DNA from: an uncultured Bacteroidia bacterium
GTDB taxonomy: Bacteria > Bacteroidota > Bacteroidia > NS11-12g > UBA9320
Assembly (NCBI GenBank): GCA_943789165.1
Contig: CALSTB010000005.1
Location: 527,001-591,000 of the forward strand
Length of the DNA stretch: 64,000 nt
Direction: 5' to 3'
The stretch's first letter is position 1; each line of letters opens with the position of its first letter. The notes beneath the pieces were generated by a model. The model was not told the DNA's origin. It worked only from the letters and a program-made list of their open reading frames with translations, and made no database searches. Below, piece after piece: positions 1 through 64,000 of the stretch. The translations under genes and the position numbers were made by a program.

Positions 1-561
1 TCTGTCTATGGTTGTGATTTCATCTAAAGGCTTGACTGCAATACTGACAGCGTTCTCAGTTTCTTTGTCCGTAACAATATGGTTCATTGTATCGAAGTTT
101 GATGTAAATTTTAACCTAGATTCAATCGCTCCAATACCAATGTTATACATTTTACATCTGTTTTCGACTCCGTTTAGTTTCAAATTGGACTGTAACAACT
201 GAAATGTTTGTAATATTGGTTCAAATGAAATTGTCTCTGCACCAACTTCACTTGCAGACAATATTGAATAAGAGCCAACATTTGCTCCAACATCTAAAAA
301 TAAATCTTCCTCTCTCAAAAAATGCAATAAAAAAGCCATGTCATAGAATTCGTGCAGACCGCAATAAAAATTACCAGTTATGCCTGTCAATCCCTTTTTA
401 CCATAAACAATACTGTTCTCTCCGAACTTAACTTTAATCAATTTATTTCGAACTAACCGGCAGTGTAATTGCCAATTAACAAATTTGAATAATCCGTAGA
501 GTTTTTGGTCTTTGTTTAAAGGGTGGTTAACAATATGTTTTAAAACCTCAATTATATTCAT
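1..561 (-). CDS. FkbM family methyltransferase, 3' end beyond the window
   Basis: The first 187 residues are visible; the gene runs off the left edge. The SAM-binding motif LFLDVGANVGSYS followed by an acidic FEP motif is typical of FkbM-family methyltransferases, which O-methylate sugars or lipids. The start ATG at 561 overlaps the TGA of the upstream glycosyltransferase in an ATGA junction, so the two are translationally coupled. Within this locus it probably methylates a sugar of the exported polysaccharide; that is inference from context. The family call is firm, the substrate unknown. Confidence 0.85.
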   Translation of the reverse strand, partial: MNIIEVLKHIVNHPLNKDQKLYGLFKFVNWQLHCRLVRNKLIKVKFGENSIVYGKKGLTGITGNFYCGLHEFYDMAFLLHFLREEDLFLDVGANVGSYSILSASEVGAETISFEPILQTFQLLQSNLKLNGVENRCKMYNIGIGAIESRLKFTSNFDTMNHIVTDKETENAVSIAVKPLDEITTIDR

Positions 562-1313
562 AGTGGATTTTTAAAAAAGAATTCGAGTACTCTTGAAGGA
601 TATTTTGAATAAATTTTCAAATAGTTTGTAACTAAACCATTTGCCTTACAAATCTGTAATATCTCTCGATTAATCTGAAGATTAGATTTCAAACCATCCG
701 TGCTCGCTCCACCCATACGCATTGATGTCGTTATGATTGGCAAATAATCAAACCTAAATTCCGGCTCTTTAAATGTCCGCAACATTTGATCAAAGTCTGC
801 TGCAATTTTATACTGGGTATCGAACAAATAAGATTCATACACTTCTCTTCGTGCAAAAAAGGAAGGATGTGCCGGCATTTTGCCTTTAGTGAATTGAGCG
901 AAAGTCCACGACTTTGAACTGTAATGACGTAGCACCTTTTTTCTGTCATCAACGAATTGGATATCACCATAAACGCCCGTAACATCAGGGTTATCAATCA
1001 GGTGTTTCGCAACTTGAGTAATTATGGTTTCATCGTGTAAATAGTCGTCCGAATGCACAAAACCAATCACATCACCAGTAGCACGGTTTATGCCTTTATT
1101 TAGTGCATCGTAAATCCCCTTATCTGGTTCTGAAACGTAATTAGTTACGTGAGAGAATGATTTTATTATATCATTCGTGTCGTCCTTGGATCCTCCATCA
1201 ACCAATACATGTTCGATGTTATCATAATCCTGGTCTCTCACACTTTCGAGGGTCTGCTTGATGTATTGGTCGCTGTTGTAGGCGGCCGTGATAATGGAGA
1301 CCTTTAGGGGCAT
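558..1313 (-). CDS. Family 2 glycosyltransferase
   Basis: A 251-residue GT-A fold enzyme. The N-terminal strand VSIITAAYNSDQYI, the VDGGSKDDT motif near residue 40 and the metal-binding HSDD motif near residue 88 mark a GT2 enzyme of the WcaA-like group (GIYDALNKGI also fits). It should transfer a sugar from a nucleotide-sugar donor to a lipid-linked acceptor at the cytoplasmic face of the membrane. It is separated from the carbamoyltransferase upstream by about 200 bases made largely of short-repeat arrays, unlike the tight packing elsewhere. No transmembrane segment is evident. Donor and linkage cannot be read from the sequence. Confidence 0.88.
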   Translation of the reverse strand: MPLKVSIITAAYNSDQYIKQTLESVRDQDYDNIEHVLVDGGSKDDTNDIIKSFSHVTNYVSEPDKGIYDALNKGINRATGDVIGFVHSDDYLHDETIITQVAKHLIDNPDVTGVYGDIQFVDDRKKVLRHYSSKSWTFAQFTKGKMPAHPSFFARREVYESYLFDTQYKIAADFDQMLRTFKEPEFRFDYLPIITTSMRMGGASTDGLKSNLQINREILQICKANGLVTNYLKIYSKYPSRVLEFFFKNPL

Positions 1314-1318
1314 TTGGT

Positions 1319-1371
1319 GGTTGGGTAGTTAGGTGGTTGGCACTTTGGCGCGTTAGCGTTTTGGGTTAAAT
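1319..1371. repeat. Degenerate 8-base repeat array
   Basis: On the plus strand the units GGTTGGGT, AGTTAGGT, GGTTGGCA, CTTTGGCG, CGTTAGCG and TTTTGGGT follow each other with a period of 8. The array starts six bases before the start codon of the GT2 gene. Its right part (1344-1371) is nearly identical to the end of the array at 39291-39318. It faces the heptamer array at 1461-1516 in inverted orientation, with about 90 bases between them that I do not recognise. Confidence 0.8.
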
Positions 1372-1460
1372 GTATGGACTATGGTAAATGAAACATTAAA
1401 TGTTTGTTTATAAATCTGTAACTGAACTGTTGTAAGATCAAGGCTAAATCCTTTTTTTTC

Positions 1461-1516
1461 GCCAATCGCCAATCGCCAATCGCCAATCGCCAATCGCCAA
1501 TCGCCAATCGCTAACC
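1461..1516. repeat. Perfect 7-base tandem array (GCCAATC)7 plus one variant
   Basis: Seven exact copies of GCCAATC (GATTGGC on the minus strand) lie at 1461-1509, followed by the variant GCTAACC at 1510-1516. The stop codon TAG of the carbamoyltransferase (1511-1513) is formed inside the variant unit. The unit fits the NTTRGCN consensus seen around the four-helix-bundle genes at 25-27 kb. Confidence 0.95.
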
Positions 1517-3241
1517 CCTCGTAATCACATAATTCTCCAAAACCAACACATCCATATCTGTACGCGCAAAACAATCGTATGCATGGCCTGGATCATTTAC
1601 TATGGGTTCATTTTCATTAAAAGACGTGTTTAGTAAAATAGGAATTCCACTTTTTTCACTGAATCTTTTAATCAAATTATAATACCTAGGATTGTCTTTT
1701 TCTTCTACGGTTTGTAGTCGGCCGCTGCCATTAACGTGTGTAACTGCTGGAATTACGCTATGCTTTTCTGCTTTGATGTTATACACTTTCTCCATAAACG
1801 GAACGTCATCTACAACCTCAAAGTAATCCTTTACTGCCTCTTTCAAAATTGAAGGAGCAAAAGGTCTAAAGCTTTCACGTCTTTTAATCTTGCTATTCAA
1901 TAATTCTTTCGCATCTGACCGACTAGGGTCGACTATAATACTACGATTACCCAAAGACCTTGGACCAAACTCTGCACGACCTTGGAACCATCCTATTACC
2001 TTTCCTTGATGTAACAATTCGGCCACTGCTTCTATTAGGGCATCTTCTTTCTCGTGGTATATAATGTTTCCTTCTTTGCCTTCTAAGAATACTTTAATCT
2101 CTTCATTACTGAATCTTGCCCCAGTATATGCTTGGTGTTTGAATGGGGGGCGAGCGATATTTTGTTCTTGGTGAATATAGTATAAAGCAGAGCCAACCGA
2201 AGTTCCTGCATCGTGACCTGCTGGAGGTACATATAGTTTCTCGAACGAAGTGTTTTCAAGAATCTTCCCGTTTGCCACAGAATTCTGAGCGACACCACCT
2301 GTTATACAAAGGTTTTTATGACCAGTTCTTTTATGTAAATCTTCTGCGATATGAAAGATTACCTTTTCTGTATATGCTTGTACAGAAGCTGCCAAGTCCA
2401 TATGGTATTGGGTTAATTCTTCACCTTTTTGACGTACAGGCCCAAATTTTTCTACCAGTGCATCAGAATAAATGGAATCAATGGACGGTGAGCCACCTTC
2501 CCAATCCATGGCAACACCGTCAGTGAAGTGCTTGAAGTATTTTCCATTTAACTCAAATAATCCATTGTCAAGTAGAATTAAGACATCTTCGAGTTTATCT
2601 ACCATTGTAGCCTTCCCATAAGGCGAAAGACCCATTACTTTGTATTCATCCCCATAATGCGGAAACCCAAGGTATTGTGTCATAGCCGTATAGAAAATAC
2701 CAATAGAATGTGGATAAGAAACACTGTCAATTACCTTCATTTTATTCCCTTTCCCGGTGCCACGCATGGTAGAACTAAAATCGCCCATTCCATCAATTGA
2801 GAGGATTGCAGATTCTTCAAAGGGGGAGACGAAGAAGGACGAAGCCATGTGGCTGCGATGATGCTCGGCATAAAATACTTTTGCCTTAATATCTGCTGAT
2901 TTAAACCCAAGCGCCTCGGCGATGTCGGATTTAATTTTGGTAATCTTTAACTGATTTGCGCCACGATCTTTAACGGCTTTTAAGGATATCCCTTTCTTAA
3001 GTGTTTGAATTATTTTCTCACCAATCTTTGCTTTGGGGTCTCTTGAAATCGTTATTACATCGACATCTTTCAGTGAAATATTGGCTTCTTTAAGACAAAA
3101 CTCAATGGCTTTAATTGGCAATCCAGCCCAGTGTTTTATGCGAACTATTCGCTCTTCTTCAGTTGCGGCGATGAGTTCTGTTCCTTTGTAAATACAGGCG
3201 GAAGAGTCTCCATGGTATGCGTTAATTCCTAAGGTGTACAT
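1511..3241 (-). CDS. Carbamoyltransferase (NodU/CmcH family)
   Basis: 576 residues, full length for the family. The N-terminal half is Kae1/ASKHA-like: it opens with LGINAYHGDSSAC and has the metal/adenylate-site motif HHRSH at residues 127-131. The C-terminal YrdC-like part carries GRAEFGPRSLGNRSI near residue 420. Family members such as TobZ, NodU and CmcH make carbamoyl-adenylate from carbamoyl phosphate and ATP and move the carbamoyl group to a hydroxyl. Here the acceptor is probably a sugar of the polysaccharide (inference). The start ATG directly follows the TAA of the upstream gene (TAAATG). Its stop codon lies inside a heptamer array, so the C-terminus may have been shaped by repeat insertion. 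Confidence 0.93.
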   Translation of the reverse strand: MYTLGINAYHGDSSACIYKGTELIAATEEERIVRIKHWAGLPIKAIEFCLKEANISLKDVDVITISRDPKAKIGEKIIQTLKKGISLKAVKDRGANQLKITKIKSDIAEALGFKSADIKAKVFYAEHHRSHMASSFFVSPFEESAILSIDGMGDFSSTMRGTGKGNKMKVIDSVSYPHSIGIFYTAMTQYLGFPHYGDEYKVMGLSPYGKATMVDKLEDVLILLDNGLFELNGKYFKHFTDGVAMDWEGGSPSIDSIYSDALVEKFGPVRQKGEELTQYHMDLAASVQAYTEKVIFHIAEDLHKRTGHKNLCITGGVAQNSVANGKILENTSFEKLYVPPAGHDAGTSVGSALYYIHQEQNIARPPFKHQAYTGARFSNEEIKVFLEGKEGNIIYHEKEDALIEAVAELLHQGKVIGWFQGRAEFGPRSLGNRSIIVDPSRSDAKELLNSKIKRRESFRPFAPSILKEAVKDYFEVVDDVPFMEKVYNIKAEKHSVIPAVTHVNGSGRLQTVEEKDNPRYYNLIKRFSEKSGIPILLNTSFNENEPIVNDPGHAYDCFARTDMDVLVLENYVITRG

Positions 3242-5503
3242 TTATATAAACATTTTGTTTAGTACTAATTTGTACTGGTGTTTAAGTTCATTTATTTGTG
3301 GGACAATCTCATTTTTAATAAACCGAGTTGTTCCCTCACTAAATTGATCATAGTCTTCTTGATTCATTTTTAATATATGAGAAACATTGTTCCTAAATTG
3401 AGTGATATCTAAGTCAAAGTCCCAACCCAGTTTATTTAGTTCAAGGTTTAACCACGGGGTTTTATTCGAAATGATTACTGGTACTCCCACAGAAAATGAT
3501 TCGACAATTACATGACCATAATTCTCGCCTAAAGTTGGTAAAACCATAAAGTGAAACTCTTGAATCTTTTCCAAAGACGCCTTAAGTGGCATCGCCCCAT
3601 AATACGTTACGTCTATGTTATTGGGTAAATTAGATATTTTTTCGTTAATCTTTTTCCAATAGAGTTCATCTTCAACTGGACCAATTATTCCTAATTTAAT
3701 ATGTCCTTCGAACGAGTGATTTAAAACATCGATGTAAAATTCAAGATTCTTTTTTGGGGCAATACGGGAGTAATAAACAAGGCTAACTGCGCCATCAATT
3801 TTCTGTTTAGATAAATGACTCCTGTCGACTTCCGTGAAAATATTGGGAAAATTTGGAACCACATCAACCTGCGAATCCTTTGCTTTAGTATGAATCCGAA
3901 TATCATTTTTTTCAGTTACATCAGTGGCTTGAAACTGAACCCCTTTATAGAGTCCAAACATGCGTGCGATTATCAGGTAAAGTTTTTTCTTTTTCTTTTT
4001 CTGACCAAGTGCTCCGCTCTGAAGCATACCTCTAGGAGCAATTATAAATTGTGATTTCAGAACACCTAGTTTTTTTAACAATAGCGGAAGTATCCCAAAT
4101 CTACACGAAAAGACACCTTGTAGGTAAACTAAATTGGCTTTCACATTTGTGAATTTCGTCAATTGTTTGACATAAGGAATTAATCCAGAAGCGTAAAATA
4201 CCTTAATACCATACTCTTTGTTTATCCAGGTATTGTTGTCAACTGGAAGTTGAAGATCAGATTTAAAATCCTTGTTAGACGTGATAACGGATATATTGAA
4301 AGATTTGTTAAACTGTAAGCAGAAATTGTAACATGAAGTTATAGGTCCACCACCTTTATATGCAGGTTCAAACCAGTCTGAAATAATAAGTATGGATGGC
4401 AGATCAGTACTTGTAATTTCGGAAGTTAGCAATTTGAAAAGTTGCTGTGAAGCCCTCCAAGATTCGTGATCCGTTAAATCAGCCTTGGCGTTATCTCGAA
4501 GTTGCTGCCGAAGCATAGGGTCCGAACCAAGACGTATAATGCTACCAGTCAGACTAATTTCATCACCTAAGTTGTACAATAATCCATTGAATTCATGCTT
4601 TACGATTTCGGGTAAAGTGGAAATATTAGAAGCGATAACTGGTAACCCGTTGGCCATTGCTTCCAGGACAACGTTTGGCATGCCTTCATAATAGGAAGGA
4701 AGCACTAGAATTGGTTGATATTTATATATTTCTATTTTATCTTTTTCGTTTGCCCAGCCTTTTAGAATCACTTCTTGCTGCAAGTTTAGGGCATCAATTT
4801 TGTTGATAATTTCGGATTTGTAACTTCCTTCTCCCCAAATATCTAAAGAAACTGAATACCCCTTTTTATTAGCCTGTTTTACGGATTCAATTAACTCAAG
4901 AATGCCTTTATACTTTTCTAACCAGCCTAAGTACACTAGTTTTATTTTACCTCTAGTCGGTAATGAGAATGGGGGTAATGGCGAGGTTATAGCACTATCA
5001 CTAAGCCAATTCTTAACTATTTTTAGTTTATTGGGGTTAGAAACGTAGCTCTTAAAGGTCGTTTCCCAATACTGACCTTGGCAGATTACGTACTTAGCAC
5101 TTTTAAATACTTTTTTAACATACCATCGAAAAATGCTACTTTCTAAAGTTCTTAAGATTAATCCTGAATTTGGTGCTAGAACAGATTTAACCTTGAACAA
5201 CCTCATATAGAAAACCATTAAACCTTTCTCTATGAAACTCCATCCATGACCGCAAAAAATAAGTGCGCTTTGAGGACGATCGCGAATCAAAATAGTGGTA
5301 AGTTGGATAAAGCGTTTGATTGCTCTGATGACCCTAGATGAATACAGATTTCTCGAAATATCATCAAGAGTCGAGTCTAGTTTTATTATATGATTGCCTC
5401 TGAATTCGTTGGTACCTAAAAGCAACATACTAGCAGTAGAACTCCCACCTTTCGTTTCACTTGGGAAAGAACCAATGAAGAGAATTTTAGAATTATTTAA
5501 CAA
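3242..5503 (-). CDS. Two-domain glycosyltransferase (tandem GT4 fusion)
   Basis: 753 residues, about twice the usual GT4 length. Residues 1-365 form one complete GT-B enzyme (ILFIGSFPSETKGGSS at the start, VLPSYYEGMPNVVLEAMANG with the EX7E-type donor site). A second begins near 370 (ILIISDWFEPAYKGGGP) and ends with VLPTLGENYGHVIVESFSVG. The fused protein probably adds two sugars in sequence. The start appears to be TTG at 5503; the next Met (about residue 27) would remove the first Rossmann strand. The C-terminal half resembles the dead glycosyltransferase just upstream (5516-6514), so the fusion may have come from duplication of neighbouring genes. Confidence 0.85.
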   Translation of the reverse strand: MLNNSKILFIGSFPSETKGGSSTASMLLLGTNEFRGNHIIKLDSTLDDISRNLYSSRVIRAIKRFIQLTTILIRDRPQSALIFCGHGWSFIEKGLMVFYMRLFKVKSVLAPNSGLILRTLESSIFRWYVKKVFKSAKYVICQGQYWETTFKSYVSNPNKLKIVKNWLSDSAITSPLPPFSLPTRGKIKLVYLGWLEKYKGILELIESVKQANKKGYSVSLDIWGEGSYKSEIINKIDALNLQQEVILKGWANEKDKIEIYKYQPILVLPSYYEGMPNVVLEAMANGLPVIASNISTLPEIVKHEFNGLLYNLGDEISLTGSIIRLGSDPMLRQQLRDNAKADLTDHESWRASQQLFKLLTSEITSTDLPSILIISDWFEPAYKGGGPITSCYNFCLQFNKSFNISVITSNKDFKSDLQLPVDNNTWINKEYGIKVFYASGLIPYVKQLTKFTNVKANLVYLQGVFSCRFGILPLLLKKLGVLKSQFIIAPRGMLQSGALGQKKKKKKLYLIIARMFGLYKGVQFQATDVTEKNDIRIHTKAKDSQVDVVPNFPNIFTEVDRSHLSKQKIDGAVSLVYYSRIAPKKNLEFYIDVLNHSFEGHIKLGIIGPVEDELYWKKINEKISNLPNNIDVTYYGAMPLKASLEKIQEFHFMVLPTLGENYGHVIVESFSVGVPVIISNKTPWLNLELNKLGWDFDLDITQFRNNVSHILKMNQEDYDQFSEGTTRFIKNEIVPQINELKHQYKLVLNKMFI

Positions 5504-5515
5504 TGAAGCTTATTG

Positions 5516-6514
5516 CTAGTGAAACTTTTTTAAGATTTCATCGAAAAGGGTTGTATACTGTTTTGCGATATGTTTTGGGTCAAAACGCTTAATATTCTCT
5601 CTTCCTTTCTGAATTAACATTTCTCGATAATTTTCATCATTTATTAGTCGGTTAATCCCATTTCGAATATCCTTAATATCTAGTGGATTCACATAATGTA
5701 CTGAGTCGCCATGAACTATAGGCATTGACGCAACATTCGAAGTGAGTACGACTCGACCAACTGATTGTACTTCTTGAATAGGCATTTCAATATCATTCTT
5801 CCAAGTACCATAAACATCGAAAACAATGTTATGACAATAATCCACAGTTTTAAGCTCGTAAGTGCCAATTGAATGTTCTTTTTTCGACTAATTCTGGCTA
5901 TAAATACTAAACGTAACGTTTTTGCTTTCTTAGTAATACGGCCTATAGGACCATATTTTGACGGAATATTAGTAATCTCAATAATTTGGGAGTTTTTTTG
6001 TTCCGAGCGATTTCTGAGCGTCTTTAGCCTCGGTAGAATCAGTCACATGACAAGTGATGTTTTCGTATACACCCAGAAATCTTAATAGTCATAAGGCAAG
6101 CTTCTTTTTACGTGACTTCAATTGAAGTGCTTCAACCTGAATCGTACCACGTGGAGCTGAGATAATTTCATCGCAATTCATTTTACCAAACAACGTTAAA
6201 TGATGTGGTACAATACCATACCTAAAGAGTAAAACACTATTATGATAGACAACCTGTGGTTTAATTTGGTTTACAATACGAATTAATTGACTCGAGGACC
6301 AATTGTTTTCTGAGTAGCAAAATACAGATATACCATCCAATTCAGTCCATGTATCAGATTCAACATTTAACTCTGATCTATTAACATCAAATTCATTATT
6401 TGATGTGTACATAAAAATGTCAAATTTATCTTTTAGAGTTGAGGTAAGATTTGATATACTTTTGATAGGACATCCGGCGTTTTGAGCAATGAGGTACCGG
6501 TCCGTAAATTTCAA
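5516..6514 (-). pseudogene. Broken GT4 glycosyltransferase
   Basis: Reading on the minus strand, a GT4-like N-terminus (FTDRYLIAQNAGCPIKSISN) runs to KSRKKKLAL and meets an in-frame TGA at 6089-6091. The same frame continues as LLRFLGVYENITCHVTDST. It then needs a shift at an A7 run (removing one A gives GTKNSQIIEITNIPSKYG) and a second shift at an A4 run (adding one A gives SLKTVDYCHNIVFDVYG). The rest (5516-5845) is a normal GT4 C-terminus. There is no ATG at the front; TTG at 6514 is the likely old start. The stop plus two indels suggest decay, but both indels are homopolymer changes and could be sequencing errors. Confidence 0.8.
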
Positions 6515-6518
6515 TAAC

Positions 6519-7502
6519 TTAGTTTTTTTCTTCAAATACTTCGTTATACAAGTCAATGTATTGCCTAGCAATTTCCTTAGGTGCAAAGCGTTTTGCATTT
6601 TTACGACCTTGAGAGACAAGTTCTAATCGCGCTTCTTCACTGGAAAAAACATACTTAATTGCTTTCAAAATTTCTTCTTTTGAATTTGGATTTACCAAAA
6701 GTGCTCCATTTCCAGCAACCTCCGGCATAGAAGAGCAGTTTGACGTAATTACAGGACAATCTAAATACTGAGCCTCAATAATAGGAAGCCCAAACCCTTC
6801 CTCAAAAGAGCAAAAACATAGCAAAGCTGCTTGTTGGTATAAGTACACCAAATGTTTTTCACTCACATTGGTAAAATTTTGAAATGTAGAATCGTTCTTT
6901 AATAGACTCTGTTGTTTCTTACTCAAATCGCCCAAAATTACTAGATTAATATGGTTACTTTGAGTTACTTCAATTACAGTTTCTAAATTTTTATTTGCCT
7001 TTGTTCCAATACAAAAAACGAACGAGTTTATTGCAAACTTGAGATTCTTAAGAGGTGCACTTTTTTTACCTATGGTGATAGGGTTGTAAATGAGATTTAC
7101 TTTATTCTTAGGAATATCGACTAAATCAAAGAGTGCTTCTTGAGATGCTTTGCTAATGACAGTAATCTTTGTAGCTCTTTTAGAGGGAAGTTTTACCCAA
7201 AAAAGATTCAGTATGAATCTTTTTAAACCTCTAGCACGATGTATAAATTCAAAATCATGAAAGGTTACAATGCTCTTTTTAATAAACAAGTTAGCAAAAG
7301 TTATATCGCCGGCGATATGAACCAAATCCCCTAAATAGGTTATTTCTTGAATAATTCTGAGTCTATTCCAGATCCCATGTGAATAAAAAGAAGATTTGTG
7401 TCTCTTAACCTGAGGACCAAAATACTGGTGTAACGAATTGAATACTTTCTCAATACTGAACTGATTGCTCATCGATTTTCGTAATACTAGTGTCACTTCC
7501 AT
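6519..7502 (-). CDS. GT4 family glycosyltransferase
   Basis: 327 residues. The C-terminal GT-B half is clear: FVFCIGTKANKNLETVIEV at about 170-190 and FCSFEEGFGLPIIEAQYLDC, the EX7E-type donor-binding motif, near residue 240. It lies between a methyltransferase and a dead glycosyltransferase, and its stop is only a few bases before the remains of the next gene. It should add one sugar during assembly of the repeat unit; the donor is unknown. ATG start at 7502. Confidence 0.88.
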   Translation of the reverse strand: MEVTLVLRKSMSNQFSIEKVFNSLHQYFGPQVKRHKSSFYSHGIWNRLRIIQEITYLGDLVHIAGDITFANLFIKKSIVTFHDFEFIHRARGLKRFILNLFWVKLPSKRATKITVISKASQEALFDLVDIPKNKVNLIYNPITIGKKSAPLKNLKFAINSFVFCIGTKANKNLETVIEVTQSNHINLVILGDLSKKQQSLLKNDSTFQNFTNVSEKHLVYLYQQAALLCFCSFEEGFGLPIIEAQYLDCPVITSNCSSMPEVAGNGALLVNPNSKEEILKAIKYVFSSEEARLELVSQGRKNAKRFAPKEIARQYIDLYNEVFEEKN

Positions 7503-7582
7503 GGGGATATTAAATGTTTAGGGAATAGAAATCTATTTTATTAATTCTGACTAAATTATAACTTCAAGAGAAGTCAAAACTT

Positions 7583-8248
7583 CTATTTCGGACGTGCCAC
7601 ATAAATAAGTTGAGAGCCAAATAAACCGGGCGAAAAACCCAGTAAACACTTATTAAGTAATTTATATAACCCCAAGGGTAAGCGTTTTAACGTGCTATGA
7701 AATGGTAGCAACCCTGAAACACTTCTTGAAATTACTTCAAAACCAGAATTCTCAAGAAGCCTTGAAGCCGAAATATAAGTATACCATTTAAAATGTGTAT
7801 CATCCCAAATGCCACTTGTATTGTAATTGAAGTTGCCTTTTATTAATTCAATCCTTGATTTGTAATGCATAATATTTGGCAAAGCAACAATCAGCACTCC
7901 TTGGGCAGGCTTCAGTGCTGATGCAATATCTGATAGCACTTGATCTGGGTAACAAATATGCTCAAGTACGTGTGATGCTATTACCGCATCATAATGATTA
8001 AGTCTAACTTTTTCAGGTAATCCTTCTTCTAAATTATGTAAATACATATTCCTTGTATGATTTGAAGCAAATTCAAATTCACTTTCAGAAATAGTTATCC
8101 CATCAATTATTTTTCCATCTTCTTTCAAAACACGTGCATTATCCCCTTGACCGCACCCGATGTCTAAAATATTAATTGCACTTTTAGGTACTCTTTTAAG
8201 AACTTGAGTGTTTCCTTCGTTGTGGTATATTTTACTAGAAATTTTCAT
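7583..8248 (-). CDS. Class I SAM-dependent methyltransferase
   Basis: 221 residues. Motif I, ILDIGCGQGDNARVL, lies at about 28-42, and ASHVLEHICYPDQVL near residue 95 matches the Methyltransf_11/MetW-like group. It probably methylates a sugar or glycolipid intermediate; in other bacteria such genes often lie in O-antigen or capsule clusters. Gaps of about 60-80 bases separate it from its neighbours, more than is usual in this operon. Substrate unknown. Confidence 0.85.
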   Translation of the reverse strand: MKISSKIYHNEGNTQVLKRVPKSAINILDIGCGQGDNARVLKEDGKIIDGITISESEFEFASNHTRNMYLHNLEEGLPEKVRLNHYDAVIASHVLEHICYPDQVLSDIASALKPAQGVLIVALPNIMHYKSRIELIKGNFNYNTSGIWDDTHFKWYTYISASRLLENSGFEVISRSVSGLLPFHSTLKRLPLGLYKLLNKCLLGFSPGLFGSQLIYVARPK

Positions 8249-8309
8249 ATAAAAAGTTTATCACATAGTTTTAATATTTGAATATTGGTACCCTGTTAAT
8301 GCATAAGAA

Positions 8310-9245
8310 TCAAAATGATTTGACAGAAATACTAATTTTTCTTTTAGTAAGTTTAATCCATAACATCATCATGATTGATATTAGTGGATTCAGAGGATAG
8401 CGAAATTGAGACAATGATCGTAATAATCGCTTTAATGGAAGCCCTCTTAATCTCTTAATTAACCCAACTCCAACATTTTGATTTATATATAAAACTGTTT
8501 TTGATGTGTAATTTGTTGTTTCATGTTCAGCAAGCAATGTCCGGTACACTATAACTAACTCTTTTATAAGGCTATAAATGTTTAGCGTATTACTCGCCCG
8601 ATTTTGATGTAATCGCACTGATAAATTTTTAGCTGAACTGAATGCAAAACCATAACCTTTTATGCAAAGCCTTACGATAAACTCAAAATCACCTGCGTAT
8701 GCAAAAGATTCCTCAAATCCTCCACAAACTTCTATCGCTGATTTCTTTATCATAATAGTAGAAATATTTCCAGGCATACAGCCTCTTTCGATGTAACCTT
8801 CTAATGCTTCTTTACCTGAAAGTGTAAATAATTCAGTATTCACTGTAGTTTCTGAAACATCCTTCACTCCATCAATCAGACGATAGTAAGAACAAAACCC
8901 GAAACCGCATTTATCATCTGTCTTCTCAAGAAGAAGCAGTTGACTAGCCAAGAAATGGCTTTCCATCACATCATCCTGACAAAAAATTTGAATAAAATCA
9001 CCGTTTGCAAGCTCTATTGCGTTATTAAGGTTAGGAAAGATACCTTTTATACCATCATTTTTTACGAAAATAACATTATTGTAATCTAAGAAATACTCGT
9101 TAGTATATTTATGTGGAATAGCACTATCATCTGATATTATCACCTCAAAGTTTTTATAGCTTTGAGCAATAACAGATTGAAATGCTTCTTCAAAAAAAGG
9201 TTCAGGATTATAAATAGGAATGACAACTGATACTTTAGGATTCAT
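8310..9245 (-). CDS. Family 2 glycosyltransferase
   Basis: 311 residues with the GT2 N-terminus VSVVIPIYNPEPFFEEAF, the DDSA motif near residue 40 and a metal-binding FCQDD motif near residue 93. Its ATG overlaps the TGA of the polymerase gene (ATGA), so the pair is translationally coupled. A hydrophobic stretch near the C-terminus (PLISIMMMLWIKL) could be a membrane anchor. Acceptor and donor cannot be predicted. Confidence 0.87.
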   Translation of the reverse strand: MNPKVSVVIPIYNPEPFFEEAFQSVIAQSYKNFEVIISDDSAIPHKYTNEYFLDYNNVIFVKNDGIKGIFPNLNNAIELANGDFIQIFCQDDVMESHFLASQLLLLEKTDDKCGFGFCSYYRLIDGVKDVSETTVNTELFTLSGKEALEGYIERGCMPGNISTIMIKKSAIEVCGGFEESFAYAGDFEFIVRLCIKGYGFAFSSAKNLSVRLHQNRASNTLNIYSLIKELVIVYRTLLAEHETTNYTSKTVLYINQNVGVGLIKRLRGLPLKRLLRSLSQFRYPLNPLISIMMMLWIKLTKRKISISVKSF

Positions 9246-10645
9246 ATTCGATACTTAGAAAACTTAGTTATTGCTAAGCGGGCCATATAAAATATAAATA
9301 GACCCTTGATTAAAGTATTTAACGATTTGGTGAATGTAATATCAAAACTATTAAAACCTCCATAAAATATCATTAATGGAAGAAATATGAATAATGGGTT
9401 GTCTATCGATTTAGTTTTCCATTTCCCAAGCAACCAACCTATTGTAAATCCCCAAAGCCCCATAAAAACAATCCCACCTCTACGCCCGAAATTAACATAT
9501 GCCTCCCCCAAGAAACCAATTTCAAAACTAGAACTAGTTAATGTTATTCCTGCAAACCGTTTCATATTTTCTTTACCACCTGCTTTTGGTTTATTTGGCC
9601 AAAAGAACCTTGGTACAAAAGAAGATATTACCCCAAGGCCTATGGTTTCTCCATTGGCAAAGGGTTCATTTTTTGGAACATAGTCAATAGTCCAATTGAC
9701 AATATATCCTTGATCTAATCTTAGCATAATTGTACTGGCTAAAAAATCAGCATGTTCAGGTTTAAGATTTTTAATTTTAGATACCACAATATCCCCAAAC
9801 CTCACTACTTTCTCGAGAGAAGAAGCAGACGTGCTCACATCTGTATTCCATACTTCAGCTCGATATTGATATTTAGCCAATTGAAATACAGATAATACAA
9901 CCATTCCCAAAACAAAGAAAAATGCTTTCAATGTTAAACTTATCTTAACGCTAGAAAAATATAGAAGATAAACAGTAAGCAAAATTAATGGCCAAATAAA
10001 AGCACCCAACATACCACTTGCTATTCCAGAAACAATAATTATAGCAACATATGCTAATAACGGTAATTTTGAACCATTAAAGAACTTAATTACCACAGCT
10101 ATAGCTGCGAAGTTTGAAAGTAAAACAAAGACAAATCTTAAACTACTTGGAGAAACAGGTAATATAATTAGGCTCATTATACCAAGCATTAAGTAATAAT
10201 CATTTTTTCCGTATAGACTTGATACTCTAAGATTATCCACAGAAAAATTATAGTTACTAGAAGTTTTATTCGCAAACTTTAACAACACAATAAATAACGT
10301 AACAGCTGGAAAAGCAAGATCAAAATATGACTCATCCATTATATGTTCTGCTGTAAACGAATGAACCAAATTTTTTTTTAGCCCCAAGAAGTATGCAGGA
10401 GCAAACAGTAGCTGAGTAATACCAAAAAAACATATAAGCTCTTCAAATAACAATTTGTTTCCTAGAGCATTGAGCAATTTAATTAAGCTAATGATGAATA
10501 AAAGCTTACCTAATAACCAAAAGTCAAATGGTCTACTTAATATATAGCAGATAAGCACAAAGCAACAGACTAATATTAGAGCATAAGAAAGTGCTTTATC
10601 TAATAATGAAAAAAATGAAAATTTCACGTATGTATAATCAACCAT
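9242..10645 (-). CDS. Polytopic membrane protein, probable Wzy-like polymerase
   Basis: 467 residues with about 11-12 hydrophobic segments and a large hydrophilic loop around residues 265-360 (includes RLDQGYIVNWTIDYVP and FVPRFFWPNKPKAGG). Such a topology and position are typical of oligosaccharide-repeat-unit polymerases (Wzy) or O-antigen polysaccharide polymerases (OPS_Wzy-like), whose sequences are too diverse for firm assignment. The WP-K motif before a G-rich stretch recalls the WPNKP motif seen in several Bacteroidota polymerase-like proteins. It would join lipid-linked units at the periplasmic face. A role as another envelope membrane protein is not excluded. Confidence 0.7.
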   Translation of the reverse strand: MVDYTYVKFSFFSLLDKALSYALILVCCFVLICYILSRPFDFWLLGKLLFIISLIKLLNALGNKLLFEELICFFGITQLLFAPAYFLGLKKNLVHSFTAEHIMDESYFDLAFPAVTLFIVLLKFANKTSSNYNFSVDNLRVSSLYGKNDYYLMLGIMSLIILPVSPSSLRFVFVLLSNFAAIAVVIKFFNGSKLPLLAYVAIIIVSGIASGMLGAFIWPLILLTVYLLYFSSVKISLTLKAFFFVLGMVVLSVFQLAKYQYRAEVWNTDVSTSASSLEKVVRFGDIVVSKIKNLKPEHADFLASTIMLRLDQGYIVNWTIDYVPKNEPFANGETIGLGVISSFVPRFFWPNKPKAGGKENMKRFAGITLTSSSFEIGFLGEAYVNFGRRGGIVFMGLWGFTIGWLLGKWKTKSIDNPLFIFLPLMIFYGGFNSFDITFTKSLNTLIKGLFIFYMARLAITKFSKYRI

Positions 10646-10670
10646 AGATTATCTATAGAAAACCTATGAA

Positions 10671-11702
10671 TTAAGTTTCACTTAAATGTCGTAGAGCAAG
10701 TTTTGCACGATCCAAATAGGTTGTTCCAATGTCGAGAGAATTAAATTCCTTGAAAGTGTAAGTCTTCAACTTCTCCAATGTTTCCGTTTCCAACAGCAAT
10801 AAGTCTCTGCATACTTGCAATAACTCTGCATTAGAATCGTAAAAGAATATGCTTTTATTTTTAGTAAATAGTTTATAATTTTCTGCACTACTCGGGGCTA
10901 TTTGGATACTTCCAACTGATGGAATTTCAAAACTCCTCATATTATGGCTATTTACATTGTGTTTTCTGAAGATATTGAGTTGTAGAGGATATTTCCTTAG
11001 TGTTTCCCAATACTTAATTCCACTCACCGTTTCTTTAATTTCTAGATTTTTATGAGGTGATAAAAAATGACTCCAATTACTTCCAAATACGATAATTAAA
11101 ATATTATTCTGAATTAAGTAATTTATAATGAAGGCTCTATTTTTATCAGGATTACCTATAAAACAAATCTTAGAGCATTCATATGAAAGTTTAGATTTCA
11201 TAACTGCAGAATGATAGACGTCCTGCACAGCAAAAGGCAGCCAAACAGCATCTATATCATATTCAAATTTTATTTTTTGACAAAGATCAAGAGAATACGA
11301 GAAATACAAATCATAGTGCCGTACCGCCTTTCTAACATTTGAGTTTTGGCTAAAATAACTTGATCTAATAAACGGATGGTCTGGATTGTAATTAATTACA
11401 ACTTGACCATTCTTCTTGATTTTCTTAATAGTTTTAGGTAGTATTTCGATTCCCTTAAATATCCATACATGTGTATATGATTCTTTGCTTATGTGTTTTA
11501 AGAGCTCATTTGATATTTTTTTTGAAAAGATGCCCGGAATGAGAAAAAAAATCAATCTGTATATCCTACTAGTCTCTATTATCTTTAGAAGCTGCTCACG
11601 TACATTAATTAAGTGAGTTTGAACACCAAGATATTGAAAATGATCAGTGAAATACCTTTCTAATGCTAACTCGTGGTCTGCACCGACAATTAAAACTTTC
11701 AA
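10671..11702 (-). CDS. CgeB-like glycosyltransferase
   Basis: 343 residues. The N-terminus MKVLIVGADHELALERYF and the later pattern NIFRKHNVNSHNMRSFEIPSVG with a C-terminal region on coerced egress of the polypeptide (FTKNKSIFFYDS) match CgeB/DUF3880-type GT-B enzymes with a Glyco_trans_1_2 C-terminal domain. The start is TTG at 11702, overlapping the TGA of the upstream methyltransferase as TTGA, so translation is probably coupled. Sugar specificity unknown. Confidence 0.8.
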   Translation of the reverse strand: MKVLIVGADHELALERYFTDHFQYLGVQTHLINVREQLLKIIETSRIYRLIFFLIPGIFSKKISNELLKHISKESYTHVWIFKGIEILPKTIKKIKKNGQVVINYNPDHPFIRSSYFSQNSNVRKAVRHYDLYFSYSLDLCQKIKFEYDIDAVWLPFAVQDVYHSAVMKSKLSYECSKICFIGNPDKNRAFIINYLIQNNILIIVFGSNWSHFLSPHKNLEIKETVSGIKYWETLRKYPLQLNIFRKHNVNSHNMRSFEIPSVGSIQIAPSSAENYKLFTKNKSIFFYDSNAELLQVCRDLLLLETETLEKLKTYTFKEFNSLDIGTTYLDRAKLALRHLSET

Positions 11703-12316
11703 GGTTTAATCAGAATAAGCGTGTCTGTAACTCCATTAGAAGTCCAGATTCTTCTCCATTGTTCAGTCTTAGTATTGAAAGAAGACCATTCCTTATCTTG
11801 TTCAGCAGTTGAAGGGACAGAAGTGGGAGAATTAGAATTTGATGCTAAAAACCAATTGCAATTATCAATTACCAATAATCCTCCAGACTGCAGTTTATCG
11901 ATAGCCATATCTGCAGCTTCATATCTATAGATTCCATCTACCAGAACGAAATCAAATGAAGCTTCCTTCTCGTAAACCTTTAAGTAATCCGAACTATACT
12001 CCGGAGATGCATTTTCATTTTTGATGTATTGGTATTCAATATTGTTAAAACCGCTTTTTGTTATTAAATGATTAACCTTATCATACCAACCTTTGTTGCC
12101 TTCTATACTGTATAACTTTTTAAGCCTTTCAGCAAACCATAACGTGCTCCTTCCGCTACCAAAATCAATACCGACATCATTTTTGGAAAGCAGATTGTCT
12201 AATATTTTTATCGCGTCTTGTGTAAGCCAAGGTTCATTAGGATGGAGCTTGTAATAATACCAGGTGTTTACTCTACTGAAAAAGTAACGAGGTGTGATAT
12301 GAGTTATTTTTTTCAT
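11699..12316 (-). CDS. Class I SAM-dependent methyltransferase
   Basis: 205 residues. VGIDFGSGRSTLWFAERL at about 48-65 is motif I, and SFDFVLVDGIYRYEAADMAI near residue 120 is the motif that usually follows strand 4. These fit small O-methyltransferase-like proteins found in polysaccharide clusters. It precedes and overlaps the CgeB-like gene, suggesting that the methylated sugar is handled by that transferase (inference). ATG start at 12316. Confidence 0.82.
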   Translation of the reverse strand: MKKITHITPRYFFSRVNTWYYYKLHPNEPWLTQDAIKILDNLLSKNDVGIDFGSGRSTLWFAERLKKLYSIEGNKGWYDKVNHLITKSGFNNIEYQYIKNENASPEYSSDYLKVYEKEASFDFVLVDGIYRYEAADMAIDKLQSGGLLVIDNCNWFLASNSNSPTSVPSTAEQDKEWSSFNTKTEQWRRIWTSNGVTDTLILIKP

Positions 12317-12373
12317 TATTTATATTTTATCAGTCTGCTGCTTATTTTCTTTTCGAACACGTTAAATTCACTC

Positions 12374-13567
12374 TTAATTCTGCACATTCCAGTTATGATT
12401 TTTTATATTTTGTGCAATCTTATCATAGGAATACTCTTTAATATGAGCAAGTGATCTTTCTCTCATTTTATAATAGGATTCTTCTTTCATCTCCAAGAAT
12501 ACCTCAATGCATTTTTTTAACTCCAAGTAGTTACCTGTTTCGAATACGAGTCCATTTTCTTCTACCAGATCATATGACGACCCAACCAAATCTGATAATA
12601 TCACGGGTAGACCAAAACACATAGCTTCATTGGTTGACAGTCCCCAAGTCTCACCTAATCCAGAACACATAATAAAAACATCAGAGAGTGCATAATACTT
12701 AGAAACACTGGACTGATTAACAAAACCCGTTAATGTCACATTACTTAATTTATTTTTATTTATTACTTCTTCCATTACATCCCGTAAATATCCATCACCC
12801 ATGAATATAAAATGACTTTCTGATTGTTCATATTTACTCAGTAAGGATATAGCATTTAACAGGTCCAAAGGGTTCTTCTTTTGAATATATTTGCCACTAA
12901 ACAAGAAAAGTTTTTTATAAAGAGGAATTCCTAGTTCAACCTTCAAGGCCTCAATATTCGTAGAAAACTTATTACTAGCCATTCTAAATTTATCGTTATC
13001 CACAGAATAAGGTGTATGAATCATCTTGCTTAGAGGAACTCCCATTTTTTCAAAAAACAATTTGTTCTGGCTACCGATATAATGCACTTCGTCAATTCTA
13101 GAAAAAACAAATGCTTTAAGTGCAATACGACTAATCGTGTATAAAATACCTGCTCTTTTCTTTTCGTGTGAGCAAGGCGTTTCCGCTTTAATACCCATCC
13201 TATGTCCAAATAGTTTTGCAAATACAATTATTAACCAATTTGAGAAATAATTCCATCCATGAATAATAATAGTTGATTTTTCTTGATTCCAAAGCATTTT
13301 AATAATTGACATATTGATCAACCCAAAAAAACCATAAGGCCCTGGTTTAAAAGAAAAATTCTTCAAGAATACATGCTTGTAACCCTCTAAGAGGTCAACA
13401 TCCCATTTAAATGAAGTATTGAATTCTTTATCATAAGAATTCAATAAACCGTGCTTAGACCCATACCAAACCTCAATTTTCAACTCATCGCTTGAAGTTA
13501 AATTTTTATACAAAGGAGTAAAGTACTGAATTGGGTGACTATGAAAAAATATATAATTTTTTACCAT
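12374..13567 (-). CDS. GT4 family glycosyltransferase
   Basis: 397 residues. It opens with IFFHSHPIQYFTPLYKNL, a start typical of a GT4 subgroup that acts in capsule and LPS clusters. The GT-B donor half has LFLFSGKYIQKKNPLDLL near residue 220 and GETWGLSTNEAMCFGLPVI near residue 315. Just upstream lies a 53-codon remnant of a close paralogue (13561-13722), so this gene may have replaced or duplicated that one. Confidence 0.9.
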   Translation of the reverse strand: MVKNYIFFHSHPIQYFTPLYKNLTSSDELKIEVWYGSKHGLLNSYDKEFNTSFKWDVDLLEGYKHVFLKNFSFKPGPYGFFGLINMSIIKMLWNQEKSTIIIHGWNYFSNWLIIVFAKLFGHRMGIKAETPCSHEKKRAGILYTISRIALKAFVFSRIDEVHYIGSQNKLFFEKMGVPLSKMIHTPYSVDNDKFRMASNKFSTNIEALKVELGIPLYKKLFLFSGKYIQKKNPLDLLNAISLLSKYEQSESHFIFMGDGYLRDVMEEVINKNKLSNVTLTGFVNQSSVSKYYALSDVFIMCSGLGETWGLSTNEAMCFGLPVILSDLVGSSYDLVEENGLVFETGNYLELKKCIEVFLEMKEESYYKMRERSLAHIKEYSYDKIAQNIKNHNWNVQN

Positions 13568-13722
13568 TTTATTCCTGCCCCAAACAGCTTGTCCCCTTGT
13601 CCTTTATGTCCGTGTTTGCTACAATACCAAACCTCAAATTCTTCTTCCAGCTCTTTGTTCAAAGCTTTGAACAAAGGACTATAGTACTGTATAGGATGGG
13701 AGTTTAGGTAAATTACTTTCAT
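13561..13722 (-). pseudogene. N-terminal remnant of a GT4 glycosyltransferase
   Basis: Reading from ATG at 13722, 53 codons give VIYLNSHPIQYYSPLFKAL and FEVWYCSKHGHKGQG, then a TAA. This aligns with the first 55 residues of the intact gene at 12374-13567 (SHPIQYFTPLYKNL, EVWYGSKHG). The fragment stops where the intact gene continues with its FKWDVDLLEGYK region, and its stop overlaps the start of that gene. It looks like a truncated duplicate left after recombination inside the locus. Confidence 0.85.
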
Positions 13723-13807
13723 AGTGGTTTAAATCAAACTAGGCAATAATTTTTTTTCATTTTATTCTACACGAGCTCTTTGTTTTTTAACTTTAATCTT
13801 CTGTAAC

Positions 13808-13915
13808 TTAAAATACACATAGTTTACCTCCTATTTCGACCATTAGTTGTGGCTTCATGGTCGTTTTTTCGCTAATGCGAGTGCCGAACCCACCGGCGAG
13901 AACGAGTTCTTTCAT
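13808..13915 (-). pseudogene. Remnant of a glucose-1-phosphate cytidylyltransferase-type gene
   Basis: A 35-codon stretch from ATG at 13915 reads ELVLAGGFGTRISEKTTMK and then PQLMVEIGGK, the nucleotide-binding N-terminus of sugar-phosphate nucleotidyltransferases. The SE-T--KP-PMVEIGGKP pattern is closest to glucose-1-phosphate cytidylyltransferase (RfbF). It then loses similarity and stops. Its ATG still overlaps the TGA of the upstream gene as ATGA, so it was once a working, coupled operon member. About 85 further bases to 13723 show nothing I recognise. Confidence 0.8.
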
Positions 13916-15045
13916 TCTATTGTTTCGATTAAATGTCTTTTTATTGGTTCAAATGCTTTTTCATAGTTAAAGATTTGTTGAAAATTCTCCTGTGCCTTAA
14001 TAGACAGATAAGTATAGTTATTCATAATCTCATTTATACATCTATTAATAGACTGACTGCTTAAATCTGTTGCAAACGCCCATTCATACTTAGCTAGATG
14101 TTCATTGTAATGCACATTGTCAAAATACAAAATAGGTAAGCCACATGCTGCATATTCGTAAATTTTGTTGCTAGCAGTACCTCCTGTTTGATATATTATA
14201 CCTTTTGGTTCATTTATGGCTAGGCCTATATGACAACTTTGAGTGAGTTTTGGTAATTTTGAGTATGAAAGCATGCCGTGATAATAAATATTATTTTCAC
14301 TTTCAATATTAATCAAACCTTGAACTAGATTACTCCTATCTGGTCCCGCAAGATGTAATTCCATTTTTTTATTACTGGAAATATTATCTGCAACATTTCT
14401 TAACCCATGTCCTTCACTTATAGCACCTTGATAAAGCAGTTTGATTGGCTTTTGTAGCTTTTTAGTTTTTAGATACTTCGTATAAAAATATAGACTTGGA
14501 TAGTTTGGGAGCAGAGTTGTTTTTGCATTGGTTACAAAATATTTTAGACGCTCTGCAGATGGAGTGGAAAATAAATTTATATCTTTTTTTAAAAGCTTTA
14601 TTTCTGCTTTTTTCGCTAACCAGGATATACTATACTGCCGAATATCAGCTAAAGCAGCAACATCATGGTTGTGGTACCAAATTTTCAATTTTTTAGACTT
14701 AAATGGTTGTAAAATTCGAGTGAGAAGTAAACTGAGCATAGGCAAATGATCATATGCAAGTACCCAATCATAGTTTTTTTTGCTGATACTTTTTAAAGCT
14801 AATTTGGTAAATGTAGAATATGATTTTACCTTGTTTACGAAACTACTTTTTTCAAATTCGAGAACATTTATTGTATTTCCTGCTTTTATTAGAGTAACAT
14901 TCTCAGGATAGATCCAATCAACATTCCCATAAGGCTTATAGACAATATCCACATCAGTAAATAATGGAGATAACTCATTAATAGCATTTAGGGTAGGGGG
15001 ATAATCTTGTGGATTCCCATGAATTAAAATGAGTATTCTAGACAT
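13912..15045 (-). CDS. GT-B glycosyltransferase (GT4-like)
   Basis: 377 residues. The N-terminus ILILIHGNPQDYPPTLNAIN is a Rossmann strand, and a donor-side domain with LYQGAISEGHGLRNVADNI near 210 and IYEYAACGLPILYF near 300 fits GT-B enzymes. The EX7E motif is weak, so the exact family is less sure than for its neighbours. Its start overlaps the end of the upstream gene by 8 bases. Its stop forms an ATGA with a dead nucleotidyltransferase remnant. Confidence 0.78.
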   Translation of the reverse strand: MSRILILIHGNPQDYPPTLNAINELSPLFTDVDIVYKPYGNVDWIYPENVTLIKAGNTINVLEFEKSSFVNKVKSYSTFTKLALKSISKKNYDWVLAYDHLPMLSLLLTRILQPFKSKKLKIWYHNHDVAALADIRQYSISWLAKKAEIKLLKKDINLFSTPSAERLKYFVTNAKTTLLPNYPSLYFYTKYLKTKKLQKPIKLLYQGAISEGHGLRNVADNISSNKKMELHLAGPDRSNLVQGLINIESENNIYYHGMLSYSKLPKLTQSCHIGLAINEPKGIIYQTGGTASNKIYEYAACGLPILYFDNVHYNEHLAKYEWAFATDLSSQSINRCINEIMNNYTYLSIKAQENFQQIFNYEKAFEPIKRHLIETIE

Positions 15046-16183
15046 TTTTGCTTAAAAAATCTACATATCTATCGCCATAAGCATCCCAGGATAAATCTAG
15101 AGGATTAGAAAGTACATTTTGTTTCATTTCAGCTAACTTCTCTGAGTTTAAATACAAAAACTCAATTCGATCTGCTATTGCCTTACTATTCCTAATAGGA
15201 ACGATGTAACCATTTTTATCATCTTCAATTATGTCAGCAGCTCCAGTGTTCTCACTTACAATGACAGGTACACCACAAGCTAAAATTTGTGGAACAACCA
15301 TTCCAAATCCATCTTGTAATGAAGGCTGTACCGCAATATCACAGCCAGATATTATATCAGAAAGTGAGTAATGATCTCTTTGACCTATAAACACAAGGCT
15401 ATTATCTCTATAAGATTGAACAGTTGGTTCAAAATCCAAATCAATGGTTCCAACGAATAAACATTTAATATTATAGCCTTTTTTTGTTAGACTAAGTATA
15501 GCATCGAACAGGTAAATCAATCCTTTTTGAATTGAAAGTTTTCCCAAATAAAGAACTGTAAATAAATCATTCTTATCTACTTCCCGTTTTATAAAATATC
15601 CCCCAACCCCATAGTTATTGAGAATCAGCTTACTTCTATCTACCCCATACTCTAAAAACGAATCTTGAACAAATATAGAAGGTATTGAGATGTAGTCTGA
15701 AACGGAATATTCTATTAATTCCTTAGCTATCGTTTTTTTATGAATCTGAAAATTAATCCCAAAATTTTTATACTCCTCATTTAATATTTGTTGTTGGAGC
15801 TGAATATGAGAAGAGCCACGCTCTAATATCACAATCATCCCTTTTTTTTTCGCTGCATTAAGAGAATGTAAACTCATCCCACTCCAACCAATAAATACCG
15901 ATGCATCGCTTCTACGTATGTTAAAGGCAACCCACATATCGAATAAATCGTTCCAAAAAAAAGGATTTTTATAAAGCTTCATCCCAAATGCAATTGGTAA
16001 GCATGTACTTATTTTATTCTTATTTATTTTCTCTTTATCTCTTCGAGAAACTAATAATTTTGCTACAGGGTTTTTAATTGAAGAATACGCAGTATAAAGT
16101 GTATCCAGCATTCCATTCTTTTCGAGTTGCTCTGCAAGTGCAAACGCATGAAATTTTCCACTACAACTGATAACTACCTTCAC
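15038..16183 (-). CDS. GT4 family glycosyltransferase
   Basis: 381 residues. VISCSGKFHAFALAEQLEKN is the N-terminal strand and loop; FTVLYLGKLSIQKGLIYLF near residue 210 and VQPSLQDGFGMVVPQILACG near residue 295 are the GT-B donor-domain motifs. The start is GTG at 16183, overlapping the TGA of the upstream GT2 as GTGA. The enzyme should add one sugar of the repeat unit; donor not predictable. Confidence 0.88.
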   Translation of the reverse strand: MKVVISCSGKFHAFALAEQLEKNGMLDTLYTAYSSIKNPVAKLLVSRRDKEKINKNKISTCLPIAFGMKLYKNPFFWNDLFDMWVAFNIRRSDASVFIGWSGMSLHSLNAAKKKGMIVILERGSSHIQLQQQILNEEYKNFGINFQIHKKTIAKELIEYSVSDYISIPSIFVQDSFLEYGVDRSKLILNNYGVGGYFIKREVDKNDLFTVLYLGKLSIQKGLIYLFDAILSLTKKGYNIKCLFVGTIDLDFEPTVQSYRDNSLVFIGQRDHYSLSDIISGCDIAVQPSLQDGFGMVVPQILACGVPVIVSENTGAADIIEDDKNGYIVPIRNSKAIADRIEFLYLNSEKLAEMKQNVLSNPLDLSWDAYGDRYVDFLSKNV

Positions 16184-17166
16184 GTTTTTGTCAAATTGTT
16201 TAAACAGTTTATCAAGAAAATAAGCCTGATGCTGTTTTTGAAACCAATGATATTTCTTAAAACAGTAAATTTCGTACCTCCGATTGGAGGTATTTTCGAC
16301 ACTTGTAGCATTTCAATTCTTTCTAAGGCTTTAAACATTAAGTGCGGATAATATACCCCATATGAATAAATGAAATTAGTATAATGTTTTGCCAACATAT
16401 AACGTATTTCACTTGAATCCTCAATAGACAGGATATATTGACGTTTCAAATCTATTGTATGTAAAGCTCCAAATGCATTGATTTCTTTTTTTGATGAAGA
16501 CAGCTCGTTAATGGATTTTCTATAAAAACTAATGGAATCTGAGTCGTAAATAATTCTTTCTGAGTTAAGTAAAACCCTGCACATAAACTCACTATCATCG
16601 TCAGGGGATCTATTTAAAGTCTCAGACCAAAAACCTGATTTATCGATAACTTTTCTAGGGATCAAAAAGGCATTTGGTTGCACCATACCTATTCGACCAT
16701 TTATACCCATGAGATTAAGAAGAAATTCCTTTGGGACTTCTGAATACGTTAGATAATGAGTATCTATTTCAGGCAGGTTGTCTTTTGTTAAATCCTCATC
16801 ATTACTGAAGATTTTAGTTCGGCAAACCGCAATCGAATTATTAGAATTTTCTAGGATACCAACTTGGGAACTGATTTTATTTGAAGACAAGTGATCATCA
16901 CAATCTAAAAACTGGATATATCGTCCTTTTGCTTCCTTAAGTCCGTAGTTTTTAGCCACAGGGCTACCGCTGTTTTCTTGATAAAAGTATTTTATACGTT
17001 TGTCAATGATACTATGAATAACCTTTTTAGATGAATCTATAGACCCGTCATCAACAACAATTATTTCAAGGTTCGCATAAGTTTGATTTATACAGCTATT
17101 AATCGAACATTCTATATGTTTTGCACCATTGAAACACGGTATAATTATACTTACAAGAGGTGACAT
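16180..17166 (-). CDS. Family 2 glycosyltransferase
   Basis: 328 residues with VSIIIPCFNGAKHIECSI at the N-terminus, VVDDGSIDSS near residue 38 and the metal-binding FLDCDD near residue 90. The protein is a typical single-domain GT2 with a long C-terminal extension of unknown role. It lies 27 bases after the upstream GT4 and is coupled to the next gene through GTGA. Confidence 0.9.
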   Translation of the reverse strand: MSPLVSIIIPCFNGAKHIECSINSCINQTYANLEIIVVDDGSIDSSKKVIHSIIDKRIKYFYQENSGSPVAKNYGLKEAKGRYIQFLDCDDHLSSNKISSQVGILENSNNSIAVCRTKIFSNDEDLTKDNLPEIDTHYLTYSEVPKEFLLNLMGINGRIGMVQPNAFLIPRKVIDKSGFWSETLNRSPDDDSEFMCRVLLNSERIIYDSDSISFYRKSINELSSSKKEINAFGALHTIDLKRQYILSIEDSSEIRYMLAKHYTNFIYSYGVYYPHLMFKALERIEMLQVSKIPPIGGTKFTVLRNIIGFKNSIRLIFLINCLNNLTKT

Positions 17167-17193
17167 TTTAATATCTAGATTTAATAAGAATGT

Positions 17194-18360
17194 TCAATTG
17201 ACTAGGTTACTATTAAAAATGGATCTTGAATTTAATAAGCTTCTTATGAAGTATTTTAAAAATGCAATGCCCCTATAAACTGCCTCACTATAAGGTTTAT
17301 TAACACTACTAATATTAAAGCTTTTATTTTTCCTTTTGACTACTTTGTCAAGTTCGTTTAACATTAGTGCACCTTTAATCTCAAAATTGAAATTTTGACG
17401 GGCAAATTCTAGACTACTTGTTTTTAGCTTATTAAGTTTCCTTCTATCCTGTATCAATTCATCCAAGCATTCAATAAAATTAATATCGTGTTCGCAAATA
17501 ATTCCTGATATCCCATTAATAATCAAATCAGGTATACCTATATCCAGGTTCCTTACTAAACTAGGTATCCCAAAATTCATGGCCTCAAGAATTGCCATAC
17601 CGAAACCCTCTGATCTACTTGGGAACAATAGTAGGTCCATCTTTTTTAGATCAGAAAGTACTTCAACATTACTTAACCCCACCTTTATGTTAGCATATTT
17701 TTTAGCTTCATTCAAAAACTCAGTTTCATTTTTTTGAGTAGGTATGAAAAAAGTGAATTTTACGTTTGGTGCGTCTTTAAAAGCTCTTAGAATCTTGATT
17801 AATGTATCAGCTCCTTTAAGATATTCTAAGCGACCTATAAAGCAACATTCCAAAGGGTCAGTCGATTTTTTTGACTCAAGATTTATTTCAATATTATTGA
17901 CTAACGGGTGCAATACTTTAAGTGAATATTGAGGGTATTTGTTGACATATTTGGCTTTTAATCCATTACTAACACAAAACATCTCGTCAAAAGAATTGCC
18001 TAGTTCTCTCAAGAAGTGTTGATAGTGTTTAATATCTCCATGCATAACAAATACTGAAAGCACTTCTCTATTATAGTAATTTAAAACCTCACCAAACAAG
18101 GTATCGTGCCAATAATAAAACTGATTATCCTTTACATATTTATTAATAAACTTTAAGATAGAATACTTTGAAGCAAGTTGACTGTAATGTAACCAAGTAG
18201 TATTTCCTTTAATTATAGCTTTATGATTTAATTTCAGGCTTCTTTTATAGTAAATCAGCTTGTACTCTTGATTAATTTCATCTAAGTATTTGGTGAGGTT
18301 TTGAACATAAGTCAAGACACCCCCCTCTTCATAGCTGGTTACGATTGTAAAGTTAATCAA
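17194..18360 (-). CDS. GT4 family glycosyltransferase
   Basis: 388 residues. FTIVTSYEEGGVLTYVQNL is the acceptor-domain start, CCFIGRLEYLKGADTLIKIL near 168 and LLFPSRSEGFGMAILEAMNF near 240 the donor-domain motifs. The start is TTG at 18360, lying inside the last codons of the upstream GT2 (8-base overlap). Typical GT-B enzyme acting at the cytoplasmic membrane face. Confidence 0.9.
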   Translation of the reverse strand: MINFTIVTSYEEGGVLTYVQNLTKYLDEINQEYKLIYYKRSLKLNHKAIIKGNTTWLHYSQLASKYSILKFINKYVKDNQFYYWHDTLFGEVLNYYNREVLSVFVMHGDIKHYQHFLRELGNSFDEMFCVSNGLKAKYVNKYPQYSLKVLHPLVNNIEINLESKKSTDPLECCFIGRLEYLKGADTLIKILRAFKDAPNVKFTFFIPTQKNETEFLNEAKKYANIKVGLSNVEVLSDLKKMDLLLFPSRSEGFGMAILEAMNFGIPSLVRNLDIGIPDLIINGISGIICEHDINFIECLDELIQDRRKLNKLKTSSLEFARQNFNFEIKGALMLNELDKVVKRKNKSFNISSVNKPYSEAVYRGIAFLKYFIRSLLNSRSIFNSNLVN

Positions 18361-19156
18361 GAGCTTTAATTATTTTCACTAACTTACTTTTATATTCTAT
18401 TAATTTGATTGCAAATTTTACTAATCTAGAACTTGTCAATCTTTTTATTTGGTTGAATTCAGATAGATCATTTAAATACAATGGGAATTCTAGAATTAAA
18501 TATTGTTTCCTTTCTTCTTCAAGCAAATGCTTACTACTAGATACTTGGCTAATTCCGCCAGCTTCTACACCAGATATTGTTATATCTAGGTGTTTATATG
18601 AGCAATTATGCTTAAGTATTGCGTTTGTGTAGAAAACCCAATCAGAAATTATGTCGAAATCAGTTCTGTAATACCCAATTGACGTAAATAGTTCTTTTCT
18701 TATCAACATACTTGGGTGTCCTAACCATTTATTAAACAAATAAAATGCAGATAAATCTGATTCAAATATTTCAATTGAATCAGACGCTTCATTATGCACA
18801 TCTCCGTAAATAATGCTTTCTGATAGGTTATTTCTCATAACCTTTTCTATTACATTCTTTGCGTATAACCAATCACCACTATTCAAAAATAATAAATACT
18901 CTCTTGTCGCTTGATCTATGCCTTTATTCATGGCTTGATAGATTCCATCATCTGGTTCTGATATAGCGTAAGATAGCTTGTCTTTAATGCTTTCTATATA
19001 GTCTGCACTGCCGTCTGTAGATCCACCATCTATGACTATATATTCAATGTCCTCATAGCTTTGATTTACTACAGACTCTACCGTTTTTTTTAGACCAATT
19101 GCATTATTATAATTTATGGTGATGATAGAGAGTTTTGGGGGATTTGATTTGGTCAT
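18353..19156 (-). CDS. Family 2 glycosyltransferase
   Basis: 267 residues. LSIITINYNNAIGLKKTVES, YIVIDGGSTDGSADYIE and FLNSGD (where DxD is replaced by N-S-G-D) mark the WcaA-like GT2 group, like the gene at 558-1313 with which it shares GIYQAMNKGI. The NSGD form is common in this subgroup. It lies 8 bases after the upstream GT4. Confidence 0.9.
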   Translation of the reverse strand: MTKSNPPKLSIITINYNNAIGLKKTVESVVNQSYEDIEYIVIDGGSTDGSADYIESIKDKLSYAISEPDDGIYQAMNKGIDQATREYLLFLNSGDWLYAKNVIEKVMRNNLSESIIYGDVHNEASDSIEIFESDLSAFYLFNKWLGHPSMLIRKELFTSIGYYRTDFDIISDWVFYTNAILKHNCSYKHLDITISGVEAGGISQVSSSKHLLEEERKQYLILEFPLYLNDLSEFNQIKRLTSSRLVKFAIKLIEYKSKLVKIIKALD

Positions 19157-19164
19157 TAACTAAA

Positions 19165-20322
19165 TTATATTTTCGCCTTATAAACTAGTTCCAAAAATGT
19201 TTTTCCAAAAGCATTAACAACGTCATTATAATTATTTTGAACTGCTTTTGGATGGTTTAAATGTAATTTTTTTAATATAATTGAAAGTTCATGTGCGTCA
19301 TGTGGATCAAAGAAACTAACATTATCGTTTATCTGCTCTAAGTGTACTTCTAAGTTTGAAAGTACTAGGTGTTTTGATAATAATTTTGCATCTTCTACAA
19401 CTGTACTCCATCCTTCAAAGAGTGATGGTTGTATTACTGCTATTGCATTTTGCATGATACAGAGTTGCTCTTTACGTTCAATGAAACCAAGGAAAATAAC
19501 ATTTATTTCTAATCCACTAGTTTCATAATAATGTTTAAGTTCCTTAAAGTAATTAATATTTCTAAAATCATTTTCTTTTCCTGAAAAAGCAACTACAATT
19601 TCTTCGCCTTGCGTCTTAAGTTCTTTTATTGCATTAAGTATTACTTTGTGGTTTTTATGAGCCCAAAATTGATTGGGAGCAAAAAAGTAGTTTTCAGGTA
19701 GTTTATATTTTGTTCTTAGGGAAGTAATATCTTGATTTGAGAAATCGGGATGCGATACTGCAAAGTGCAGGACAAATTGCTTGACTTTTGATGTTGGGTA
19801 CAATTTCCTAAAATGAGAACGAGCATTTTCACTACTAAAAACTACATAATCACCCTTGCAAACAACTTCTTTTTGATATTTTTTTCTTTCTTGAATTTTA
19901 TCTTTGGAGAAGAATTGAGGTAAAAATTCTTCTTGAAAATCTGGTATCCAATTCACCTTTTTTAACCCATTAATTTGAATAGAATCATCTTCTGCAGGAT
20001 ATAAAAAATCGATTTTAGGTGGCACCGCCTTTCTGACTATAAGGTTTTTGTTAAATAAAATACGCCCCATTTTATTGATACCCCTTACATAAATTGAATA
20101 ATCATGCCTAATAGGGAATTTATAAAAACTCAGATAGGGATATTGTGTTTCAGCTTCAACGATATCTAAATTTTCTTCTTTCTCAGATAACACCACAACA
20201 TGTGGTTTTAAATCATCTTCGATTGTTTTTAGCGCATGTATAATGTTAAGAATATAATATGCGCCAGCAATCCAGTTTTCATCGTAAGAGAAGATAAGCC
20301 CTATTCTTGTTCTTTTAGCCAT
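19165..20322 (-). CDS. GT4-like glycosyltransferase
   Basis: 385 residues. IGLIFSYDENWIAGAYYILN at the N-terminus, FFAPNQFWAHKNHKVILNAI near residue 215 and VIQPSLFEGWSTVVEDAKLL near residue 300 (an EGWST-type donor motif) fit GT-B family 4. The start overlaps the upstream epimerase gene by 22 bases, the longest overlap in the locus, and indicates coupled translation. Confidence 0.87.
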   Translation of the reverse strand: MAKRTRIGLIFSYDENWIAGAYYILNIIHALKTIEDDLKPHVVVLSEKEENLDIVEAETQYPYLSFYKFPIRHDYSIYVRGINKMGRILFNKNLIVRKAVPPKIDFLYPAEDDSIQINGLKKVNWIPDFQEEFLPQFFSKDKIQERKKYQKEVVCKGDYVVFSSENARSHFRKLYPTSKVKQFVLHFAVSHPDFSNQDITSLRTKYKLPENYFFAPNQFWAHKNHKVILNAIKELKTQGEEIVVAFSGKENDFRNINYFKELKHYYETSGLEINVIFLGFIERKEQLCIMQNAIAVIQPSLFEGWSTVVEDAKLLSKHLVLSNLEVHLEQINDNVSFFDPHDAHELSIILKKLHLNHPKAVQNNYNDVVNAFGKTFLELVYKAKI

Positions 20323-21194
20323 TCCGTATATTTTTTTATTCCAATAGCTAAATTATATTTTGGTTCAAAACCATATATCTTCAGTTTTCCCATATCAGCA
20401 ATCCAATTATTGGGGTCGCCAACTTTGACTTCACCATTAAACACCACTTTCTTCTCAGAAGAAAATTCCTTTAGAAAAACTTGTGCTGCTTCAGCAATTG
20501 TGATTTCCTGATTGTTGGCAACATTGTAAATAGAACCTTGAAAAGGAGAATTTTGAATAACCAAATCTATAATTTGCAACAAATCATCGATATAAATAAA
20601 ATCTCTAGTTTCTTTTCCTGTTCCAAAAAGCGAAACTTCATCGTTTTTGAGAGCTTTTAGATATAAATCCCAAAACAATTGTTTTTTTAATCTTGGACCG
20701 TAAGCAGAGAAAACACGTAAACTACAAGTATTCAAACCAAAAAAATTATGATATTCTGTAAGCAGTAACTCGCTTTGCAATTTATGAAAACCATAAGGAG
20801 ACAGAGGTCTACAACTACTATGTTCTGTAATGGGCAAGCTTTGTGGATTTCCGTAAACCGCAGCACTCGAAAAATTGATTAACTTACAATCACTATTAAA
20901 ATCTCTTATTGCAACAAGTATTTTTTGAACATTAACTACATTTAATTCAAAATCCCTGGACGGATTTTCGAAGGAAAATCCTACATGAGCTGAACCCGAA
21001 GCATTGATACAAACGTCGAATCGATGTTCTTTGATTGGTAATGAGAAATCCGAATTCTGGCTTTCTATTTTATAAAAATTAGTCTCCAAAGATTCAGTCA
21101 CATCAGCTTGAAAAACTTCAAATCCTTTGGTTATAAAATACTTCACACAATGACTACCTATAAAACCGTTGGAACCTATAATTAAAATTTTCAT
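20301..21194 (-). CDS. NAD-dependent epimerase/dehydratase (extended SDR)
   Basis: 297 residues from the ATG at 21194, which forms an ATGA overlap with the upstream methyltransferase; an upstream in-frame start would add nine unlikely residues. ILIIGSNGFIGSHCVKYF is the glycine-rich NAD(P) motif, NFSSAAVYG the catalytic Ser region and YGFHKLQSE the YxxxK pair. It converts a nucleotide sugar, for example by 4-epimerisation or reduction; the exact product cannot be read off. Confidence 0.88.
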   Translation of the reverse strand: MKILIIGSNGFIGSHCVKYFITKGFEVFQADVTESLETNFYKIESQNSDFSLPIKEHRFDVCINASGSAHVGFSFENPSRDFELNVVNVQKILVAIRDFNSDCKLINFSSAAVYGNPQSLPITEHSSCRPLSPYGFHKLQSELLLTEYHNFFGLNTCSLRVFSAYGPRLKKQLFWDLYLKALKNDEVSLFGTGKETRDFIYIDDLLQIIDLVIQNSPFQGSIYNVANNQEITIAEAAQVFLKEFSSEKKVVFNGEVKVGDPNNWIADMGKLKIYGFEPKYNLAIGIKKYTEWLKEQE

Positions 21195-22093
21195 GTTGTT
21201 TGAATAAATTTCACACAACAAATAGCTCTACTATGAGCTGCAAAATCATCTTTCTTACCTATTTGAGTATGCGGATTAAATGACTCTGAGTCATTACATT
21301 CTTCTTGATTAGCAAAAATCCAACCATCCGGTAAATATTTAAAAAAAAATAATTCATATTTTCCTGAATTTTTCATTAAATCAGTGATTATCGCTACCAT
21401 CTCATCATCAAACTGTTGAAAAAATCCGTGATTTTCAAATTTACCATAAGGAAAAGTTAACAATAACTGTCCATCGCTTTTTAAAACTCTCAATAGTTCT
21501 TTAATAACTTTTACATATTCATAACTCTTATTTGAAACAAGTTCCAAAGTTGATTTCAAATCATAACCATACATTGAGTTATCCATATCAATATGCTCAA
21601 TCGTAGATTGGCAAACAATTTCTTCGAAAAAATTATCTCTAAAAGGTAAATCCCTTAAATCACCATAGACATATGATATTCTTTTATGATTGTAACTCTT
21701 GTCCTCTGGATAAAAAGTATAAATAAACTTTTCTTTATTTTGGATCAATTCATTATTCAATAAGTAGCCAAAATTGAATGTAGAACCTGCATCCAAAAAA
21801 ATGGTTTTACCTTTTTTAAGGTTAGCGAGAATCCAAGGATATTCTACAATTCTTTCATCTAAGCGATAACCATAGTTAGTTGGCACTTTTTTCTTGGTAA
21901 ATTCTTCTAAAATAGTAACATTTGAAATATTGTTTTTAATTGATTCTTCTTTATAATTATTATAACCTTCTGACCAAGGAATTTGACCGTTTTTAAAGAA
22001 TTTCAGTTTACTATTATTTTGAAGCTCTTTTACTTTTCGATCTTCATATTTCAAATAATAATTATACGCTTTTTTAAAGAGTTTTTTTATCAT
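21191..22093 (-). CDS. Class I SAM-dependent methyltransferase
   Basis: 300 residues. A basic, helical N-terminus (KKLFKKAYNYYLKYEDRK) precedes TIFLDAGSTFNFGYLLNNEL (SAM motif I, about residue 95) and VCQSTIEHIDMDNSMYGYD (near 163), where the HIDM motif suggests a Methyltransf_11-like fold. It follows the Wzt-type ATPase by about 22 bases. A polysaccharide-terminating or decorating methyltransferase next to an ABC exporter would be a familiar arrangement, but this role is inference. Confidence 0.78.
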   Translation of the reverse strand: MIKKLFKKAYNYYLKYEDRKVKELQNNSKLKFFKNGQIPWSEGYNNYKEESIKNNISNVTILEEFTKKKVPTNYGYRLDERIVEYPWILANLKKGKTIFLDAGSTFNFGYLLNNELIQNKEKFIYTFYPEDKSYNHKRISYVYGDLRDLPFRDNFFEEIVCQSTIEHIDMDNSMYGYDLKSTLELVSNKSYEYVKVIKELLRVLKSDGQLLLTFPYGKFENHGFFQQFDDEMVAIITDLMKNSGKYELFFFKYLPDGWIFANQEECNDSESFNPHTQIGKKDDFAAHSRAICCVKFIQTT

Positions 22094-22115
22094 TTTATAT
22101 TTTTAATAGATTATT

Positions 22116-23369
22116 TTATCTCGTTAAAATATAATTACTATCAATTATTACACATCCATAATCTGCACCTCCGTAAATATGAAAATCGGAACCTGTTTCC
22201 ACAATCTCAAAAGACAAACATTCTTCAAGAAATTCAATTACTTCAACATTGGGATGATGTATTGCAAAAGTAAGTTTGAATTTATTGGGTGCTAAAAACT
22301 TTTCTGGTAATTTTACTTCAAATTGATATACTCCTGCTTCGTTTATTTCGTCTTTCAATTTAATTTCAGAAGTGAAAATAATTCTTTCATTCCTATCTAT
22401 CACTCTAAAACCCAAATGGGCTTTCAGGTGTAGCTCTGCCACTTTTACTTTTATCTTTAGGGCAACGGGTTCATCAAACCCAAACTCTGTCCTAATAGCA
22501 TTGTCTTTATCCAAAAGAGCTACACTCACAAATCCAGATTCTCCAACAGTCTCATTTACATAATGCCCTACATAACCATCATATTGGTTGGATTGCAAAT
22601 AATAATCTATTGCGTTATTTGTGTTTCCATCTAACGCAACCTTACCCTTATCCAAAACAATTCCTTTAGTACACAAACTCTTTACTGCAGACATATTATG
22701 ACTCACAAACAAAACGGTTCTACCACTTTTAGCCACACTATCCATCTTACCTAAGCATCGCTTTTGAAATTCAAAATCGCCTACAGCTAATACTTCGTCA
22801 ATAATCAAAATTTCAGGCTCTAGGTGGGCCGCTACACTAAAACCAAGCCGTACCTTCATTCCACTGCTATAAAACTTTACGGGGGTGTCGATGTGCTGTT
22901 CCACTCCACTAAAGTCTACTATTTCATCAAACTTTTTGTCAATCTCCTTCTTAGTCATTCCTAAGATAGTGCCGTTCATGTACACATTATCCCTGCCTGT
23001 CAATTCTGGATGGAACCCTGTTCCCACTTCTAACAGAGAAGATACACGTCCTTTTATTTTAATACTTCCTGTTGTCGGTTCAGTAATACGACTAAGCACT
23101 TTTAGTAAAGTGCTTTTTCCTGCTCCGTTACGGCCTATGATCCCCAGTACTTCGCCCTGTTTCACCTCAAAATTAATGTCTTGTAACGCCCAGAACACGG
23201 AGGGGTCGTTTTCATTATCAAACTTCTTGAGTTGGGCAATACGTCTAAAATTACGTACCGGGTAGGTGATGACATTTTTTAGCTGCCCAGCAAAGGTGTC
23301 AGATTTTTCTTGCACTCCTATGCGGTAGCGTTTAGATACGTTTTCTACTTTAACTACGGTGTCGCTCAT
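22116..23369 (-). CDS. Polysaccharide ABC transporter ATPase, Wzt type
   Basis: 417 residues. Walker A GRNGAGKST is at 79-87, the signature YSSGMKVR at 167-174 and Walker B ILIIDEVLA at 187-195. The H-loop follows in FVSHNMSAV. Residues from about 260 to the end form a separate beta-rich domain like the Wzt C-terminal carbohydrate-binding domain, which recognises the finished chain in ABC-type O-antigen export. It works with the permease encoded next upstream; a repeat-filled gap of 166 bases separates the two. Confidence 0.93.
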   Translation of the reverse strand: MSDTVVKVENVSKRYRIGVQEKSDTFAGQLKNVITYPVRNFRRIAQLKKFDNENDPSVFWALQDINFEVKQGEVLGIIGRNGAGKSTLLKVLSRITEPTTGSIKIKGRVSSLLEVGTGFHPELTGRDNVYMNGTILGMTKKEIDKKFDEIVDFSGVEQHIDTPVKFYSSGMKVRLGFSVAAHLEPEILIIDEVLAVGDFEFQKRCLGKMDSVAKSGRTVLFVSHNMSAVKSLCTKGIVLDKGKVALDGNTNNAIDYYLQSNQYDGYVGHYVNETVGESGFVSVALLDKDNAIRTEFGFDEPVALKIKVKVAELHLKAHLGFRVIDRNERIIFTSEIKLKDEINEAGVYQFEVKLPEKFLAPNKFKLTFAIHHPNVEVIEFLEECLSFEIVETGSDFHIYGGADYGCVIIDSNYILTR

Positions 23370-23535
23370 TTAGGTTGTTGGGTTTGGGTCTTTGGTTATT
23401 TGGTAGTTAGCAGTTTACAGTTGGCGGGTTCGCAGAAATATTTGTCAGTATTTTTCGCAATAATGAATTTGTTCTTACTTATCCGTGATAGTATACAATG
23501 GATGCAATAAACTGTAAACTGACTACTGCTAACTG
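23370..23535. repeat. Inverted short-repeat arrays flanking about 85 bases
   Basis: On the plus strand 23370-23430 reads as 8-base steps such as TCTTTGGT, TATTTGGT, AGTTAGCA, then GTTTACAGTTGGCGG. The far side (about 23508-23540) holds the inverted form, with AAACTGTAAACTGACTACTGCTAACTG (split here: AAACTGTAAACTG then ACTACTGCTAACTG). The arms can pair into a long hairpin through AGTTAGCAGT and AGTTTACAGTT. The interior contains no recognisable gene. Confidence 0.75.
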
Positions 23536-24366
23536 TCACGCTATATCCGCTAAGGTATTTTCCATTTTTCTAAAGTAAAATGCTCCGAAGATGAAGAGGA
23601 TTAATGACACCGCAGCTCCTATGCTTATTAAATCCCATGGCATTGCTTTTGTGCCTAAAAATGCGGCACGCATTCCTTCTATAACCCCTACCATAGGGTT
23701 TAGAGCATATACATAAACCCATTTCTGCGGAATAATATTAATGCTATATACTACTGGTACAGAATACATAAGTATTCGAACCATAAATCCCATGGCATAC
23801 TGTACATCACGGTATTGAATGGCCATTGCAGACAAAATCATTCCTACACCAAGCGATGTCATGATGAGAATGATAAGTAAAACTGGGAAGTAAATAACAT
23901 TTATGGAAGGTACAAAGCCGTAATAAATAAATAACCCTATCATCACAATAAACGATATGCCAAAATCGATAAGTTTTGAAAAAACAGAAGCTAGAGGAAG
24001 TACCAATCTTGGAAAATATACTTTGGAGAGCATATCTTTATTGGCAATCAGAGCATTACTGCTTTCTGTTAAAATACTACTGAAATAATTCCAAGGTACC
24101 ATCGCTGCAAAACTGAAGAGAATGTAGGGTACTCCATCAGAATCTAACTTAGCCAGTGTTCCAAAAATAACGGTAAATACCAGTGTTTGCACCAGAGGTT
24201 GAATTACCGCCCATCCTATACCTAAGATTGATTGAGCATATTTTCCTTTTATACCACGTACTACTAAAAAATAGAGCAAATCTTTGTATCGCCAGAGTTC
24301 TTTTACATCTATAAGATGCCAGCCTTTGCTGGGTTCTATTATTTGAGAGTATTCTTGATCCTTCAT
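23536..24366 (-). CDS. Polysaccharide ABC transporter permease, Wzm type
   Basis: 276 residues with six predicted membrane segments of the ABC-2 type. The N-terminal HLIDVKELWRYKDLLYFLV and FGTLAKLDSDGVPYILFSF are typical of Wzm/TagG-like permeases, as is NPMVGVIEGMRAAFLG before the last two helices. It forms the membrane channel for export of an undecaprenyl-linked polysaccharide, powered by the neighbouring ATPase. Confidence 0.93.
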   Translation of the reverse strand: MKDQEYSQIIEPSKGWHLIDVKELWRYKDLLYFLVVRGIKGKYAQSILGIGWAVIQPLVQTLVFTVIFGTLAKLDSDGVPYILFSFAAMVPWNYFSSILTESSNALIANKDMLSKVYFPRLVLPLASVFSKLIDFGISFIVMIGLFIYYGFVPSINVIYFPVLLIILIMTSLGVGMILSAMAIQYRDVQYAMGFMVRILMYSVPVVYSINIIPQKWVYVYALNPMVGVIEGMRAAFLGTKAMPWDLISIGAAVSLILFIFGAFYFRKMENTLADIA

Positions 24367-24419
24367 TTAGTTTTGTATATAATCATTTATCTGTAACCTT
24401 TGAATTGGAGTAAGTATGA

Positions 24420-25349
24420 TTAGGCATTATCCATTTTATAAGCGTCATAGACTTCTTTTATTCCATGTCTAAGTCCTATCTTAGATTTCCAGCCTTTGGA
24501 TTTCAATAAAGAGCTATCCATCAACTTTCGCGGTGTTCCGTCGGGTTTTGCTGAGTTAAGCTTAAGCTGCCCAGTAAACCCTACTATTTCTTTTATGAGT
24601 AATGCGAGATCTCCAATACTTATCTCATCACCACTACCCACATTTAAAAACTGCCAATCATCATAGTTCTTCATAATAAATACACTGGCATCTGCCAAGT
24701 CATCCACATGCATAAACTCACGCAGCGGTTTTCCGCTGCCCCAAATTTCGACTTCGCCCAGCTCTTCCATCTTAGCTTCATGGAACTTTCTCAATAAGGC
24801 TGGTAAGACATGTGAGTTTTGAAGGTCGTAGTTGTCATTAGGCCCATATAAATTTGTAGGCATCACCGCTGTGAAATTACACCCATATTGACGTGCATAG
24901 TTTTCGACCATCTTAATCCCAGCGATTTTAGCAATGGCGTAGGGTTCGTTTGTTTCCTCCAATGGACCAGTTAATAAGTATTCCTCTTTCATTGGCTGGG
25001 GAGCCATTTTGGGGTAAATACAGGAAGACCCTAGAAACAGCAGTTTTTTAACATCGTGAACATAACTCTGATGAATCACATTGTTTTGAATCATCAAGTT
25101 ATCATACAAAAAGTCCGCGCGATAGATATTGTTTGCCTGTATGCCACCCACTTTGGCTGCTGCTAGGAATACGTATTCAGGTTTTTCTGTTTCGAAAAAA
25201 GCTTCGACTGCTTGCTGGTTACGTAAATCAAGTTCTTTGCTAGACCTTAAAACCAAGTTGTCAAAGCCTTCTTTCTTCAGTTCACGAACGATTGCTGATC
25301 CTACCATGCCGTTGTGACCTGCGACGTATATTTTAGAGGTGGTTTTCAT
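24420..25349 (-). CDS. fcl: GDP-L-fucose synthase
   Basis: 309 residues, normal length. [18 protein letters not shown] is the NADP-binding motif, [18 protein letters not shown] and YAIAKIAG (catalytic Tyr-Lys) are hallmarks of GDP-L-fucose synthase (GDP-4-keto-6-deoxymannose epimerase/reductase). Together with gmd at 25825-26946 it makes GDP-L-fucose from GDP-mannose. The two are usually adjacent, but here a decayed four-helix-bundle element of about 475 bases separates them. The start ATG lies six bases from a heptamer array. Confidence 0.95.
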
Positions 25350-25355
25350 AGGGGC

Positions 25356-25383
25356 GGTTGGCTTTTGGCGGTTAGCGATAGGT
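25356..25383. repeat. Heptamer array, left arm of the decayed S23 element
   Basis: Four consecutive 7-base units on the plus strand: GGTTGGC, TTTTGGC, GGTTAGC, GATAGGT. They are inverted relative to the array at 25780-25814, so the two bracket the S23 pseudogene. Confidence 0.85.
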
Positions 25384-25387
25384 GGTG

Positions 25388-25733
25388 CTTGACGTAATTA
25401 GGCGGTTGTTAAGCGCATTGAGTCTTTTTTGTATGATTTCCAAGTTTACAAAAATTTCTGAGTTGATAAAATATTTTCGGTTCATGGCTATAAGCAATTG
25501 AGTCTCTAATTCGAAACTTGACCCCAATGCGATTTGAACATACCTAGAGAATTCATTATCCGATTTTCTACTACACCGTCAGCAACATTCGAGGGTATTG
25601 ACACTGAACATCGCTGTAATTGTTGACCCAAACCTTACATCTCATTTTTCGGAAACTGATCCACAATATCATACACGTGATTTACCAGTTCGAAGCTTTG
25701 TTGCCGTACTTTCATTTTTCTGAAATTTCTCAT
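25388..25733 (-). pseudogene. Decayed four-helix-bundle (S23 family) gene
   Basis: Translated from ATG at 25733 it gives MRNFRKMKVRQQSFELVNHV, YDIVDQFPKNEM, a TAA stop, then GLGQQLQRCSVSIPSNVA, a clear paralogue of the intact gene at 27011-27361. A one-base loss just after SIPSNVA (GACGGTGT against GAAGGATGT in the intact copy) shifts the frame, and the rest is still recognisable in the shifted frame down to about 25388. It is flanked by inverted heptamer arrays exactly like the intact copy. Confidence 0.92.
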
Positions 25734-25779
25734 GTAAATGCAAATACGGCAAACGACGATTTAATTTATGTAAGGTAGT

Positions 25780-25814
25780 CTCCAACTGCTAAAAGCCAAT
25801 CGCTAACAGCTAAT
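25780..25814. repeat. Heptamer array, right arm of the decayed S23 element
   Basis: Five 7-base units in phase: CTCCAAC, TGCTAAA, AGCCAAT, CGCTAAC, AGCTAAT (NTTRGCN on the minus strand). The array begins 10 bases after the gmd stop codon. About 45 bases lie between it and the start of the S23 pseudogene, and that leader resembles the leader of the intact copy. Confidence 0.88.
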
Positions 25815-25824
25815 TGCCTTATTC

Positions 25825-26946
25825 TTACTTTTCCTCCTCCTTCGGCACAAAGGTAAACCCACTCGCATGTAAGGTTTGTTCTTTTCTGAATAGTTCTATA
25901 TCACTATCCATCATATCCTTTACCAAATCAGCTAAGCTATGTTTAGGGACCCAACCCAGTTGTTTTTTTGCTTTGGTAGCGTCTCCAATGAGTAGGTCGA
26001 CTTCAGTTGGACGATAATATTGTGGGTCGACAGCTAAAACGATTTGACCTTTAGGTACCTGGTAATCTTGATTGCTGCATTCAAGAACCTTTGCAATTTC
26101 GTTTGGACCTTGACCTATAAACTGCAATTTGACGCCTACTTCGTTAAAAGCCATTCTAACAAAATCTCTAACCGTTGTAGTTACGCCAGTGGCTATCACG
26201 TAATCCTCCGGCTTGTTTTGCTGGAGCATCATCCACATCAATTCGACATAATCCTTGGCATGACCCCAATCTCGCTTGGCGTCTAAGTTACCCAAGTAAA
26301 ACTTATCATGTAATCCTAGTGCGATACGAGATACTGCCCTAGTTATTTTACGGGTAACGAAGGTTTCTCCCCGAAGTGGACTTTCATGGTTGAATAGGAT
26401 ACCATTACAAGCGTACATGTCATACGCTTCTCTGTAATTTACGGTAATCCAAAAACCGTACATCTTGGCAACCGCATATGGAGAACGGGGATAGAACGGG
26501 GTCGTTTCCGATTGAGGGACTTCTTGAACCAAACCATACAATTCTGATGTGGATGCTTGATAAATTCTTGTTTTTTGCTCTAATCCTAATAATCTAACCG
26601 CCTCCAACACTCGCAGGGTCCCAACACCATCTACATCAGCCGTGTATTCCGGAGATTCGAAACTCACCTTGACATGGGACATGGCTCCTAGATTGTAGAT
26701 TTCATCCGGCTGGACTTCCTTAATGATTCGTATCAAATTGGTTGAGTCCGTCAAATCGCCGTAATGCAATATGAATTTTCGGTTATCGACGTGGGGATCC
26801 TGATATAGATGGTCTATTCGGTCGGTGTTGAACAACGAACTTCTTCGTTTAATACCATGAACAGTGTAACCTTTTTTTAACAAAAATTCTGAGAGGTATG
26901 ATCCGTCTTGTCCGGTGACTCCGGTGATGAGTGCAGTTTTTGACAT
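25825..26946 (-). CDS. gmd: GDP-mannose 4,6-dehydratase
   Basis: 373 residues, full length. [20 protein letters not shown] is the NADP site, [20 protein letters not shown] and YAVAKMYG hold the catalytic Ser/Glu/Tyr/Lys, and [20 protein letters not shown] is diagnostic of Gmd. It makes GDP-4-keto-6-deoxy-D-mannose, which Fcl turns into GDP-L-fucose. It lies between two S23 elements, so this biosynthetic pair has been interrupted twice. Confidence 0.97.
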
Positions 26947-26980
26947 GGGTGAAGTTATGAATATGGGATAATGATTTTGA

Positions 26981-27015
26981 TTTTGGCTGTTGGCTGTTGG
27001 CTGTTAGCTGTTAGC
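26981..27015. repeat. Heptamer array, left arm of the intact S23 element
   Basis: Five units in phase on the plus strand: TTTTGGC, TGTTGGC, TGTTGGC, TGTTAGC, TGTTAGC. The stop codon TAA of the four-helix-bundle gene (27011-27013) lies inside the last unit. The orientation is opposite to that of the array at 27414-27469. Confidence 0.92.
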
Positions 27016-27361
27016 AGGATGCAATCAAACGGTTATTAAGTGCATTGAGCTTTTTTTGCAATATTTCTAAGTTTTCAAATATTTCAGTGTTTATGAAATA
27101 TTTTCGGTTTGACGCTATAAGCAATTGTGTTTCTAATTCAAAACTCGAACCTAATGCAATTTGAATGTACCTAGAGAATTCTTTGTCTGATTTTCTACTA
27201 CATCCTTCAGCCACATTTGATGGTATTGAAACCGAACATCGTTGCACTTGTTGACTTAAACCGGATAGTTCACTTTTAGGAAAACAATCAACAATGTCGT
27301 ACACATTATTTAACAATTGCATGCTAAGATGCCACACTTCTAGATTCCGGAAATTCCTCAT
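27011..27361 (-). CDS. Four-helix-bundle protein (23S rRNA intervening-sequence/S23 family)
   Basis: 116 residues. NLEVWHLSMQLLNNVYDIV, QVQRCSVSIPSNVAEGCSRK and FSRYIQIALGSSFELETQLL are the three hallmark segments of the S23/TIGR02436 family (SIPxNIAEG core). Known relatives are encoded in intervening sequences of 23S rRNA, or act as Avd, the accessory protein of diversity-generating retroelements; standalone copies have no settled function. It has no evident link with polysaccharide synthesis, yet lies between wzz-like and gmd genes. Inverted arrays of a 7-base unit flank it on both sides, and a decayed paralogue with the same flanks lies 1.6 kb away. I infer a small mobile unit. Confidence 0.93.
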   Translation of the reverse strand: MRNFRNLEVWHLSMQLLNNVYDIVDCFPKSELSGLSQQVQRCSVSIPSNVAEGCSRKSDKEFSRYIQIALGSSFELETQLLIASNRKYFINTEIFENLEILQKKLNALNNRLIASC

Positions 27362-27413
27362 TAACCTGCAAATTGGTCAATGTAGAATTATATTCATTTA
27401 TGAAATCTCCTGC

Positions 27414-27469
27414 AGCTAATAGCCAACCACCAATCGCTAACCGCCAAAGGCTAAACGCCAATCGCCAAA
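27414..27469. repeat. Heptamer array, right arm of the intact S23 element
   Basis: Eight 7-base units in perfect phase on the plus strand: AGCTAAT, AGCCAAC, CACCAAT, CGCTAAC, CGCCAAA, GGCTAAA, CGCCAAT, CGCCAAA. On the minus strand the consensus is NTTRGCN. The array enters the coding region of the Wzz-like gene and supplies its last five codons and its stop. Confidence 0.95.
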
Positions 27470-28533
27470 CGTTCCTCCTGAAGCTTCTCCACCAACCAAT
27501 GTCTTCCAATGAAGAAGGCCATCGACAACAAACCACCCAATATACCGCCAACAATTAAAGCCCTCATCCGTGACTTACCTGTAGGTTGAAAAGGACCCAG
27601 CGGTCTGTCAATTACTTGGAAATAAGGTGTGGCACTGCTCAGTAAAAACTCAGCGCGCTCTTGGTTTTTTATGGCTTCTCCGTACATAATGTACAGCATC
27701 TCGACCTTACGGGCTAATTGTTGCCTAGGAAGTTTATTGGTGCTTAGTATAATGCTCTTTCCTTGGTCTTGGAATCGTGCTAATTGTTGTTCCGCAGCTC
27801 TTAGCTCAACGAAAATGGAGTCTGCTTTGTTACGGACATGCTCATAAGTGGCTTTTTGCTTTTCAATGGTGTTGGATATGTAAAACTCACTTAAAACGTC
27901 ATACAGGCTGTTCGCTAGTGCAATACTGAGTTCAGGTACCGTAGTTTTTCCGACTATTTTTAAAAAGGAGCTTTCATCGTCATAATCAATGCTTACCAAG
28001 CCTTCTACACCATTACTAGGATCACCTTTGAGTTTTTTTGATAAGAGTAAAATTGCGAGTTCCTGCTGAGATGGGTACATTGAGTCTCTACTGACTTGGA
28101 AACGAAATCCGGTCAGATCAATATTTCCATTCTTTGAAGTCAATGGGATTTCCAATATATCCATGAGGTGATTCCCTAGATAATCATATTTCCCATTTAT
28201 TTGGACTCCATAGGTCAAGGCTTTTCCTAAAATCAATCGAGAAGTTGCTAGTTGACTGATTTTCTCATAGTTGTGACCCGCTTTAGATCCACCAAATCCA
28301 AGCTCACCTAGAACCGCACCAATGCCACCCACACCACCACCATCATCTTCATTGATGACAAAGGTTAACGGAGCACTATATTTTTTAGGAGTAAGCCATG
28401 CATTGGTCACCATGATGGCCGACAACAAAAACGCGCCAAGAATAACCCACCATTTGTTTCGCCAAATAACAGACCAATACGTCTTAACCAACTTTAAAAC
28501 TTCAGAAATCTGTAAAGACTTATTTTCTTCCAT
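27451..28533 (-). CDS. Wzz-like chain-length/polysaccharide co-polymerase protein
   Basis: 360 residues. One membrane helix at about 27-48 (WWVILGAFLLSAIMVTNAWL), a long periplasmic coiled-coil region and a second helix at about 330-348 preceded by the proline-rich PLGPFQPTGKSR give the Wzz/GNVR topology. There is no C-terminal tyrosine-kinase domain, so it is not a fused Wzc. It would set chain length or connect with the Wza-like protein encoded just upstream (1-base gap). The last residues LAIGV are encoded by a heptamer array, so the natural C-terminus was probably altered by insertion. Confidence 0.88.
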   Translation of the reverse strand: MEENKSLQISEVLKLVKTYWSVIWRNKWWVILGAFLLSAIMVTNAWLTPKKYSAPLTFVINEDDGGGVGGIGAVLGELGFGGSKAGHNYEKISQLATSRLILGKALTYGVQINGKYDYLGNHLMDILEIPLTSKNGNIDLTGFRFQVSRDSMYPSQQELAILLLSKKLKGDPSNGVEGLVSIDYDDESSFLKIVGKTTVPELSIALANSLYDVLSEFYISNTIEKQKATYEHVRNKADSIFVELRAAEQQLARFQDQGKSIILSTNKLPRQQLARKVEMLYIMYGEAIKNQERAEFLLSSATPYFQVIDRPLGPFQPTGKSRMRALIVGGILGGLLSMAFFIGRHWLVEKLQEERLAIGV

Positions 28534-28534
28534 T

Positions 28535-31435
28535 TTATTTCGTGCCGTTTACAACCGTGATAATTGTTTGTGTCGTGAGCATGATGGACGTAGTGATGGC
28601 AGTAATCGCATTCAATTCTGTCATTCGTTCCAACAAACTTTTCTTGTCATTCACATCGATACCATTTTTCGACTTCTTGTCTTTGAGGCCAAAGTGTATT
28701 TCAGATCCCCGTTTGACCTTTGGATACCTGTGAATCCATAAAAACTTTCGTGTTTTCTTTACACGACCGTTAGCATACGTCACGGTTGTTTTTTTGCGTT
28801 TTGCATCTTTACTATAACCTCCTGCATATTGATTGACGTACCACTTCGCCCTTCGATTAAAGTAATTGACTACAATGTTCAATTCGTTTCCACCAGTACG
28901 ATTTGCAATATAAAAGGAGTCCGCATTTGTTCCCAATTTGTCGATTTGAACAATGTCGATGAGTTTAGGAACTGTAATGACATCACCTTCCTTGACCGCA
29001 ATGTTAAACCGAGAATCATACGGTCTTTTGTCCAATAAATCCATTCTAGTGACCACATAACCAATGTTGTCATATCCTCTATAGAAAGTTCCACCTTCTG
29101 GGAAAGCCTCAACTGTGTAACCTCCGGCTCGCTCTATAATGCTGCTTAATCGCTCATTTGGCTTCATGATGGCGTAGATACCTGGATATTGAACCTGACC
29201 GTTGATGGTAACGTATTTAATAGGTTCAAAATTAGGAGTTGTCCGAACCACTATGTGGTCATATGGTTTAATTTCAAAAGGAATATTGTCTTGTAACGCG
29301 TTTAACTCATGGTCGATTTCTATAGTTGCGGCATACGTCTCTGTGGCTTCGTTATTTTCAACCTTAAGTCTGAAGATGTCAATTTTGTTACTGGCGGCTT
29401 CCATTTTTAAACCACCTGCCATAACCAAGATATCTTTAAAGGACAAAGTAGAATCATAGACGTATTGTCCAGGACTTCTTACGGCGCCTGAAATTTGAAC
29501 ATAGTATTGATCCATGTAACTCGTTGTACTTGGCACAACAATTCGGTCATTTGGGTGGATGACAATGTTTGCTGGAGATTCAGGGTTTTTAAAGGCTGTT
29601 TTTAAATCAACAACATGATATTCTCGTTTTAATGGTTGACCTGGAGGCGAAGAAATGACATACCCAAAATTCGTAGCTTGCCCTTGAAAGCCTCTTGACA
29701 TCATTATCGCATCGTATAAGGTGATTGATTTTGACGGATCCCAAAAATGTTGTCCGCCACTTCTTACAGCTCCAGAAATAGTAAAACTATAATTGTCAAC
29801 AAATTGTGATTTGGAATAAAGTACAATCCTATCTTCATGTTGTAGCGTAATATTCTTTACAGATGTTGGGTCGGCCAATACATCCTCGACATATACTCGC
29901 TTTAATTGGAAGGTCCCATCTACGTTTTTTCGGGTCAAGTATGCCATTTGGTTAAATGACTCTTTTTCTAAGCGCGCTTTCTCAAGTACGTCGGATAGTT
30001 TCATACCGGCCATCAATTCAAAGTTTCCCGGATGCCTTACCGCACCACTAATACTCACGTAATTATCAAATTGTTTTAGACTGCTGTGAAATATCAATCG
30101 GTCACCATCCTTTAGTGACAGCTTTGCTGCTTCAATGTCAGCCAAGCTATAATCTTTAATCGCCTGTTCTCCATTTATCGTGTACACATGTTGTACGAGT
30201 CCCCCATAAATATTGGTAGCATATCCGCCTGCCCAACGCACGGCTTCCTTATAGTTTTCATCTGTTTTTAGTTCGTAAGTCGCACCACGTCGAATTCCGC
30301 CACCGCTTATTGATACGCGTTTCTCAAACTTAGGGATATAAATAAGGTCATTGTTGCTCAAGTAGAAATCATATTGCTTTTTAGGGTCAATCATGAATTC
30401 ATACACATCTAAGATTCTTTTTTTACCTGACGATCGAATTTCAATATTCCTTAAGCTAGCTTCCGCGCTTGGACCACCCGCAGCAATAATCGCATTTAAA
30501 GCAGTATTGAGGGCAGATATCGTATAACTCCCAGGCTGATTCACTTCTCCAAATATGTTGACTGTAATTGTTCTGGCAGTATGAAGCGTTACTTCAAATT
30601 GTCCTGGACTAAACACATGGCTTTGCTGAAAACGGCCTAGTAGCAGGGCTTTAGCCTTTTTCAAGGAAACACCTCTCAAATAAATTTTTGCTATTCCACG
30701 AGGACGAATAAATCCGTCATCTTGAATTTCGTACAATAGGTCGGTTTGCGAAGCACCGAATATGTTAATGGCAATTTTATCGCCTACATCTAAGACATAA
30801 CTGTCAGGAGTGGTGGTAGAAGAAGTGGTTCTATACACATCCAAAGATTTGTTAAAGAACACATCCATTCCATAGACGCTGCTCTGCGCCGAGTATTGAT
30901 TTTGTTCTTCTTCCGTCAGTACGTCATAGATGGCTTCGTCTAAAGTCGCTCCTTGTTTCATTCTGCGAATCACTTCGTCAGCAGACTTACGACTCAGCAT
31001 TTTCGTTTTGTTTTGAGCCTCTGATTCAATAGAGTCACTTGTCAAATCCTTAATGGGCTCTTGAAATTCACGACTAGGTTGCACTTTGGAAGAAACAACT
31101 TGCTCCTTTGCGGGTGCAGTGGCAGCTTGATTAGGAGAAGTAGATGGTTCGGTTTCATCCGAATTAGATGCGTCTTCACTTTCTTCATCAGCCTGTTCTT
31201 GTTGAATCTCATCAACAATAGATCGGATTTCCGCTTCCAATGTAGATAATTGGTCTGGTTGGATATTATCCAAATCAATACCTTTTGCTCGCAAGCGACG
31301 TTTTACTTCGTCTTGTTCTACACCTGCATCTGCCAAGGCAGCTTGTGCAGCTTCAATCTGATCTTGCTGATATACTTGAGATTTCACAACCGTGAAACTC
31401 ATGAGTAATACCAGTATGTGTAACAATCTATTCAT
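28535..31435 (-). CDS. SLBB-domain polysaccharide export protein (Wza-like)
   Basis: 966 residues from the ATG at 31435, which gives a clean signal peptide (LLHILVLLMSFTVVKSQ) and an 8-base overlap with the upstream epimerase. Residues about 60-140 are acidic and low in complexity. A Poly_export domain follows near 200-280 (VLDVGDKIAINIFG). Six SLBB units follow, each with a core such as VNIFGEVNQPGSYT, ISGAVRHPGNFEL, ISGAVRSGGQHFW, ISGAVRSPGQYVY, INGQVQYPGIYAI. A hydrophobic segment (AITTSIMLTTQTIITVV) ends the protein and could be the outer-membrane helix of a Wza-like channel. Its length is far above that of E. coli Wza but common in Bacteroidota. Confidence 0.92.
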   Translation of the reverse strand: MNRLLHILVLLMSFTVVKSQVYQQDQIEAAQAALADAGVEQDEVKRRLRAKGIDLDNIQPDQLSTLEAEIRSIVDEIQQEQADEESEDASNSDETEPSTSPNQAATAPAKEQVVSSKVQPSREFQEPIKDLTSDSIESEAQNKTKMLSRKSADEVIRRMKQGATLDEAIYDVLTEEEQNQYSAQSSVYGMDVFFNKSLDVYRTTSSTTTPDSYVLDVGDKIAINIFGASQTDLLYEIQDDGFIRPRGIAKIYLRGVSLKKAKALLLGRFQQSHVFSPGQFEVTLHTARTITVNIFGEVNQPGSYTISALNTALNAIIAAGGPSAEASLRNIEIRSSGKKRILDVYEFMIDPKKQYDFYLSNNDLIYIPKFEKRVSISGGGIRRGATYELKTDENYKEAVRWAGGYATNIYGGLVQHVYTINGEQAIKDYSLADIEAAKLSLKDGDRLIFHSSLKQFDNYVSISGAVRHPGNFELMAGMKLSDVLEKARLEKESFNQMAYLTRKNVDGTFQLKRVYVEDVLADPTSVKNITLQHEDRIVLYSKSQFVDNYSFTISGAVRSGGQHFWDPSKSITLYDAIMMSRGFQGQATNFGYVISSPPGQPLKREYHVVDLKTAFKNPESPANIVIHPNDRIVVPSTTSYMDQYYVQISGAVRSPGQYVYDSTLSFKDILVMAGGLKMEAASNKIDIFRLKVENNEATETYAATIEIDHELNALQDNIPFEIKPYDHIVVRTTPNFEPIKYVTINGQVQYPGIYAIMKPNERLSSIIERAGGYTVEAFPEGGTFYRGYDNIGYVVTRMDLLDKRPYDSRFNIAVKEGDVITVPKLIDIVQIDKLGTNADSFYIANRTGGNELNIVVNYFNRRAKWYVNQYAGGYSKDAKRKKTTVTYANGRVKKTRKFLWIHRYPKVKRGSEIHFGLKDKKSKNGIDVNDKKSLLERMTELNAITAITTSIMLTTQTIITVVNGTK

Positions 31436-32489
31436 GGGATTGTAATGCTTTTGTTTCAATGTTGTGATACGTTTTATACCACTCAAAAAATGCTTTTAAT
31501 CCACTTTCTAGTGGGGTAGCGTATTCAAAGTGTAACAACTGTTTAATTTTTGAAGAATCAGCATAAGTTTCATAAACGTCGCCTGGTTGCATCGGTAAAT
31601 TGACCTTTTGTGCTTCTTTTCCTGTTATTTTTTCTATCAAAGATATAAAATCTAATAGCTTAACAGGGGATTGGTTACCAATGTTGTATACTTCATATTG
31701 AGTATTGTTATCCGGATTAGAAGCATGTAACCTGTTCTCAACCAACAAGGCGAGGTTGTCAACTATATCATCGATATAAGTGAAGTCCCGTCTTAAATCT
31801 CCGTTGTTAAAGACTTTGATTTCTTCACCCTTCATGATTTTATTAAAAAAACCATAAACTGCCATATCTGGTCTGCCCCACGGTCCGTACACTGTAAAAA
31901 AACGTAGCAAGGATGTATCTATACGATATTGATGGGCATAGTAGTGCGCTAAAATCTCAGTACTTTTCTTAGTGGCAGCATACAACGATACAGGGGCATC
32001 CGTGTTTTGATCTTCTGTATAAGGTGTATTCTTTGAATGTCCATAAACAGAACTACTCGAAGCCATCAATAATTTCGTATTGGGATGCTTCTTGACCTGT
32101 TCTAATAGGTTGAAGGTGGCAGTTAAGTTTGATTTAAAATAAATCTCTGGATGCGTTATAGACATACGTACACCAGGCTGTGCCGCCAAATGAACAACGG
32201 CATCGAATTGGATATTGTCAAACACTTCTTTAGCGTTTGCTAGGTCTGACAAATCTGCTTTGCGAAAATGAATGGTATTGTCAGCATTTGATTCCCATTC
32301 ATTTAGTTCGCCATCATGACCCAAACCTAGGTCTTTTAGCCTGTCAAGTTTTAAGCGAACGGTGTAATAATCGTTTAGATTGTCAACGCCATAAACGTCA
32401 TAACCCGTTACACTTAATTTTTTAGCTAAATGATAGCCAATAAAACCAGCGATACCTGTTATGAGTATTTTAGGTTTAGAGTCTGCCAT
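31428..32489 (-). CDS. UDP-glucuronate 4-epimerase-like SDR enzyme
   Basis: 353 residues. ILITGIAGFIGYHLAKKL is the NAD motif, MASSSSVYG the Ser region and YAATKKSTE the YxxxK pair. RFFTVYGPWGRPDMAVYGF and DLRRDFTYIDDIV are characteristic of UDP-glucuronate 4-epimerases (CapI/LspL group). It would convert UDP-glucuronate, made by the dehydrogenase encoded upstream, into UDP-galacturonate. If that dehydrogenase acts on UDP-GlcNAc the substrate would be the N-acetyl form. It overlaps its upstream neighbour by 14 bases. Confidence 0.9.
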   Translation of the reverse strand: MADSKPKILITGIAGFIGYHLAKKLSVTGYDVYGVDNLNDYYTVRLKLDRLKDLGLGHDGELNEWESNADNTIHFRKADLSDLANAKEVFDNIQFDAVVHLAAQPGVRMSITHPEIYFKSNLTATFNLLEQVKKHPNTKLLMASSSSVYGHSKNTPYTEDQNTDAPVSLYAATKKSTEILAHYYAHQYRIDTSLLRFFTVYGPWGRPDMAVYGFFNKIMKGEEIKVFNNGDLRRDFTYIDDIVDNLALLVENRLHASNPDNNTQYEVYNIGNQSPVKLLDFISLIEKITGKEAQKVNLPMQPGDVYETYADSSKIKQLLHFEYATPLESGLKAFFEWYKTYHNIETKALQSHE

Positions 32490-33774
32490 CTACTTCAGTT
32501 TTATCCATAATCGCTTTTACGTCATAAATGACAGCATTGCTTTCCTTTATTGCTTTGAAGTCTATGGACTCAAATTCCTTATGAGAAACCGCCAACACAA
32601 TCGCTTTAAATTTCTTATTGGGCAGATTTTTGACGATCTCAACTCCATACTCAGCTTTCACTTCATCGTAGTTGGCCCATGGATCGTAAACCGTCACATT
32701 TCCACCGAAGCCTTTTAGTTCATCGATAATATCAATAACCCTTGAGTTTCTAATATCTGGGCAGTTTTCCTTAAACGTCATACCAAGTACCAACATGTCT
32801 GAATCTTTAATCGCTATGTTTTTAGCAATCATTAGTTTAATGACTTTATTGGCGACAAAGGCACCAATGCGTTCATTGACTCTTCGTCCAGACTTAATGA
32901 CTTCTGGATAGTAACCCAATTGCTCGGCTTTGTGCACCATGTAATATGGGTCGACACCAATGCAGTGACCTCCTACAAGGCCAGGTCTGTATTTAAGGAA
33001 ATTCCATTTGGTACTAGCAGCTTCAATAACATCGTTGGTGTCGATGCCAACTCTATCGAATATCAATGCTAGCTCATTTACGAAGGAGATGTTTAAATCA
33101 CGTTGACAGTTCTCTACAACTTTAGCAGCTTCAGCCACTTTCATGGAAGGTGCCATATATGTCCCAGCCGTAATGATAGACTTGTATAATTGGTCAACTT
33201 TAATCGCGATGTCGGGAGTTGATCCTGAAGTTATTTTTTGAATTTTGGTAAGCGTATTGATTTTATCTCCTGGATTAATCCGTTCTGGGGAATAACCACA
33301 AAAGAAATCTTTGTTAAACGTCAAACCACTTCCTTTTTCCAATTCAGGCACACATATCTCCTCAGTACATCCTGGGAATGTAGTAGATTCATAAATGACA
33401 ATGTCTCCATCCTTTAAAAACTTGGAAACAGCCCGGCTAGAAATAATTAATGGATTTAAATCTGGTTTTTTAAATTCATCGATAGGAGTAGGAACGGTAA
33501 CAATATACATATTCGCTCCTGAAATGTCTGATTCATTGGCTGAGCAAAAGAGTCCCTTCTCATCTGGGACCTGGTTCACTAACACATTAGTTAGTTCTTT
33601 GCTTTCAACTTCTAATGTGTGGTCAGAACCACCCATTAATTCTGCAACTCGCGTTGCGTTAATGTCAAAGCCAATGACAGGATACTGCTTGGCAAATTCT
33701 AATGCTAAAGGTAGGCCAACGTAGCCTAAACCAATAACAGCGATACGTGTGTTTGGAAGAGTAGTAGTGCTCAC
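32476..33774 (-). CDS. Nucleotide-sugar dehydrogenase (UDP-GlcNAc/UDP-glucose 6-dehydrogenase type)
   Basis: 432 residues. IAVIGLGYVGLPLALEFAKQ is the NAD site, and YRPGLVGGHCIGVDPYY holds the catalytic Cys that is oxidised through a thioester. The pattern is closest to the TviB/WbpO-type UDP-N-acetylhexosamine dehydrogenases. I start it at GTG 33774 (STTTLPNTRIAVIGLG), since the longer frame from GTG 33819 adds 15 unlikely residues and would include the presumed leader. It is the first gene of the long polysaccharide operon, with a promoter about 75 bases upstream. Confidence 0.92.
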   Translation of the reverse strand: MSTTTLPNTRIAVIGLGYVGLPLALEFAKQYPVIGFDINATRVAELMGGSDHTLEVESKELTNVLVNQVPDEKGLFCSANESDISGANMYIVTVPTPIDEFKKPDLNPLIISSRAVSKFLKDGDIVIYESTTFPGCTEEICVPELEKGSGLTFNKDFFCGYSPERINPGDKINTLTKIQKITSGSTPDIAIKVDQLYKSIITAGTYMAPSMKVAEAAKVVENCQRDLNISFVNELALIFDRVGIDTNDVIEAASTKWNFLKYRPGLVGGHCIGVDPYYMVHKAEQLGYYPEVIKSGRRVNERIGAFVANKVIKLMIAKNIAIKDSDMLVLGMTFKENCPDIRNSRVIDIIDELKGFGGNVTVYDPWANYDEVKAEYGVEIVKNLPNKKFKAIVLAVSHKEFESIDFKAIKESNAVIYDVKAIMDKTEVDGRL

Positions 33775-33845
33775 TGAAAAGATATTTAGTGACTGTGGTG
33801 CATGGCTTCGCCACTTCACTCACAGGGTGATTTTTGAATAAGTCA

Positions 33846-33876
33846 CAAAGTTAGGCGGCGATAATCGGTTTCCGAA
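33846..33876 (-). promoter_or_regulatory. Putative Bacteroidota-type promoter of the polysaccharide operon
   Basis: On the minus strand the sequence shows TTCG, 19 bases, then TAACTTTG, close to the TTTG-N19-TAnnTTTG consensus of the main sigma factor in this phylum. It lies about 72 bases upstream of the first gene, leaving a leader of some 65 bases. No other strong promoter was seen for the next 30 kb. Confidence 0.55.
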
Positions 33877-33943
33877 GCCTTTTAAGGGTTTTTTTGAACA
33901 GAAGGCTAACAATTTAAAATACTGATAATTAATTCTTTGACAC

Positions 33944-33976
33944 AAAAAAACCGCAAGAATTTTCTTGCGGTTTTTT
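33944..33976 (-). terminator. Rho-independent terminator after the peptide transporter
   Basis: A near-perfect hairpin with arms ACCGCAAGAA and TTCTTGCGGT, flanked by A and T runs, so it can act in both directions. It ends transcription of the PTR-type transporter and insulates the polysaccharide operon promoter that follows. Confidence 0.88.
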
Positions 33977-34040
33977 GATGTGTGAATGGTAAATACACCA
34001 TTGCTAAATCCACATATTATTTATTTTTTATGCGACACCT

Positions 34041-35522
34041 TTAGTGTATTCCTTTCATTAACTTATTCAACACAGGGGACAATAACAACAATGCTACTGC
34101 GGATCCAAGCATTAGAAAGGTAATAAATGGATACAGTTCGAAGTGATAGGTTTCTAAGATGCTCTCAAGTGTGGCTGCTAAATAATTACCAAGTGCAAAA
34201 CTTGCCATCCAAACCCCCATCATAATAGAAGTAATCTTTGATGGTGATAGTTTGGTAATCATGGACAAACCAATAGGGGACAGCATCAACTCACCAAGGG
34301 TAAGTATGACGTAAACCGCAACCAACCACAATGGACTAATCAATGTACCGTCACTAGCCAAGTTAGAAGCTTGTGTCATGATGTAAAATGCCAAGGCACC
34401 TAATAATAGTCCTATTGCAAATTTTACCGGTGTTCTCGGATTCTTTTTCATTGCAGACAGTTTTATCCAAAGCATCGAAAACAATGGTGCAAACAACACA
34501 ATCGCTATAGGGTTGATGTTTTGAAACCATGTGGTTGGGATTTCCCAAGAACCAATCATTCTGTCCGTATTTTCTGCTGCAAAAAGGTTAAATGTACCTC
34601 CAGCTTGTTCAAAACCAGCCCAGAAGACGATATTGAATACCGCCAAGACCAGGATAACAAAGACCCGAGACCATTCTGTTTTTCCTTCTGTTCCCTTAAA
34701 AATGGACAAAATAAGAAATAGTAATCCTCCCAATCCAATCACCCAAGTGATGATGGATTGCACCAATTCTGGCATGCTTCCAATTCCTTTAATGACAAAA
34801 AGGACTAATACGAAATTGATGATGGTATAAAAGAGGATGTCCATCCAGTCTTTTCTGAGAAGTTCGGTCTGACCTTCTTTTTTATTAGGAGGCATACCTA
34901 AATCATTAAGAGTCGATCGACGTGCGTAGAACCAAATAGTACCGATTAACATACCAATACCAGCAGCTAAAAATCCATAAGGCCATCCTACTTTTTCGCC
35001 TAAAGTACCAGCGACAAATGGAGATAAGAACGCACCTATGTTGATTCCCATATAAAAAATGGTAAATCCACCGTCTTTTCGTGGATCGTCATTGTCGTAT
35101 AAATCACCAACAATGGTAGAAATATTGGCCTTAAAATAACCATTCCCGACGATTAAGGCACCCATACCAATCATGAGCATGTGTTCCGTACCGCCAAGAA
35201 TAATAAATTCGCCTATTGCCATCAGGATTGCTCCTAACATGACGGCATATCGATATCCCAAAAACTTATCGGCTAGTTTTCCACCTAATATAGGGGCAGC
35301 ATACACTAATCCAGTATAAGCACCATAAATGAGTGCAGCATCTGCATCTCCTTTCATTAGAGATTTTACTAAATAAAGGGTTAGTAGAACACGCATTCCA
35401 TAGTAGCAGAATCGTTCCCACATTTCTGAGAAGAACAAAGTCATCAGGCCTTTCGGGTGACCTGAAGTATATTCAGGCATACCGTCGTCCTTGTGTTCTT
35501 CTAAAATTACTTCTTCGGTCAT
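34041..35522 (-). CDS. Proton-dependent oligopeptide transporter (POT/PTR2 family)
   Basis: 493 residues with about 14 hydrophobic helices. LMTLFFSEMWERFCYYGMRV (E-x-x-E-R-F-x-Y-Y family motif) and PILGGKLADKFLGYRYAVML are POT hallmarks, and FTIFYMGINIGAFLSPFVAG is the PTR2 signature region. It imports di- and tripeptides with protons. The neighbour upstream encodes a dipeptidyl peptidase, which fits a peptide-use module. Confidence 0.95.
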   Translation of the reverse strand: MTEEVILEEHKDDGMPEYTSGHPKGLMTLFFSEMWERFCYYGMRVLLTLYLVKSLMKGDADAALIYGAYTGLVYAAPILGGKLADKFLGYRYAVMLGAILMAIGEFIILGGTEHMLMIGMGALIVGNGYFKANISTIVGDLYDNDDPRKDGGFTIFYMGINIGAFLSPFVAGTLGEKVGWPYGFLAAGIGMLIGTIWFYARRSTLNDLGMPPNKKEGQTELLRKDWMDILFYTIINFVLVLFVIKGIGSMPELVQSIITWVIGLGGLLFLILSIFKGTEGKTEWSRVFVILVLAVFNIVFWAGFEQAGGTFNLFAAENTDRMIGSWEIPTTWFQNINPIAIVLFAPLFSMLWIKLSAMKKNPRTPVKFAIGLLLGALAFYIMTQASNLASDGTLISPLWLVAVYVILTLGELMLSPIGLSMITKLSPSKITSIMMGVWMASFALGNYLAATLESILETYHFELYPFITFLMLGSAVALLLLSPVLNKLMKGIH

Positions 35523-35576
35523 ATATTTCTGTTTTTAATTTTTGTAAAAATAGATGTTGTCCTTAGAAAAACAAGT

Positions 35577-37763
35577 CTATAGGTTTTCTAAAATATACTC
35601 TGTCATGCGATTGAATAAATGCAATCTAGTATAACCACCTGAAATACCGTGGTTTTTATTGGGATAGAATTCTGAATCAAACTTGATGTTTTGATGGATC
35701 ATTTTGTTGACCATTTCCGCCGTGTTCTGGAAATGTACGTTGTCATCTCCTGTACCATGAATCAATAAATAATTCCCTTTCAACTTGTCGACATGGTTTA
35801 TCGGTGAGTTGTCGTCATAACCACCAGCATTTTCTTGAGGTGTGCGCATATACCGCTCCGTGTAAATGTTGTCATAATATCTCCAGTTGGTAACAGGAGC
35901 AACAGCAATGGCAGTTTTAAACACGTCAGCGCCTTTGGTTAAGCATAAACTACTCATATACCCTCCATAGCTCCAACCCCAAATGCCAATGCGAGATTGA
36001 TCGATATAGGATAAGTTGCCATAGTACTTTGCTGCAGCAATTTGGTCTTCAGTTTCATACTTACCCAGTTGTAAGTAGGTCATTTTCTTAAATTCTGCAC
36101 CACGGGCTCCAGTACCTCGATTGTCGACAACTGCAATGATATAGCCATGCTCATTTGCTAGCATTTGGTGCCAAAAGTAATTGTGCCACAACCAATTGTC
36201 TTTCACTTGTTGTGATCCTGGACCACCATACACGAACATCAATAAAGGGTATGTTTTGTTTGGATCAAAATCTGCGGGTTTAATGGTATAGGAGTTCAAA
36301 CTTACTCCATTCTCTAAATCAATGTTTTCGAATGCCAGTTTGCCCATTTTAAATTCGGCCAAACTCGCTTTGTATACTGCATTGTCTTCCAACATACGCA
36401 CCATCTTTCCTTGGTTGTCATCAATGGTATATACATACGGTGAAGTGGCACTGTGATACGTATGAAAGAAAGTCGAATAATCGTTGCTAAACACGGCACT
36501 ATGCGTGCCTTTACCAGTAGTGAGTTGTTTTTTGTTTTTACCGCTTATGTCAACCACATATACGTGACGCTCCATCGGTGAAACCTCAGTTGAGGTGAAG
36601 TACACTTTGCCGTTTTTCTCATCTACCCCTAAAAGTTGGTCTACTTCCCAATCGCCTCGAGTGATGATACCAACTTGTGGACCATCGACCTTGTGTAGAT
36701 ACAAATGCCAAAATCCAGAACGCTCACTTTTAATGATAAAATGTTCTTTGTCTGCAAGAAAAACGATGTCATCTGTGATGTCAACGTAATATTTGTCAGT
36801 CTCTTCAACACTTACAGAAACTTCTCGTGTTTTAGCATCGACCATCAACATTTCCCAATGGTTTTGGTGGCGGTTTAATCGCTGCACACTTAGTTTATTT
36901 GGATCTTTTGTCCATTTAATACGCGGAATGTATTGGTCATTTTGAGAATTGAGTTCAATCTTTTTTCCTTTGTTTTTTAAGTTGCTGATGTATACATCGA
37001 CAATCGAATTGGCCTCACCCGCTTTCGGGTATTTAAATTTATTATGGTTTGGGTATAGGTTCCCGTAGATCTCCATGTCCCATTCTTTAACATGACTTTC
37101 ATTAAACTTATAATAGGCGATTTTGGTTCCATCTGCATTCCACTCGAAGCCACGATCCATGCCAAACTCTTCTTCATATACCCAATCAACGGCGCCATTA
37201 ATAATGGCATTTTGTACACCATCTTTGGTAAGCCTTTTGGTTTTGTTTTTAGCTAAGTCCTTAACATACAAGTCGTTATTTAAAACATAGGCTACTTTAG
37301 TTGCTTGTGGGTTGAAAGTGGCATACATGACTTTTTCTTCAGATACTTTGGACAATTTATTGGTGGTTTTGTCCCAAATTAAAAAGTTAGACCTTGAAGA
37401 GTGACGGTAAATGGATTCTGTATTGACTGGTATTAAGGCCTTGGTCTCATCGGCATTGAGTGTAAAGCTCCCGAATGAGAAATACTGATAACCATTGGCA
37501 TCGGCTATTTTTTTTCCGTCAATGAGAATTCCTGTTTTTTCACCAGACGCATATAAATATTGTACTACTTGTGTATTCCCGGCCTCGTCCTTTTCCATTT
37601 TGCAATAAGTCTTACCATCATTTAGATTGATAAAACCACTGATCATTTTTGGGTAGAAAACGCCACTTGCCCAAATGTCGTTTAAGGTTATTGGCTTTTG
37701 ACTCTGCGCTGAATGCGACATCAACAAAAAAGAAAAAAAGAATAAAGAAATCTGCTTGATCAT
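35577..37763 (-). CDS. Secreted dipeptidyl peptidase IV-type S9 serine peptidase
   Basis: 728 residues from ATG 37763; a TTG at 37784 is the only earlier start. MIKQISLFFFSFLLMSHSAQ is a signal peptide. The N-terminal DPPIV propeller holds VYEEEFGMDRGFEWN, with the Glu pair that binds the substrate amino end. The hydrolase domain has GIWGWSYGGYMSSL (nucleophile Ser), GTGDDNVHF (Asp) and KNHGI (His). It cleaves X-Pro or X-Ala dipeptides in the periplasm or outside, supplying the transporter next to it. Confidence 0.95.
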   Translation of the reverse strand: MIKQISLFFFSFLLMSHSAQSQKPITLNDIWASGVFYPKMISGFINLNDGKTYCKMEKDEAGNTQVVQYLYASGEKTGILIDGKKIADANGYQYFSFGSFTLNADETKALIPVNTESIYRHSSRSNFLIWDKTTNKLSKVSEEKVMYATFNPQATKVAYVLNNDLYVKDLAKNKTKRLTKDGVQNAIINGAVDWVYEEEFGMDRGFEWNADGTKIAYYKFNESHVKEWDMEIYGNLYPNHNKFKYPKAGEANSIVDVYISNLKNKGKKIELNSQNDQYIPRIKWTKDPNKLSVQRLNRHQNHWEMLMVDAKTREVSVSVEETDKYYVDITDDIVFLADKEHFIIKSERSGFWHLYLHKVDGPQVGIITRGDWEVDQLLGVDEKNGKVYFTSTEVSPMERHVYVVDISGKNKKQLTTGKGTHSAVFSNDYSTFFHTYHSATSPYVYTIDDNQGKMVRMLEDNAVYKASLAEFKMGKLAFENIDLENGVSLNSYTIKPADFDPNKTYPLLMFVYGGPGSQQVKDNWLWHNYFWHQMLANEHGYIIAVVDNRGTGARGAEFKKMTYLQLGKYETEDQIAAAKYYGNLSYIDQSRIGIWGWSYGGYMSSLCLTKGADVFKTAIAVAPVTNWRYYDNIYTERYMRTPQENAGGYDDNSPINHVDKLKGNYLLIHGTGDDNVHFQNTAEMVNKMIHQNIKFDSEFYPNKNHGISGGYTRLHLFNRMTEYILENL

Positions 37764-37848
37764 GCTACTTAAATTGTAATTCAATAATACGTATTTTGTG
37801 GTGCGATATTAATTAATTCGATTACCTATCTAAAATTTTATTTCAAAC

Positions 37849-39231
37849 TTGGATTTATATCAAGACCTACGCAGCCTCTTTGATGATTCAATCGTTACGA
37901 TTGAGCATTCTGAACTAATTAAATACGGACAAGACGAAACTGAAGATTTTGTGTTTGAACCAGACGTGGTTGTCAAGCCGAAAACGGTGGAGCAATTAAG
38001 TCAATTAATGGCCTATTGCAACAAGGTGAAAATTCCTGTCACGCCTCGTGGAGCAGGGACAGGACTGAGTGGTGCTAGTTTGCCAATTCACAAAGGTGTG
38101 CTGTTGTCGATGGAGCATTTTAATTCAATAATTGAAATAGATGAAGCCAATATGCAAGCCACAGTTGAAAGTGGTGTAATTAACCACAATTTACGCGAAG
38201 CAGTTGAGGCACGTAACCTTTTTTATCCTCCAGATCCAGCGAGTAAAGGTTCGTGTTACATCGGAGGTAATGTGGCGCACAACAGTGGTGGACCAAAAGC
38301 GGTTAAGTATGGCGTAACAAAAGACTACATCTTAAACTTGGAAGTGGTCTTACCCAATGGTGAGGTCATCTGGACGGGATCTAATACGCTTAAAAATTCT
38401 ACTGGGTATAACCTTACACAATTGTTCATAGGGAGTGAAGGAAGCCTTGGCGTTGTGACAAAAGTAGTCGTTCGTTTATTGTCAAAGCCTAAACACAACC
38501 TACTGTTATGGGCTAATGTGCCTAAGGCAATCACAGCATGTCTTGCAGTGTCAGACATCATGAAATCCGGCGTTGTTCCCTCAGGAATGGAGTTAATGGA
38601 AAAGAAAGGGATCGACTTGGCCTGTCAATATCTGAATTTACCGAATCCAGTATCACATGATTGTGAAGCAGCATTAATGATTGAAGTAGATGGCGATCAC
38701 ATGGACCAACTCTATTCCGGTTGTGAATCAATAAGCAATACACTAGGCACACACCAAATTGAAAATGTGTTGTTTGCAGATTCTGGTGAACAGAAGGAGT
38801 CTTGGTGGCAAATAAGACGGAGTATAGGCGAAGTAGTTAAAGCTCATTCGACTTATAAAGAACAAGACACTGTTGTCAAGCGAAGTCATTTAGCCACTTT
38901 GATGGCTGGTGTTAAAGAAATAGAAGCCAAGTTTGGTTTTGAATCGGTGTGTTACGGTCATGCAGGTGATGGAAACTTACACGTCAATATTTTGAAAAAT
39001 GATTTGACAGATGCTCAATGGCAAGGACCACATTTAGAAGAAGGGATTCGTGAGATATTCCGTCTATGCAAACAACTTGGTGGCACAATTAGCGGAGAAC
39101 ACGGCATTGGATATGTTCAAAAGAAGTACATGAACGAAGTCATGTCAGAAACTCACTTAGACTTGATGAGGGGTGTGAAAAAAGCATTTGATCCTAATGG
39201 CATCATGAATCCTGGGAAGATTTTTGATTAG
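37849..39231 (+). CDS. FAD-linked oxidase (GlcD/D-lactate dehydrogenase family)
   Basis: 460 residues. VTPRGAGTGLSGASLPIHKG is the FAD-binding PF01565 motif, YNLTQLFIGSEGSLGVVTKV its second part, and the C-terminal domain has YGHAGDGNLHVNI and SGEHGIGYVQKKYM. These match the glycolate oxidase GlcD and D-2-hydroxyacid dehydrogenase group. There is no iron-sulfur domain, so an electron acceptor partner is elsewhere. The start is TTG (37849). The gene is transcribed away from the peptidase; the 85 bases between them should hold both promoters. Confidence 0.93.
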   Translation: MDLYQDLRSLFDDSIVTIEHSELIKYGQDETEDFVFEPDVVVKPKTVEQLSQLMAYCNKVKIPVTPRGAGTGLSGASLPIHKGVLLSMEHFNSIIEIDEANMQATVESGVINHNLREAVEARNLFYPPDPASKGSCYIGGNVAHNSGGPKAVKYGVTKDYILNLEVVLPNGEVIWTGSNTLKNSTGYNLTQLFIGSEGSLGVVTKVVVRLLSKPKHNLLLWANVPKAITACLAVSDIMKSGVVPSGMELMEKKGIDLACQYLNLPNPVSHDCEAALMIEVDGDHMDQLYSGCESISNTLGTHQIENVLFADSGEQKESWWQIRRSIGEVVKAHSTYKEQDTVVKRSHLATLMAGVKEIEAKFGFESVCYGHAGDGNLHVNILKNDLTDAQWQGPHLEEGIREIFRLCKQLGGTISGEHGIGYVQKKYMNEVMSETHLDLMRGVKKAFDPNGIMNPGKIFD

Positions 39232-39232
39232 T

Positions 39233-39318
39233 TGTTGGGACGCTTCGCTTTTGGGGCGCTGACGCTGTTGGGTCGTTAGGGCGCTTCGCTTTTGGCGCAT
39301 TAGCGTTTTTGGGTAAAT
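39233..39318. repeat. 8-base degenerate repeat array after the FAD oxidase
   Basis: From just after the stop codon the plus strand reads TTGTTGGG, ACGCTTCG, CTTTTGGG, GCGCTGAC, GCTGTTGG, GTCGTTAG, GGCGCTTC, GCTTTTGG, CGCATTAG, CGTTTTTG. The final part (39291-39318) matches 1344-1371 almost base for base. No gene lies between here and the tRNA-Arg. Confidence 0.78.
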
Positions 39319-39360
39319 TATCTTAGGACGTTTATCAGAGCAACTGACTTCAGGAGTTTG

Positions 39361-39436
39361 CGAAGAATCTGTTAAAATCGGCATAAATTTGATGGATTAA
39401 TGCTAGTTAGAACACCCTGAATCGACAGATTCTTCG
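39361..39436. repeat. 12-base inverted repeat with 52-base spacer
   Basis: CGAAGAATCTGT at 39361-39372 faces ACAGATTCTTCG at 39425-39436. The region is non-coding. It may be a degraded repetitive extragenic element; I cannot assign it to a family. Confidence 0.6.
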
Positions 39437-39512
39437 GTTCTCGTGACCTCGAACCTCTGAATAGCGACCATGGTGTAACTAGTCTATAATTAAAAATTAA
39501 GAATTAAAAATT

Positions 39513-39542
39513 AAAAAAGGGTTGCTTTCGCAACCCTTTTTT
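39513..39542 (-). terminator. Rho-independent terminator of tRNA-Arg
   Basis: Hairpin GGGTTGC-TTTC-GCAACCC flanked by A6 and T6 runs. It starts two bases after the tRNA 3' end on the minus strand and is symmetrical enough to work for the plus strand too. Confidence 0.9.
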
Positions 39543-39544
39543 GT

Positions 39545-39617
39545 GCACCCGAAGGGATTCGAACCCCTAACCGTCGGAGCCGAAATCCGATATTCTATCC
39601 AGTTGAACTACGGGAGC
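39545..39617 (-). tRNA. tRNA-Arg (anticodon TCG)
   Basis: The minus strand folds as a cloverleaf: acceptor GCTCCCG with CGGGTGC, anticodon stem TCGGA/TCCGA with loop TTTCGGC (anticodon TCG), and T-arm GGGGTTCGAATCCC. CCA is not encoded. The acceptor stem has a T-T mismatch at pair 3-70, unusual for a working tRNA; the expected 5' strand would be GCACCCG. A degenerate partial copy lies just upstream. Confidence 0.9.
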
Positions 39618-39628
39618 ATTAAGTTTAT

Positions 39629-39683
39629 GCTAACCACTCGCCGAAATCATCCGCCAGCTGGCGGACAGTTGAACTACAGGAGC
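39629..39683 (-). repeat. Degenerate tRNA-Arg copy carrying a 16-base palindrome
   Basis: On the minus strand GCTCCTGTAGTTCAACTG repeats the tRNA-Arg 5' end with one change, then comes the perfect palindrome TCCGCCAGCTGGCGGA (39650-39665), then GATTTCGGC followed by GGTTAGC, echoing the anticodon loop and variable region. The T-arm and 3' acceptor strand are absent. It is not a functional tRNA. Confidence 0.75.
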
Positions 39684-39744
39684 AATTAACGCCGCAAATA
39701 TAGCTTCATTCTATTCTTTAATCCAGTAAATACACGGTGAAATG

Positions 39745-40671
39745 TTACGACTTTTTATATCCTCTTAAGAACTCCTCGACAGACATGCGTCGTTTGCCTT
39801 CAAGCTGAACATCGTTCAGTTGAATCAGTCCATCTGCACAATAAAAACCTAAATAGGTTGCCCCATCTGTAACATGTGTTCCAGGAAATCGTTGATGGTT
39901 TTCTGGTACAAATGTGCATCGGTATACTTTTAATATTTTACTATCAAAGTAGGTTCTGGCAGTTGGGTAGGGCGATAATCCACGCACTAAATTGTATATG
40001 TCTTTACCCTTATGTTCCCAATTGATTTCACACGTAGTTTTATATATTTTAGGAGCAGGTTTATGTTGATCGTTATGAACTTGCGGTCGCTCTACTAAAG
40101 TATTGAGTCGAATACCGTCAATCGTTTTTAATACGACTTCAGCACCTTCGGACATCATTCTATCGTGCAATTGTCCAGCTGTTTCAGACGGGTCAATTGC
40201 CAACTCTACCTGTTCTAATATGTCACCTGTGTCAATCTCGTGTTGCAGTTTAAACGTTGTTAGACCTGTTTTGACCTCACCATTTATAATTGCCCAGTTG
40301 ATGGGTGCCGCTCCTCGATAGTTGGGTAGGAGGGATGCATGCAAATTAATGGTTCCTAATGGTGGCATGTCCCAAACAGCTTCCGGCAACATGCGAAAAG
40401 CTATAACCACCTGAATATCCGCTTTAAGTGCTTTGAGTTCTTCCTGAAACTCTGTATTTTTTAGATTAGTGGGTTGTAAAACAGGTATGTCTTTTGAAAC
40501 TGCAAATTGTTTAACCGCAGACTGTTGTAACTTCATACCGCGACCGCTTTTACGGTCAGGGGCAGTAATGACACCGACAATTTGATAGCCTGCGTAGTAA
40601 AGCTTTTCTAAACTGGGTACAGAAAATTCAGGTGTTCCAATAAAAACCACCCGCATCTGATTTCTATCCAT
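39745..40671 (-). CDS. fmt: Methionyl-tRNA formyltransferase
   Basis: 308 residues from the ATG at 40671, which shares a base with the stop of lepB (TAATG). VVFIGTPEFSVPSLEKL is the Rossmann start, NLHASLLPNYRGAAPINWAI holds the catalytic Asn and His and the SLLP motif, and EIDTGDIL the catalytic Asp. The C-terminal domain binds the tRNA. It formylates initiator Met-tRNA using 10-formyl-THF. Third gene of a dapB-lepB-fmt operon. Confidence 0.97.
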   Translation of the reverse strand: MDRNQMRVVFIGTPEFSVPSLEKLYYAGYQIVGVITAPDRKSGRGMKLQQSAVKQFAVSKDIPVLQPTNLKNTEFQEELKALKADIQVVIAFRMLPEAVWDMPPLGTINLHASLLPNYRGAAPINWAIINGEVKTGLTTFKLQHEIDTGDILEQVELAIDPSETAGQLHDRMMSEGAEVVLKTIDGIRLNTLVERPQVHNDQHKPAPKIYKTTCEINWEHKGKDIYNLVRGLSPYPTARTYFDSKILKVYRCTFVPENHQRFPGTHVTDGATYLGFYCADGLIQLNDVQLEGKRRMSVEEFLRGYKKS

Positions 40672-41967
40672 TATTTTATTCCCATAAAACAACGCTTCCA
40701 ACGTATACCATCAAACGATCTAGATTCCACTACTCCTTCGGGAGTTTGAATTTTTTCTACGTTATGTCGAATTGACCACAAGACAAACCACGCTCTACCT
40801 ACCACGTGATTCTCAGGAACAAAACCCCAAAAACGAGAATCGTAACTATAATGTCGGTTGTCACCCATCATGAAATAGTAATCCATCTCAAATGTATAAG
40901 TCGTTACCTCTTCAGATCCCATATAAAACTTGCCTCCACGAGTAGAAAAATCCTCGTGGTTTTCGTATTCTTTTATCAATCGCTCGTAAATAGGATAATT
41001 CTGCTCAGTGAGTGTTACGGTCACTCCTTTTTTTCGGAATATACAACGGACCATAATAGTCACGACTCCAACTATGTTGTCTGCTAATAGGGAACAGATT
41101 TCCATCGTTTTGTCCTCGAGGATGAATAATAGTGTCTACTGAGTTTACAAGTGAATTACTTTGAACAAATGGCCGGTTTTTGTCATTCAGCTGCATAATC
41201 CAAATGGTTTCGTTGTCCGTCTCAACGTCCGTAATGTCCTGCTCTTTCATAAACTTAGAACCTAATTGACCCGTGGTGTTTTTTCTAACTGTATATGAAA
41301 ATTGGCGCATAGGAGGCACATTTTCAGCTACGCCGTTTATGTGAATCACACCGCGTTCAACGGTTAAGGTGTCGCCAGGAATGGCAACACAACGTTTAAT
41401 ATAGTTTTCCTTTTTATCGACTGGTCGATCTAGTCTTTCATCAGGCCAGTTAAAAACAACAACATCGCCATTTTTAATTTTCCCAAATCCAGGAAGTCGG
41501 TAGTATGGAAATTTTATGGCTTCAGAATACGCTTTGGTATCAATCCATGGCATTGTGTGGTGCGCAAATGGAAAGCTTAAGGGAGTCATCGTTAACCGTG
41601 TTCCGTAGCTCATTTTATTCACAAATAAAAAGTCACCAACCAATAAAGATTTCTCCATGGATGAGGTAGGAATTTGATATAGTTCGATGAACATACTTCG
41701 AATCACTGTTGCAGCGATAACGGCAAACATGATGGCATCTACCCATTCACCAATTCGGTGCATATGCCGGAAGTTGTAGCGATAAACGTAATAAAACCAA
41801 ACTGCTAATTCCCAGATCAGAAAGAAGATGATACTCCCAACAACAGGTGCATGGGCTGCGAATAGCAAGATTCCTAAGATCAATAGATTTAGAACGGTCC
41901 AAACGATTAATACCACTTTGGTACGAGTCCTAAATTCTTTAAATGTGTCTATTGGGTTAAAATTCAT
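40671..41967 (-). pseudogene. lepB: Signal peptidase I, interrupted by a frameshift in an A7 run
   Basis: The first frame (41967 to about 41035) has membrane helices, the catalytic Ser in YQIPTSSMEKSLLVGDF and the catalytic Lys in NYIKRCVAIPGD. The second frame (to 40671) has the box E motif MGDNRHYSYDSRFWGFVP. They join at an A7 run (41028-41034): with six A residues the text reads YIPKKGVTVTLTEQNYP without a break. As every known cell needs a signal peptidase, either this is a sequencing error, or the A7 run is used for slippage, or another lepB exists elsewhere. I expect one product of about 430 residues. Confidence 0.9.
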
Positions 41968-41972
41968 TTCAA

Positions 41973-42695
41973 CTATACGTTAAGTAAGTTAGTCATATTA
42001 TAAACGCCGGTCTTCTGTACCATAAACTCTGCAGCTTTCAGTGCACCAGATGCAAATCCTTTGCGACTATGAGCCGTATGCGTTATTTCGATTGTATCTA
42101 TTTCGCTATCAAATTTCACTTTATGCGTACCTGGGACATTTTCTTCTCTGAACGAACGAACACTCAATTCTAGTTCATTCGAAATTGACCCTATGCCGTT
42201 TTCATGATGAACCCATTTGTTTTTTCTACTAAACTGATTCAGAAGTGTTTCAGCCGTCGTTATTGCAGTTCCGCTTGGCGCATCCAATTTCTGAGTGTGA
42301 TGAATCTCGTCAATGGAAGGTTCATATTCGTCATACGCGTTTAACAACTTTGAAGCTTCAGAGGTGATTTTCCAAAATAGGTTTACACCAATACTGAAAT
42401 TTGTTGCAGTGAACAAGCCACCGTTGTTAGACTGCACGTAGTCGCTGACTTCTTCGAATTGATCATACCAGGCTGTCGTTCCTACAACTACTGGTACTTG
42501 TGCGTCGACACAATTCTTAATATTTATTACAGCTGTTGCCGGCGTACTAAATTCAATGGCAACATCGGCTTTTTTAAGATCATCTTGTGTATAGGTACCA
42601 TCGTCAGACTTAAGTACAACTGTATGACCAACAGATAAGGCAATTTGCTCAATCGCTTTGCCCATTTTACCATATCCTAAAAGTGCTATCTTCAT
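41973..42695 (-). CDS. dapB: 4-hydroxy-tetrahydrodipicolinate reductase
   Basis: 240 residues from ATG 42695; a TTG five codons upstream is less likely. IALLGYGKMGKAIEQIAL is the NAD(P) site, ADVAIEFSTPATAV and EIHHTQKLDAPSGTA (catalytic His and Lys, substrate loop) define DapB. It reduces 4-hydroxy-tetrahydrodipicolinate in the lysine/diaminopimelate pathway. Followed after 5 bases by lepB. Confidence 0.97.
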   Translation of the reverse strand: MKIALLGYGKMGKAIEQIALSVGHTVVLKSDDGTYTQDDLKKADVAIEFSTPATAVINIKNCVDAQVPVVVGTTAWYDQFEEVSDYVQSNNGGLFTATNFSIGVNLFWKITSEASKLLNAYDEYEPSIDEIHHTQKLDAPSGTAITTAETLLNQFSRKNKWVHHENGIGSISNELELSVRSFREENVPGTHKVKFDSEIDTIEITHTAHSRKGFASGALKAAEFMVQKTGVYNMTNLLNV

Positions 42696-42707
42696 ATTTA
42701 TGTGCTG

Positions 42708-42715
42708 CAAATCTA
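42708..42715 (-). promoter_or_regulatory. Promoter -7 box of dapB
   Basis: TAGATTTG on the minus strand matches TAnnTTTG and ends 13 bases before the dapB start. No clear -33 box was seen. It is back to back with the mltG promoter. Confidence 0.5.
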
Positions 42716-42753
42716 CAATTTTAATGACATGGATTGTCGAAGAATATGGGTTG

Positions 42754-42761
42754 TATATTTG
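42754..42761 (+). promoter_or_regulatory. Promoter -7 box of mltG
   Basis: TATATTTG matches TAnnTTTG exactly and lies 10 bases before the mltG ATG, the usual spacing for short leaders in this phylum. Confidence 0.55.
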
Positions 42762-42770
42762 CCAACCTAG

Positions 42771-43796
42771 ATGAAAAAAATACTTTCAATAATCATTCTT
42801 CTTATCCTCATTATTGCCGCCGTTGTAGGTTGGCTAGGGTATACCTATGTCATTAAAGACAACGTCGTTGACACCCCTACTCATACACATGAATTGTATG
42901 TGAAGTCAACATGGGACTATGATTCTTTGTTTCATGGTTTGTCTAACATCCTCATAAACGCCAATTCGTTTAATACAGTTGCAGAGAAGATGAACTTGCC
43001 GAATAAGGTTATACCAGGCTTCTATCAGTTTCCAGACAGCTTAGGTAATCGCGATTTAATACGTTTATTACGAATCGGACAAACTACCGACGTAAAAGTC
43101 ATTCTAACCGGCAGCTTAAAAAGACGACAAATTTTACCGAAAATCTCAGAGAACCTAGAAATAGATTCCACAGGACTTATTGCTTTGGTTGAGGATAAAA
43201 AATTCTTGGATTCTTTGGGATATAACAGGGAAAACTGGCCGTGTATGTTTGTGGCCAATACCTATTTCTTTAACTGGGCAACAAGTGAAAGAGAGGTAGT
43301 TAATAGATTTTTAAAAGAGCGTCAAACTTTCTGGGACGATACGCGTAGAAGTCAGGCCCAGAAACTTGGTTTAACACCCAATGAAGTAGTGGTTTTAGCA
43401 AGTATTGTAGATGCTGAAACAATGATGGATTCTGAATTACCGACCATAGCTGGTGTGTATCTCAACAGACTGCAACAAAACTGGCCGTTGGGAGCAGATC
43501 CTACCATTCGATATTTAATCCAAGAATCAGGTCGTCAGCGTGTGTTGTATGCCGATTTGGAAATTGAAAGTCCTTACAATACCTATAAAAACGTAGGCTT
43601 ACCGCCTGGGCCAATACTTTTGCCAAGTGCAAAAGCAATCAATGCCGTTCTGAATGCTGAAAGTACGGAATACATGTTCTTTTGTGCCAAAGCTGATTTT
43701 TCAGGATATCATGCCTTTGCCAAAACAAATGCGGAACACGAAAGGAATCGCTCGTCGTATAGACGCGAGCTGAATAATCGCGGAATCATGCGTTAA
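42771..43796 (+). CDS. mltG: Endolytic transglycosylase MltG (YceG-like)
   Basis: 341 residues. An N-terminal membrane anchor (ILSIIILLILIIAAVVGWLG) is followed by the YceG-like domain with VVLASIVDAETMMDSELPTI (catalytic Glu in the ET pair), AGVYLNRLQQNWPLGADPTI and ESPYNTYKNVGLPPGPI. It cuts nascent peptidoglycan strands in the periplasm and so ends glycan synthesis. The next gene starts in its stop codon (TAATG). Confidence 0.95.
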   Translation: MKKILSIIILLILIIAAVVGWLGYTYVIKDNVVDTPTHTHELYVKSTWDYDSLFHGLSNILINANSFNTVAEKMNLPNKVIPGFYQFPDSLGNRDLIRLLRIGQTTDVKVILTGSLKRRQILPKISENLEIDSTGLIALVEDKKFLDSLGYNRENWPCMFVANTYFFNWATSEREVVNRFLKERQTFWDDTRRSQAQKLGLTPNEVVVLASIVDAETMMDSELPTIAGVYLNRLQQNWPLGADPTIRYLIQESGRQRVLYADLEIESPYNTYKNVGLPPGPILLPSAKAINAVLNAESTEYMFFCAKADFSGYHAFAKTNAEHERNRSSYRRELNNRGIMR

Positions 43797-44887
43797 TGGA
43801 AAAGACACTACAGGTAGCCATAGTCGAACCTTTTTATACCGGCTCCCATAAAACATGGGTCGATGATTTGACTCATCTTCTCCCACATTCTGTTGTTACC
43901 TATACCTTACCTGGTCGTTTTTGGAAATGGCGAATGAGTGCTGGTGCCATCGAACTCGCCCACAAAGTCAATAAAAGAAACGAAAGTATTGATGTTTTCT
44001 TGGTCACTGACATGTTGGATGTTGCCACTTTTAAAGGGCTCTTGGCTGTCAAGTACCAACAAGTACCAATCGTGCTGTACATGCATGAAAACCAAGTTGT
44101 GTATCCTTTTCAAACCGATGAAAAACAGAAGAACTGGGACCGACATTATGGACTAATAAACTATAAATCAATACTTTGTGCCAATTATATTTGGTTTAAT
44201 TCAAAGTTTCATAAAGACATCTTTACCGCTGAGATGAAGGAGTTTTTGGCGGTGATGCCAGACCCTAAATTCCATCAGAAGCAAGTAGAACAAAGTATTC
44301 ACAAGATGAAAGTTGTCCCTCTTGGTGTCGATTTTTTAGCCTTGGAAAATGAAAAGCTACCAACAAATTCGCGACCAACAGTTTTATGGAACCACAGATG
44401 GGAATATGATAAAAATCCAGAATTGTTTTTTAAGACATTGATTCGTTTAAGTGAAGAGGGATTGGATTTTGATTTAATTGTATGCGGAGAAGCATATACA
44501 AATTCACCACAAATTTTTGAGGTAGCTAAACGCAAGCTGACTAAACACATCATACACTGGGGGTATTTTAAAAAGAGGCTTGATTACTATAAAGCGCTCT
44601 GGACTGCAAGTATTCTACCGGTAACGTCTAACCAAGAATTTTTTGGTCTGAGTGTTGTGGAAGCCATGTATTGCGGGGTTATGCCAATCCTGCCCAAACG
44701 ATTGTCTTACCCGGACTTATATCATGGTTTAAACGTTTTTTACGAGACCGACGAGGAGTTTCACCAAGTGGTGAGAGCTGCGATTCAAACAAATAGTCGT
44801 ACTGACTACCAAAAGGATGTGTTGGGATATGACTGGAAAAACGTAGTAGAACTGTATAGTACCAACCTGCTTACAGCCGCAACATGA
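43796..44887 (+). CDS. DUF3524 glycosyltransferase (tRNA-queuosine mannosyltransferase-like)
   Basis: 363 residues. VAIVEPFYTGSHKTWVDDL at the N-terminus, VLYMHENQVVYPFQ and NRWEYDKNPELFF-like HRWEYDKNPELFFKTLI define the DUF3524 family, and SNQEFFGLSVVEAMYCG is a GT4 donor motif. The vertebrate member GTDC1 (QTMAN) mannosylates queuosine in tRNA-Asp; whether bacterial members do the same is not settled. It is coupled to mltG by TAATG and overlaps the 3' end of the convergent methyltransferase by 17 bases. Confidence 0.88.
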   Translation: MEKTLQVAIVEPFYTGSHKTWVDDLTHLLPHSVVTYTLPGRFWKWRMSAGAIELAHKVNKRNESIDVFLVTDMLDVATFKGLLAVKYQQVPIVLYMHENQVVYPFQTDEKQKNWDRHYGLINYKSILCANYIWFNSKFHKDIFTAEMKEFLAVMPDPKFHQKQVEQSIHKMKVVPLGVDFLALENEKLPTNSRPTVLWNHRWEYDKNPELFFKTLIRLSEEGLDFDLIVCGEAYTNSPQIFEVAKRKLTKHIIHWGYFKKRLDYYKALWTASILPVTSNQEFFGLSVVEAMYCGVMPILPKRLSYPDLYHGLNVFYETDEEFHQVVRAAIQTNSRTDYQKDVLGYDWKNVVELYSTNLLTAAT

Positions 44888-45665
44888 AATGTTGCTTGAT
44901 GACGCCTGGTCTTATAAATACCAACCCGAAATGGTAGAAGTCGACACTGAGGCTCACGCGCTTGTCGTCACAAATGGTTTGCCAAGCCTTCATCATACCT
45001 TCAGACCAATAGATATCGTCGAAAACGATACACCCTGTTTTTGATAAATGGCCAACAATTTGATTGAAGTAATTGATGGTACTTTCTTCTTGATGATTTC
45101 CGTCAACGTAAACAAAATCAACTGTTTCGAGAGCCTTAAGCGTTTGAGGCAACACATCGTTGAAGTTCCCGACTTTGATATTCCCAAAGATACCCAAGTC
45201 ACTTAAATTATTGGATGCGAACTCAGCAATGGCAGGAGCGCCTTCAATGGTTATAAATGTAGCTTGTGGCACGGAAGCAGCCATATACGCATAGCTAATG
45301 CCCAATGAAGTACCTAATTCGAGCGCAACTTCTGGCTTTACATATTCAATAATTTGAGCCAACACCTTGCATTGAGCGCGGTTCTTGGCCGATTTACGGA
45401 CGATATCCCTGACCGTACGCTGTTTAGAAACGCCGTTGTCACCAAAATCTTGAAAGCTTATTGATGTATTATCCCTTTTTAACTTGCTTCTTAGTGACTC
45501 AATAGATCGGTATTTCTTCCAATCGAAATGAGATGAATGGATGTGTTTGACCAATCCAAAAACATATGGACTGTGAACAGACTGCCATTGTTTAGCCTTC
45601 GTCCAAAAACGAATATAAGTGCGGATGCGTTGTCCTAGACCAAAAGAATTAGCCTTGTTCGGCAT
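44871..45665 (-). CDS. Class I SAM-dependent methyltransferase
   Basis: 264 residues. The N-terminal part (SVHSPYVFGLVKHIH) is typical of a Bacteroidota methyltransferase family of unknown substrate. VALELGTSLGISYAYMAASV near residue 113 is motif I, VDFVYVDGNHQEESTINYF near 180 and CIVFDDIYWSEGMMKAW near 210 complete an O-methyltransferase-like (Methyltransf_24) fold. Its start overlaps the end of the DUF349 gene by 17 bases. Confidence 0.88.
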   Translation of the reverse strand: MPNKANSFGLGQRIRTYIRFWTKAKQWQSVHSPYVFGLVKHIHSSHFDWKKYRSIESLRSKLKRDNTSISFQDFGDNGVSKQRTVRDIVRKSAKNRAQCKVLAQIIEYVKPEVALELGTSLGISYAYMAASVPQATFITIEGAPAIAEFASNNLSDLGIFGNIKVGNFNDVLPQTLKALETVDFVYVDGNHQEESTINYFNQIVGHLSKTGCIVFDDIYWSEGMMKAWQTICDDKRVSLSVDFYHFGLVFIRPGVIKQHFMLRL

Positions 45666-47697
45666 CCTTATCGGCAGGTTTTTCGTTGACCGTTTTTATT
45701 ACTTTTAGCTCAGCTTTTAAGCGCATCAATTGCTCTTTTGTCTTCTCAATCTTAGCTGCTATTTCGTCTTTCAACTTTTGTGCACCTTTAGATCTACCAA
45801 AGAACTCCATGTTGTTTTCAAGAGTGGCAATTTCACTTGACAAGAAGGACATTTTCTTTTTGATTTTGAATGCCTCATCTTTTAATTTTTGTCCGCCAGA
45901 AGGTAGCTGCGACAAGTTTGCATAATGCTCTTTGATCTGTCCCTGTTTCAGACTTTGACGGTCTAATTTAAATTTGTTAAACACTTCATCAGAGACTTTT
46001 CGATATCTGTTTTCAATGTCTTTTTTCTTTTTGATGGGAACAAAACCGACGGAATTCCATTCTTTCTGAATTGCTTTTAAATCATTTAAGATGGTCTTAG
46101 GCTCGCTACCTTCCAATAGAGCAGATAGCTTTGTAATTAAATCTTCCTTGATACCTAGATTTTTTACTTCCTCATCCTTTTTGCCTTCGAAAGCCTTTTG
46201 CTTGCGATTGAAAAAATCGTCACAGGCTGCTCTAAATCTTTTCCATATCGCGTTGGATACTTTGTCTGGTACAGGACCGACGTCTTTCCACTCTCGTTGA
46301 AGTTTTTTCAACTCGTTTGTAGCGAAATTCAAGTCATCACTGTCTTTAACTTCCTCCGCTCGTTTGCATATATCCTCCTTAATGATAAGGTTGGCTTTGC
46401 GTTCATTATTAATTTGTTTGAAGAACGTACTTTTGTTGTCATAGAAAGTATTAAACGACTTGCGGAATGCCTTCCAAATTTCATCGTTTTTAGCACGTGG
46501 CACCTGACCAATTTTTTTCCATTCAGCCATTAAGGTATCTAATTCTGCCGCTCGGTCTTTCCAGTCTTTGACTTTTTTGGGAGACGTTTGTGCAAGCAGA
46601 CTAGCCTTTTCAACCAATACTTGTTTCAGTTCAAGGTTTTTAGTTCTTTCACCTTCAAGTGCATCAAAAACGGCTTTCTTTTGTTCGTACACTTTATCGC
46701 AGGCCTCTCTAAATCTTTCCCAAATTTCTTTGTTAAATTCTCTTGAAACTGGACCTGTGTTTCTGAATTCTTCTTGGTATTTATTAAGTAGAATGAAGCT
46801 TTTCTTTAGAGAGTTTTCTGTGCTTAGTTCATCGACTTTTTTGGTCAACTCAATTTTAACCTCTAGGTTCTTCTTGCGATCTAATTCTTTTAACTCAATA
46901 TTAATCGAGTGGTTGTCGTAGAACTTGTCTAATAGGAAGTGGTATGAATCCCACAGTGCTTGTACTTTATCAGCAGGTAGCACCCGAATCGTACGCCACT
47001 CTTGTTGGATGGCTTTAACGTCGTCTAAACTTTTTTCAGTTTCGTCGGATTCTGTAATGGTACGAAGCTTGTCTAATAAGGCTTCTTTGGTTTTATAGTT
47101 TTTAATTTTCTCTTCCTCAATGCGCTGACGTTCTTCCATTCGCGCATTTTTAGCAAGATTAAATATGTCTTTGAATTTTTCTCTGTATGATTCGTCGTTG
47201 TATTCGAATCCTTCTGCGTCATCACCTGCCTCAATATGGGCTTGTAAGGCAATTTTCTTTTCAGATCGCAGGATGTCATTGAATAAAGGTCGAATCTGCT
47301 TTAAACGATTGAATGCGTCCCTTGTGGTGAGCTTTTGCGTAGATTCAATGGCTAGTGCGAGTAATTGATCCTTATCAAGATTTTCTAAATCAAGGTTTAG
47401 GTCAATGTCTGAATCTGTAGAGTCGTCTTCTTCATCTTCTTCAGAATCATCCGAGTCATGTTCTGATTCTTCGCTTGTAATTTCAGTGTCCACAGTTGCA
47501 TCTGTTGTTGTCGATTCAACTTCAACTTCAGTTACTACGTTGGCATCAGCTTCAACTTCAACTTCAACTTCAACTTTAGTTTGGCCTTCAACTTCATTCA
47601 CCGGTTCTGTATGTTGCGGAGTAGGGGATAGATCCGAACCAGCATCTTGCGATGGGCTTGATTCGTTCTCTAATGTAGGTTGCTCTTCTTGAGACAT
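45649..47697 (-). CDS. DUF349 repeat protein
   Basis: 682 residues from ATG 47697 (SQEEQPTLENESSPSQD). Residues 1-120 are highly acidic and Val/Glu/Thr-rich. Five DUF349 units follow, each about 75 residues with a core such as LMAEWKKIGQVPRAKNDEIW, LQREWKDVGPVPDKVSNAIW and IQKEWNSVGFVPIKKKKDIE. The C-terminal 80 residues form a charged coiled coil. DUF349 proteins are long helical rods of unclear function, widespread in Bacteroidota; no enzymatic motif is visible. Confidence 0.93.
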   Translation of the reverse strand: MSQEEQPTLENESSPSQDAGSDLSPTPQHTEPVNEVEGQTKVEVEVEVEADANVVTEVEVESTTTDATVDTEITSEESEHDSDDSEEDEEDDSTDSDIDLNLDLENLDKDQLLALAIESTQKLTTRDAFNRLKQIRPLFNDILRSEKKIALQAHIEAGDDAEGFEYNDESYREKFKDIFNLAKNARMEERQRIEEEKIKNYKTKEALLDKLRTITESDETEKSLDDVKAIQQEWRTIRVLPADKVQALWDSYHFLLDKFYDNHSINIELKELDRKKNLEVKIELTKKVDELSTENSLKKSFILLNKYQEEFRNTGPVSREFNKEIWERFREACDKVYEQKKAVFDALEGERTKNLELKQVLVEKASLLAQTSPKKVKDWKDRAAELDTLMAEWKKIGQVPRAKNDEIWKAFRKSFNTFYDNKSTFFKQINNERKANLIIKEDICKRAEEVKDSDDLNFATNELKKLQREWKDVGPVPDKVSNAIWKRFRAACDDFFNRKQKAFEGKKDEEVKNLGIKEDLITKLSALLEGSEPKTILNDLKAIQKEWNSVGFVPIKKKKDIENRYRKVSDEVFNKFKLDRQSLKQGQIKEHYANLSQLPSGGQKLKDEAFKIKKKMSFLSSEIATLENNMEFFGRSKGAQKLKDEIAAKIEKTKEQLMRLKAELKVIKTVNEKPADKDAEQG

Positions 47698-47864
47698 ATT
47701 AATTTGTCGATTTTCTATTAAACGCTGCAAAAATGGTACTTTTGAGACGAAAAGCAAACCACAGTGCTTTAATATGAGGAATGCCTGATAAATAAAGGCT
47801 TTAAGCGTGTTTAAAACGGGGATAATTACGCCATAAACGTATTTTATAAGATTGGTTGAGAGAT

Positions 47865-48710
47865 ATGGGTATTAAAATAATTGAATGTCCGAGAGATGCC
47901 ATGCAGGGCTTAAATTGGTTCATACCAACTGAAACCAAGATAGCCTATATAAATGCCTTATTGGAAGTTGGATACCATACGCTTGACTGTGGCAGCTTTG
48001 TCTCACCTAAAGCAATTCCTCAAATGCGGGATACACAGCAGGTGCTTGACGAGATCAATAAAAGTAATACGCGACTTTCTGTGATCGTTGCTAACACCCG
48101 TGGAATAGACGATGCAGTAAAACATGAACGCGTTCAATATGTGGGATTTCCATTTTCGATATCCGAGACATTCCAGCAACGCAATACCAATTCCTCAATT
48201 TTGGAAAGTATGGACGTAGTTAAATACTTGATTGATACGTCTGCAAAGCACAACAAAGAAGTTGTCATTTATATATCCATGGGGTTCGGCAACAACTATG
48301 GTGATGAATGGAGTCCTAATATCGTTGAGGAGTGGGTAGGAAAACTAGCTGATTTGGGTATTGATTCGTTTTCGATTAGTGACACCGTAGGGGTGTCAAA
48401 CGCTGACTCTATACATGCCGTTTTTAAACAATTGAATGCGAGTTTTAGTACTCCTGAATTTGGTGCTCACTTCCATACAAGGCAAGATGACTGGGAAGAA
48501 AAGGTGGATGCTGCCTACAGAAATGGGTGTCGGAGATTTGATGGAGCCATTAAAGGTTTTGGCGGATGTCCAATGGCAGAAGACGACTTGGTGGGTAATA
48601 TGCCGACTGAAAACCTGATTCAATATTTTGAATCTAAAAACATTGATTTACAGTTAGACAATAAGCAGTTTGCCGTGGCGATGAAAATAGCAAACCGTAT
48701 TTTTGGGTAA
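47865..48710 (+). CDS. Hydroxymethylglutaryl-CoA lyase family protein
   Basis: 281 residues from ATG 47865; a TTG three codons upstream is less likely. IIECPRDAMQGLNWFIPTET corresponds to the metal- and substrate-binding start of the HMGL-like TIM barrel, SFVSPKAIPQMRDT to the next conserved loop, and GFGGCPMAEDDLVGNMPTE to the HMG-CoA lyase signature with the catalytic Cys. It should cleave HMG-CoA to acetoacetate and acetyl-CoA in leucine breakdown, though exact substrate is inferred from family only. Confidence 0.92.
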   Translation: MGIKIIECPRDAMQGLNWFIPTETKIAYINALLEVGYHTLDCGSFVSPKAIPQMRDTQQVLDEINKSNTRLSVIVANTRGIDDAVKHERVQYVGFPFSISETFQQRNTNSSILESMDVVKYLIDTSAKHNKEVVIYISMGFGNNYGDEWSPNIVEEWVGKLADLGIDSFSISDTVGVSNADSIHAVFKQLNASFSTPEFGAHFHTRQDDWEEKVDAAYRNGCRRFDGAIKGFGGCPMAEDDLVGNMPTENLIQYFESKNIDLQLDNKQFAVAMKIANRIFG

Positions 48711-48723
48711 TTATAAGAATAAG

Positions 48724-49389
48724 ATGAAAAAGATAACAGTTTTTATAGCGCTTTTGGCGATTAGTTCAGTTGGATACGCACAAATAGGTGCCGTCTCTCC
48801 AGTTAAGGTTAAAATGAGTCAAGGAGTCCAAGACGGGTTTAAAGTGTTGATTCCAGAGGTGGATGCATGAGGTGCTGAAAAAGCTTGGGAGAAACTAATA
48901 AGAGGGTATGATGGGAAAACGTCCAAAGTCAGCAAAACAGAAGACTTGGAAAGTGTGAATGTATTAATACCTTCTATAGAGGACACCGCAATCGTGGTTT
49001 ATAGCAATTTCAATCAAACTCCAGAAGGCGTTTATATGAACGTATTTTTTGTCTCCCATGGCACCTATTTCAATAATGCATCGTCAAAATCTGCAGCTAT
49101 CAATAAGTTGTTAAAAGAGTTTGCAAGAATTACGGCTTATGACGCGGTTAATGAGCGATTGGAGAATGAGGCAAAGCAATTAGAGAAGTTGGAGAAAGAA
49201 CAACGTGGATTATAAAAGGACAAGGACGCCTACGAAAAAGAAATCGCTCGAGCTAAAGAAACGATAGCCAAACGAGAAAAAGATTTGGAATCGAATGCGA
49301 AAAATCAGAAAAAGAAACAAAACGATATTCTTCAAAAGAAAGCGGACGTCAACGCTGTGAAATCTGAACTAGGAAAGTATAGTAAATAA
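48724..49389 (+). pseudogene. Secreted protein gene with two nonsense codons
   Basis: One continuous frame of 221 codons from ATG 48724 is broken by TGA at 48868-48870 and TAA at 49213-49215. It begins with a signal peptide (ITVFIALLAISSVGYAQ), has a domain with EDTAIVVYSNFNQTPEGVY and FFVSHGTYFNNASSKSAAIN, and ends in a Lys/Glu-rich coiled coil. The stops are substitutions, not indels, so sequencing error is less likely than for lepB. It starts 13 bases after the HMG-CoA lyase gene and is followed directly by a tandem repeat. I do not recognise its function. Confidence 0.82.
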
Positions 49390-49400
49390 AAAAATACCAA

Positions 49401-50210
49401 CGTTCCTATAGACGATTTTATTGGTGTACAAGTAAATCCAGTCCTCCGTCTTTTTCATTTTTCCTTCTCTTCGGAGCGAGCTCCAATCGGAGTAAATAAA
49501 CCGAAACAACACGACGAACACGAGTAAGTTTGAGAGTCAGTTTGAGTTTGAAAATGAGTCTTTCGTACTCAAACTCCAACTGCAACTCACACTGGAATTT
49601 GCTTGAGGTCTCGAGCGGATTGCTCCGCGTTCCGATGGACGATTTTATTGGTGTACAAGTAAATCCAGTCTACCTGTCGGTAGCCTCAGTCTTTTTCATT
49701 TTTCCTTCTCTTCGGAGCGAGCTCCAATCGTTGTAAATAAACCGAAACAACACGACCAACAAGAGTAAGTTTGAGTGTCAGTTTGAGTTTGAGAATGAGT
49801 CTTTCGTACTCACACTCCAACTGCAACTCACACTGGAATTTGAATGAGGTATCGAGCGGATTGCTCCGCGTTCCGATGGACGATTTTATTGGTGTACAAG
49901 TAAATCCAGTCTACCTGTCGGTAGCCTCAGTCTTTTTCATTTTTCCTTCTCTTCGGAGCGAGCTCCAATCGAAGTAAATAAACCAAAACAACACGACCAA
50001 CACGAGTACGTTTGAGTTTAAGTTTGAGAATGAGACTTTCGTACTCACACTCCAACTGCAACTCACACTGGAGTTTGCTTGAGGTCTCGAGCGGATTGCT
50101 CCGCGTTCCGATGGACGATTTTATTGGTGTACAAGTAAATCCAGTCTACCTGTCGGTAGCCTCCGTCTTTTTCATTTTTCCTTCTCTTCGGAGCGAGCTC
50201 CAATCGAAGT
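49401..50210. repeat. Tandem repeat of about 227-241 bases, 3.5 copies, at the 3' side of tRNA-Cys
   Basis: Units start at CGTTCC in 49401, 49628, 49869 and 50104 (spacing 227, 241, 235). Each full unit holds a block ACGATTTTATTGGTGTACAA, a small hairpin CTACCTGTCGGTAG (absent from the first), a GGAGCGAGCTCC palindromic part, a hexamer-based hairpin with GAGTTTGAGTTTGA and CTCAAACTCCAACTG-like arms, and 20 bases identical or nearly so to the 3' end of the tRNA-Cys region (49602-49621, 49843-49862, 50078-50097). Short open frames across the units are products of repetition, not genes. Confidence 0.95.
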
Positions 50211-50246
50211 AAAAACAAAAAATCCCGACCAGTTTGGTCAGGATTT
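50211..50246 (-). terminator. Rho-independent terminator of tRNA-Cys
   Basis: On the minus strand AATCCTGACC-AAACT-GGTCGGGATT is followed by TTTTTTGTTTTT. It lies six bases after the tRNA 3' end. Confidence 0.9.
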
Positions 50247-50252
50247 ACTTGA

Positions 50253-50322
50253 GGTCTCGAGCGGATTCGAACCGCTGTGGAAGCTTTTGCAGAGCTCTGC
50301 CTAGCCACTCGGCCACGAGACC
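50253..50322 (-). tRNA. tRNA-Cys (anticodon GCA)
   Basis: 70 bases on the minus strand. Acceptor GGTCTCG with CGAGACC, anticodon stem GAGCT/AGCTT with loop CTGCAAA (anticodon GCA), and T-arm AGCGGTTCGAATCCGCT. No encoded CCA. Its 3' end is copied in the tandem repeat on its downstream side. Confidence 0.95.
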
Positions 50323-50445
50323 ATTAAATTAAAGAACGCAAAGCTAAAACTTTTGTTTTCTTTTTATAACAAAATGTAAAATTGTTTTTGATTCCCTCAA
50401 ACACAGCTTATTGTCCACTAAATATAGCATTCCATCCATTCGTGG

Positions 50446-50476
50446 TTTCTTAGGCAGGCTTTACGTTGTATTTTCG
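50446..50476 (+). promoter_or_regulatory. Putative promoter of rseP
   Basis: TTTC, 19 bases, TATTTTCG: one mismatch in each box of TTTG-N19-TAnnTTTG. The same TATTTTCG box precedes the TPR gene at 63192. Confidence 0.45.
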
Positions 50477-50506
50477 CAGCCTTAAAATCGTATAAAACGA
50501 TAAACT

Positions 50507-51835
50507 ATGACAGGATTAATTATGGCCGGACAGCTAATTTTAGCATTGGCCATCTTAGTAACTTTTCACGAACTAGGTCATTACTTGGCTGCACGTGCTT
50601 TTGGTATCAAAGTAGAAAAATTTTATTTGTTTTTTGACGCTTGGGGCAAAAAGCTCTTTAGCTTCAAAAAAGGTGATACAGAATATGGTATCGGCTGGTT
50701 GCCCATCGGTGGCTACGTTAAAATTGCAGGAATGATAGATGAGTCTGTCGACACTGAACAACTAAAAACAGAGCCACAACCATGGGAATTTAGAAGTAAA
50801 CCAGCTTGGCAACGATTCATCGTGATGATTGGTGGAATTGTGATGAACTTAATCCTTGGTTTCCTTTTCTACATATTGGTACTCAAAGGTTATGAAAAGG
50901 ATTTTGTAACGGTAGATACCGTGAATCAAGACGGTATTTTGGTCGGTGAAATTGCCAAAGACCTAGGTTTCAAGGACGGAGATAAACTGGTTTCGTTAAA
51001 CGGACATGAGTATGAGCGTTTTACAGATTACGTGACCTACGAAGCGGTTTTCGGTGGAGAAATGGTAATCGAACGAAACGGCGAGCAAAAAACAATTGAA
51101 ATTCCTGGAAACTTATTCAAACAGCTTTCTCGATCGAAAGGTCGATTTATCGATTCTAGAAGTGAAGTGTTTTTAAAAGAAGATCCGAAAGAAGGTGGTG
51201 GTGCTTTTGATGCTAACTTGAAAAAGGGTGATCAAATGGTGGCCATCAATGACACGTCTTTATTGAGTTTTACGCACTTTACTTCAATATTGGGAGCGAA
51301 TAAAGGTAAAGATATTCAACTGACTTACAAACGAGGAGAATCGCTTACAACCGTTTCAGCAAGAATAGATACAAACGGAATCCTTGGATTTAAACCATTG
51401 TTAAAACGCTACCCAGAGCAGAGAAAAAAATACACAATTGGTTCAGCCATTTCATATTCATGGAAAGAAAGCTGGGAAGCCGTGTATTACAACGCCCTAG
51501 GTTTAGTGAAAATGGCACAAGGAGATGTGCCTGTAAAGGAAGTGAAGAGTGTGATAGGTATGGCAGAATTTTTTGGTGGGACCTGGGACTGGGGTTGGTT
51601 TTGGCGCATGACAGCCATGATCTCTTTAGCTTTGGCATTCATGAACGCATTACCCATACCGGCCTTGGATGGAGGTCACATGATGTTCTTAACGTATGAA
51701 ATGATAGTGGGGAAACCTGCTCCTGAGCGCGTGTTATTAATCGCTCAATATATCGGAATGGGGATACTATTAACGCTCATGGCGTTGACTATGGGGAACG
51801 ACATCTGGCAGATTGTTAAATCCAAGTTTTTATAA
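50507..51835 (+). CDS. rseP: RIP metalloprotease RseP (site-2 protease)
   Basis: 442 residues. The zinc motif FHELGHYLAARAFG lies in the first membrane helix (about residues 21-34), a PDZ-like region with VGEIAKDLGFKDGDKLVSL spans the middle, and NALPIPALDGGHMMFLTYE near residue 385 is the second active-site motif (LDG) in a later helix. It cleaves membrane-embedded substrates such as anti-sigma factors. The hscB-like gene follows after two bases, so they are probably cotranscribed. Confidence 0.96.
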   Translation: MTGLIMAGQLILALAILVTFHELGHYLAARAFGIKVEKFYLFFDAWGKKLFSFKKGDTEYGIGWLPIGGYVKIAGMIDESVDTEQLKTEPQPWEFRSKPAWQRFIVMIGGIVMNLILGFLFYILVLKGYEKDFVTVDTVNQDGILVGEIAKDLGFKDGDKLVSLNGHEYERFTDYVTYEAVFGGEMVIERNGEQKTIEIPGNLFKQLSRSKGRFIDSRSEVFLKEDPKEGGGAFDANLKKGDQMVAINDTSLLSFTHFTSILGANKGKDIQLTYKRGESLTTVSARIDTNGILGFKPLLKRYPEQRKKYTIGSAISYSWKESWEAVYYNALGLVKMAQGDVPVKEVKSVIGMAEFFGGTWDWGWFWRMTAMISLALAFMNALPIPALDGGHMMFLTYEMIVGKPAPERVLLIAQYIGMGILLTLMALTMGNDIWQIVKSKFL

Positions 51836-51837
51836 CG

Positions 51838-52359
51838 TTGGAAGCAAATTACTTCGACCATTTTGATATTCCAGTCAGTTTTACACCTGATGAAGCCGAC
51901 TTACGTAAAAAGTATCTTGCCTTTTCGAAACAACACCATCCAGATTTTTCTGCAGGTGATGATGCCGAATACGAACAAGCTTTACTCAAAACGTCCTTAA
52001 ATAATCAAGCGTATAAAACGTTATCAGACAGCTTTGAGCGTATTCGATATACTTTAGAGATACTGGGAGAAACAGTATCGCATGATGATAAATTGCCGCC
52101 AGATTTTCTGATGGAGATGATGGATTGGAATGAGCGAATCATGGAAGTTGGAATGGGAGAGGAGCCAGACCGATTGGTGGTACTAACAAAAGATTTTGAA
52201 ACGTTAGAATCATCGTTTGATGAGTCCTTAAACAAGACTTTGAAGGCGTTTGAATCAAGTGGTGACAAGGCTTTGTTACAAGAAATAAAGAAATCGTACT
52301 TACAACGAAAATATCTGTTGCGATTACGGGATTCAATAAATAAATTTGCACGCCTTTAA
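51838..52359 (+). CDS. hscB: HscB-like J-domain co-chaperone
   Basis: 173 residues, standard HscB length. The J domain starts with YFDHFDIPVSFTPDEADLRK and has the HPD triad in KQHHPDFSAGDD; the C-terminal domain (MEMMDWNERIMEVG) matches the HscB scaffold-binding part. It delivers IscU-type scaffolds to an Hsp70 in iron-sulfur cluster assembly. The start is TTG at 51838. tRNA-Leu follows 22 bases after its stop. Confidence 0.88.
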   Translation: MEANYFDHFDIPVSFTPDEADLRKKYLAFSKQHHPDFSAGDDAEYEQALLKTSLNNQAYKTLSDSFERIRYTLEILGETVSHDDKLPPDFLMEMMDWNERIMEVGMGEEPDRLVVLTKDFETLESSFDESLNKTLKAFESSGDKALLQEIKKSYLQRKYLLRLRDSINKFARL

Positions 52360-52381
52360 GAGGTACTACCAAATCACATTT

Positions 52382-52463
52382 GCCCAGGTGGCGGAATTGG
52401 TAGACGCGTTGGTCTCAAACACCAATGTCTTCGGACGTGCCGGTTCGAGCCCGGCCCTGGGTA
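52382..52463 (+). tRNA. tRNA-Leu (anticodon CAA)
   Basis: 82 bases with a long variable arm. Acceptor GCCCAGG pairs with CCTGGGT (G-T at pair 1), anticodon stem TTGGT/ACCAA with loop CTCAAAC (anticodon CAA), variable arm TGTCTTCGGACG and T-arm GCCGGTTCGAGCCCGGC. No encoded CCA. A tandem repeat begins at its 3' end. Confidence 0.95.
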
Positions 52464-52863
52464 CAATAGCAGAGTGAGTTTGAGTTGGAGTGTGAGTACG
52501 AAAACACTCTTTCTCAAACTCAAACTGAAACTCAAACTAAATCATCAATTATTTTTCAGTTAATGTTTACGTCGTTCGTGGTTTAGCGTATGTCGTACTC
52601 CAAAGGAACTAACTCGTACAATAACAGAGTGAGTTTGAGTTGGAGTGTGAGTACGAAAACACTCATTCTCAAACTCCAACTGAAACTCCAACTGAATCAA
52701 CAATTATTTTTCAGTTAGTGTGTCCGTCTTTAGTTGTTTAGCGTAAGTCATACTCCAAAGGACCTAACTCGTACAATAGCAGAGTGAGTTTGAGTTTGAG
52801 TGTGAGTACGAAAAACACTCTTTCTCAAACTCAAACTGAAACTCAAACTAACAAACACTCAAA
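52461..52863. repeat. 155-base tandem repeat at the 3' end of tRNA-Leu
   Basis: Copies start with GTACAATA at 52461, 52616 and 52771: two of exactly 155 bases and one partial. Each begins with an inverted hexamer array, left arm GAGTTTGAGTTGGAGTGTGA and right arm TCTCAAACTCAAACTGAAAC, joined by GTACGAAA. The first copy starts inside the last bases of the tRNA. The core AGTTGGAGTGTGAGTACGAA is shared with the tRNA-Cys array. Confidence 0.95.
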
Positions 52864-52907
52864 TTATTTCTTCTCAATACTGCTTACAAAATACTTCCTT
52901 TGCACCT

Positions 52908-53321
52908 ATGGCAAGAATAATGGCAATTGATTTTGGAATGAAGCGCGTGGGCATTGCAACCACGGATCCATTGCAGATAATTGCAAGTCCTTTGACAACT
53001 GTACCAAACAAAGAATCTATCGACTTTATTGTCAACTATTGTTCTAAAGAAGTAGTGGAGACTATTGTCGTGGGACAACCGTTTAGAATGTCTGGGGAAT
53101 TGTCTGGAGTCGAAACTGAAATCCTCAAATTCATTGAAAAGCTGAAGGAAAAATTGCCCGATATGCACTTTGAAAGAATAGATGAGCGGTATACCTCTAA
53201 AATGGCCATGCAGGCGTTAATTGCCAGTGGTGTGAAAAAGAAACAACGTCGCGACAAATCACTCTTGGATTCCACGAGTGCGGGCTTAATTTTGCAGGAT
53301 TATTTAGAAAACAGACAATGA
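52908..53321 (+). CDS. ruvX: Holliday junction resolvase-like RuvX (YqgF)
   Basis: 137 residues. IMAIDFGMKRVGIATTDPLQ holds the first catalytic Asp and GxxRxG motif, VVGQPFRMSGELSG the second strand and DERYTSKMAMQAL the DER-T-A motif. The family is an RNase H-like nuclease linked to pre-16S rRNA processing. It overlaps def by 4 bases (ATGA). Confidence 0.95.
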   Translation: MARIMAIDFGMKRVGIATTDPLQIIASPLTTVPNKESIDFIVNYCSKEVVETIVVGQPFRMSGELSGVETEILKFIEKLKEKLPDMHFERIDERYTSKMAMQALIASGVKKKQRRDKSLLDSTSAGLILQDYLENRQ

Positions 53322-53869
53322 TTCTACCTATACGTGCGTTTGGAGACGGAGTGCTTCGTAAAATGTGCAAACCAATTGACGCCAATTACCCTGAACTCAA
53401 TCAATTGATTGATAATATGATGGAAACCATGGATGCGTCCAATGGTGTTGGTCTTGCTGCACCACAAATCGGAAAAGACATTCGTTTGTTTGTGATTGAC
53501 AGTACGCATATGTACGACAATGAATCTGACGGACAACGTCGAGTCTTCATTAATGCAGAAATGTTAGAAGAATACGATGACGCATGGACGTTTGAAGAAG
53601 GTTGTTTAAGTATTCCACACATTCGCGAAAACGTGGATCGAAATGCCACTATAAAAATTAGATTCCAAGACGAACAGTTCAAAACACATGAAGAAACCTT
53701 CGACGGTATGACAGCGCGTGTGATACAACACGAATACGACCACATTGAGGGCGTATTGTTTATCGATCACATTTCTGCTTTGAAACGGCGGTTGATAAAA
53801 GGCAAACTGAACGACATCAGCAAAGGCAACATATCGGTGGATTATCGAATGAAATTCCCGAAAAAATAG
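53318..53869 (+). CDS. def: Peptide deformylase
   Basis: 183 residues. All three family motifs are present: NGVGLAAPQIG (about 45-55), EEGCLSIP (about 105) and QHEYDHIEGVLFIDHIS (about 148), which supply the Cys and two His that bind the metal and the catalytic Glu. It removes the formyl group that Fmt (39.7 kb) adds. Coupled to ruvX by ATGA. Confidence 0.97.
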   Translation: MILPIRAFGDGVLRKMCKPIDANYPELNQLIDNMMETMDASNGVGLAAPQIGKDIRLFVIDSTHMYDNESDGQRRVFINAEMLEEYDDAWTFEEGCLSIPHIRENVDRNATIKIRFQDEQFKTHEETFDGMTARVIQHEYDHIEGVLFIDHISALKRRLIKGKLNDISKGNISVDYRMKFPKK

Positions 53870-53873
53870 GCGA

Positions 53874-54722
53874 TTGAAAGCACTCCTAGTTTTTAGACCG
53901 TTGAACTTGCTTATCGTGGCAGTTCTCCAGTTGCTTACTTTTTACTTTTTAGATTTTGAACACAACGCTATAAACTTGAGCGTTTTGTTTTTGGTTGCGT
54001 CTTCAATTCTTATAACGGCGTCAGGTTATTTGTTCAATGATTTTTTTGATCAAAGAGCAGATACCATTAATAAACCTGATAAGACGTACATCAGGTTTTG
54101 GAAGCCAAGTTTCGTTTGGGTAGTTTTTGTATTATTTAACAGTCTCGCCTTAGGTTTAAGTTTCCTGGTCTCCACCCAGCTTTTGTACATGCATAGTGGA
54201 GTCGTACTTCTCTTGATATTATACAGTGTTTTGTTAAAACGCCTACCTTTAATTGGCAATTTTGTCATAAGTGTTTTAGCGGCTTTTAGCGTTTATGTGG
54301 TCTTCCTAGTTTTCGAGATACAAGACCGCAAGTTGGTCATCTTTTATGCCGGATTTGCGGCGCTCATTACGTATATCAGGGAAATCGTCAAAGACATGGA
54401 AGATGTCAAAGGCGACAAGAAATCGGGTTATGCTACTTTTCCTGTAATGGCTGGAATCGACCAAACCAGAACGATTGTTCTAATCACAACTGCTTTTGTT
54501 TTGGTGTGTTACGGTAATCTTTTGTATCAATGGATCGGATCTCAATTTAAAATGCCTATGCAGCTGGTTGTTTGGACGTACCATAGTGTTTGCGTTATAA
54601 TACCGCTGATTGATTTTATGTATTTAAGCTATCAATCAAACAGTAAGGAAGATTATGCAAGGCTTAGTAAGTTGGCTAAGTATGTGATGGCAACCGGAAT
54701 GTTGTCAATGATGTTTTACTGA
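53874..54722 (+). CDS. UbiA family prenyltransferase
   Basis: 282 residues with about eight membrane helices. The first Asp-rich motif is NDFFDQRADTINKPDK (NDxxDxxxD), the second YIREIVKDMEDVKGDKKSGY. These match the UbiA superfamily, and the YxREIxKDxED form is typical of the geranylgeranylglycerol-phosphate synthase-like members found in Bacteroidota. The product is not established by sequence. The start is TTG, four bases after def. Confidence 0.9.
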   Translation: MKALLVFRPLNLLIVAVLQLLTFYFLDFEHNAINLSVLFLVASSILITASGYLFNDFFDQRADTINKPDKTYIRFWKPSFVWVVFVLFNSLALGLSFLVSTQLLYMHSGVVLLLILYSVLLKRLPLIGNFVISVLAAFSVYVVFLVFEIQDRKLVIFYAGFAALITYIREIVKDMEDVKGDKKSGYATFPVMAGIDQTRTIVLITTAFVLVCYGNLLYQWIGSQFKMPMQLVVWTYHSVCVIIPLIDFMYLSYQSNSKEDYARLSKLAKYVMATGMLSMMFY

Positions 54723-54736
54723 TTAAGCCCAAAAGA

Positions 54737-55414
54737 CTAGTCTTCTAACAAATCAGGACGCCTGTCAAGCGTTCTTTTCATCGCCATTTCATCATTCCAT
54801 TTTTCTATTTCGGCAAAATGACCGGATAGCAAAACGTCAGGAACTTTCCATCCATTGTAATCTGCCGGACGTGTGTAAATGGGAGGAGCCAACAAACCGT
54901 CCTGAAAGCTGTCTGTCAAGGCCGAGGTTTCATCGGAGATGACTCCAGGTAATAACCGAATAACGGCATCAGCAATCATCGCTGCTGCCAGTTCTCCTCC
55001 AGTGAGTACAAAGTCCCCAATGGAGATTTCTTTTGTGATAAAATGATCGCGTATGCGTTGATCGATGCCTTTGTAATGTCCGCACAAGATGATGAGGTTT
55101 TGTTGTAACGACATTTGATTGGCCATTGATTGATTGAACGTGTCTCCATCGGGAGTCATATAGATGATGTCGTCGTACGCCCTTTCCTTTTTAAGGTCGT
55201 TAATGCATTGAGCCACCGGTTCTACCATCAAAACCATTCCAGCGCTACCACCATATATTTTATCGTCGATTTGTCGGTAAGGACCTTGGCCGTAATCACG
55301 CAGGTTGTGTACGACAATTTCAGCCAAACCTTTGTCTGCGGCACGTTTTAATATGCTCTGATTAACAGGTCCATCTAATAATTCTGGAACCGCCGATATG
55401 ATGTCGATACGCAT
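54737..55414 (-). CDS. trmD: tRNA (guanine-N1-)-methyltransferase
   Basis: 225 residues. [20 protein letters not shown] at the start, [15 protein letters not shown] and [20 protein letters not shown] are the SPOUT trefoil-knot SAM site of TrmD. It methylates G37 of tRNAs and prevents frameshifts. Convergent with the UbiA-type gene, with only 14 bases between them. Confidence 0.97.
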
Positions 55415-55418
55415 GGTG

Positions 55419-55426
55419 CAAAGATA
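55419..55426 (-). promoter_or_regulatory. Promoter -7 box of trmD
   Basis: TATCTTTG on the minus strand, five bases before the trmD ATG (then CACC). It matches TAnnTTTG; such short leaders are common in this phylum. The box lies in the 17-base gap after the upstream gene. Confidence 0.45.
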
Positions 55427-55431
55427 GTGGA

Positions 55432-56388
55432 TTAGTCATCAATGGGTTCCGCTTCGCTTATCCGCATTGGGACTTGTTTCCTGATCTCGTTTTGTTGTTG
55501 AGAATCTAACTGTTTGAAAGACGCTCCAAATGTGTCTAATGCCAATTCATTCCGGACTTCATTGTAGGCACGAATTATCTCGTTGTATACTTTGACATAT
55601 TGCTCCACGGTTGTCCCTCGTTGATTTTTGAACGAAATGATGAGGGATGTAGGTTCTTCCTCCATTCCATCATCCGAATCAACAACGATTGAATGACTCA
55701 AAAATATTTTTAGCGCATCTGTGACTTTTGAAAGTTTTATTTCGTTGCCATTTGCGTAAATGATGTCGTCTGAATCTATTTTAATTTCAAAAACGATGGT
55801 ATGCTCATTCTTCTGGTCCCTTACTGAATCAGAATAGTCCGGCAAATGAATTCGCAGACCTTCAGATGGATTGTAGATGCCTAATAATAGTTTGAAAAAA
55901 GTTAACCTGTATAAATTAGAATTAAAGTCTTCAGCGACCCAATATTTCAAAATACACCCGGTTAAGTTACCAACATTGATATCTTTAAAAGCAACTATTT
56001 CATTATAAATATGATCACGCTTAAAGATGTAACTATTTGTATCCGTTTTAGCGACTTGCAATACACCTGATTCCAAAACACCGAATTTGATATTGAGGTT
56101 GTTTAGTACTTCTTCGTCGGTTCTGGAGATTGCCCATTGACCAAATCCAATATTTTCATCTTCTTGAATTTGCCTTAAAGCGTCAATATAATTTTGTGGT
56201 GAATGGTTTTTAAAATACTTGCCATCGATCATTCGATCTTCAAGTCGCACTAATAATGAATCTATGTCAACACCAACAGAATCAAGACGCGCAGTTAATA
56301 TTTGTAAACAAATTGAATCTGATTGGTGATTGGTTTGGCCATAAACAATACTACACCATAGTGCCAATAAAAGAGTAAATAAACGCAT
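55432..56388 (-). CDS. Hypothetical secreted protein
   Basis: 318 residues with a signal peptide ([16 protein letters not shown]). The rest is soluble, with a [20 protein letters not shown] stretch and a Ser/Asp-rich mid part. [20 protein letters not shown] and [17 protein letters not shown] near the end recall ExbD/TolR-like or biopolymer-transport accessory proteins found in Bacteroidota, but the likeness is weak and I do not assign a function. It lies between dnaN and trmD on the same strand. Confidence 0.75.
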
Positions 56389-56415
56389 TGGAGTAAAGTT
56401 AAAACAAATTGGACA

Positions 56416-56446
56416 TAAAAAAACCCTGATACCTAGTACCAGGGTT
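56416..56446 (-). terminator. Rho-independent terminator after dnaN
   Basis: On the minus strand AACCCTG-GTACTAGGTAT-CAGGGTT followed by TTTTTTT. It lies about 155 bases after the dnaN stop; the stretch between them holds nothing I recognise. Confidence 0.85.
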
Positions 56447-56599
56447 GTGCTGTTGGCTTTCAGACTCGTTTAAAAGTCTTGAGTCAAATGTAAGCCACAA
56501 GGGCTTCAATAACTGTCATGGTAATATCAGATTTAAACGGTTATACAACCAATTTCGAATTCTGACATTTCACTGTTGCTATTGTGACAAACCATATTT

Positions 56600-57727
56600 T
56601 TACGCAGATGGGTTGTTTAACATCATCGGCATAACGAGCATTAACAAATCCTCGTTTTCGTCATTTTCATCAGGTAAAATGATACCTGCTCTACTTGGTT
56701 CAGAGAGTTCCACCCTTACTGACACTGAATCGATGTTGTTTAATATGTCCATTAACAATTTCGAATTGAAGCCAATTTCTATATCAACACCTTCGTAGGC
56801 GCAACTCAACCTCTCAGTCGCTTCATTCGCCATGTCTATATCTTCGGCGGAAACAACCAATTCACTACCACTAATTTTTAAGCGGATTTGATGTGTTGTT
56901 TTATTTGAGAAAATACTGATACGCTTTACACTATTCAATAAATCCATACGATTGATGGTCAATACGTTGGGGTTTTTGTCAGGGATAACAGCGTTGTATT
57001 CAGGATATCTTTCATCGATAAATCGACAAATCAATTTCACATCGCCAAAAGTGAAATAGGCATTGCTTGTGTTGTAATCAACTTGAACAACAGAATCGTC
57101 GTCACTCAAAGTTGCTTTTAAAAGGTTTAAGGCTTTTTTCGGTAAAATGAACGAATGCTCAACACCTGGCTTTACATCGGTTCTTTTTAATCGTACCAAT
57201 CGATTGGCATCTGTTGCCACAAAATTTGCTGAGTCATTAAACAACTCAACATATACACCGGTAAGGTTTAACCGTAAATCGTCGGTTCCAGTGGCAAATA
57301 TTGTTTTTGAAATACTGCTCAATAAAGTCATTGACGTCATTTCAAAAGAAGTGTCAGAATCTAAGTCTGGCGTTTTGGGAAAATCTTCTCCAGGCTGCCC
57401 ACTTAACTTATATCGACCATTTTCAGAACGCAACTCTATCGCATGCGTTTTTTCATCCAATGTAAATGTAATTGGTTGATTTGGTAACGCCTTAAGCGTG
57501 TCCATTGTTAACCTACTTGGCACTGCAACTACACAGTCTTGTTCAGATTGAACTTCCATAGTAGTGGACATACTTGTTTCTAAATCGGTACTCGTAATGG
57601 TCAATACACCATCTTTAATATCGAATAAGAAGTGATCAAGAATTGGCAAAATGGGTTTTGCCGCTACCGTGCCAATAACGACTTGTAATTTCGTTAATAG
57701 GGCAGAGGTGTTAACTATAAATTTCAT
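56600..57727 (-). CDS. dnaN: DNA polymerase III beta subunit (sliding clamp)
   Basis: 375 residues, standard length. MKFIVNTSALLTKLQVVIGT is the first domain start, LPILDHFLFDIKDGVLTITS and YKLSGQPGEDFPKTPDLD follow, and the C-terminus LVMPMML is the usual clamp ending. It forms the ring that tethers the polymerase to DNA. Here it is far from dnaA within this window, which is common in Bacteroidota. Confidence 0.97.
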   Translation of the reverse strand: MKFIVNTSALLTKLQVVIGTVAAKPILPILDHFLFDIKDGVLTITSTDLETSMSTTMEVQSEQDCVVAVPSRLTMDTLKALPNQPITFTLDEKTHAIELRSENGRYKLSGQPGEDFPKTPDLDSDTSFEMTSMTLLSSISKTIFATGTDDLRLNLTGVYVELFNDSANFVATDANRLVRLKRTDVKPGVEHSFILPKKALNLLKATLSDDDSVVQVDYNTSNAYFTFGDVKLICRFIDERYPEYNAVIPDKNPNVLTINRMDLLNSVKRISIFSNKTTHQIRLKISGSELVVSAEDIDMANEATERLSCAYEGVDIEIGFNSKLLMDILNNIDSVSVRVELSEPSRAGIILPDENDENEDLLMLVMPMMLNNPSA

Positions 57728-57754
57728 TAAACCGTTTAATTATATAACTGCTGG

Positions 57755-57787
57755 CGAAGTTAAACCATTGACTCTAAATAACTCAAA
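57755..57787 (-). promoter_or_regulatory. Putative dnaN promoter
   Basis: On the minus strand TTTG, 21 bases, TAACTTCG, one mismatch from the phylum consensus, about 28 bases upstream of dnaN. Confidence 0.45.
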
Positions 57788-57917
57788 ATATGTGCAAATA
57801 TTCCCCCAGTGTGTTGAGAAGCACTTTTAGAAATTACTAAAAAAAAGAATTCGACGTCAGATTGATAATTTACTAGTGAATGCTTTTATATTTCGGGTCT
57901 AAAATAAAAAATACCCC

Positions 57918-58976
57918 ATGAGCGATGATCAAAACGAACTAAATCCTGAGGAAACAAATAATCCAGAAGCAAGCATTGAAACTCCATCCGAAGTTGCGGA
58001 AGCACCCCTTACTACAGGTGTTACAGCCGAAATATTAGAAATAATCAATATCGCTGATGCGATTAAACGTCAATTGTCAAGAGTGATTGTCGGTCAAACG
58101 GATTTAATGGATTTAATGATTATTGCCATTTTAACCAAAGGGCATATCTTGATTGAAGGCGTACCTGGTGTTGCTAAAACACTTACTGCGAAATTATTCG
58201 CGCAAACGGTGAATGCGGATTTCAGCAGGATTCAATTTACACCTGATTTAATGCCAAGTGACATTCTTGGAACCAATATTTTTAATGCCAAGAAGAACGA
58301 TTTTGAGTTTAAAGCTGGGCCCATTTTCGCCAATATTGTGGTTGCAGATGAGATTAACAGAGCGCCAGCAAAGACACAAGCAGCAATGTTTGAAGTGATG
58401 CAAGAAGCACAGGTCTCTGTCGACGGTGAAACGAGAAGTATGGGAGACGCTTTTATGGTATTAGCAACCCAAAACCCAATAGATAATGAAGGTACTTATA
58501 ACCTTCCAGAAGCTCAATTAGACCGCTTCCTTTTTAAAATTGTTGTTGATTATCCTAGCCTGAACGAAGACGTTAAGATTCTTCAACGATTCCAAAATGA
58601 CTTTGATATGAAAGAAGCTGACAAAATGGAAAAAGTGGTGGATTTGGCCAAATTGGTGAAACTGCGTGCTACCATTGAGAAAGTAACTATATCTAATCAA
58701 ATACTCGAATACATTGCTGGCATCATCCAAGAAACCCGAGTAACGGGTGATCTCTTCCTTGGCGCATCGTCAAGAGCTGCCATCTGGTTGATGAAGGCTT
58801 CAAAAGCAACAGCAGCCTTACGTGGTCGGAATTTTGTCACACCTGATGATGTACGTTGGGTAACCAAACCTGTCTTGAATCATAGGATCATCTTGTCACC
58901 ACAAAGAGAAATGGAAGGCGTACCAGCCTCAACCATCCTTCAACAAATCATTGAAAAAGTAGAGGTTCCTAGATAG
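57918..58976 (+). CDS. MoxR family AAA+ ATPase
   Basis: 352 residues. An acidic N-terminal tail of about 35 residues precedes the AAA_3 domain: Walker A EGVPGVAKTLTAKLF near residue 80, Walker B VVADEINRAPAKTQAAMFEV near 140, and ATQNPIDNEGTYNLPEAQLD as sensor 1. MoxR proteins act with von Willebrand-type or DUF58 partners in maturation of other proteins. The DUF58 gene follows after 5 bases. Confidence 0.95.
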   Translation: MSDDQNELNPEETNNPEASIETPSEVAEAPLTTGVTAEILEIINIADAIKRQLSRVIVGQTDLMDLMIIAILTKGHILIEGVPGVAKTLTAKLFAQTVNADFSRIQFTPDLMPSDILGTNIFNAKKNDFEFKAGPIFANIVVADEINRAPAKTQAAMFEVMQEAQVSVDGETRSMGDAFMVLATQNPIDNEGTYNLPEAQLDRFLFKIVVDYPSLNEDVKILQRFQNDFDMKEADKMEKVVDLAKLVKLRATIEKVTISNQILEYIAGIIQETRVTGDLFLGASSRAAIWLMKASKATAALRGRNFVTPDDVRWVTKPVLNHRIILSPQREMEGVPASTILQQIIEKVEVPR

Positions 58977-58981
58977 TTCTA

Positions 58982-60328
58982 TTGCGCGGATTCATCGACC
59001 ATATAAAATCAATCTATTTTAATACCGTCACTTTTTGGGTGTTTGGCATTATCGTGGGCTTAATGATTTTAGGGGCCTGGTCTACCATCGTCTTTATAGT
59101 GAGTGTCATTGCCGCAGTTGCTTTTATTGTTTTGTTAATTCTGGATTATATCCTTCTTTATTGGCGAGGTGGGTATATTGAGGCATCACGTTCAACGGAT
59201 AAAGTCCTGTCATTAGGCGACGACAATCCAATTAAAATCGAGATTGTAAATGGGTATCTGATCAACATCAAAACGACCGTTATAGATAATTTGCCTTTTC
59301 AATTGCAGATTCGTGATTTCAAAATGGAGCAGGCGTTGGAGGGAGCGGAGACTAAAATTTTGACTTATTCAGTACACCCAAATACAAGAGGTGATTACAA
59401 ATTTGATGATTTTGATGTCTTTGTGGCTACTGATTTACTTGGTTTGTTACAGAGAAGGTTTAAGATTCCACAATCAAAAGTGATAGCAGTGTATCCTTCC
59501 TTAATTCATATGAAGGAAATCGAGTTAAAAACCTTGTCAAAGGTTGCCTTAAGTCAGGGAGTGAAGAAGATGCGTCGTTTAGGTCATAGTTATGAATTTG
59601 AACAAATCAAAACCTATGTTCAAGGTGATGATTATCGAAGCATCAACTGGAAATCAACAGGGAGAAATCAAACGTTAATGATTAACCAGTACGAAGACGA
59701 GAAAGCACAGCCTATCTATTTTGCCATCGATAAAGGTCGTAATATGCGCATGCCGTTTAATGGCTTGAGTTTGGTGGACTACGCCGTTAACAGTACGTTG
59801 GCCATTAGCAATGTCGCTCTTGAGAAAAGTGATCGTGTTGGTCTGTTAACTTTTGATAAAGATTTTGACGTGTTTATCAAAGCGCAACATCGCAGAGGTC
59901 AGCTGGCTATGATATTAGATGCGTTGTACAACATGCAACAAAAAGATGTTGATGCCAATTTTAATGCTCTGTATCATGCGGTCAAAAGACAAGTACGGCA
60001 GCGTAGTTTGATTTTTCTTTACACGAATTGTAATACGCTTCATTCACTTCAAAGAATGAAACCTGTGTTAAGTCTAATGAATAAAAAGCACCTGTTGGTA
60101 ACCATTTTGTTTGAAAATTCTGAGATTTCAGAATTGGCCTCTAAAAAACCGAAGGACTTAGAAGAGATTTACGAAAACACAATCGCGGAGAAGTTTTTAT
60201 ACGAACAGCGATTGATCGCTGCAGAACTTAACACCATGGGCGTCCACACAATTGTCTCCAAACCAGAAGAGTTGTCGATTAACACCATTAACAAATACCT
60301 GGAACTAAAATCGCAAGGTAAAATTTAG
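58982..60328 (+). CDS. DUF58 domain protein
   Basis: 448 residues. Two membrane helices lie near the N-terminus (VFGIIVGLMILGAWSTIVFI and the next 25 residues). The DUF58 core is YVQGDDYRSINWKSTGRN near residue 215, followed by a von Willebrand-like fold (PIYFAIDKGRNMRM). It is the usual partner of the MoxR ATPase encoded upstream. The start is TTG at 58982, close to the stop of that gene. Confidence 0.92.
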   Translation: MRGFIDHIKSIYFNTVTFWVFGIIVGLMILGAWSTIVFIVSVIAAVAFIVLLILDYILLYWRGGYIEASRSTDKVLSLGDDNPIKIEIVNGYLINIKTTVIDNLPFQLQIRDFKMEQALEGAETKILTYSVHPNTRGDYKFDDFDVFVATDLLGLLQRRFKIPQSKVIAVYPSLIHMKEIELKTLSKVALSQGVKKMRRLGHSYEFEQIKTYVQGDDYRSINWKSTGRNQTLMINQYEDEKAQPIYFAIDKGRNMRMPFNGLSLVDYAVNSTLAISNVALEKSDRVGLLTFDKDFDVFIKAQHRRGQLAMILDALYNMQQKDVDANFNALYHAVKRQVRQRSLIFLYTNCNTLHSLQRMKPVLSLMNKKHLLVTILFENSEISELASKKPKDLEEIYENTIAEKFLYEQRLIAAELNTMGVHTIVSKPEELSINTINKYLELKSQGKI

Positions 60329-60339
60329 ACCGACTAAGT

Positions 60340-61541
60340 CTAAAGTTGTTTGTAAAAATCGAGCAATCTGTCTACCACGCTTTGATTAGAGTATTGATTC
60401 TCAATCAGTTTTCGTGCGTTTGTTTTGAGTCTGTGATACAAGGCATCATCAGTTTTTACACGCTCAAAAGCCTTTACAAATTCATTCGGTGTGTCAGCAA
60501 TCAAAATATTTTCTCCATCCGTATACGCAATTCCTTGGGCACCTATGGTTGTGCTTATCACCACTTTCCCTGCACTCATTGCTTCCAATATCTTCAAACG
60601 TATTCCACTGCCAGATTTAAGCGGGACTACCGTAATTGCTTTGTCTTTAATAAACTCAGGGGCACTATCTACCTCACCAATCATGTGCACTCCTTCAATT
60701 TGTTGAGCCTTATAGGCATCAGACATACCTTTTCCAGCTACATAGAATTCCAATTGATTGTCGAGCGTTCTTAATTGCGGCCAAACGTCATGAATAAACC
60801 AATCAACAGCCTCCACATTTGGCATCCATTCCAAACTACCAATATGATACACAGATTTGGATTTTCATTTTGTGATGGTGACCAAAACACGGTATCAATT
60901 CCAGCAGGAGAGGGGAAAACAGGTATTTACAGCCGAGTTGTTGAAACAGTTTTCCATCATCGTCCGTAACCGGTACCAATGCCGCATATTGATTAAGGTG
61001 CTTTGACTCGAACCGCTTTAAACGTTTAGAAAGCAATCCTAAATACCACTTCTTCACAGGGTTACGTGTGTTTTTCGCCAACCGCTCCCATATTTGGTAT
61101 TCAACGTTGTGCTGACGAAGAACAACCTTAGCTCCTTTTTTATGACCAATCACGGTATCCGCATATCGAGCTGGAAATGTTCCTTCTATTTGAATGACAT
61201 CATATTCATTTTGCTCCAAGTGATGTTTAAGGGCTGATTCAAAATCAGCGTTGTAGAATCGCTCGACATTATATGATTTATCTGTAAACAGATTGACAAA
61301 CGCTGGGAATAGGTTTTACATCTGTATCAATAGGAAAGACGTGATAATCGCAATATTTAGACAGTTCTTTTTTTGCAGCAGCTTCATCAGTTTGATGTTT
61401 TTTAGCCGATAAGGCAAATAAGGTGACATCACATCCAGCTTCGTGGAAGCCTCTTGTATAATTATAAATACCAATCGTTCCACCTTCATTTAATGGAAAA
61501 GGAACACGATTGGAAACCTGTAAGATCCTTAATCCACTCAT
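60340..61541 (-). pseudogene. GT-B glycosyltransferase broken by three single-base shifts
   Basis: Frame 1 from ATG 61541 (ILQVSNRVPFPLNEGGTIGI) breaks near 61300: dropping one C of CCC restores PIPAFVNLFTDKSYNVERF. A second shift near 60930 needs one added A, giving KIPVFPSPAGIDTVF. A third near 60860 needs another A, giving NPKSVYHIGSLEWMPNVEAV. The C-terminal GT4 domain has LKSGSGIRLKILEAMSAGK. Each break is in a short homopolymer, so sequencing error is plausible. The start forms ATGA with the LptF/G gene. Confidence 0.85.
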
Positions 61542-63088
61542 TCAGGTCTTTGAAAAATATTGATTTTTTTAAAAAGTTTACGGTATGCCTCAGAGTCAAA
61601 TAACATGGATTCAGTATTGCTCTTATACGTTAAGAAGAAAGCAAGTGGGACAAAAATCATTGGAGCAAACCATGCCCCAGCCCATACTTCCAAAACACCT
61701 TCTCGAGCTAGTTTTTCTCCAACGGTTTGGAGGATAAAAAATACAATAAACAACAAAATCGCAACGATCATTGGTGTCCCAAATCCCCCTTTACGAATAA
61801 TAGCACCGATTGGTGCCCCAATAAAGAGGAGCATTAAACAACTAAATGCCAATGTGAATTTCTTGTGCCATTGCGTCGCATACCGTCTTTTGCGTTCTTG
61901 CATTTTCCTTACATCGTTGCTGGCATTTTCAACAATTCGATGGAGGTTACGAGTAGATTGATTCGCACTTTGCACCAATTCTTTCATGTCAACACTTTTG
62001 ACTGTGGCGGCTGGGGGAGGAGGTTTCTTCGTTTTGAGCAACCCCTTTTTACCTTTTGGAATCACTGGGTCTTCCGCCATATTTTTTGGCTTAGAAACCA
62101 ACTGCACACTATCTATCGAGGCATTGAGATATTCTCTATAGGAAATGCTTTTATCTAAGTTCGAAAAATCATATTGCTTGACAGTAGAGTCTTGAGGAAT
62201 ACGGAAATAACTCGTTAGATATTCTCTTAAAAACGCTGTTTTTTGATCTATTAAAACTTCAAACGAATCGACCCTGACAATGATTTCTTTCAAATTCAAC
62301 ATTTCATAATTGTCCTTGAACATTTCTGGATTACTCCTGGTCAACTCCAATTCAGACATGTCAATAGCCATGTTGTACGTCTTAAACTCCATGGTGTTGT
62401 GCGGAAAGGTTTTACTGTAATTGGGAGATTCTATCATCTCCTCATACCGTTTACCCTCATACAAAGTCAGTTTTAAAAACCGCTTATCCTCGGTAATAGT
62501 CATTGTACCTCTTTTCGCAATAACCACGTTCGTAACACCAGATTTGCCTGATTTAGAGTAAATTAACACATCTTCCAGTGTTTGGTTGTCATCGTGTTTA
62601 TGACCAACCCGAATTGCAAATCCACGCAGTTCAGTAAAGAAAATTCCATCCTGAATATTCATGGCTGGCTTTTTATTGGTCACGTCATAAAACAACGCAC
62701 CCCAACTTAAATTGGCTTTTGGAATTAATACATTGGAAGAGTAGAAAGCGATGCCGGCAATGATAACCATTACGTAAAACATTGGCCTCATGGCCTTTAC
62801 CAATGATATCCCAGCAGACTTGATTGCCACTAACTCGTAGCGTTCACCCAAGTTACCAAAAACCATTATTGTACTAAGTAATACCGCAAGGGGAAGTGCA
62901 CGAGGAATAAGGTAAGGAATAGAGTAGAAAATGAATTCTAAAATGATATACCATTCAAGTCCTTTACCGACCAAATCACCAATATATTTCCACAAAAACT
63001 GCATTAACATTAAAAAAATACTAATGCAAAAAGTGGCTAAAAATGGGCCAATAAATGACTTAACAAGAAGCAAATGAAGCTTTTTCAA
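61538..63088 (-). CDS. LptF/LptG family LPS export permease
   Basis: 516 residues. Three membrane helices at each end (LIPRALPLAVLLSTIMVFGN at the front; FTLAFSCLMLLFIGAPIGAI and MIVAILLFIVFFILQTVG at the back) enclose a large periplasmic part, the YjgP/YjgQ topology. A linker near residue 330-360 is rich in Lys and Pro and seems to enlarge the periplasmic domain. It works with LptB in moving LPS or a related lipid out of the inner membrane. The start is probably TTG at 63088, with TACGTTTG as promoter box at 63110-63117. Confidence 0.93.
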   Translation of the reverse strand: MKKLHLLLVKSFIGPFLATFCISIFLMLMQFLWKYIGDLVGKGLEWYIILEFIFYSIPYLIPRALPLAVLLSTIMVFGNLGERYELVAIKSAGISLVKAMRPMFYVMVIIAGIAFYSSNVLIPKANLSWGALFYDVTNKKPAMNIQDGIFFTELRGFAIRVGHKHDDNQTLEDVLIYSKSGKSGVTNVVIAKRGTMTITEDKRFLKLTLYEGKRYEEMIESPNYSKTFPHNTMEFKTYNMAIDMSELELTRSNPEMFKDNYEMLNLKEIIVRVDSFEVLIDQKTAFLREYLTSYFRIPQDSTVKQYDFSNLDKSISYREYLNASIDSVQLVSKPKNMAEDPVIPKGKKGLLKTKKPPPPAATVKSVDMKELVQSANQSTRNLHRIVENASNDVRKMQERKRRYATQWHKKFTLAFSCLMLLFIGAPIGAIIRKGGFGTPMIVAILLFIVFFILQTVGEKLAREGVLEVWAGAWFAPMIFVPLAFFLTYKSNTESMLFDSEAYRKLFKKINIFQRPE

Positions 63089-63145
63089 TCTGTGCTTTCT
63101 TTAATTATGCAAACGTAATTAAATGCATTGACTGATGCCTGAAAT

Positions 63146-63176
63146 TTTTACTTCGATTAAAATCCTATTATTTTCG
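63146..63176 (+). promoter_or_regulatory. Putative promoter of the TPR gene
   Basis: TTTT, 19 bases, TATTTTCG, 15 bases before the start ATG at 63192. It has the same -7 variant as the rseP promoter. Confidence 0.4.
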
Positions 63177-63191
63177 GTGAAATCTTACAAT

Positions 63192-64000
63192 ATGAAAACC
63201 AACCTTCTAACACTTACCGTTTTACTGTTTTTAGGCGCCGGAATTAGTCAGGCACAAATCACCAAAAAAGACGTAAAACATTTTAACAAATCCATAAAAC
63301 ATTATAACAAGGCCAAGTACGAAAAAGCTTTGGAACTTATTGATCCAATTGTTCTTCGAAATCCAAACAACGCTACACTATGGGCATATAAAATTGAATA
63401 TATGTACCGTGATTATATGGTAGCAAGCAGTAAAGGGAGCTATGTGATTGTAACGAGTACAGGAGACTTGGGTTCTGCAAAAATGCTGCAAGATTTGTTA
63501 AACGCAGCTTTAGGAGGAGGTCTTAAAAAAAGAGAACTTCTGAATTCACTTAGACAATGCACCATGTATTGCGATGACCCGTCTTTGGAGGATGCCCATA
63601 GGATACTGAGGGCTGAATTTGTTGACAAAAAGTATCCAGTAGATACGGGTATTTCTGAGGAAGCTAAGGAGATATATGCGGAAGCTGAGCAACAGTTTTG
63701 GAGTAAGAACTACAACGATGCAGCTGAATTGTATGACGATGCCTTGAACATTGAACCAGATTATTACAAAGCACGCTTGTATTTAGGAGACAGTTATTAT
63801 TCGTTAAAAGAATACGAGAGGGCAGCGCCAATATTTGCTGAATGTGCAGAACGATTCCCTGATCTCTTAGAACCACAAAAATATTATGCTGACGCGTTAG
63901 AGGGAATGGAAGAATGGGAGAAGGCATTAGATGCTTCAATTGAAGGAGTGCTTAGATTTCCTGGTGTTGGTATGTTTCAGAAGAATGGAAGAATACTCAG
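63192..64000 (+). CDS. Secreted TPR-repeat protein, 3' end beyond the window
   Basis: At least 269 residues, open to the right edge. A signal peptide (LLTLTVLLFLGAGISQAQ) is followed by TPR-like helical pairs: FNKSIKHYNKAKYEKALELI near 33-52 and AEQQFWSKNYNDAAELYDDA, YYKARLYLGDSYYSLKEYER and YYADALEGMEEWEKALDASI later. A Gly-rich loop and Cys pair (near 116-125) lie between. Probably a periplasmic or outer-membrane scaffold protein; no enzymatic motif is seen. Confidence 0.88.
   Translation, partial: MKTNLLTLTVLLFLGAGISQAQITKKDVKHFNKSIKHYNKAKYEKALELIDPIVLRNPNNATLWAYKIEYMYRDYMVASSKGSYVIVTSTGDLGSAKMLQDLLNAALGGGLKKRELLNSLRQCTMYCDDPSLEDAHRILRAEFVDKKYPVDTGISEEAKEIYAEAEQQFWSKNYNDAAELYDDALNIEPDYYKARLYLGDSYYSLKEYERAAPIFAECAERFPDLLEPQKYYADALEGMEEWEKALDASIEGVLRFPGVGMFQKNGRIL

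Follow-up and report, generated by a model that had tools for sequence, protein, structure and literature searches.

A decayed S23 cassette between gmd and fcl as a probable member of a class of IVS-like stem-loop cassettes at operon junctions of Bacteroidota

What kind of element separates gmd from fcl in a polysaccharide operon of an uncultured Bacteroidia bacterium, and how is it related to the similar element on the other side of gmd? The window analysed here is a 64-kb stretch of DNA (G000:C5:527001-591000) from a 3.13-Mb draft genome that is 88% complete. The gaps of its minus-strand polysaccharide operon are mostly short or overlapping, apart from two long ones of 504 nt (between a wzz-like gene and gmd) and 475 nt (between gmd and fcl), and each of these two contains an S23 gene (PF05635) inside inverted arrays of GCYAANN heptamers. 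The features of this region are the following:

23370..23535, minus strand: possible S23-free remnant in the wzm-wzt gap, with short inverted TTAGCAG/CTGCTAA-type arrays (p = 0.09, alone not significant)
24420..25349, minus strand: fcl, GDP-L-fucose synthase, downstream neighbour of the decayed cassette (NF047922, slightly below cut-off)
25356..25376, minus strand: downstream arm of the decayed cassette, three inverted heptamers (GCTAACC, GCCAAAA, GCCAACC) and a degenerate fourth, ending about 5 nt ahead of the fcl ATG
25391..25733 (approximate), minus strand: S23 / 23S_rRNA_IVP (four helix bundle protein) pseudogene, with an in-frame TAA, a one-base deletion and its stop codon lost
25781..25815, plus strand: five GCYAANN heptamers (TCCAACT, GCTAAAA, GCCAATC, GCTAACA, GCTAATT), of which one is degenerate, forming the upstream arm of the decayed cassette, which starts a few nt past the gmd stop codon
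25825..26946, minus strand: gmd, GDP-mannose 4,6-dehydratase, between both cassettes (TIGR01472)
26981..27015, minus strand: five heptamers forming the downstream arm of the intact cassette, which overlaps the S23 stop codon
27011..27361, minus strand: intact S23 gene of 116 aa (PF05635, E 2.7e-31; TIGR02436, four helix bundle protein)
27415..27470, plus strand: eight heptamers forming the upstream arm of the intact cassette; the wzz-like gene has its final codons and its stop in the outer end of this arm
27451..28533, minus strand: wzz-like polysaccharide chain-length gene, with its 3' end inside the upstream arm (weak TIGR03007 match)

The preliminary description of this DNA had recognised an S23 pseudogene with a nonsense codon and a one-base deletion between gmd and fcl, and both the profile search and the reading frame bear it out: PF05635, which is the sole domain matched in the intact gene, matches the pseudogene in two fragments, and the translation (MRNFRK...FPKNEM*) runs into the nonsense codon, is shifted by the deletion after SIPSNVA and lacks a stop codon at its end. 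The heptamer arrays reported on both sides, with the downstream one inverted, are likewise real, since a heptamer detector found five arrays in the 64-kb window against 0 to 0.2 in shuffled windows, and the complementarity between upstream and downstream flanks exceeded that of shuffles both for the pseudogene (p ~0.0005) and for the intact copy (p 0.001). In the computed fold of the intact element the two arms pair with each other (z = -2.6). No Rfam family matched between 22 and 28 kb of the window.

The relationship between the two window copies can be read from a congener, G001, which carries an S23 copy downstream of its own gmd. The pseudogene is 87.9% identical to this copy compared with 77.3% to its intact neighbour in the window, and its leader is about 80% identical to that of G001; a one-base deletion is present in the G001 copy as well, and the gene after it is not fcl. 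By these identities the pseudogene is the orthologue of the G001 copy and is therefore old, and a recent hop between the two window copies was rejected since the nearest relative of the pseudogene lies at the same site downstream of gmd. Comparison of the two window copies gave about 77% identity in the coding part and about 61% in the leader, with one heptamer word common to all arms of both, so that the likeness extends beyond coding DNA, in line with the earlier remark that the leaders resemble each other. The element had also been said to split a gene pair that is normally adjacent, and gmd and fcl do lie directly next to each other in G004, G046 and G057. An insertion did therefore split the pair, and the window copies are old paralogues rather than the outcome of a recent duplication. 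The proposal that gene and arrays move or spread as a unit stands in part: the shared architecture and a whole-cassette exchange at another locus (see below) agree with it, whereas recent spreading by the window pair does not hold. The arrays do not behave as one fixed terminal sequence, the word differing from locus to locus. In G002, the gmd-fcl gap (L193, about 1200-1560) contains inverted word arrays without S23 and a partial repeat of the fcl 5' end.

S23 genes were followed through about 180 Bacteroidota genomes. In a first sample of 111 S23 loci, drawn from the own genome, from 57 relatives and from named records, the 300 nt upstream were aligned with the reverse complement of the 300 nt downstream, and the cut was set at the 95th percentile of mismatched locus pairs. 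The inverted flank score lay above this cut in 77 of the 111 loci (69%), with a median of 18.0 compared with 10.3 in mismatched pairs, and direct-orientation flanks surpassed the 95th percentile in only 21%. An independent phylum-wide sample gave 23/30 loci above the cut (77%, p 3e-13), and about 30% of S23 loci show no detectable arms. At sequence level the architecture is consistent: the arms are imperfect inverted arrays of 7-8 nt words that match within a locus and vary between loci (for example AATTTGAAA, GTTTATAAAA, TGACCCTGAC, AGTTGATAG and TTGGCTG), with a best period of 7 in 28 of 71 arms and of 8 in 14 of 71 (about 4.6 each expected from shuffles). Similar arms are found beyond Bacteroidota, in a Planctomycete record (L071) that has the heptamer of the window, oriented alike, and in an Acidobacterium record (L079) with inverted arms. 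GxxExxY (PF13366) genes exceeded the same cut in 52% of 27 cases; such genes (L221-L249) were also seen flanked by inverted word arrays (CACAGAGG, CACGGAGG, CGCAAAGGGCG) whose words recur in gene-free hairpins at paa junctions. S23 genes often come in twos or threes about one gene apart (L111, L112, L126, L128, L156, L317, L323, L327, L331).

S23 genes lie in the sense of co-directional neighbours in 75 v 8 and 38 v 5 cases (two counts), a bias that is strong but not absolute because antisense copies exist (read by eye in G099, G204 and G205). The dN/dS of S23 is mostly 0.02-0.3 in close pairs, a mark of purifying selection, so the protein does have a function.

In another family, where S23 loci occupy orthologous positions across several genera, the two arms of a locus change in concert. 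Among pairs of orthologous loci with protein similarity below 0.9, the complementarity of a locus to its own arm exceeded that across species in 62/78 (p 4e-11), a p value that overstates the evidence because the pairs are not independent and some come from adjacent rather than identical junctions of one operon (those of lowest protein similarity). Single cases nevertheless show the direction plainly: G157.14_78612 and G111.14_222408, for instance, have proteins that are similar at 0.99 and arms that are different and each self-complementary. Arm mismatches show no bias toward G-U in sense RNA (109 v 135), so that pairing in sense RNA deduced from such an asymmetry was rejected and pairing could matter in DNA rather than RNA. 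Sense arms hold 9.9 stop codons per 100 nt compared with 6.1 in antisense arms (shuffles 8.7, p 9e-4); most of this excess is a matter of base composition, and a role of the arms as all-frame stop-codon modules is retained just as an idea.

A view of how such cassettes come and go is offered by the paa operon, in which the junctions before and after pcaF were read in 30 genomes of the same family. Here the same two junctions are found empty (3-39 nt; G122 and G176 with 3 nt, other genomes with 22-39 nt), occupied by a word-arm hairpin free of S23 (for example in G198, G236, G177, G190 and G146; p 0.005 to 0.01) or occupied by an S23 cassette, one end of which lies in the final codons or at the stop of the preceding gene and the other shortly ahead of the next start codon. 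The pcaF of G157 is 96% identical to that of G083, while their S23 genes share 60% identity and their arms are different; conversely, G157 and G176 are 81% identical in S23 and 88% in pcaF. The pcaF of G157 is thus near that of G083 and its S23 near that of G176, which indicates that the cassette and not the operon was exchanged, and by sequence this is an exchange of the whole cassette, gene and both arms, at one junction. Antisense or decaying S23 copies with arms were read by eye at or near pcaF in L358, L378 and L380.

Among known systems, the closest is the intervening sequence (IVS) of 23S rRNA. In Coxiella burnetii, the IVS in helix 45 comprises an S23 ORF, a 28-bp terminal stem and tandem heptamers before the ATG, and RNase III cuts at the first heptamer (PMC4990558). 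The cassettes share with rRNA IVSs an S23/PF05635 ORF in the loop of a stem of terminal inverted repeats, the sense orientation, a sporadic occurrence and an ORF that decays, and with that of Coxiella the tandem heptamers just upstream of the S23 ATG. They differ in that they sit between protein genes of operons and not in helix 9, 25 or 45, that their words vary by locus, that most copies encode an intact protein on which purifying selection acts, and that S23-free and GxxExxY versions occupy the same frame. By its insertion site the cassette is not an rRNA IVS, but it is built like one. The closest solved structure to S23 is 2gsc, described in the title of its paper as five four-helix bundles (a pentamer). 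S23 proteins of the wider set match profiles of Avd, the accessory protein of diversity-generating retroelements (DGRs) (phrog_3206, E 1.3e-10; bAvd, PF22296, E 9e-7, below cut-off), and by homology the S23 protein would be a pentameric four-helix bundle related to Avd. Unlike for Avd, no DGR context was seen around S23, and a search for RVT_1 in the own genome (88% complete) and four congeners (G000-G004) gave no match; dependence on a reverse transcriptase was rejected on this ground. The heptamer repeats of Beggiatoaceae, Cyanobacteria and some Bacteroidetes (TAACTGA and related; PMC4679880) are also intergenic arrays, often upstream of start codons; in contrast to the arms described here they consist of one fixed word, are direct rather than inverted and have no tie to S23.

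Taken on these grounds, the element between gmd and fcl is, on balance, probably a decayed member of a class of IVS-like stem-loop cassettes at gene junctions inside Bacteroidota operons. Since the cassettes have every part of the Coxiella IVS except its site, we infer by analogy that they may work like an IVS within mRNA. The arms would pair in the transcript, and RNase III or a similar nuclease would cut S23 out of the polycistronic mRNA, separating the flanking messages. Slippage of the arrays and template switching between the arms (quasi-palindrome correction) might keep the arms matched, and S23 may bind the word array, possibly with about one heptamer per subunit. Spread would be infrequent. 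Existing sites would for the most part undergo homologous exchange, and now and then a cassette would insert anew between the stop codon of one gene and the start codon of the next.

A rival reading is a DNA transposable element whose arms would be recognised, at the DNA level, as terminal inverted repeats. The S23 cassettes would be autonomous or cargo-bearing, and the S23-free hairpins would be MITE-like derivatives mobilised in trans, whether by S23, by nucleases of the GxxExxY type or by an enzyme of the host. As is known for transposons and MITEs, relatives differ in whether a junction is occupied or empty; in addition, a cassette was swapped whole, hairpins free of S23 lie at these sites too, genomes carry several copies, and two unrelated genes (S23 and GxxExxY) share one frame. 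MITEs and REP/BIME palindromes resemble the cassettes as short intergenic hairpins in many copies, some of them clearly gene-free; the cassettes differ from them in having arms of locus-specific heptad arrays with no conserved terminal sequence, and S23 or GxxExxY in place of a transposase. S23 has no catalytic domain, no target-site duplication is visible at the paa junctions, where the ends lie in repeats, and the strong sense bias, the precision at gene junctions and the vertical inheritance of many loci across genera are poorly accounted for by transposition. In addition, a constant terminal sequence was not found for the cassettes, and words that differ between loci leave no common end. 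We therefore regard a transposable element as unlikely.

Somewhat less likely still are neutral host repeats, with heptad arrays made by intergenic slippage, hairpins made by template switching and S23 genes that merely survive there; indeed, slippage near S23 could have produced the arms as a side effect, with no function of their own. Most GCYAANN arrays of the own genome, many of them one-sided, have no S23 adjoining, and S23-free word hairpins exist, as neutral repeats would predict. Against this, inverted arms separated by more than 300 nt in one intergenic gap are, over 440 kb of the own genome, essentially confined to S23 loci, cold-shock genes used as a control exceeded the cut in 1/26 cases (4%), the arms keep a constant order with respect to S23, and in the upstream arm, read on the S23 strand, there is a strong G>C bias, seen in 65/77 loci (13 v 2 in the phylum-wide sample).

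Repeats without S23 were also seen elsewhere in and around the window. A solo, near-perfect GCCAATC heptamer array lies at 1461-1516, and about 25 GCYAANN arrays occur genome-wide, mostly on contig C5. Three tandem 155-nt hairpins with inverted GAGTTT/AAACTC arms (52461-52851) directly follow an apparent tRNA-Leu gene, a 241-nt tandem repeat in 3.2 copies (49443-50213) has similar inverted GAGTTT-type arms in each, and a 41-nt tandem repeat (39234-39314) contains GCTTCGCTTTTGGCGC, with a motif (AGCGAAGC) that also terminates several heptamer arrays elsewhere in the genome. Copies of a two-ORF insertion sequence (130 + 277 aa) adjoin heptamer arrays at three genomic places, in L049 (18449-19866), L052 (7838-9319) and L058 (9708-11731).

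A local regulatory or toxin-antitoxin-like unit, in which a pentameric S23 would control its own message through the 5' array (compare TRAP on NAG repeats or type III antitoxin repeats), is improbable: a median arm of 37 nt, which would give a ring of five subunits about five heptamers (a length partly set by the score cut-off), purifying selection on S23 and arms co-inherited with the protein would suit it, but the mirror-image downstream arm, the S23-free hairpins and the fast turnover of words beside a 99% identical protein are left unexplained, and PADLOC-DB gave no match to an anti-phage defence family. Word similarity is highest between the closest proteins, which alone have words in common, and over the whole range between genomes it shows no rank correlation with protein similarity (Spearman 0.04).

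Returning to IVS-like cassettes, no description of arrays around S23 outside rRNA was found in open-access full text (subscription papers and preprints being outside that scope). The cassettes could quite plausibly form an undescribed class of operon-junction stem-loops, with arms of locus words that change in concert and a loop that is empty or holds S23 or GxxExxY, widespread in Bacteroidota and present in one Planctomycete and one Acidobacterium record; the rRNA IVS would then be a special case of the class, inserted into rRNA. What 23S rRNA IVSs and the very common 'four helix bundle protein' genes do, and where they come from, has been a question for decades; if S23 genes normally ride heptad-armed cassettes in operons, the IVS question becomes addressable outside rRNA. 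The paa junctions are a natural experiment in this respect, with empty, hairpin, S23 and swapped S23 states, and comparisons of close strains can measure how two separated arms change in concert, which is unusual as an evolutionary behaviour.

What the first reader, a model, noticed from the sequence alone, without database searches (positions are those of the whole stretch)
26981..27469. Four-helix-bundle (S23/Avd-like) gene bracketed by inverted arrays of a 7-base unit
Seen: the 116-residue S23 gene at 27011-27361 has eight units of consensus NTTRGCN in perfect phase upstream (27414-27469) and five units in the opposite orientation downstream (26981-27015). The stop codon is made by the downstream array. 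Known: S23-family proteins are encoded in rRNA intervening sequences or serve as Avd in diversity-generating retroelements; standalone copies lack a known role. Inference: gene plus inverted heptamer arrays is a small mobile or amplifying element in which the protein or its RNA recognises the arrays, comparable in logic to REP sequences and their RAYT transposases. I do not know a described system with this layout.
Basis: partly seen in the sequence, partly recalled or inferred. Interest (0 to 1): 0.88.

Follow-up and report, generated by a model that had tools for sequence, protein, structure and literature searches.

The report
S23 genes bracketed by heptamer arrays
A small protein gene of unknown function (S23) sits, here and in many unrelated bacteria and archaea, inside a roughly 0.4-0.6 kb mobile cassette whose two ends are mirror-image tandem arrays of a 7-base unit, which links two unexplained features: standalone S23 genes and the 7-base repeats scattered through many bacterial genomes.

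Summary
The S23 gene (27011-27361, -) has 5 TTRGCNN units downstream and 8 inverted units upstream. A second, broken S23 (25423-25727) in the same gene cluster is bracketed the same way. It is not local: among 252 S23 genes (host family, its phylum, plasmids, named contigs of many phyla including archaea) 65% have matching inverted flanks, against 1.9% of 104 control ORFs (p=7e-33). The period is 7; 106 different heptamers share a weak YAG core, and the heptamer is inherited with the protein, between phyla too. Occupied and empty sites exist (G033 has both host junctions empty; cyanobacterial plasmids differ by the cassette). Gene-less inverted-array elements also insert; one disrupts an S23 gene. 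S23 is under purifying selection (median dN/dS 0.13). AGT-type heptamer arrays occur in 168/193 S23+ and 12/54 S23- genomes of the phylum. Best reading: a new class of small mobile element, REP/RAYT-like in logic with an unrelated protein; the 23S rRNA IVS may be a specialised cousin. Shown: cassette, presence/absence, protein-heptamer linkage. Inferred: S23 binds the arrays and drives spread. Catalysis is unknown; about half of carrier genomes lack a detectable reverse transcriptase.

The parts
27011..27361 (-). intact S23 (PF05635) gene, 116 aa
   Evidence: similar in sequence to solved 2gsc
26983..27017 (+). downstream array, 5 units TTRGCNN, contains the S23 stop codon
27413..27468 (-). 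upstream array, 8 units TTRGCNN, inverted relative to the downstream array
25423..25727 (-). second S23 copy, broken (stop and frame change)
25358..25378 (+). downstream array of the second S23 copy, 3 units
25779..25813 (-). upstream array of the second S23 copy, 5 units (4 exact)
27451..28533 (-). wzz-like gene; its last codons and stop lie in the upstream array
   Evidence: (Wzz 24.5 bits, just under the Pfam cut-off of 25.5)
25825..26946 (-). gmd (GDP-mannose 4,6-dehydratase), between the two S23 cassettes
24420..25349 (-). fcl-like epimerase gene, beyond the second cassette
1459..1514 (-). solo array of 8 units (TTGGCGA type), no S23 beside it; possible non-autonomous footprint

Best explanation
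The feature is one copy of a widespread small mobile element. The unit is about 0.4-0.6 kb: an S23 gene between two tandem arrays (typically 4-5 units) of a 7-base unit in mutually inverted orientation, with the G-richer strand upstream of the gene. It inserts between genes, often inside operons, with little damage because the arrays can supply stop codons and abut the next start. Shown: the unit and its approximate boundaries, its presence/absence at otherwise matching sites, gene-less versions with the same arrays, purifying selection on S23, and inheritance of one heptamer with one protein lineage. Inferred: the S23 oligomer (pentameric in the solved relative, per PMC4990558) binds its own heptamer arrays and promotes copying or insertion of array-bracketed DNA, in cis and in trans, which would also seed solo arrays. 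I know of no nuclease motif in S23, so DNA breakage would be done by a host or other enzyme. The 23S rRNA intervening sequence with its S23 ORF may be the same kind of element lodged in an rRNA gene.
For: Inverted flank match in 164/252 S23 genes vs 2/104 control ORFs, Fisher p=7e-33, and vs 2-5% for mispaired flanks. Period 7 (14, some 8 and 6) and almost no other period. Heptamer similarity tracks protein identity, including pairs between the host phylum and cyanobacteria. Shared DNA between unrelated contexts is confined to a 380-600 bp unit ending near the arrays. Occupied vs empty sites: G033 vs the window, Nostoc plasmid operon and PCC 7003 vs 7002, Trichormus vs N. carneum at 97% identity. 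Gene-less inverted-array inserts, one inside an S23 gene. dN/dS median 0.13 in 37 pairs. AGT-type heptamer arrays in 168/193 S23+ vs 12/54 S23- genomes, p=2e-19. Common YAG core above null. Coxiella IVS has tandem heptamers upstream of its S23 ORF (PMC4990558).
Against: No constant target-site duplication: TTCTA and GTAAT repeats at two sites, none at the N6 insertion. About 35% of S23 genes did not pass the inverted-match threshold, though some have arrays on one side. No binding or transposition was shown. The host genome has two Y1_Tnp genes, so another enzyme could do the moving. The genome-level association is not corrected for phylogeny, and G131 has many arrays without a detected S23. 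Some absences could be losses rather than sites never occupied.
Confidence: 0.65

Rival explanations
1. S23 is a passenger or maintenance gene inside a MITE-like element. The inverted heptamer arrays are moved by another enzyme (for example a Y1/REP-type transposase or an IS transposase), and S23 does something else.
For: Gene-less elements with the same arrays exist. Two Y1_Tnp genes in the host genome. I know of no catalytic motif in S23. G131 has many AGT-type arrays but no detected S23.
Against: The same protein family is bracketed in many phyla; the heptamer is inherited with the S23 protein; arrays are rare in S23-negative genomes; S23 is conserved by selection. No other gene was seen to take this place, though I did not search systematically for one.
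Confidence: 0.2
2. An RNA-level element like the 23S rRNA IVS: the arms pair in the transcript, S23 binds this RNA, and spread goes through RNA and a reverse transcriptase, as with Avd in diversity-generating retroelements.
For: S23 ORFs occur in 23S rRNA IVS with inverted repeats, and Coxiella's has heptamers (PMC4990558). The arms of the window element pair in the predicted RNA fold (z -2.05). Consistent strand asymmetry: G over C upstream in 95% of paired elements.
Against: No RT in the host genome (genome 87.7% complete); 102 of 193 S23+ genomes have no detected RT and the association is not significant. Arm mismatches show no sense-strand G-U bias (114 vs 127). No Rfam family, rRNA included, around the window element or in 20 other S23 loci.
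Confidence: 0.1
3. The arrays are cis-regulatory parts of the S23 gene (ribosome-binding or attenuator hairpin), not ends of a mobile element.
For: In several cyanobacterial copies the upstream heptamers contain an AGGAG-like Shine-Dalgarno sequence close to the S23 start. Array-to-gene distances are short (medians 45 and 65 bases).
Against: The whole cassette is present or absent at matching sites; gene-less inverted-array inserts exist; about 100 unrelated-looking heptamers.
Confidence: 0.04
4. Ordinary simple-sequence repeats made by polymerase slippage that happen to lie near S23 genes.
For: Heptameric simple repeats are over-represented in some bacterial genomes and slippage has been suggested as the cause (PMC4692102). 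18% of control ORF flanks reach the period-7 threshold.
Against: Slippage does not make two mutually inverted arrays on either side of one gene family: 65% vs 1.9%. Mispaired flanks do not match.
Confidence: 0.01

Closest known systems
23S rRNA intervening sequences (IVS) with an S23 ORF (Coxiella, Leptospira)
   Same: Same protein family in a short element with inverted repeats; the Coxiella IVS has tandem heptamers (GACAGAT) upstream of the ORF, and IVSs have been proposed to be transposition remnants or mobile (PMC4990558).
   Different: The window element lies between polysaccharide genes, not in rRNA. The arms are tandem heptamer arrays, a different unit in each lineage.
REP/REPIN sequences with RAYT (TnpA-REP) transposases
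   Same: Logic: one small protein gene flanked by inverted copies of a short sequence that is also dispersed without the gene (REP/RAYT description from own knowledge).
   Different: S23 is a four-helix-bundle family unrelated to Y1 transposases, the unit is a tandem heptamer rather than a palindrome, and units differ between lineages.
Heptameric repeats: STRR of cyanobacteria, GGGAATC/GGGGA(C/T)T of Xanthomonas and Nostoc, TAACTGA of Beggiatoaceae
   Same: Tandem 7-base units, intergenic; a four-unit preference and some inverted pairs in Xanthomonas (PMC4692102); TAACTGA arrays also in some Cyanobacteria and Bacteroidetes (PMC4679880).
   Different: I found no paper linking them to S23 genes or describing the S23 cassette. 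I did not show that those particular repeats belong to S23 elements.
Avd of diversity-generating retroelements
   Same: Related four-helix-bundle fold (own knowledge).
   Different: No reverse transcriptase in this genome. I did not look for template/variable repeats.

Membership tests
S23 / 23S_rRNA_IVP protein family (PF05635) | whole-protein match over the curated cut-off | tested here: met
   108.4 bits against a cut-off of 33.8
23S rRNA intervening sequence | located inside a 23S rRNA gene | tested here: not met
   flanked by wzz-like and gmd genes; no Rfam match in window 20000-34000
23S rRNA intervening sequence | excised from the precursor by RNase III | not testable with these tools
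   needs RNA experiments
REP/RAYT system | gene encodes a Y1 (HUH) transposase | tested here: not met
   only PF05635 found in the protein
REP/RAYT system | gene flanked by inverted copies of a short repeat also dispersed in the genome | tested here: met
   general for S23 genes
Diversity-generating retroelement | reverse transcriptase present | tested here: not met
   no PF00078 match in the host genome; genome 87.7% complete
Classical IS / TIR transposon | inverted terminal repeats | tested here: met
   inverted heptamer arrays
Classical IS / TIR transposon | encoded transposase | tested here: not met
   no transposase family in the S23 protein
Classical IS / TIR transposon | constant-length target-site duplication | tested here: inconclusive
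   direct repeats TTCTA and GTAAT at two sites, none at the Nostoc N6 insertion

The most novel reading that the evidence does not exclude
S23 proteins are sequence-specific recognition proteins of a previously unrecognised class of mobile element spanning bacteria and archaea. Each protein lineage recognises its own 7-base unit, and the heptameric repeats (STRR, GGGAATC and others) scattered through many bacterial genomes are the non-autonomous footprints of these elements.
Probability: 0.5. Interest if true: 0.95.

Novelty: categorically new. Interest (0 to 1): 0.9.

Why it matters
S23/four-helix-bundle genes are found in a large share of genomes (193 of 247 in this phylum) with no known role outside rRNA IVS and Avd. 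Heptameric intergenic repeats are abundant in Xanthomonas, Nostoc and others, and a 2015 study states that their function remains to be elucidated (PMC4692102). The link between the two offers one hypothesis for both and makes it testable: one small protein, one 7-base unit per lineage. If S23 proteins read distinct heptamers, they would be a naturally diversified set of short-repeat recognition proteins.

Tried and rejected
(1) RNA-stem selection: no G-U bias in the arms; the RNA fold is only mildly better than shuffles (z -2.05). (2) RT dependence: rejected as a general requirement. (3) TTRGC-only view: this motif is found at few S23 genes, and only a generic period-7 plus inverted-match test showed the generality. 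(4) A constant target-site duplication could not be fixed. (5) search for related loci with the diverse alignment A1 failed. (6) S23 close to this one in phages: none at E<=1e-5. (8) A survey centred on a betaproteobacterial locus, meant to reach Xanthomonas and check its S23 against GGGAATC arrays, was not possible. (9) Pairs L246/L248/L258 were not used as evidence of transfer, because their flanks are also homologous. (10) Literature searches for S23 with heptamer arrays found no paper making the link; only open-access PMC was searched.

Full report
OBSERVATION. The S23 gene 27011-27361 (-) is a clear PF05635 member related to the solved XCC0516 protein 2gsc. TTRGCNN arrays lie at 26983-27017 (+, 5 units) and 27413-27468 (-, 8 units). 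None of 1000 dinucleotide shuffles of the surrounding 2.5 kb gave an array of 4 or more units. The S23 stop codon lies in the downstream array, and the wzz-like gene's stop in the upstream one. A second S23 (25423-25727, -), broken by a stop and a frame change, lies between gmd and fcl and is bracketed the same way (25358-25378 +, 25779-25813 -).

GENERALITY. The host genome has about nine S23 genes, and 193 of 247 genomes of its phylum have at least one. I compared the 250 bases upstream of each S23 gene with the reverse complement of the 250 bases downstream (ungapped local match). Score 14 or more was reached by 67% of 84 genes from the host family, 94% of 16 genes on plasmids (mostly cyanobacterial), 58% of 69 from the wider phylum and 64% of 83 from named contigs of many phyla including archaea. 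Flanks paired at random between genes gave 2-5%, and the direct orientation 9-27%. Of 104 control ORFs in the same loci, at least 700 bp from any S23, 2 passed, against 164/252 S23 genes (Fisher p=7e-33). The threshold of 14 was chosen after a first look at 90 of these genes; the wider-phylum and named-contig sets are independent of that look. The flank period is 7 (and 14, with a minority of 8 and 6); periods 4, 5, 9, 10 and 11 are near zero. A plain period-7 array is less specific, as 18% of control ORFs reach that threshold; the inverted match is the discriminating feature. Arrays are mostly 4-5 units long.

UNIT AND HEPTAMERS. There are 106 distinct heptamers (rotation-collapsed) among 128 arrays, sharing a weak YAG core (1.84 bits over background; null maximum 1.51). 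In 95% of paired elements the upstream arm has more G than C. Heptamer similarity tracks protein identity: mean cosine 0.77 at 70% identity or more, 0.32 at 60-70%, about 0.1 below. This includes pairs between groups, such as L216 (host phylum) with L145/L148/L153 (Nostoc-type cyanobacteria), which share TCAGGAG/TCAGAAG at 65-70% protein identity. Where related S23 genes sit in unrelated contexts, DNA similarity ends near the arrays: L145/L153 419 bp, L257/L307 425 bp, L268/L307 378 bp, L301/L315 598 bp. S23 is under purifying selection (median dN/dS 0.13, 37 pairs, not all independent).

MOBILITY. In G033 (same genus) both the wzz-gmd and gmd-fcl junctions are only a few bases long and empty, whereas the window has S23 in both and G032 has an S23 with arrays in the gap after gmd. 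A Nostoc plasmid operon is occupied in L145, L161 and L162 and empty in L158 and L163-L166. The next gap holds a different S23 with a different heptamer in L158 only. PCC 7003 has S23 between cmr2 and cmr3, PCC 7002 does not. Trichormus variabilis (L153) and Nostoc carneum (L325), 97% identical around the site, differ by the cassette, which is flanked by GTAAT repeats in the occupied one. In the N6 plasmid (L161) the S23 gene itself is interrupted by a gene-less insert with inverted CAGGAGT-type arrays and no target duplication longer than 1 bp; more gene-less inserts with other cores lie nearby in L162 and L164. In the host genome about 30 further TTRGC array loci exist, almost all single-orientation.

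GENOME-LEVEL LINK. AGT-type heptamer arrays (AGTN4 x4) occur in 168/193 S23-positive and 12/54 S23-negative genomes (p=2e-19). Within genera, g61 (G150, G173 vs G064, G181) and g87 (G138 vs G142) show the contrast. This is not phylogeny-corrected, and G131 is a strong exception. The tool's reversed-pattern count is not a clean null, because it also catches other heptamer arrays.

MECHANISM. Shown: a discrete S23-encoding cassette with inverted heptamer arms that is present or absent at matching sites, and gene-less relatives. Inferred: S23 recognises its heptamer and promotes spread. An RNA-stem or RT route is less likely: no sense G-U bias, no RT in the host genome, none detected in 102 of 193 S23+ genomes and no significant association. 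The host has two Y1_Tnp genes, so a borrowed transposase is not excluded.

KNOWN BACKGROUND. The Coxiella 23S IVS is described as a 428-nt selfish element with an S23 ORF; it carries tandem GACAGAT heptamers upstream of the ORF, and the paper recalls proposals that IVSs are transposition remnants or mobile elements (PMC4990558). Rehm et al. 2015 describe GGGAATC/GGGGA(C/T)T heptamers in Xanthomonas and Nostoc, preferring four units, with no function found and no mention of S23 (PMC4692102). MacGregor 2015 describes TAACTGA arrays (PMC4679880). None of my searches found the S23-heptamer link stated, but bioRxiv and most subscription journals were not searchable. I call it categorically new because no described class of mobile element combines this protein family with inverted tandem-heptamer arms; a stricter reader could call it a free-standing variant of the IVS.

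LIMITS. One genome per species limits junction analysis. Some loci are MAG contigs, so organism labels may be wrong.

Noticed in passing
window 49443-50213 and 52461-52851: Two long tandem repeats (241-bp unit x3.2 and 155-bp unit x2.5) whose units contain runs of a shorter GAGTTT/CTCAAA-type repeat.
   Followed up: no
L143 and L150 (Pseudanabaena and Anabaena plasmids): In both, an S23 cassette sits at the same place in a type I-D CRISPR operon, between cas6 and cas4, but with different heptamers.
   Followed up: partly
G131 and G187 (phylum set): G131 has 281 matches to the AGT-heptamer pattern but no detected S23; G187 has 238 with a single S23. Possible array expansion after loss or divergence of S23.
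   Followed up: no
L301 and L315: Contigs labelled ANME-1 and Methanomicrobiales (archaea) share a closely related S23 (dN/dS 0.08) over a 598-bp stretch with an 8-base array unit; suggests transfer between archaeal lineages.
   Followed up: partly
L045 4005-4096 and 8463-8547 (host genome): Two tight hairpins of inverted TTRGC arrays with loops of about 8 bases and no gene, REPIN-like in layout.
   Followed up: partly
window 1459-1514: Eight-unit TTGGCGA-type array at the end of a 576-aa ORF, with no S23 near.
   Followed up: partly
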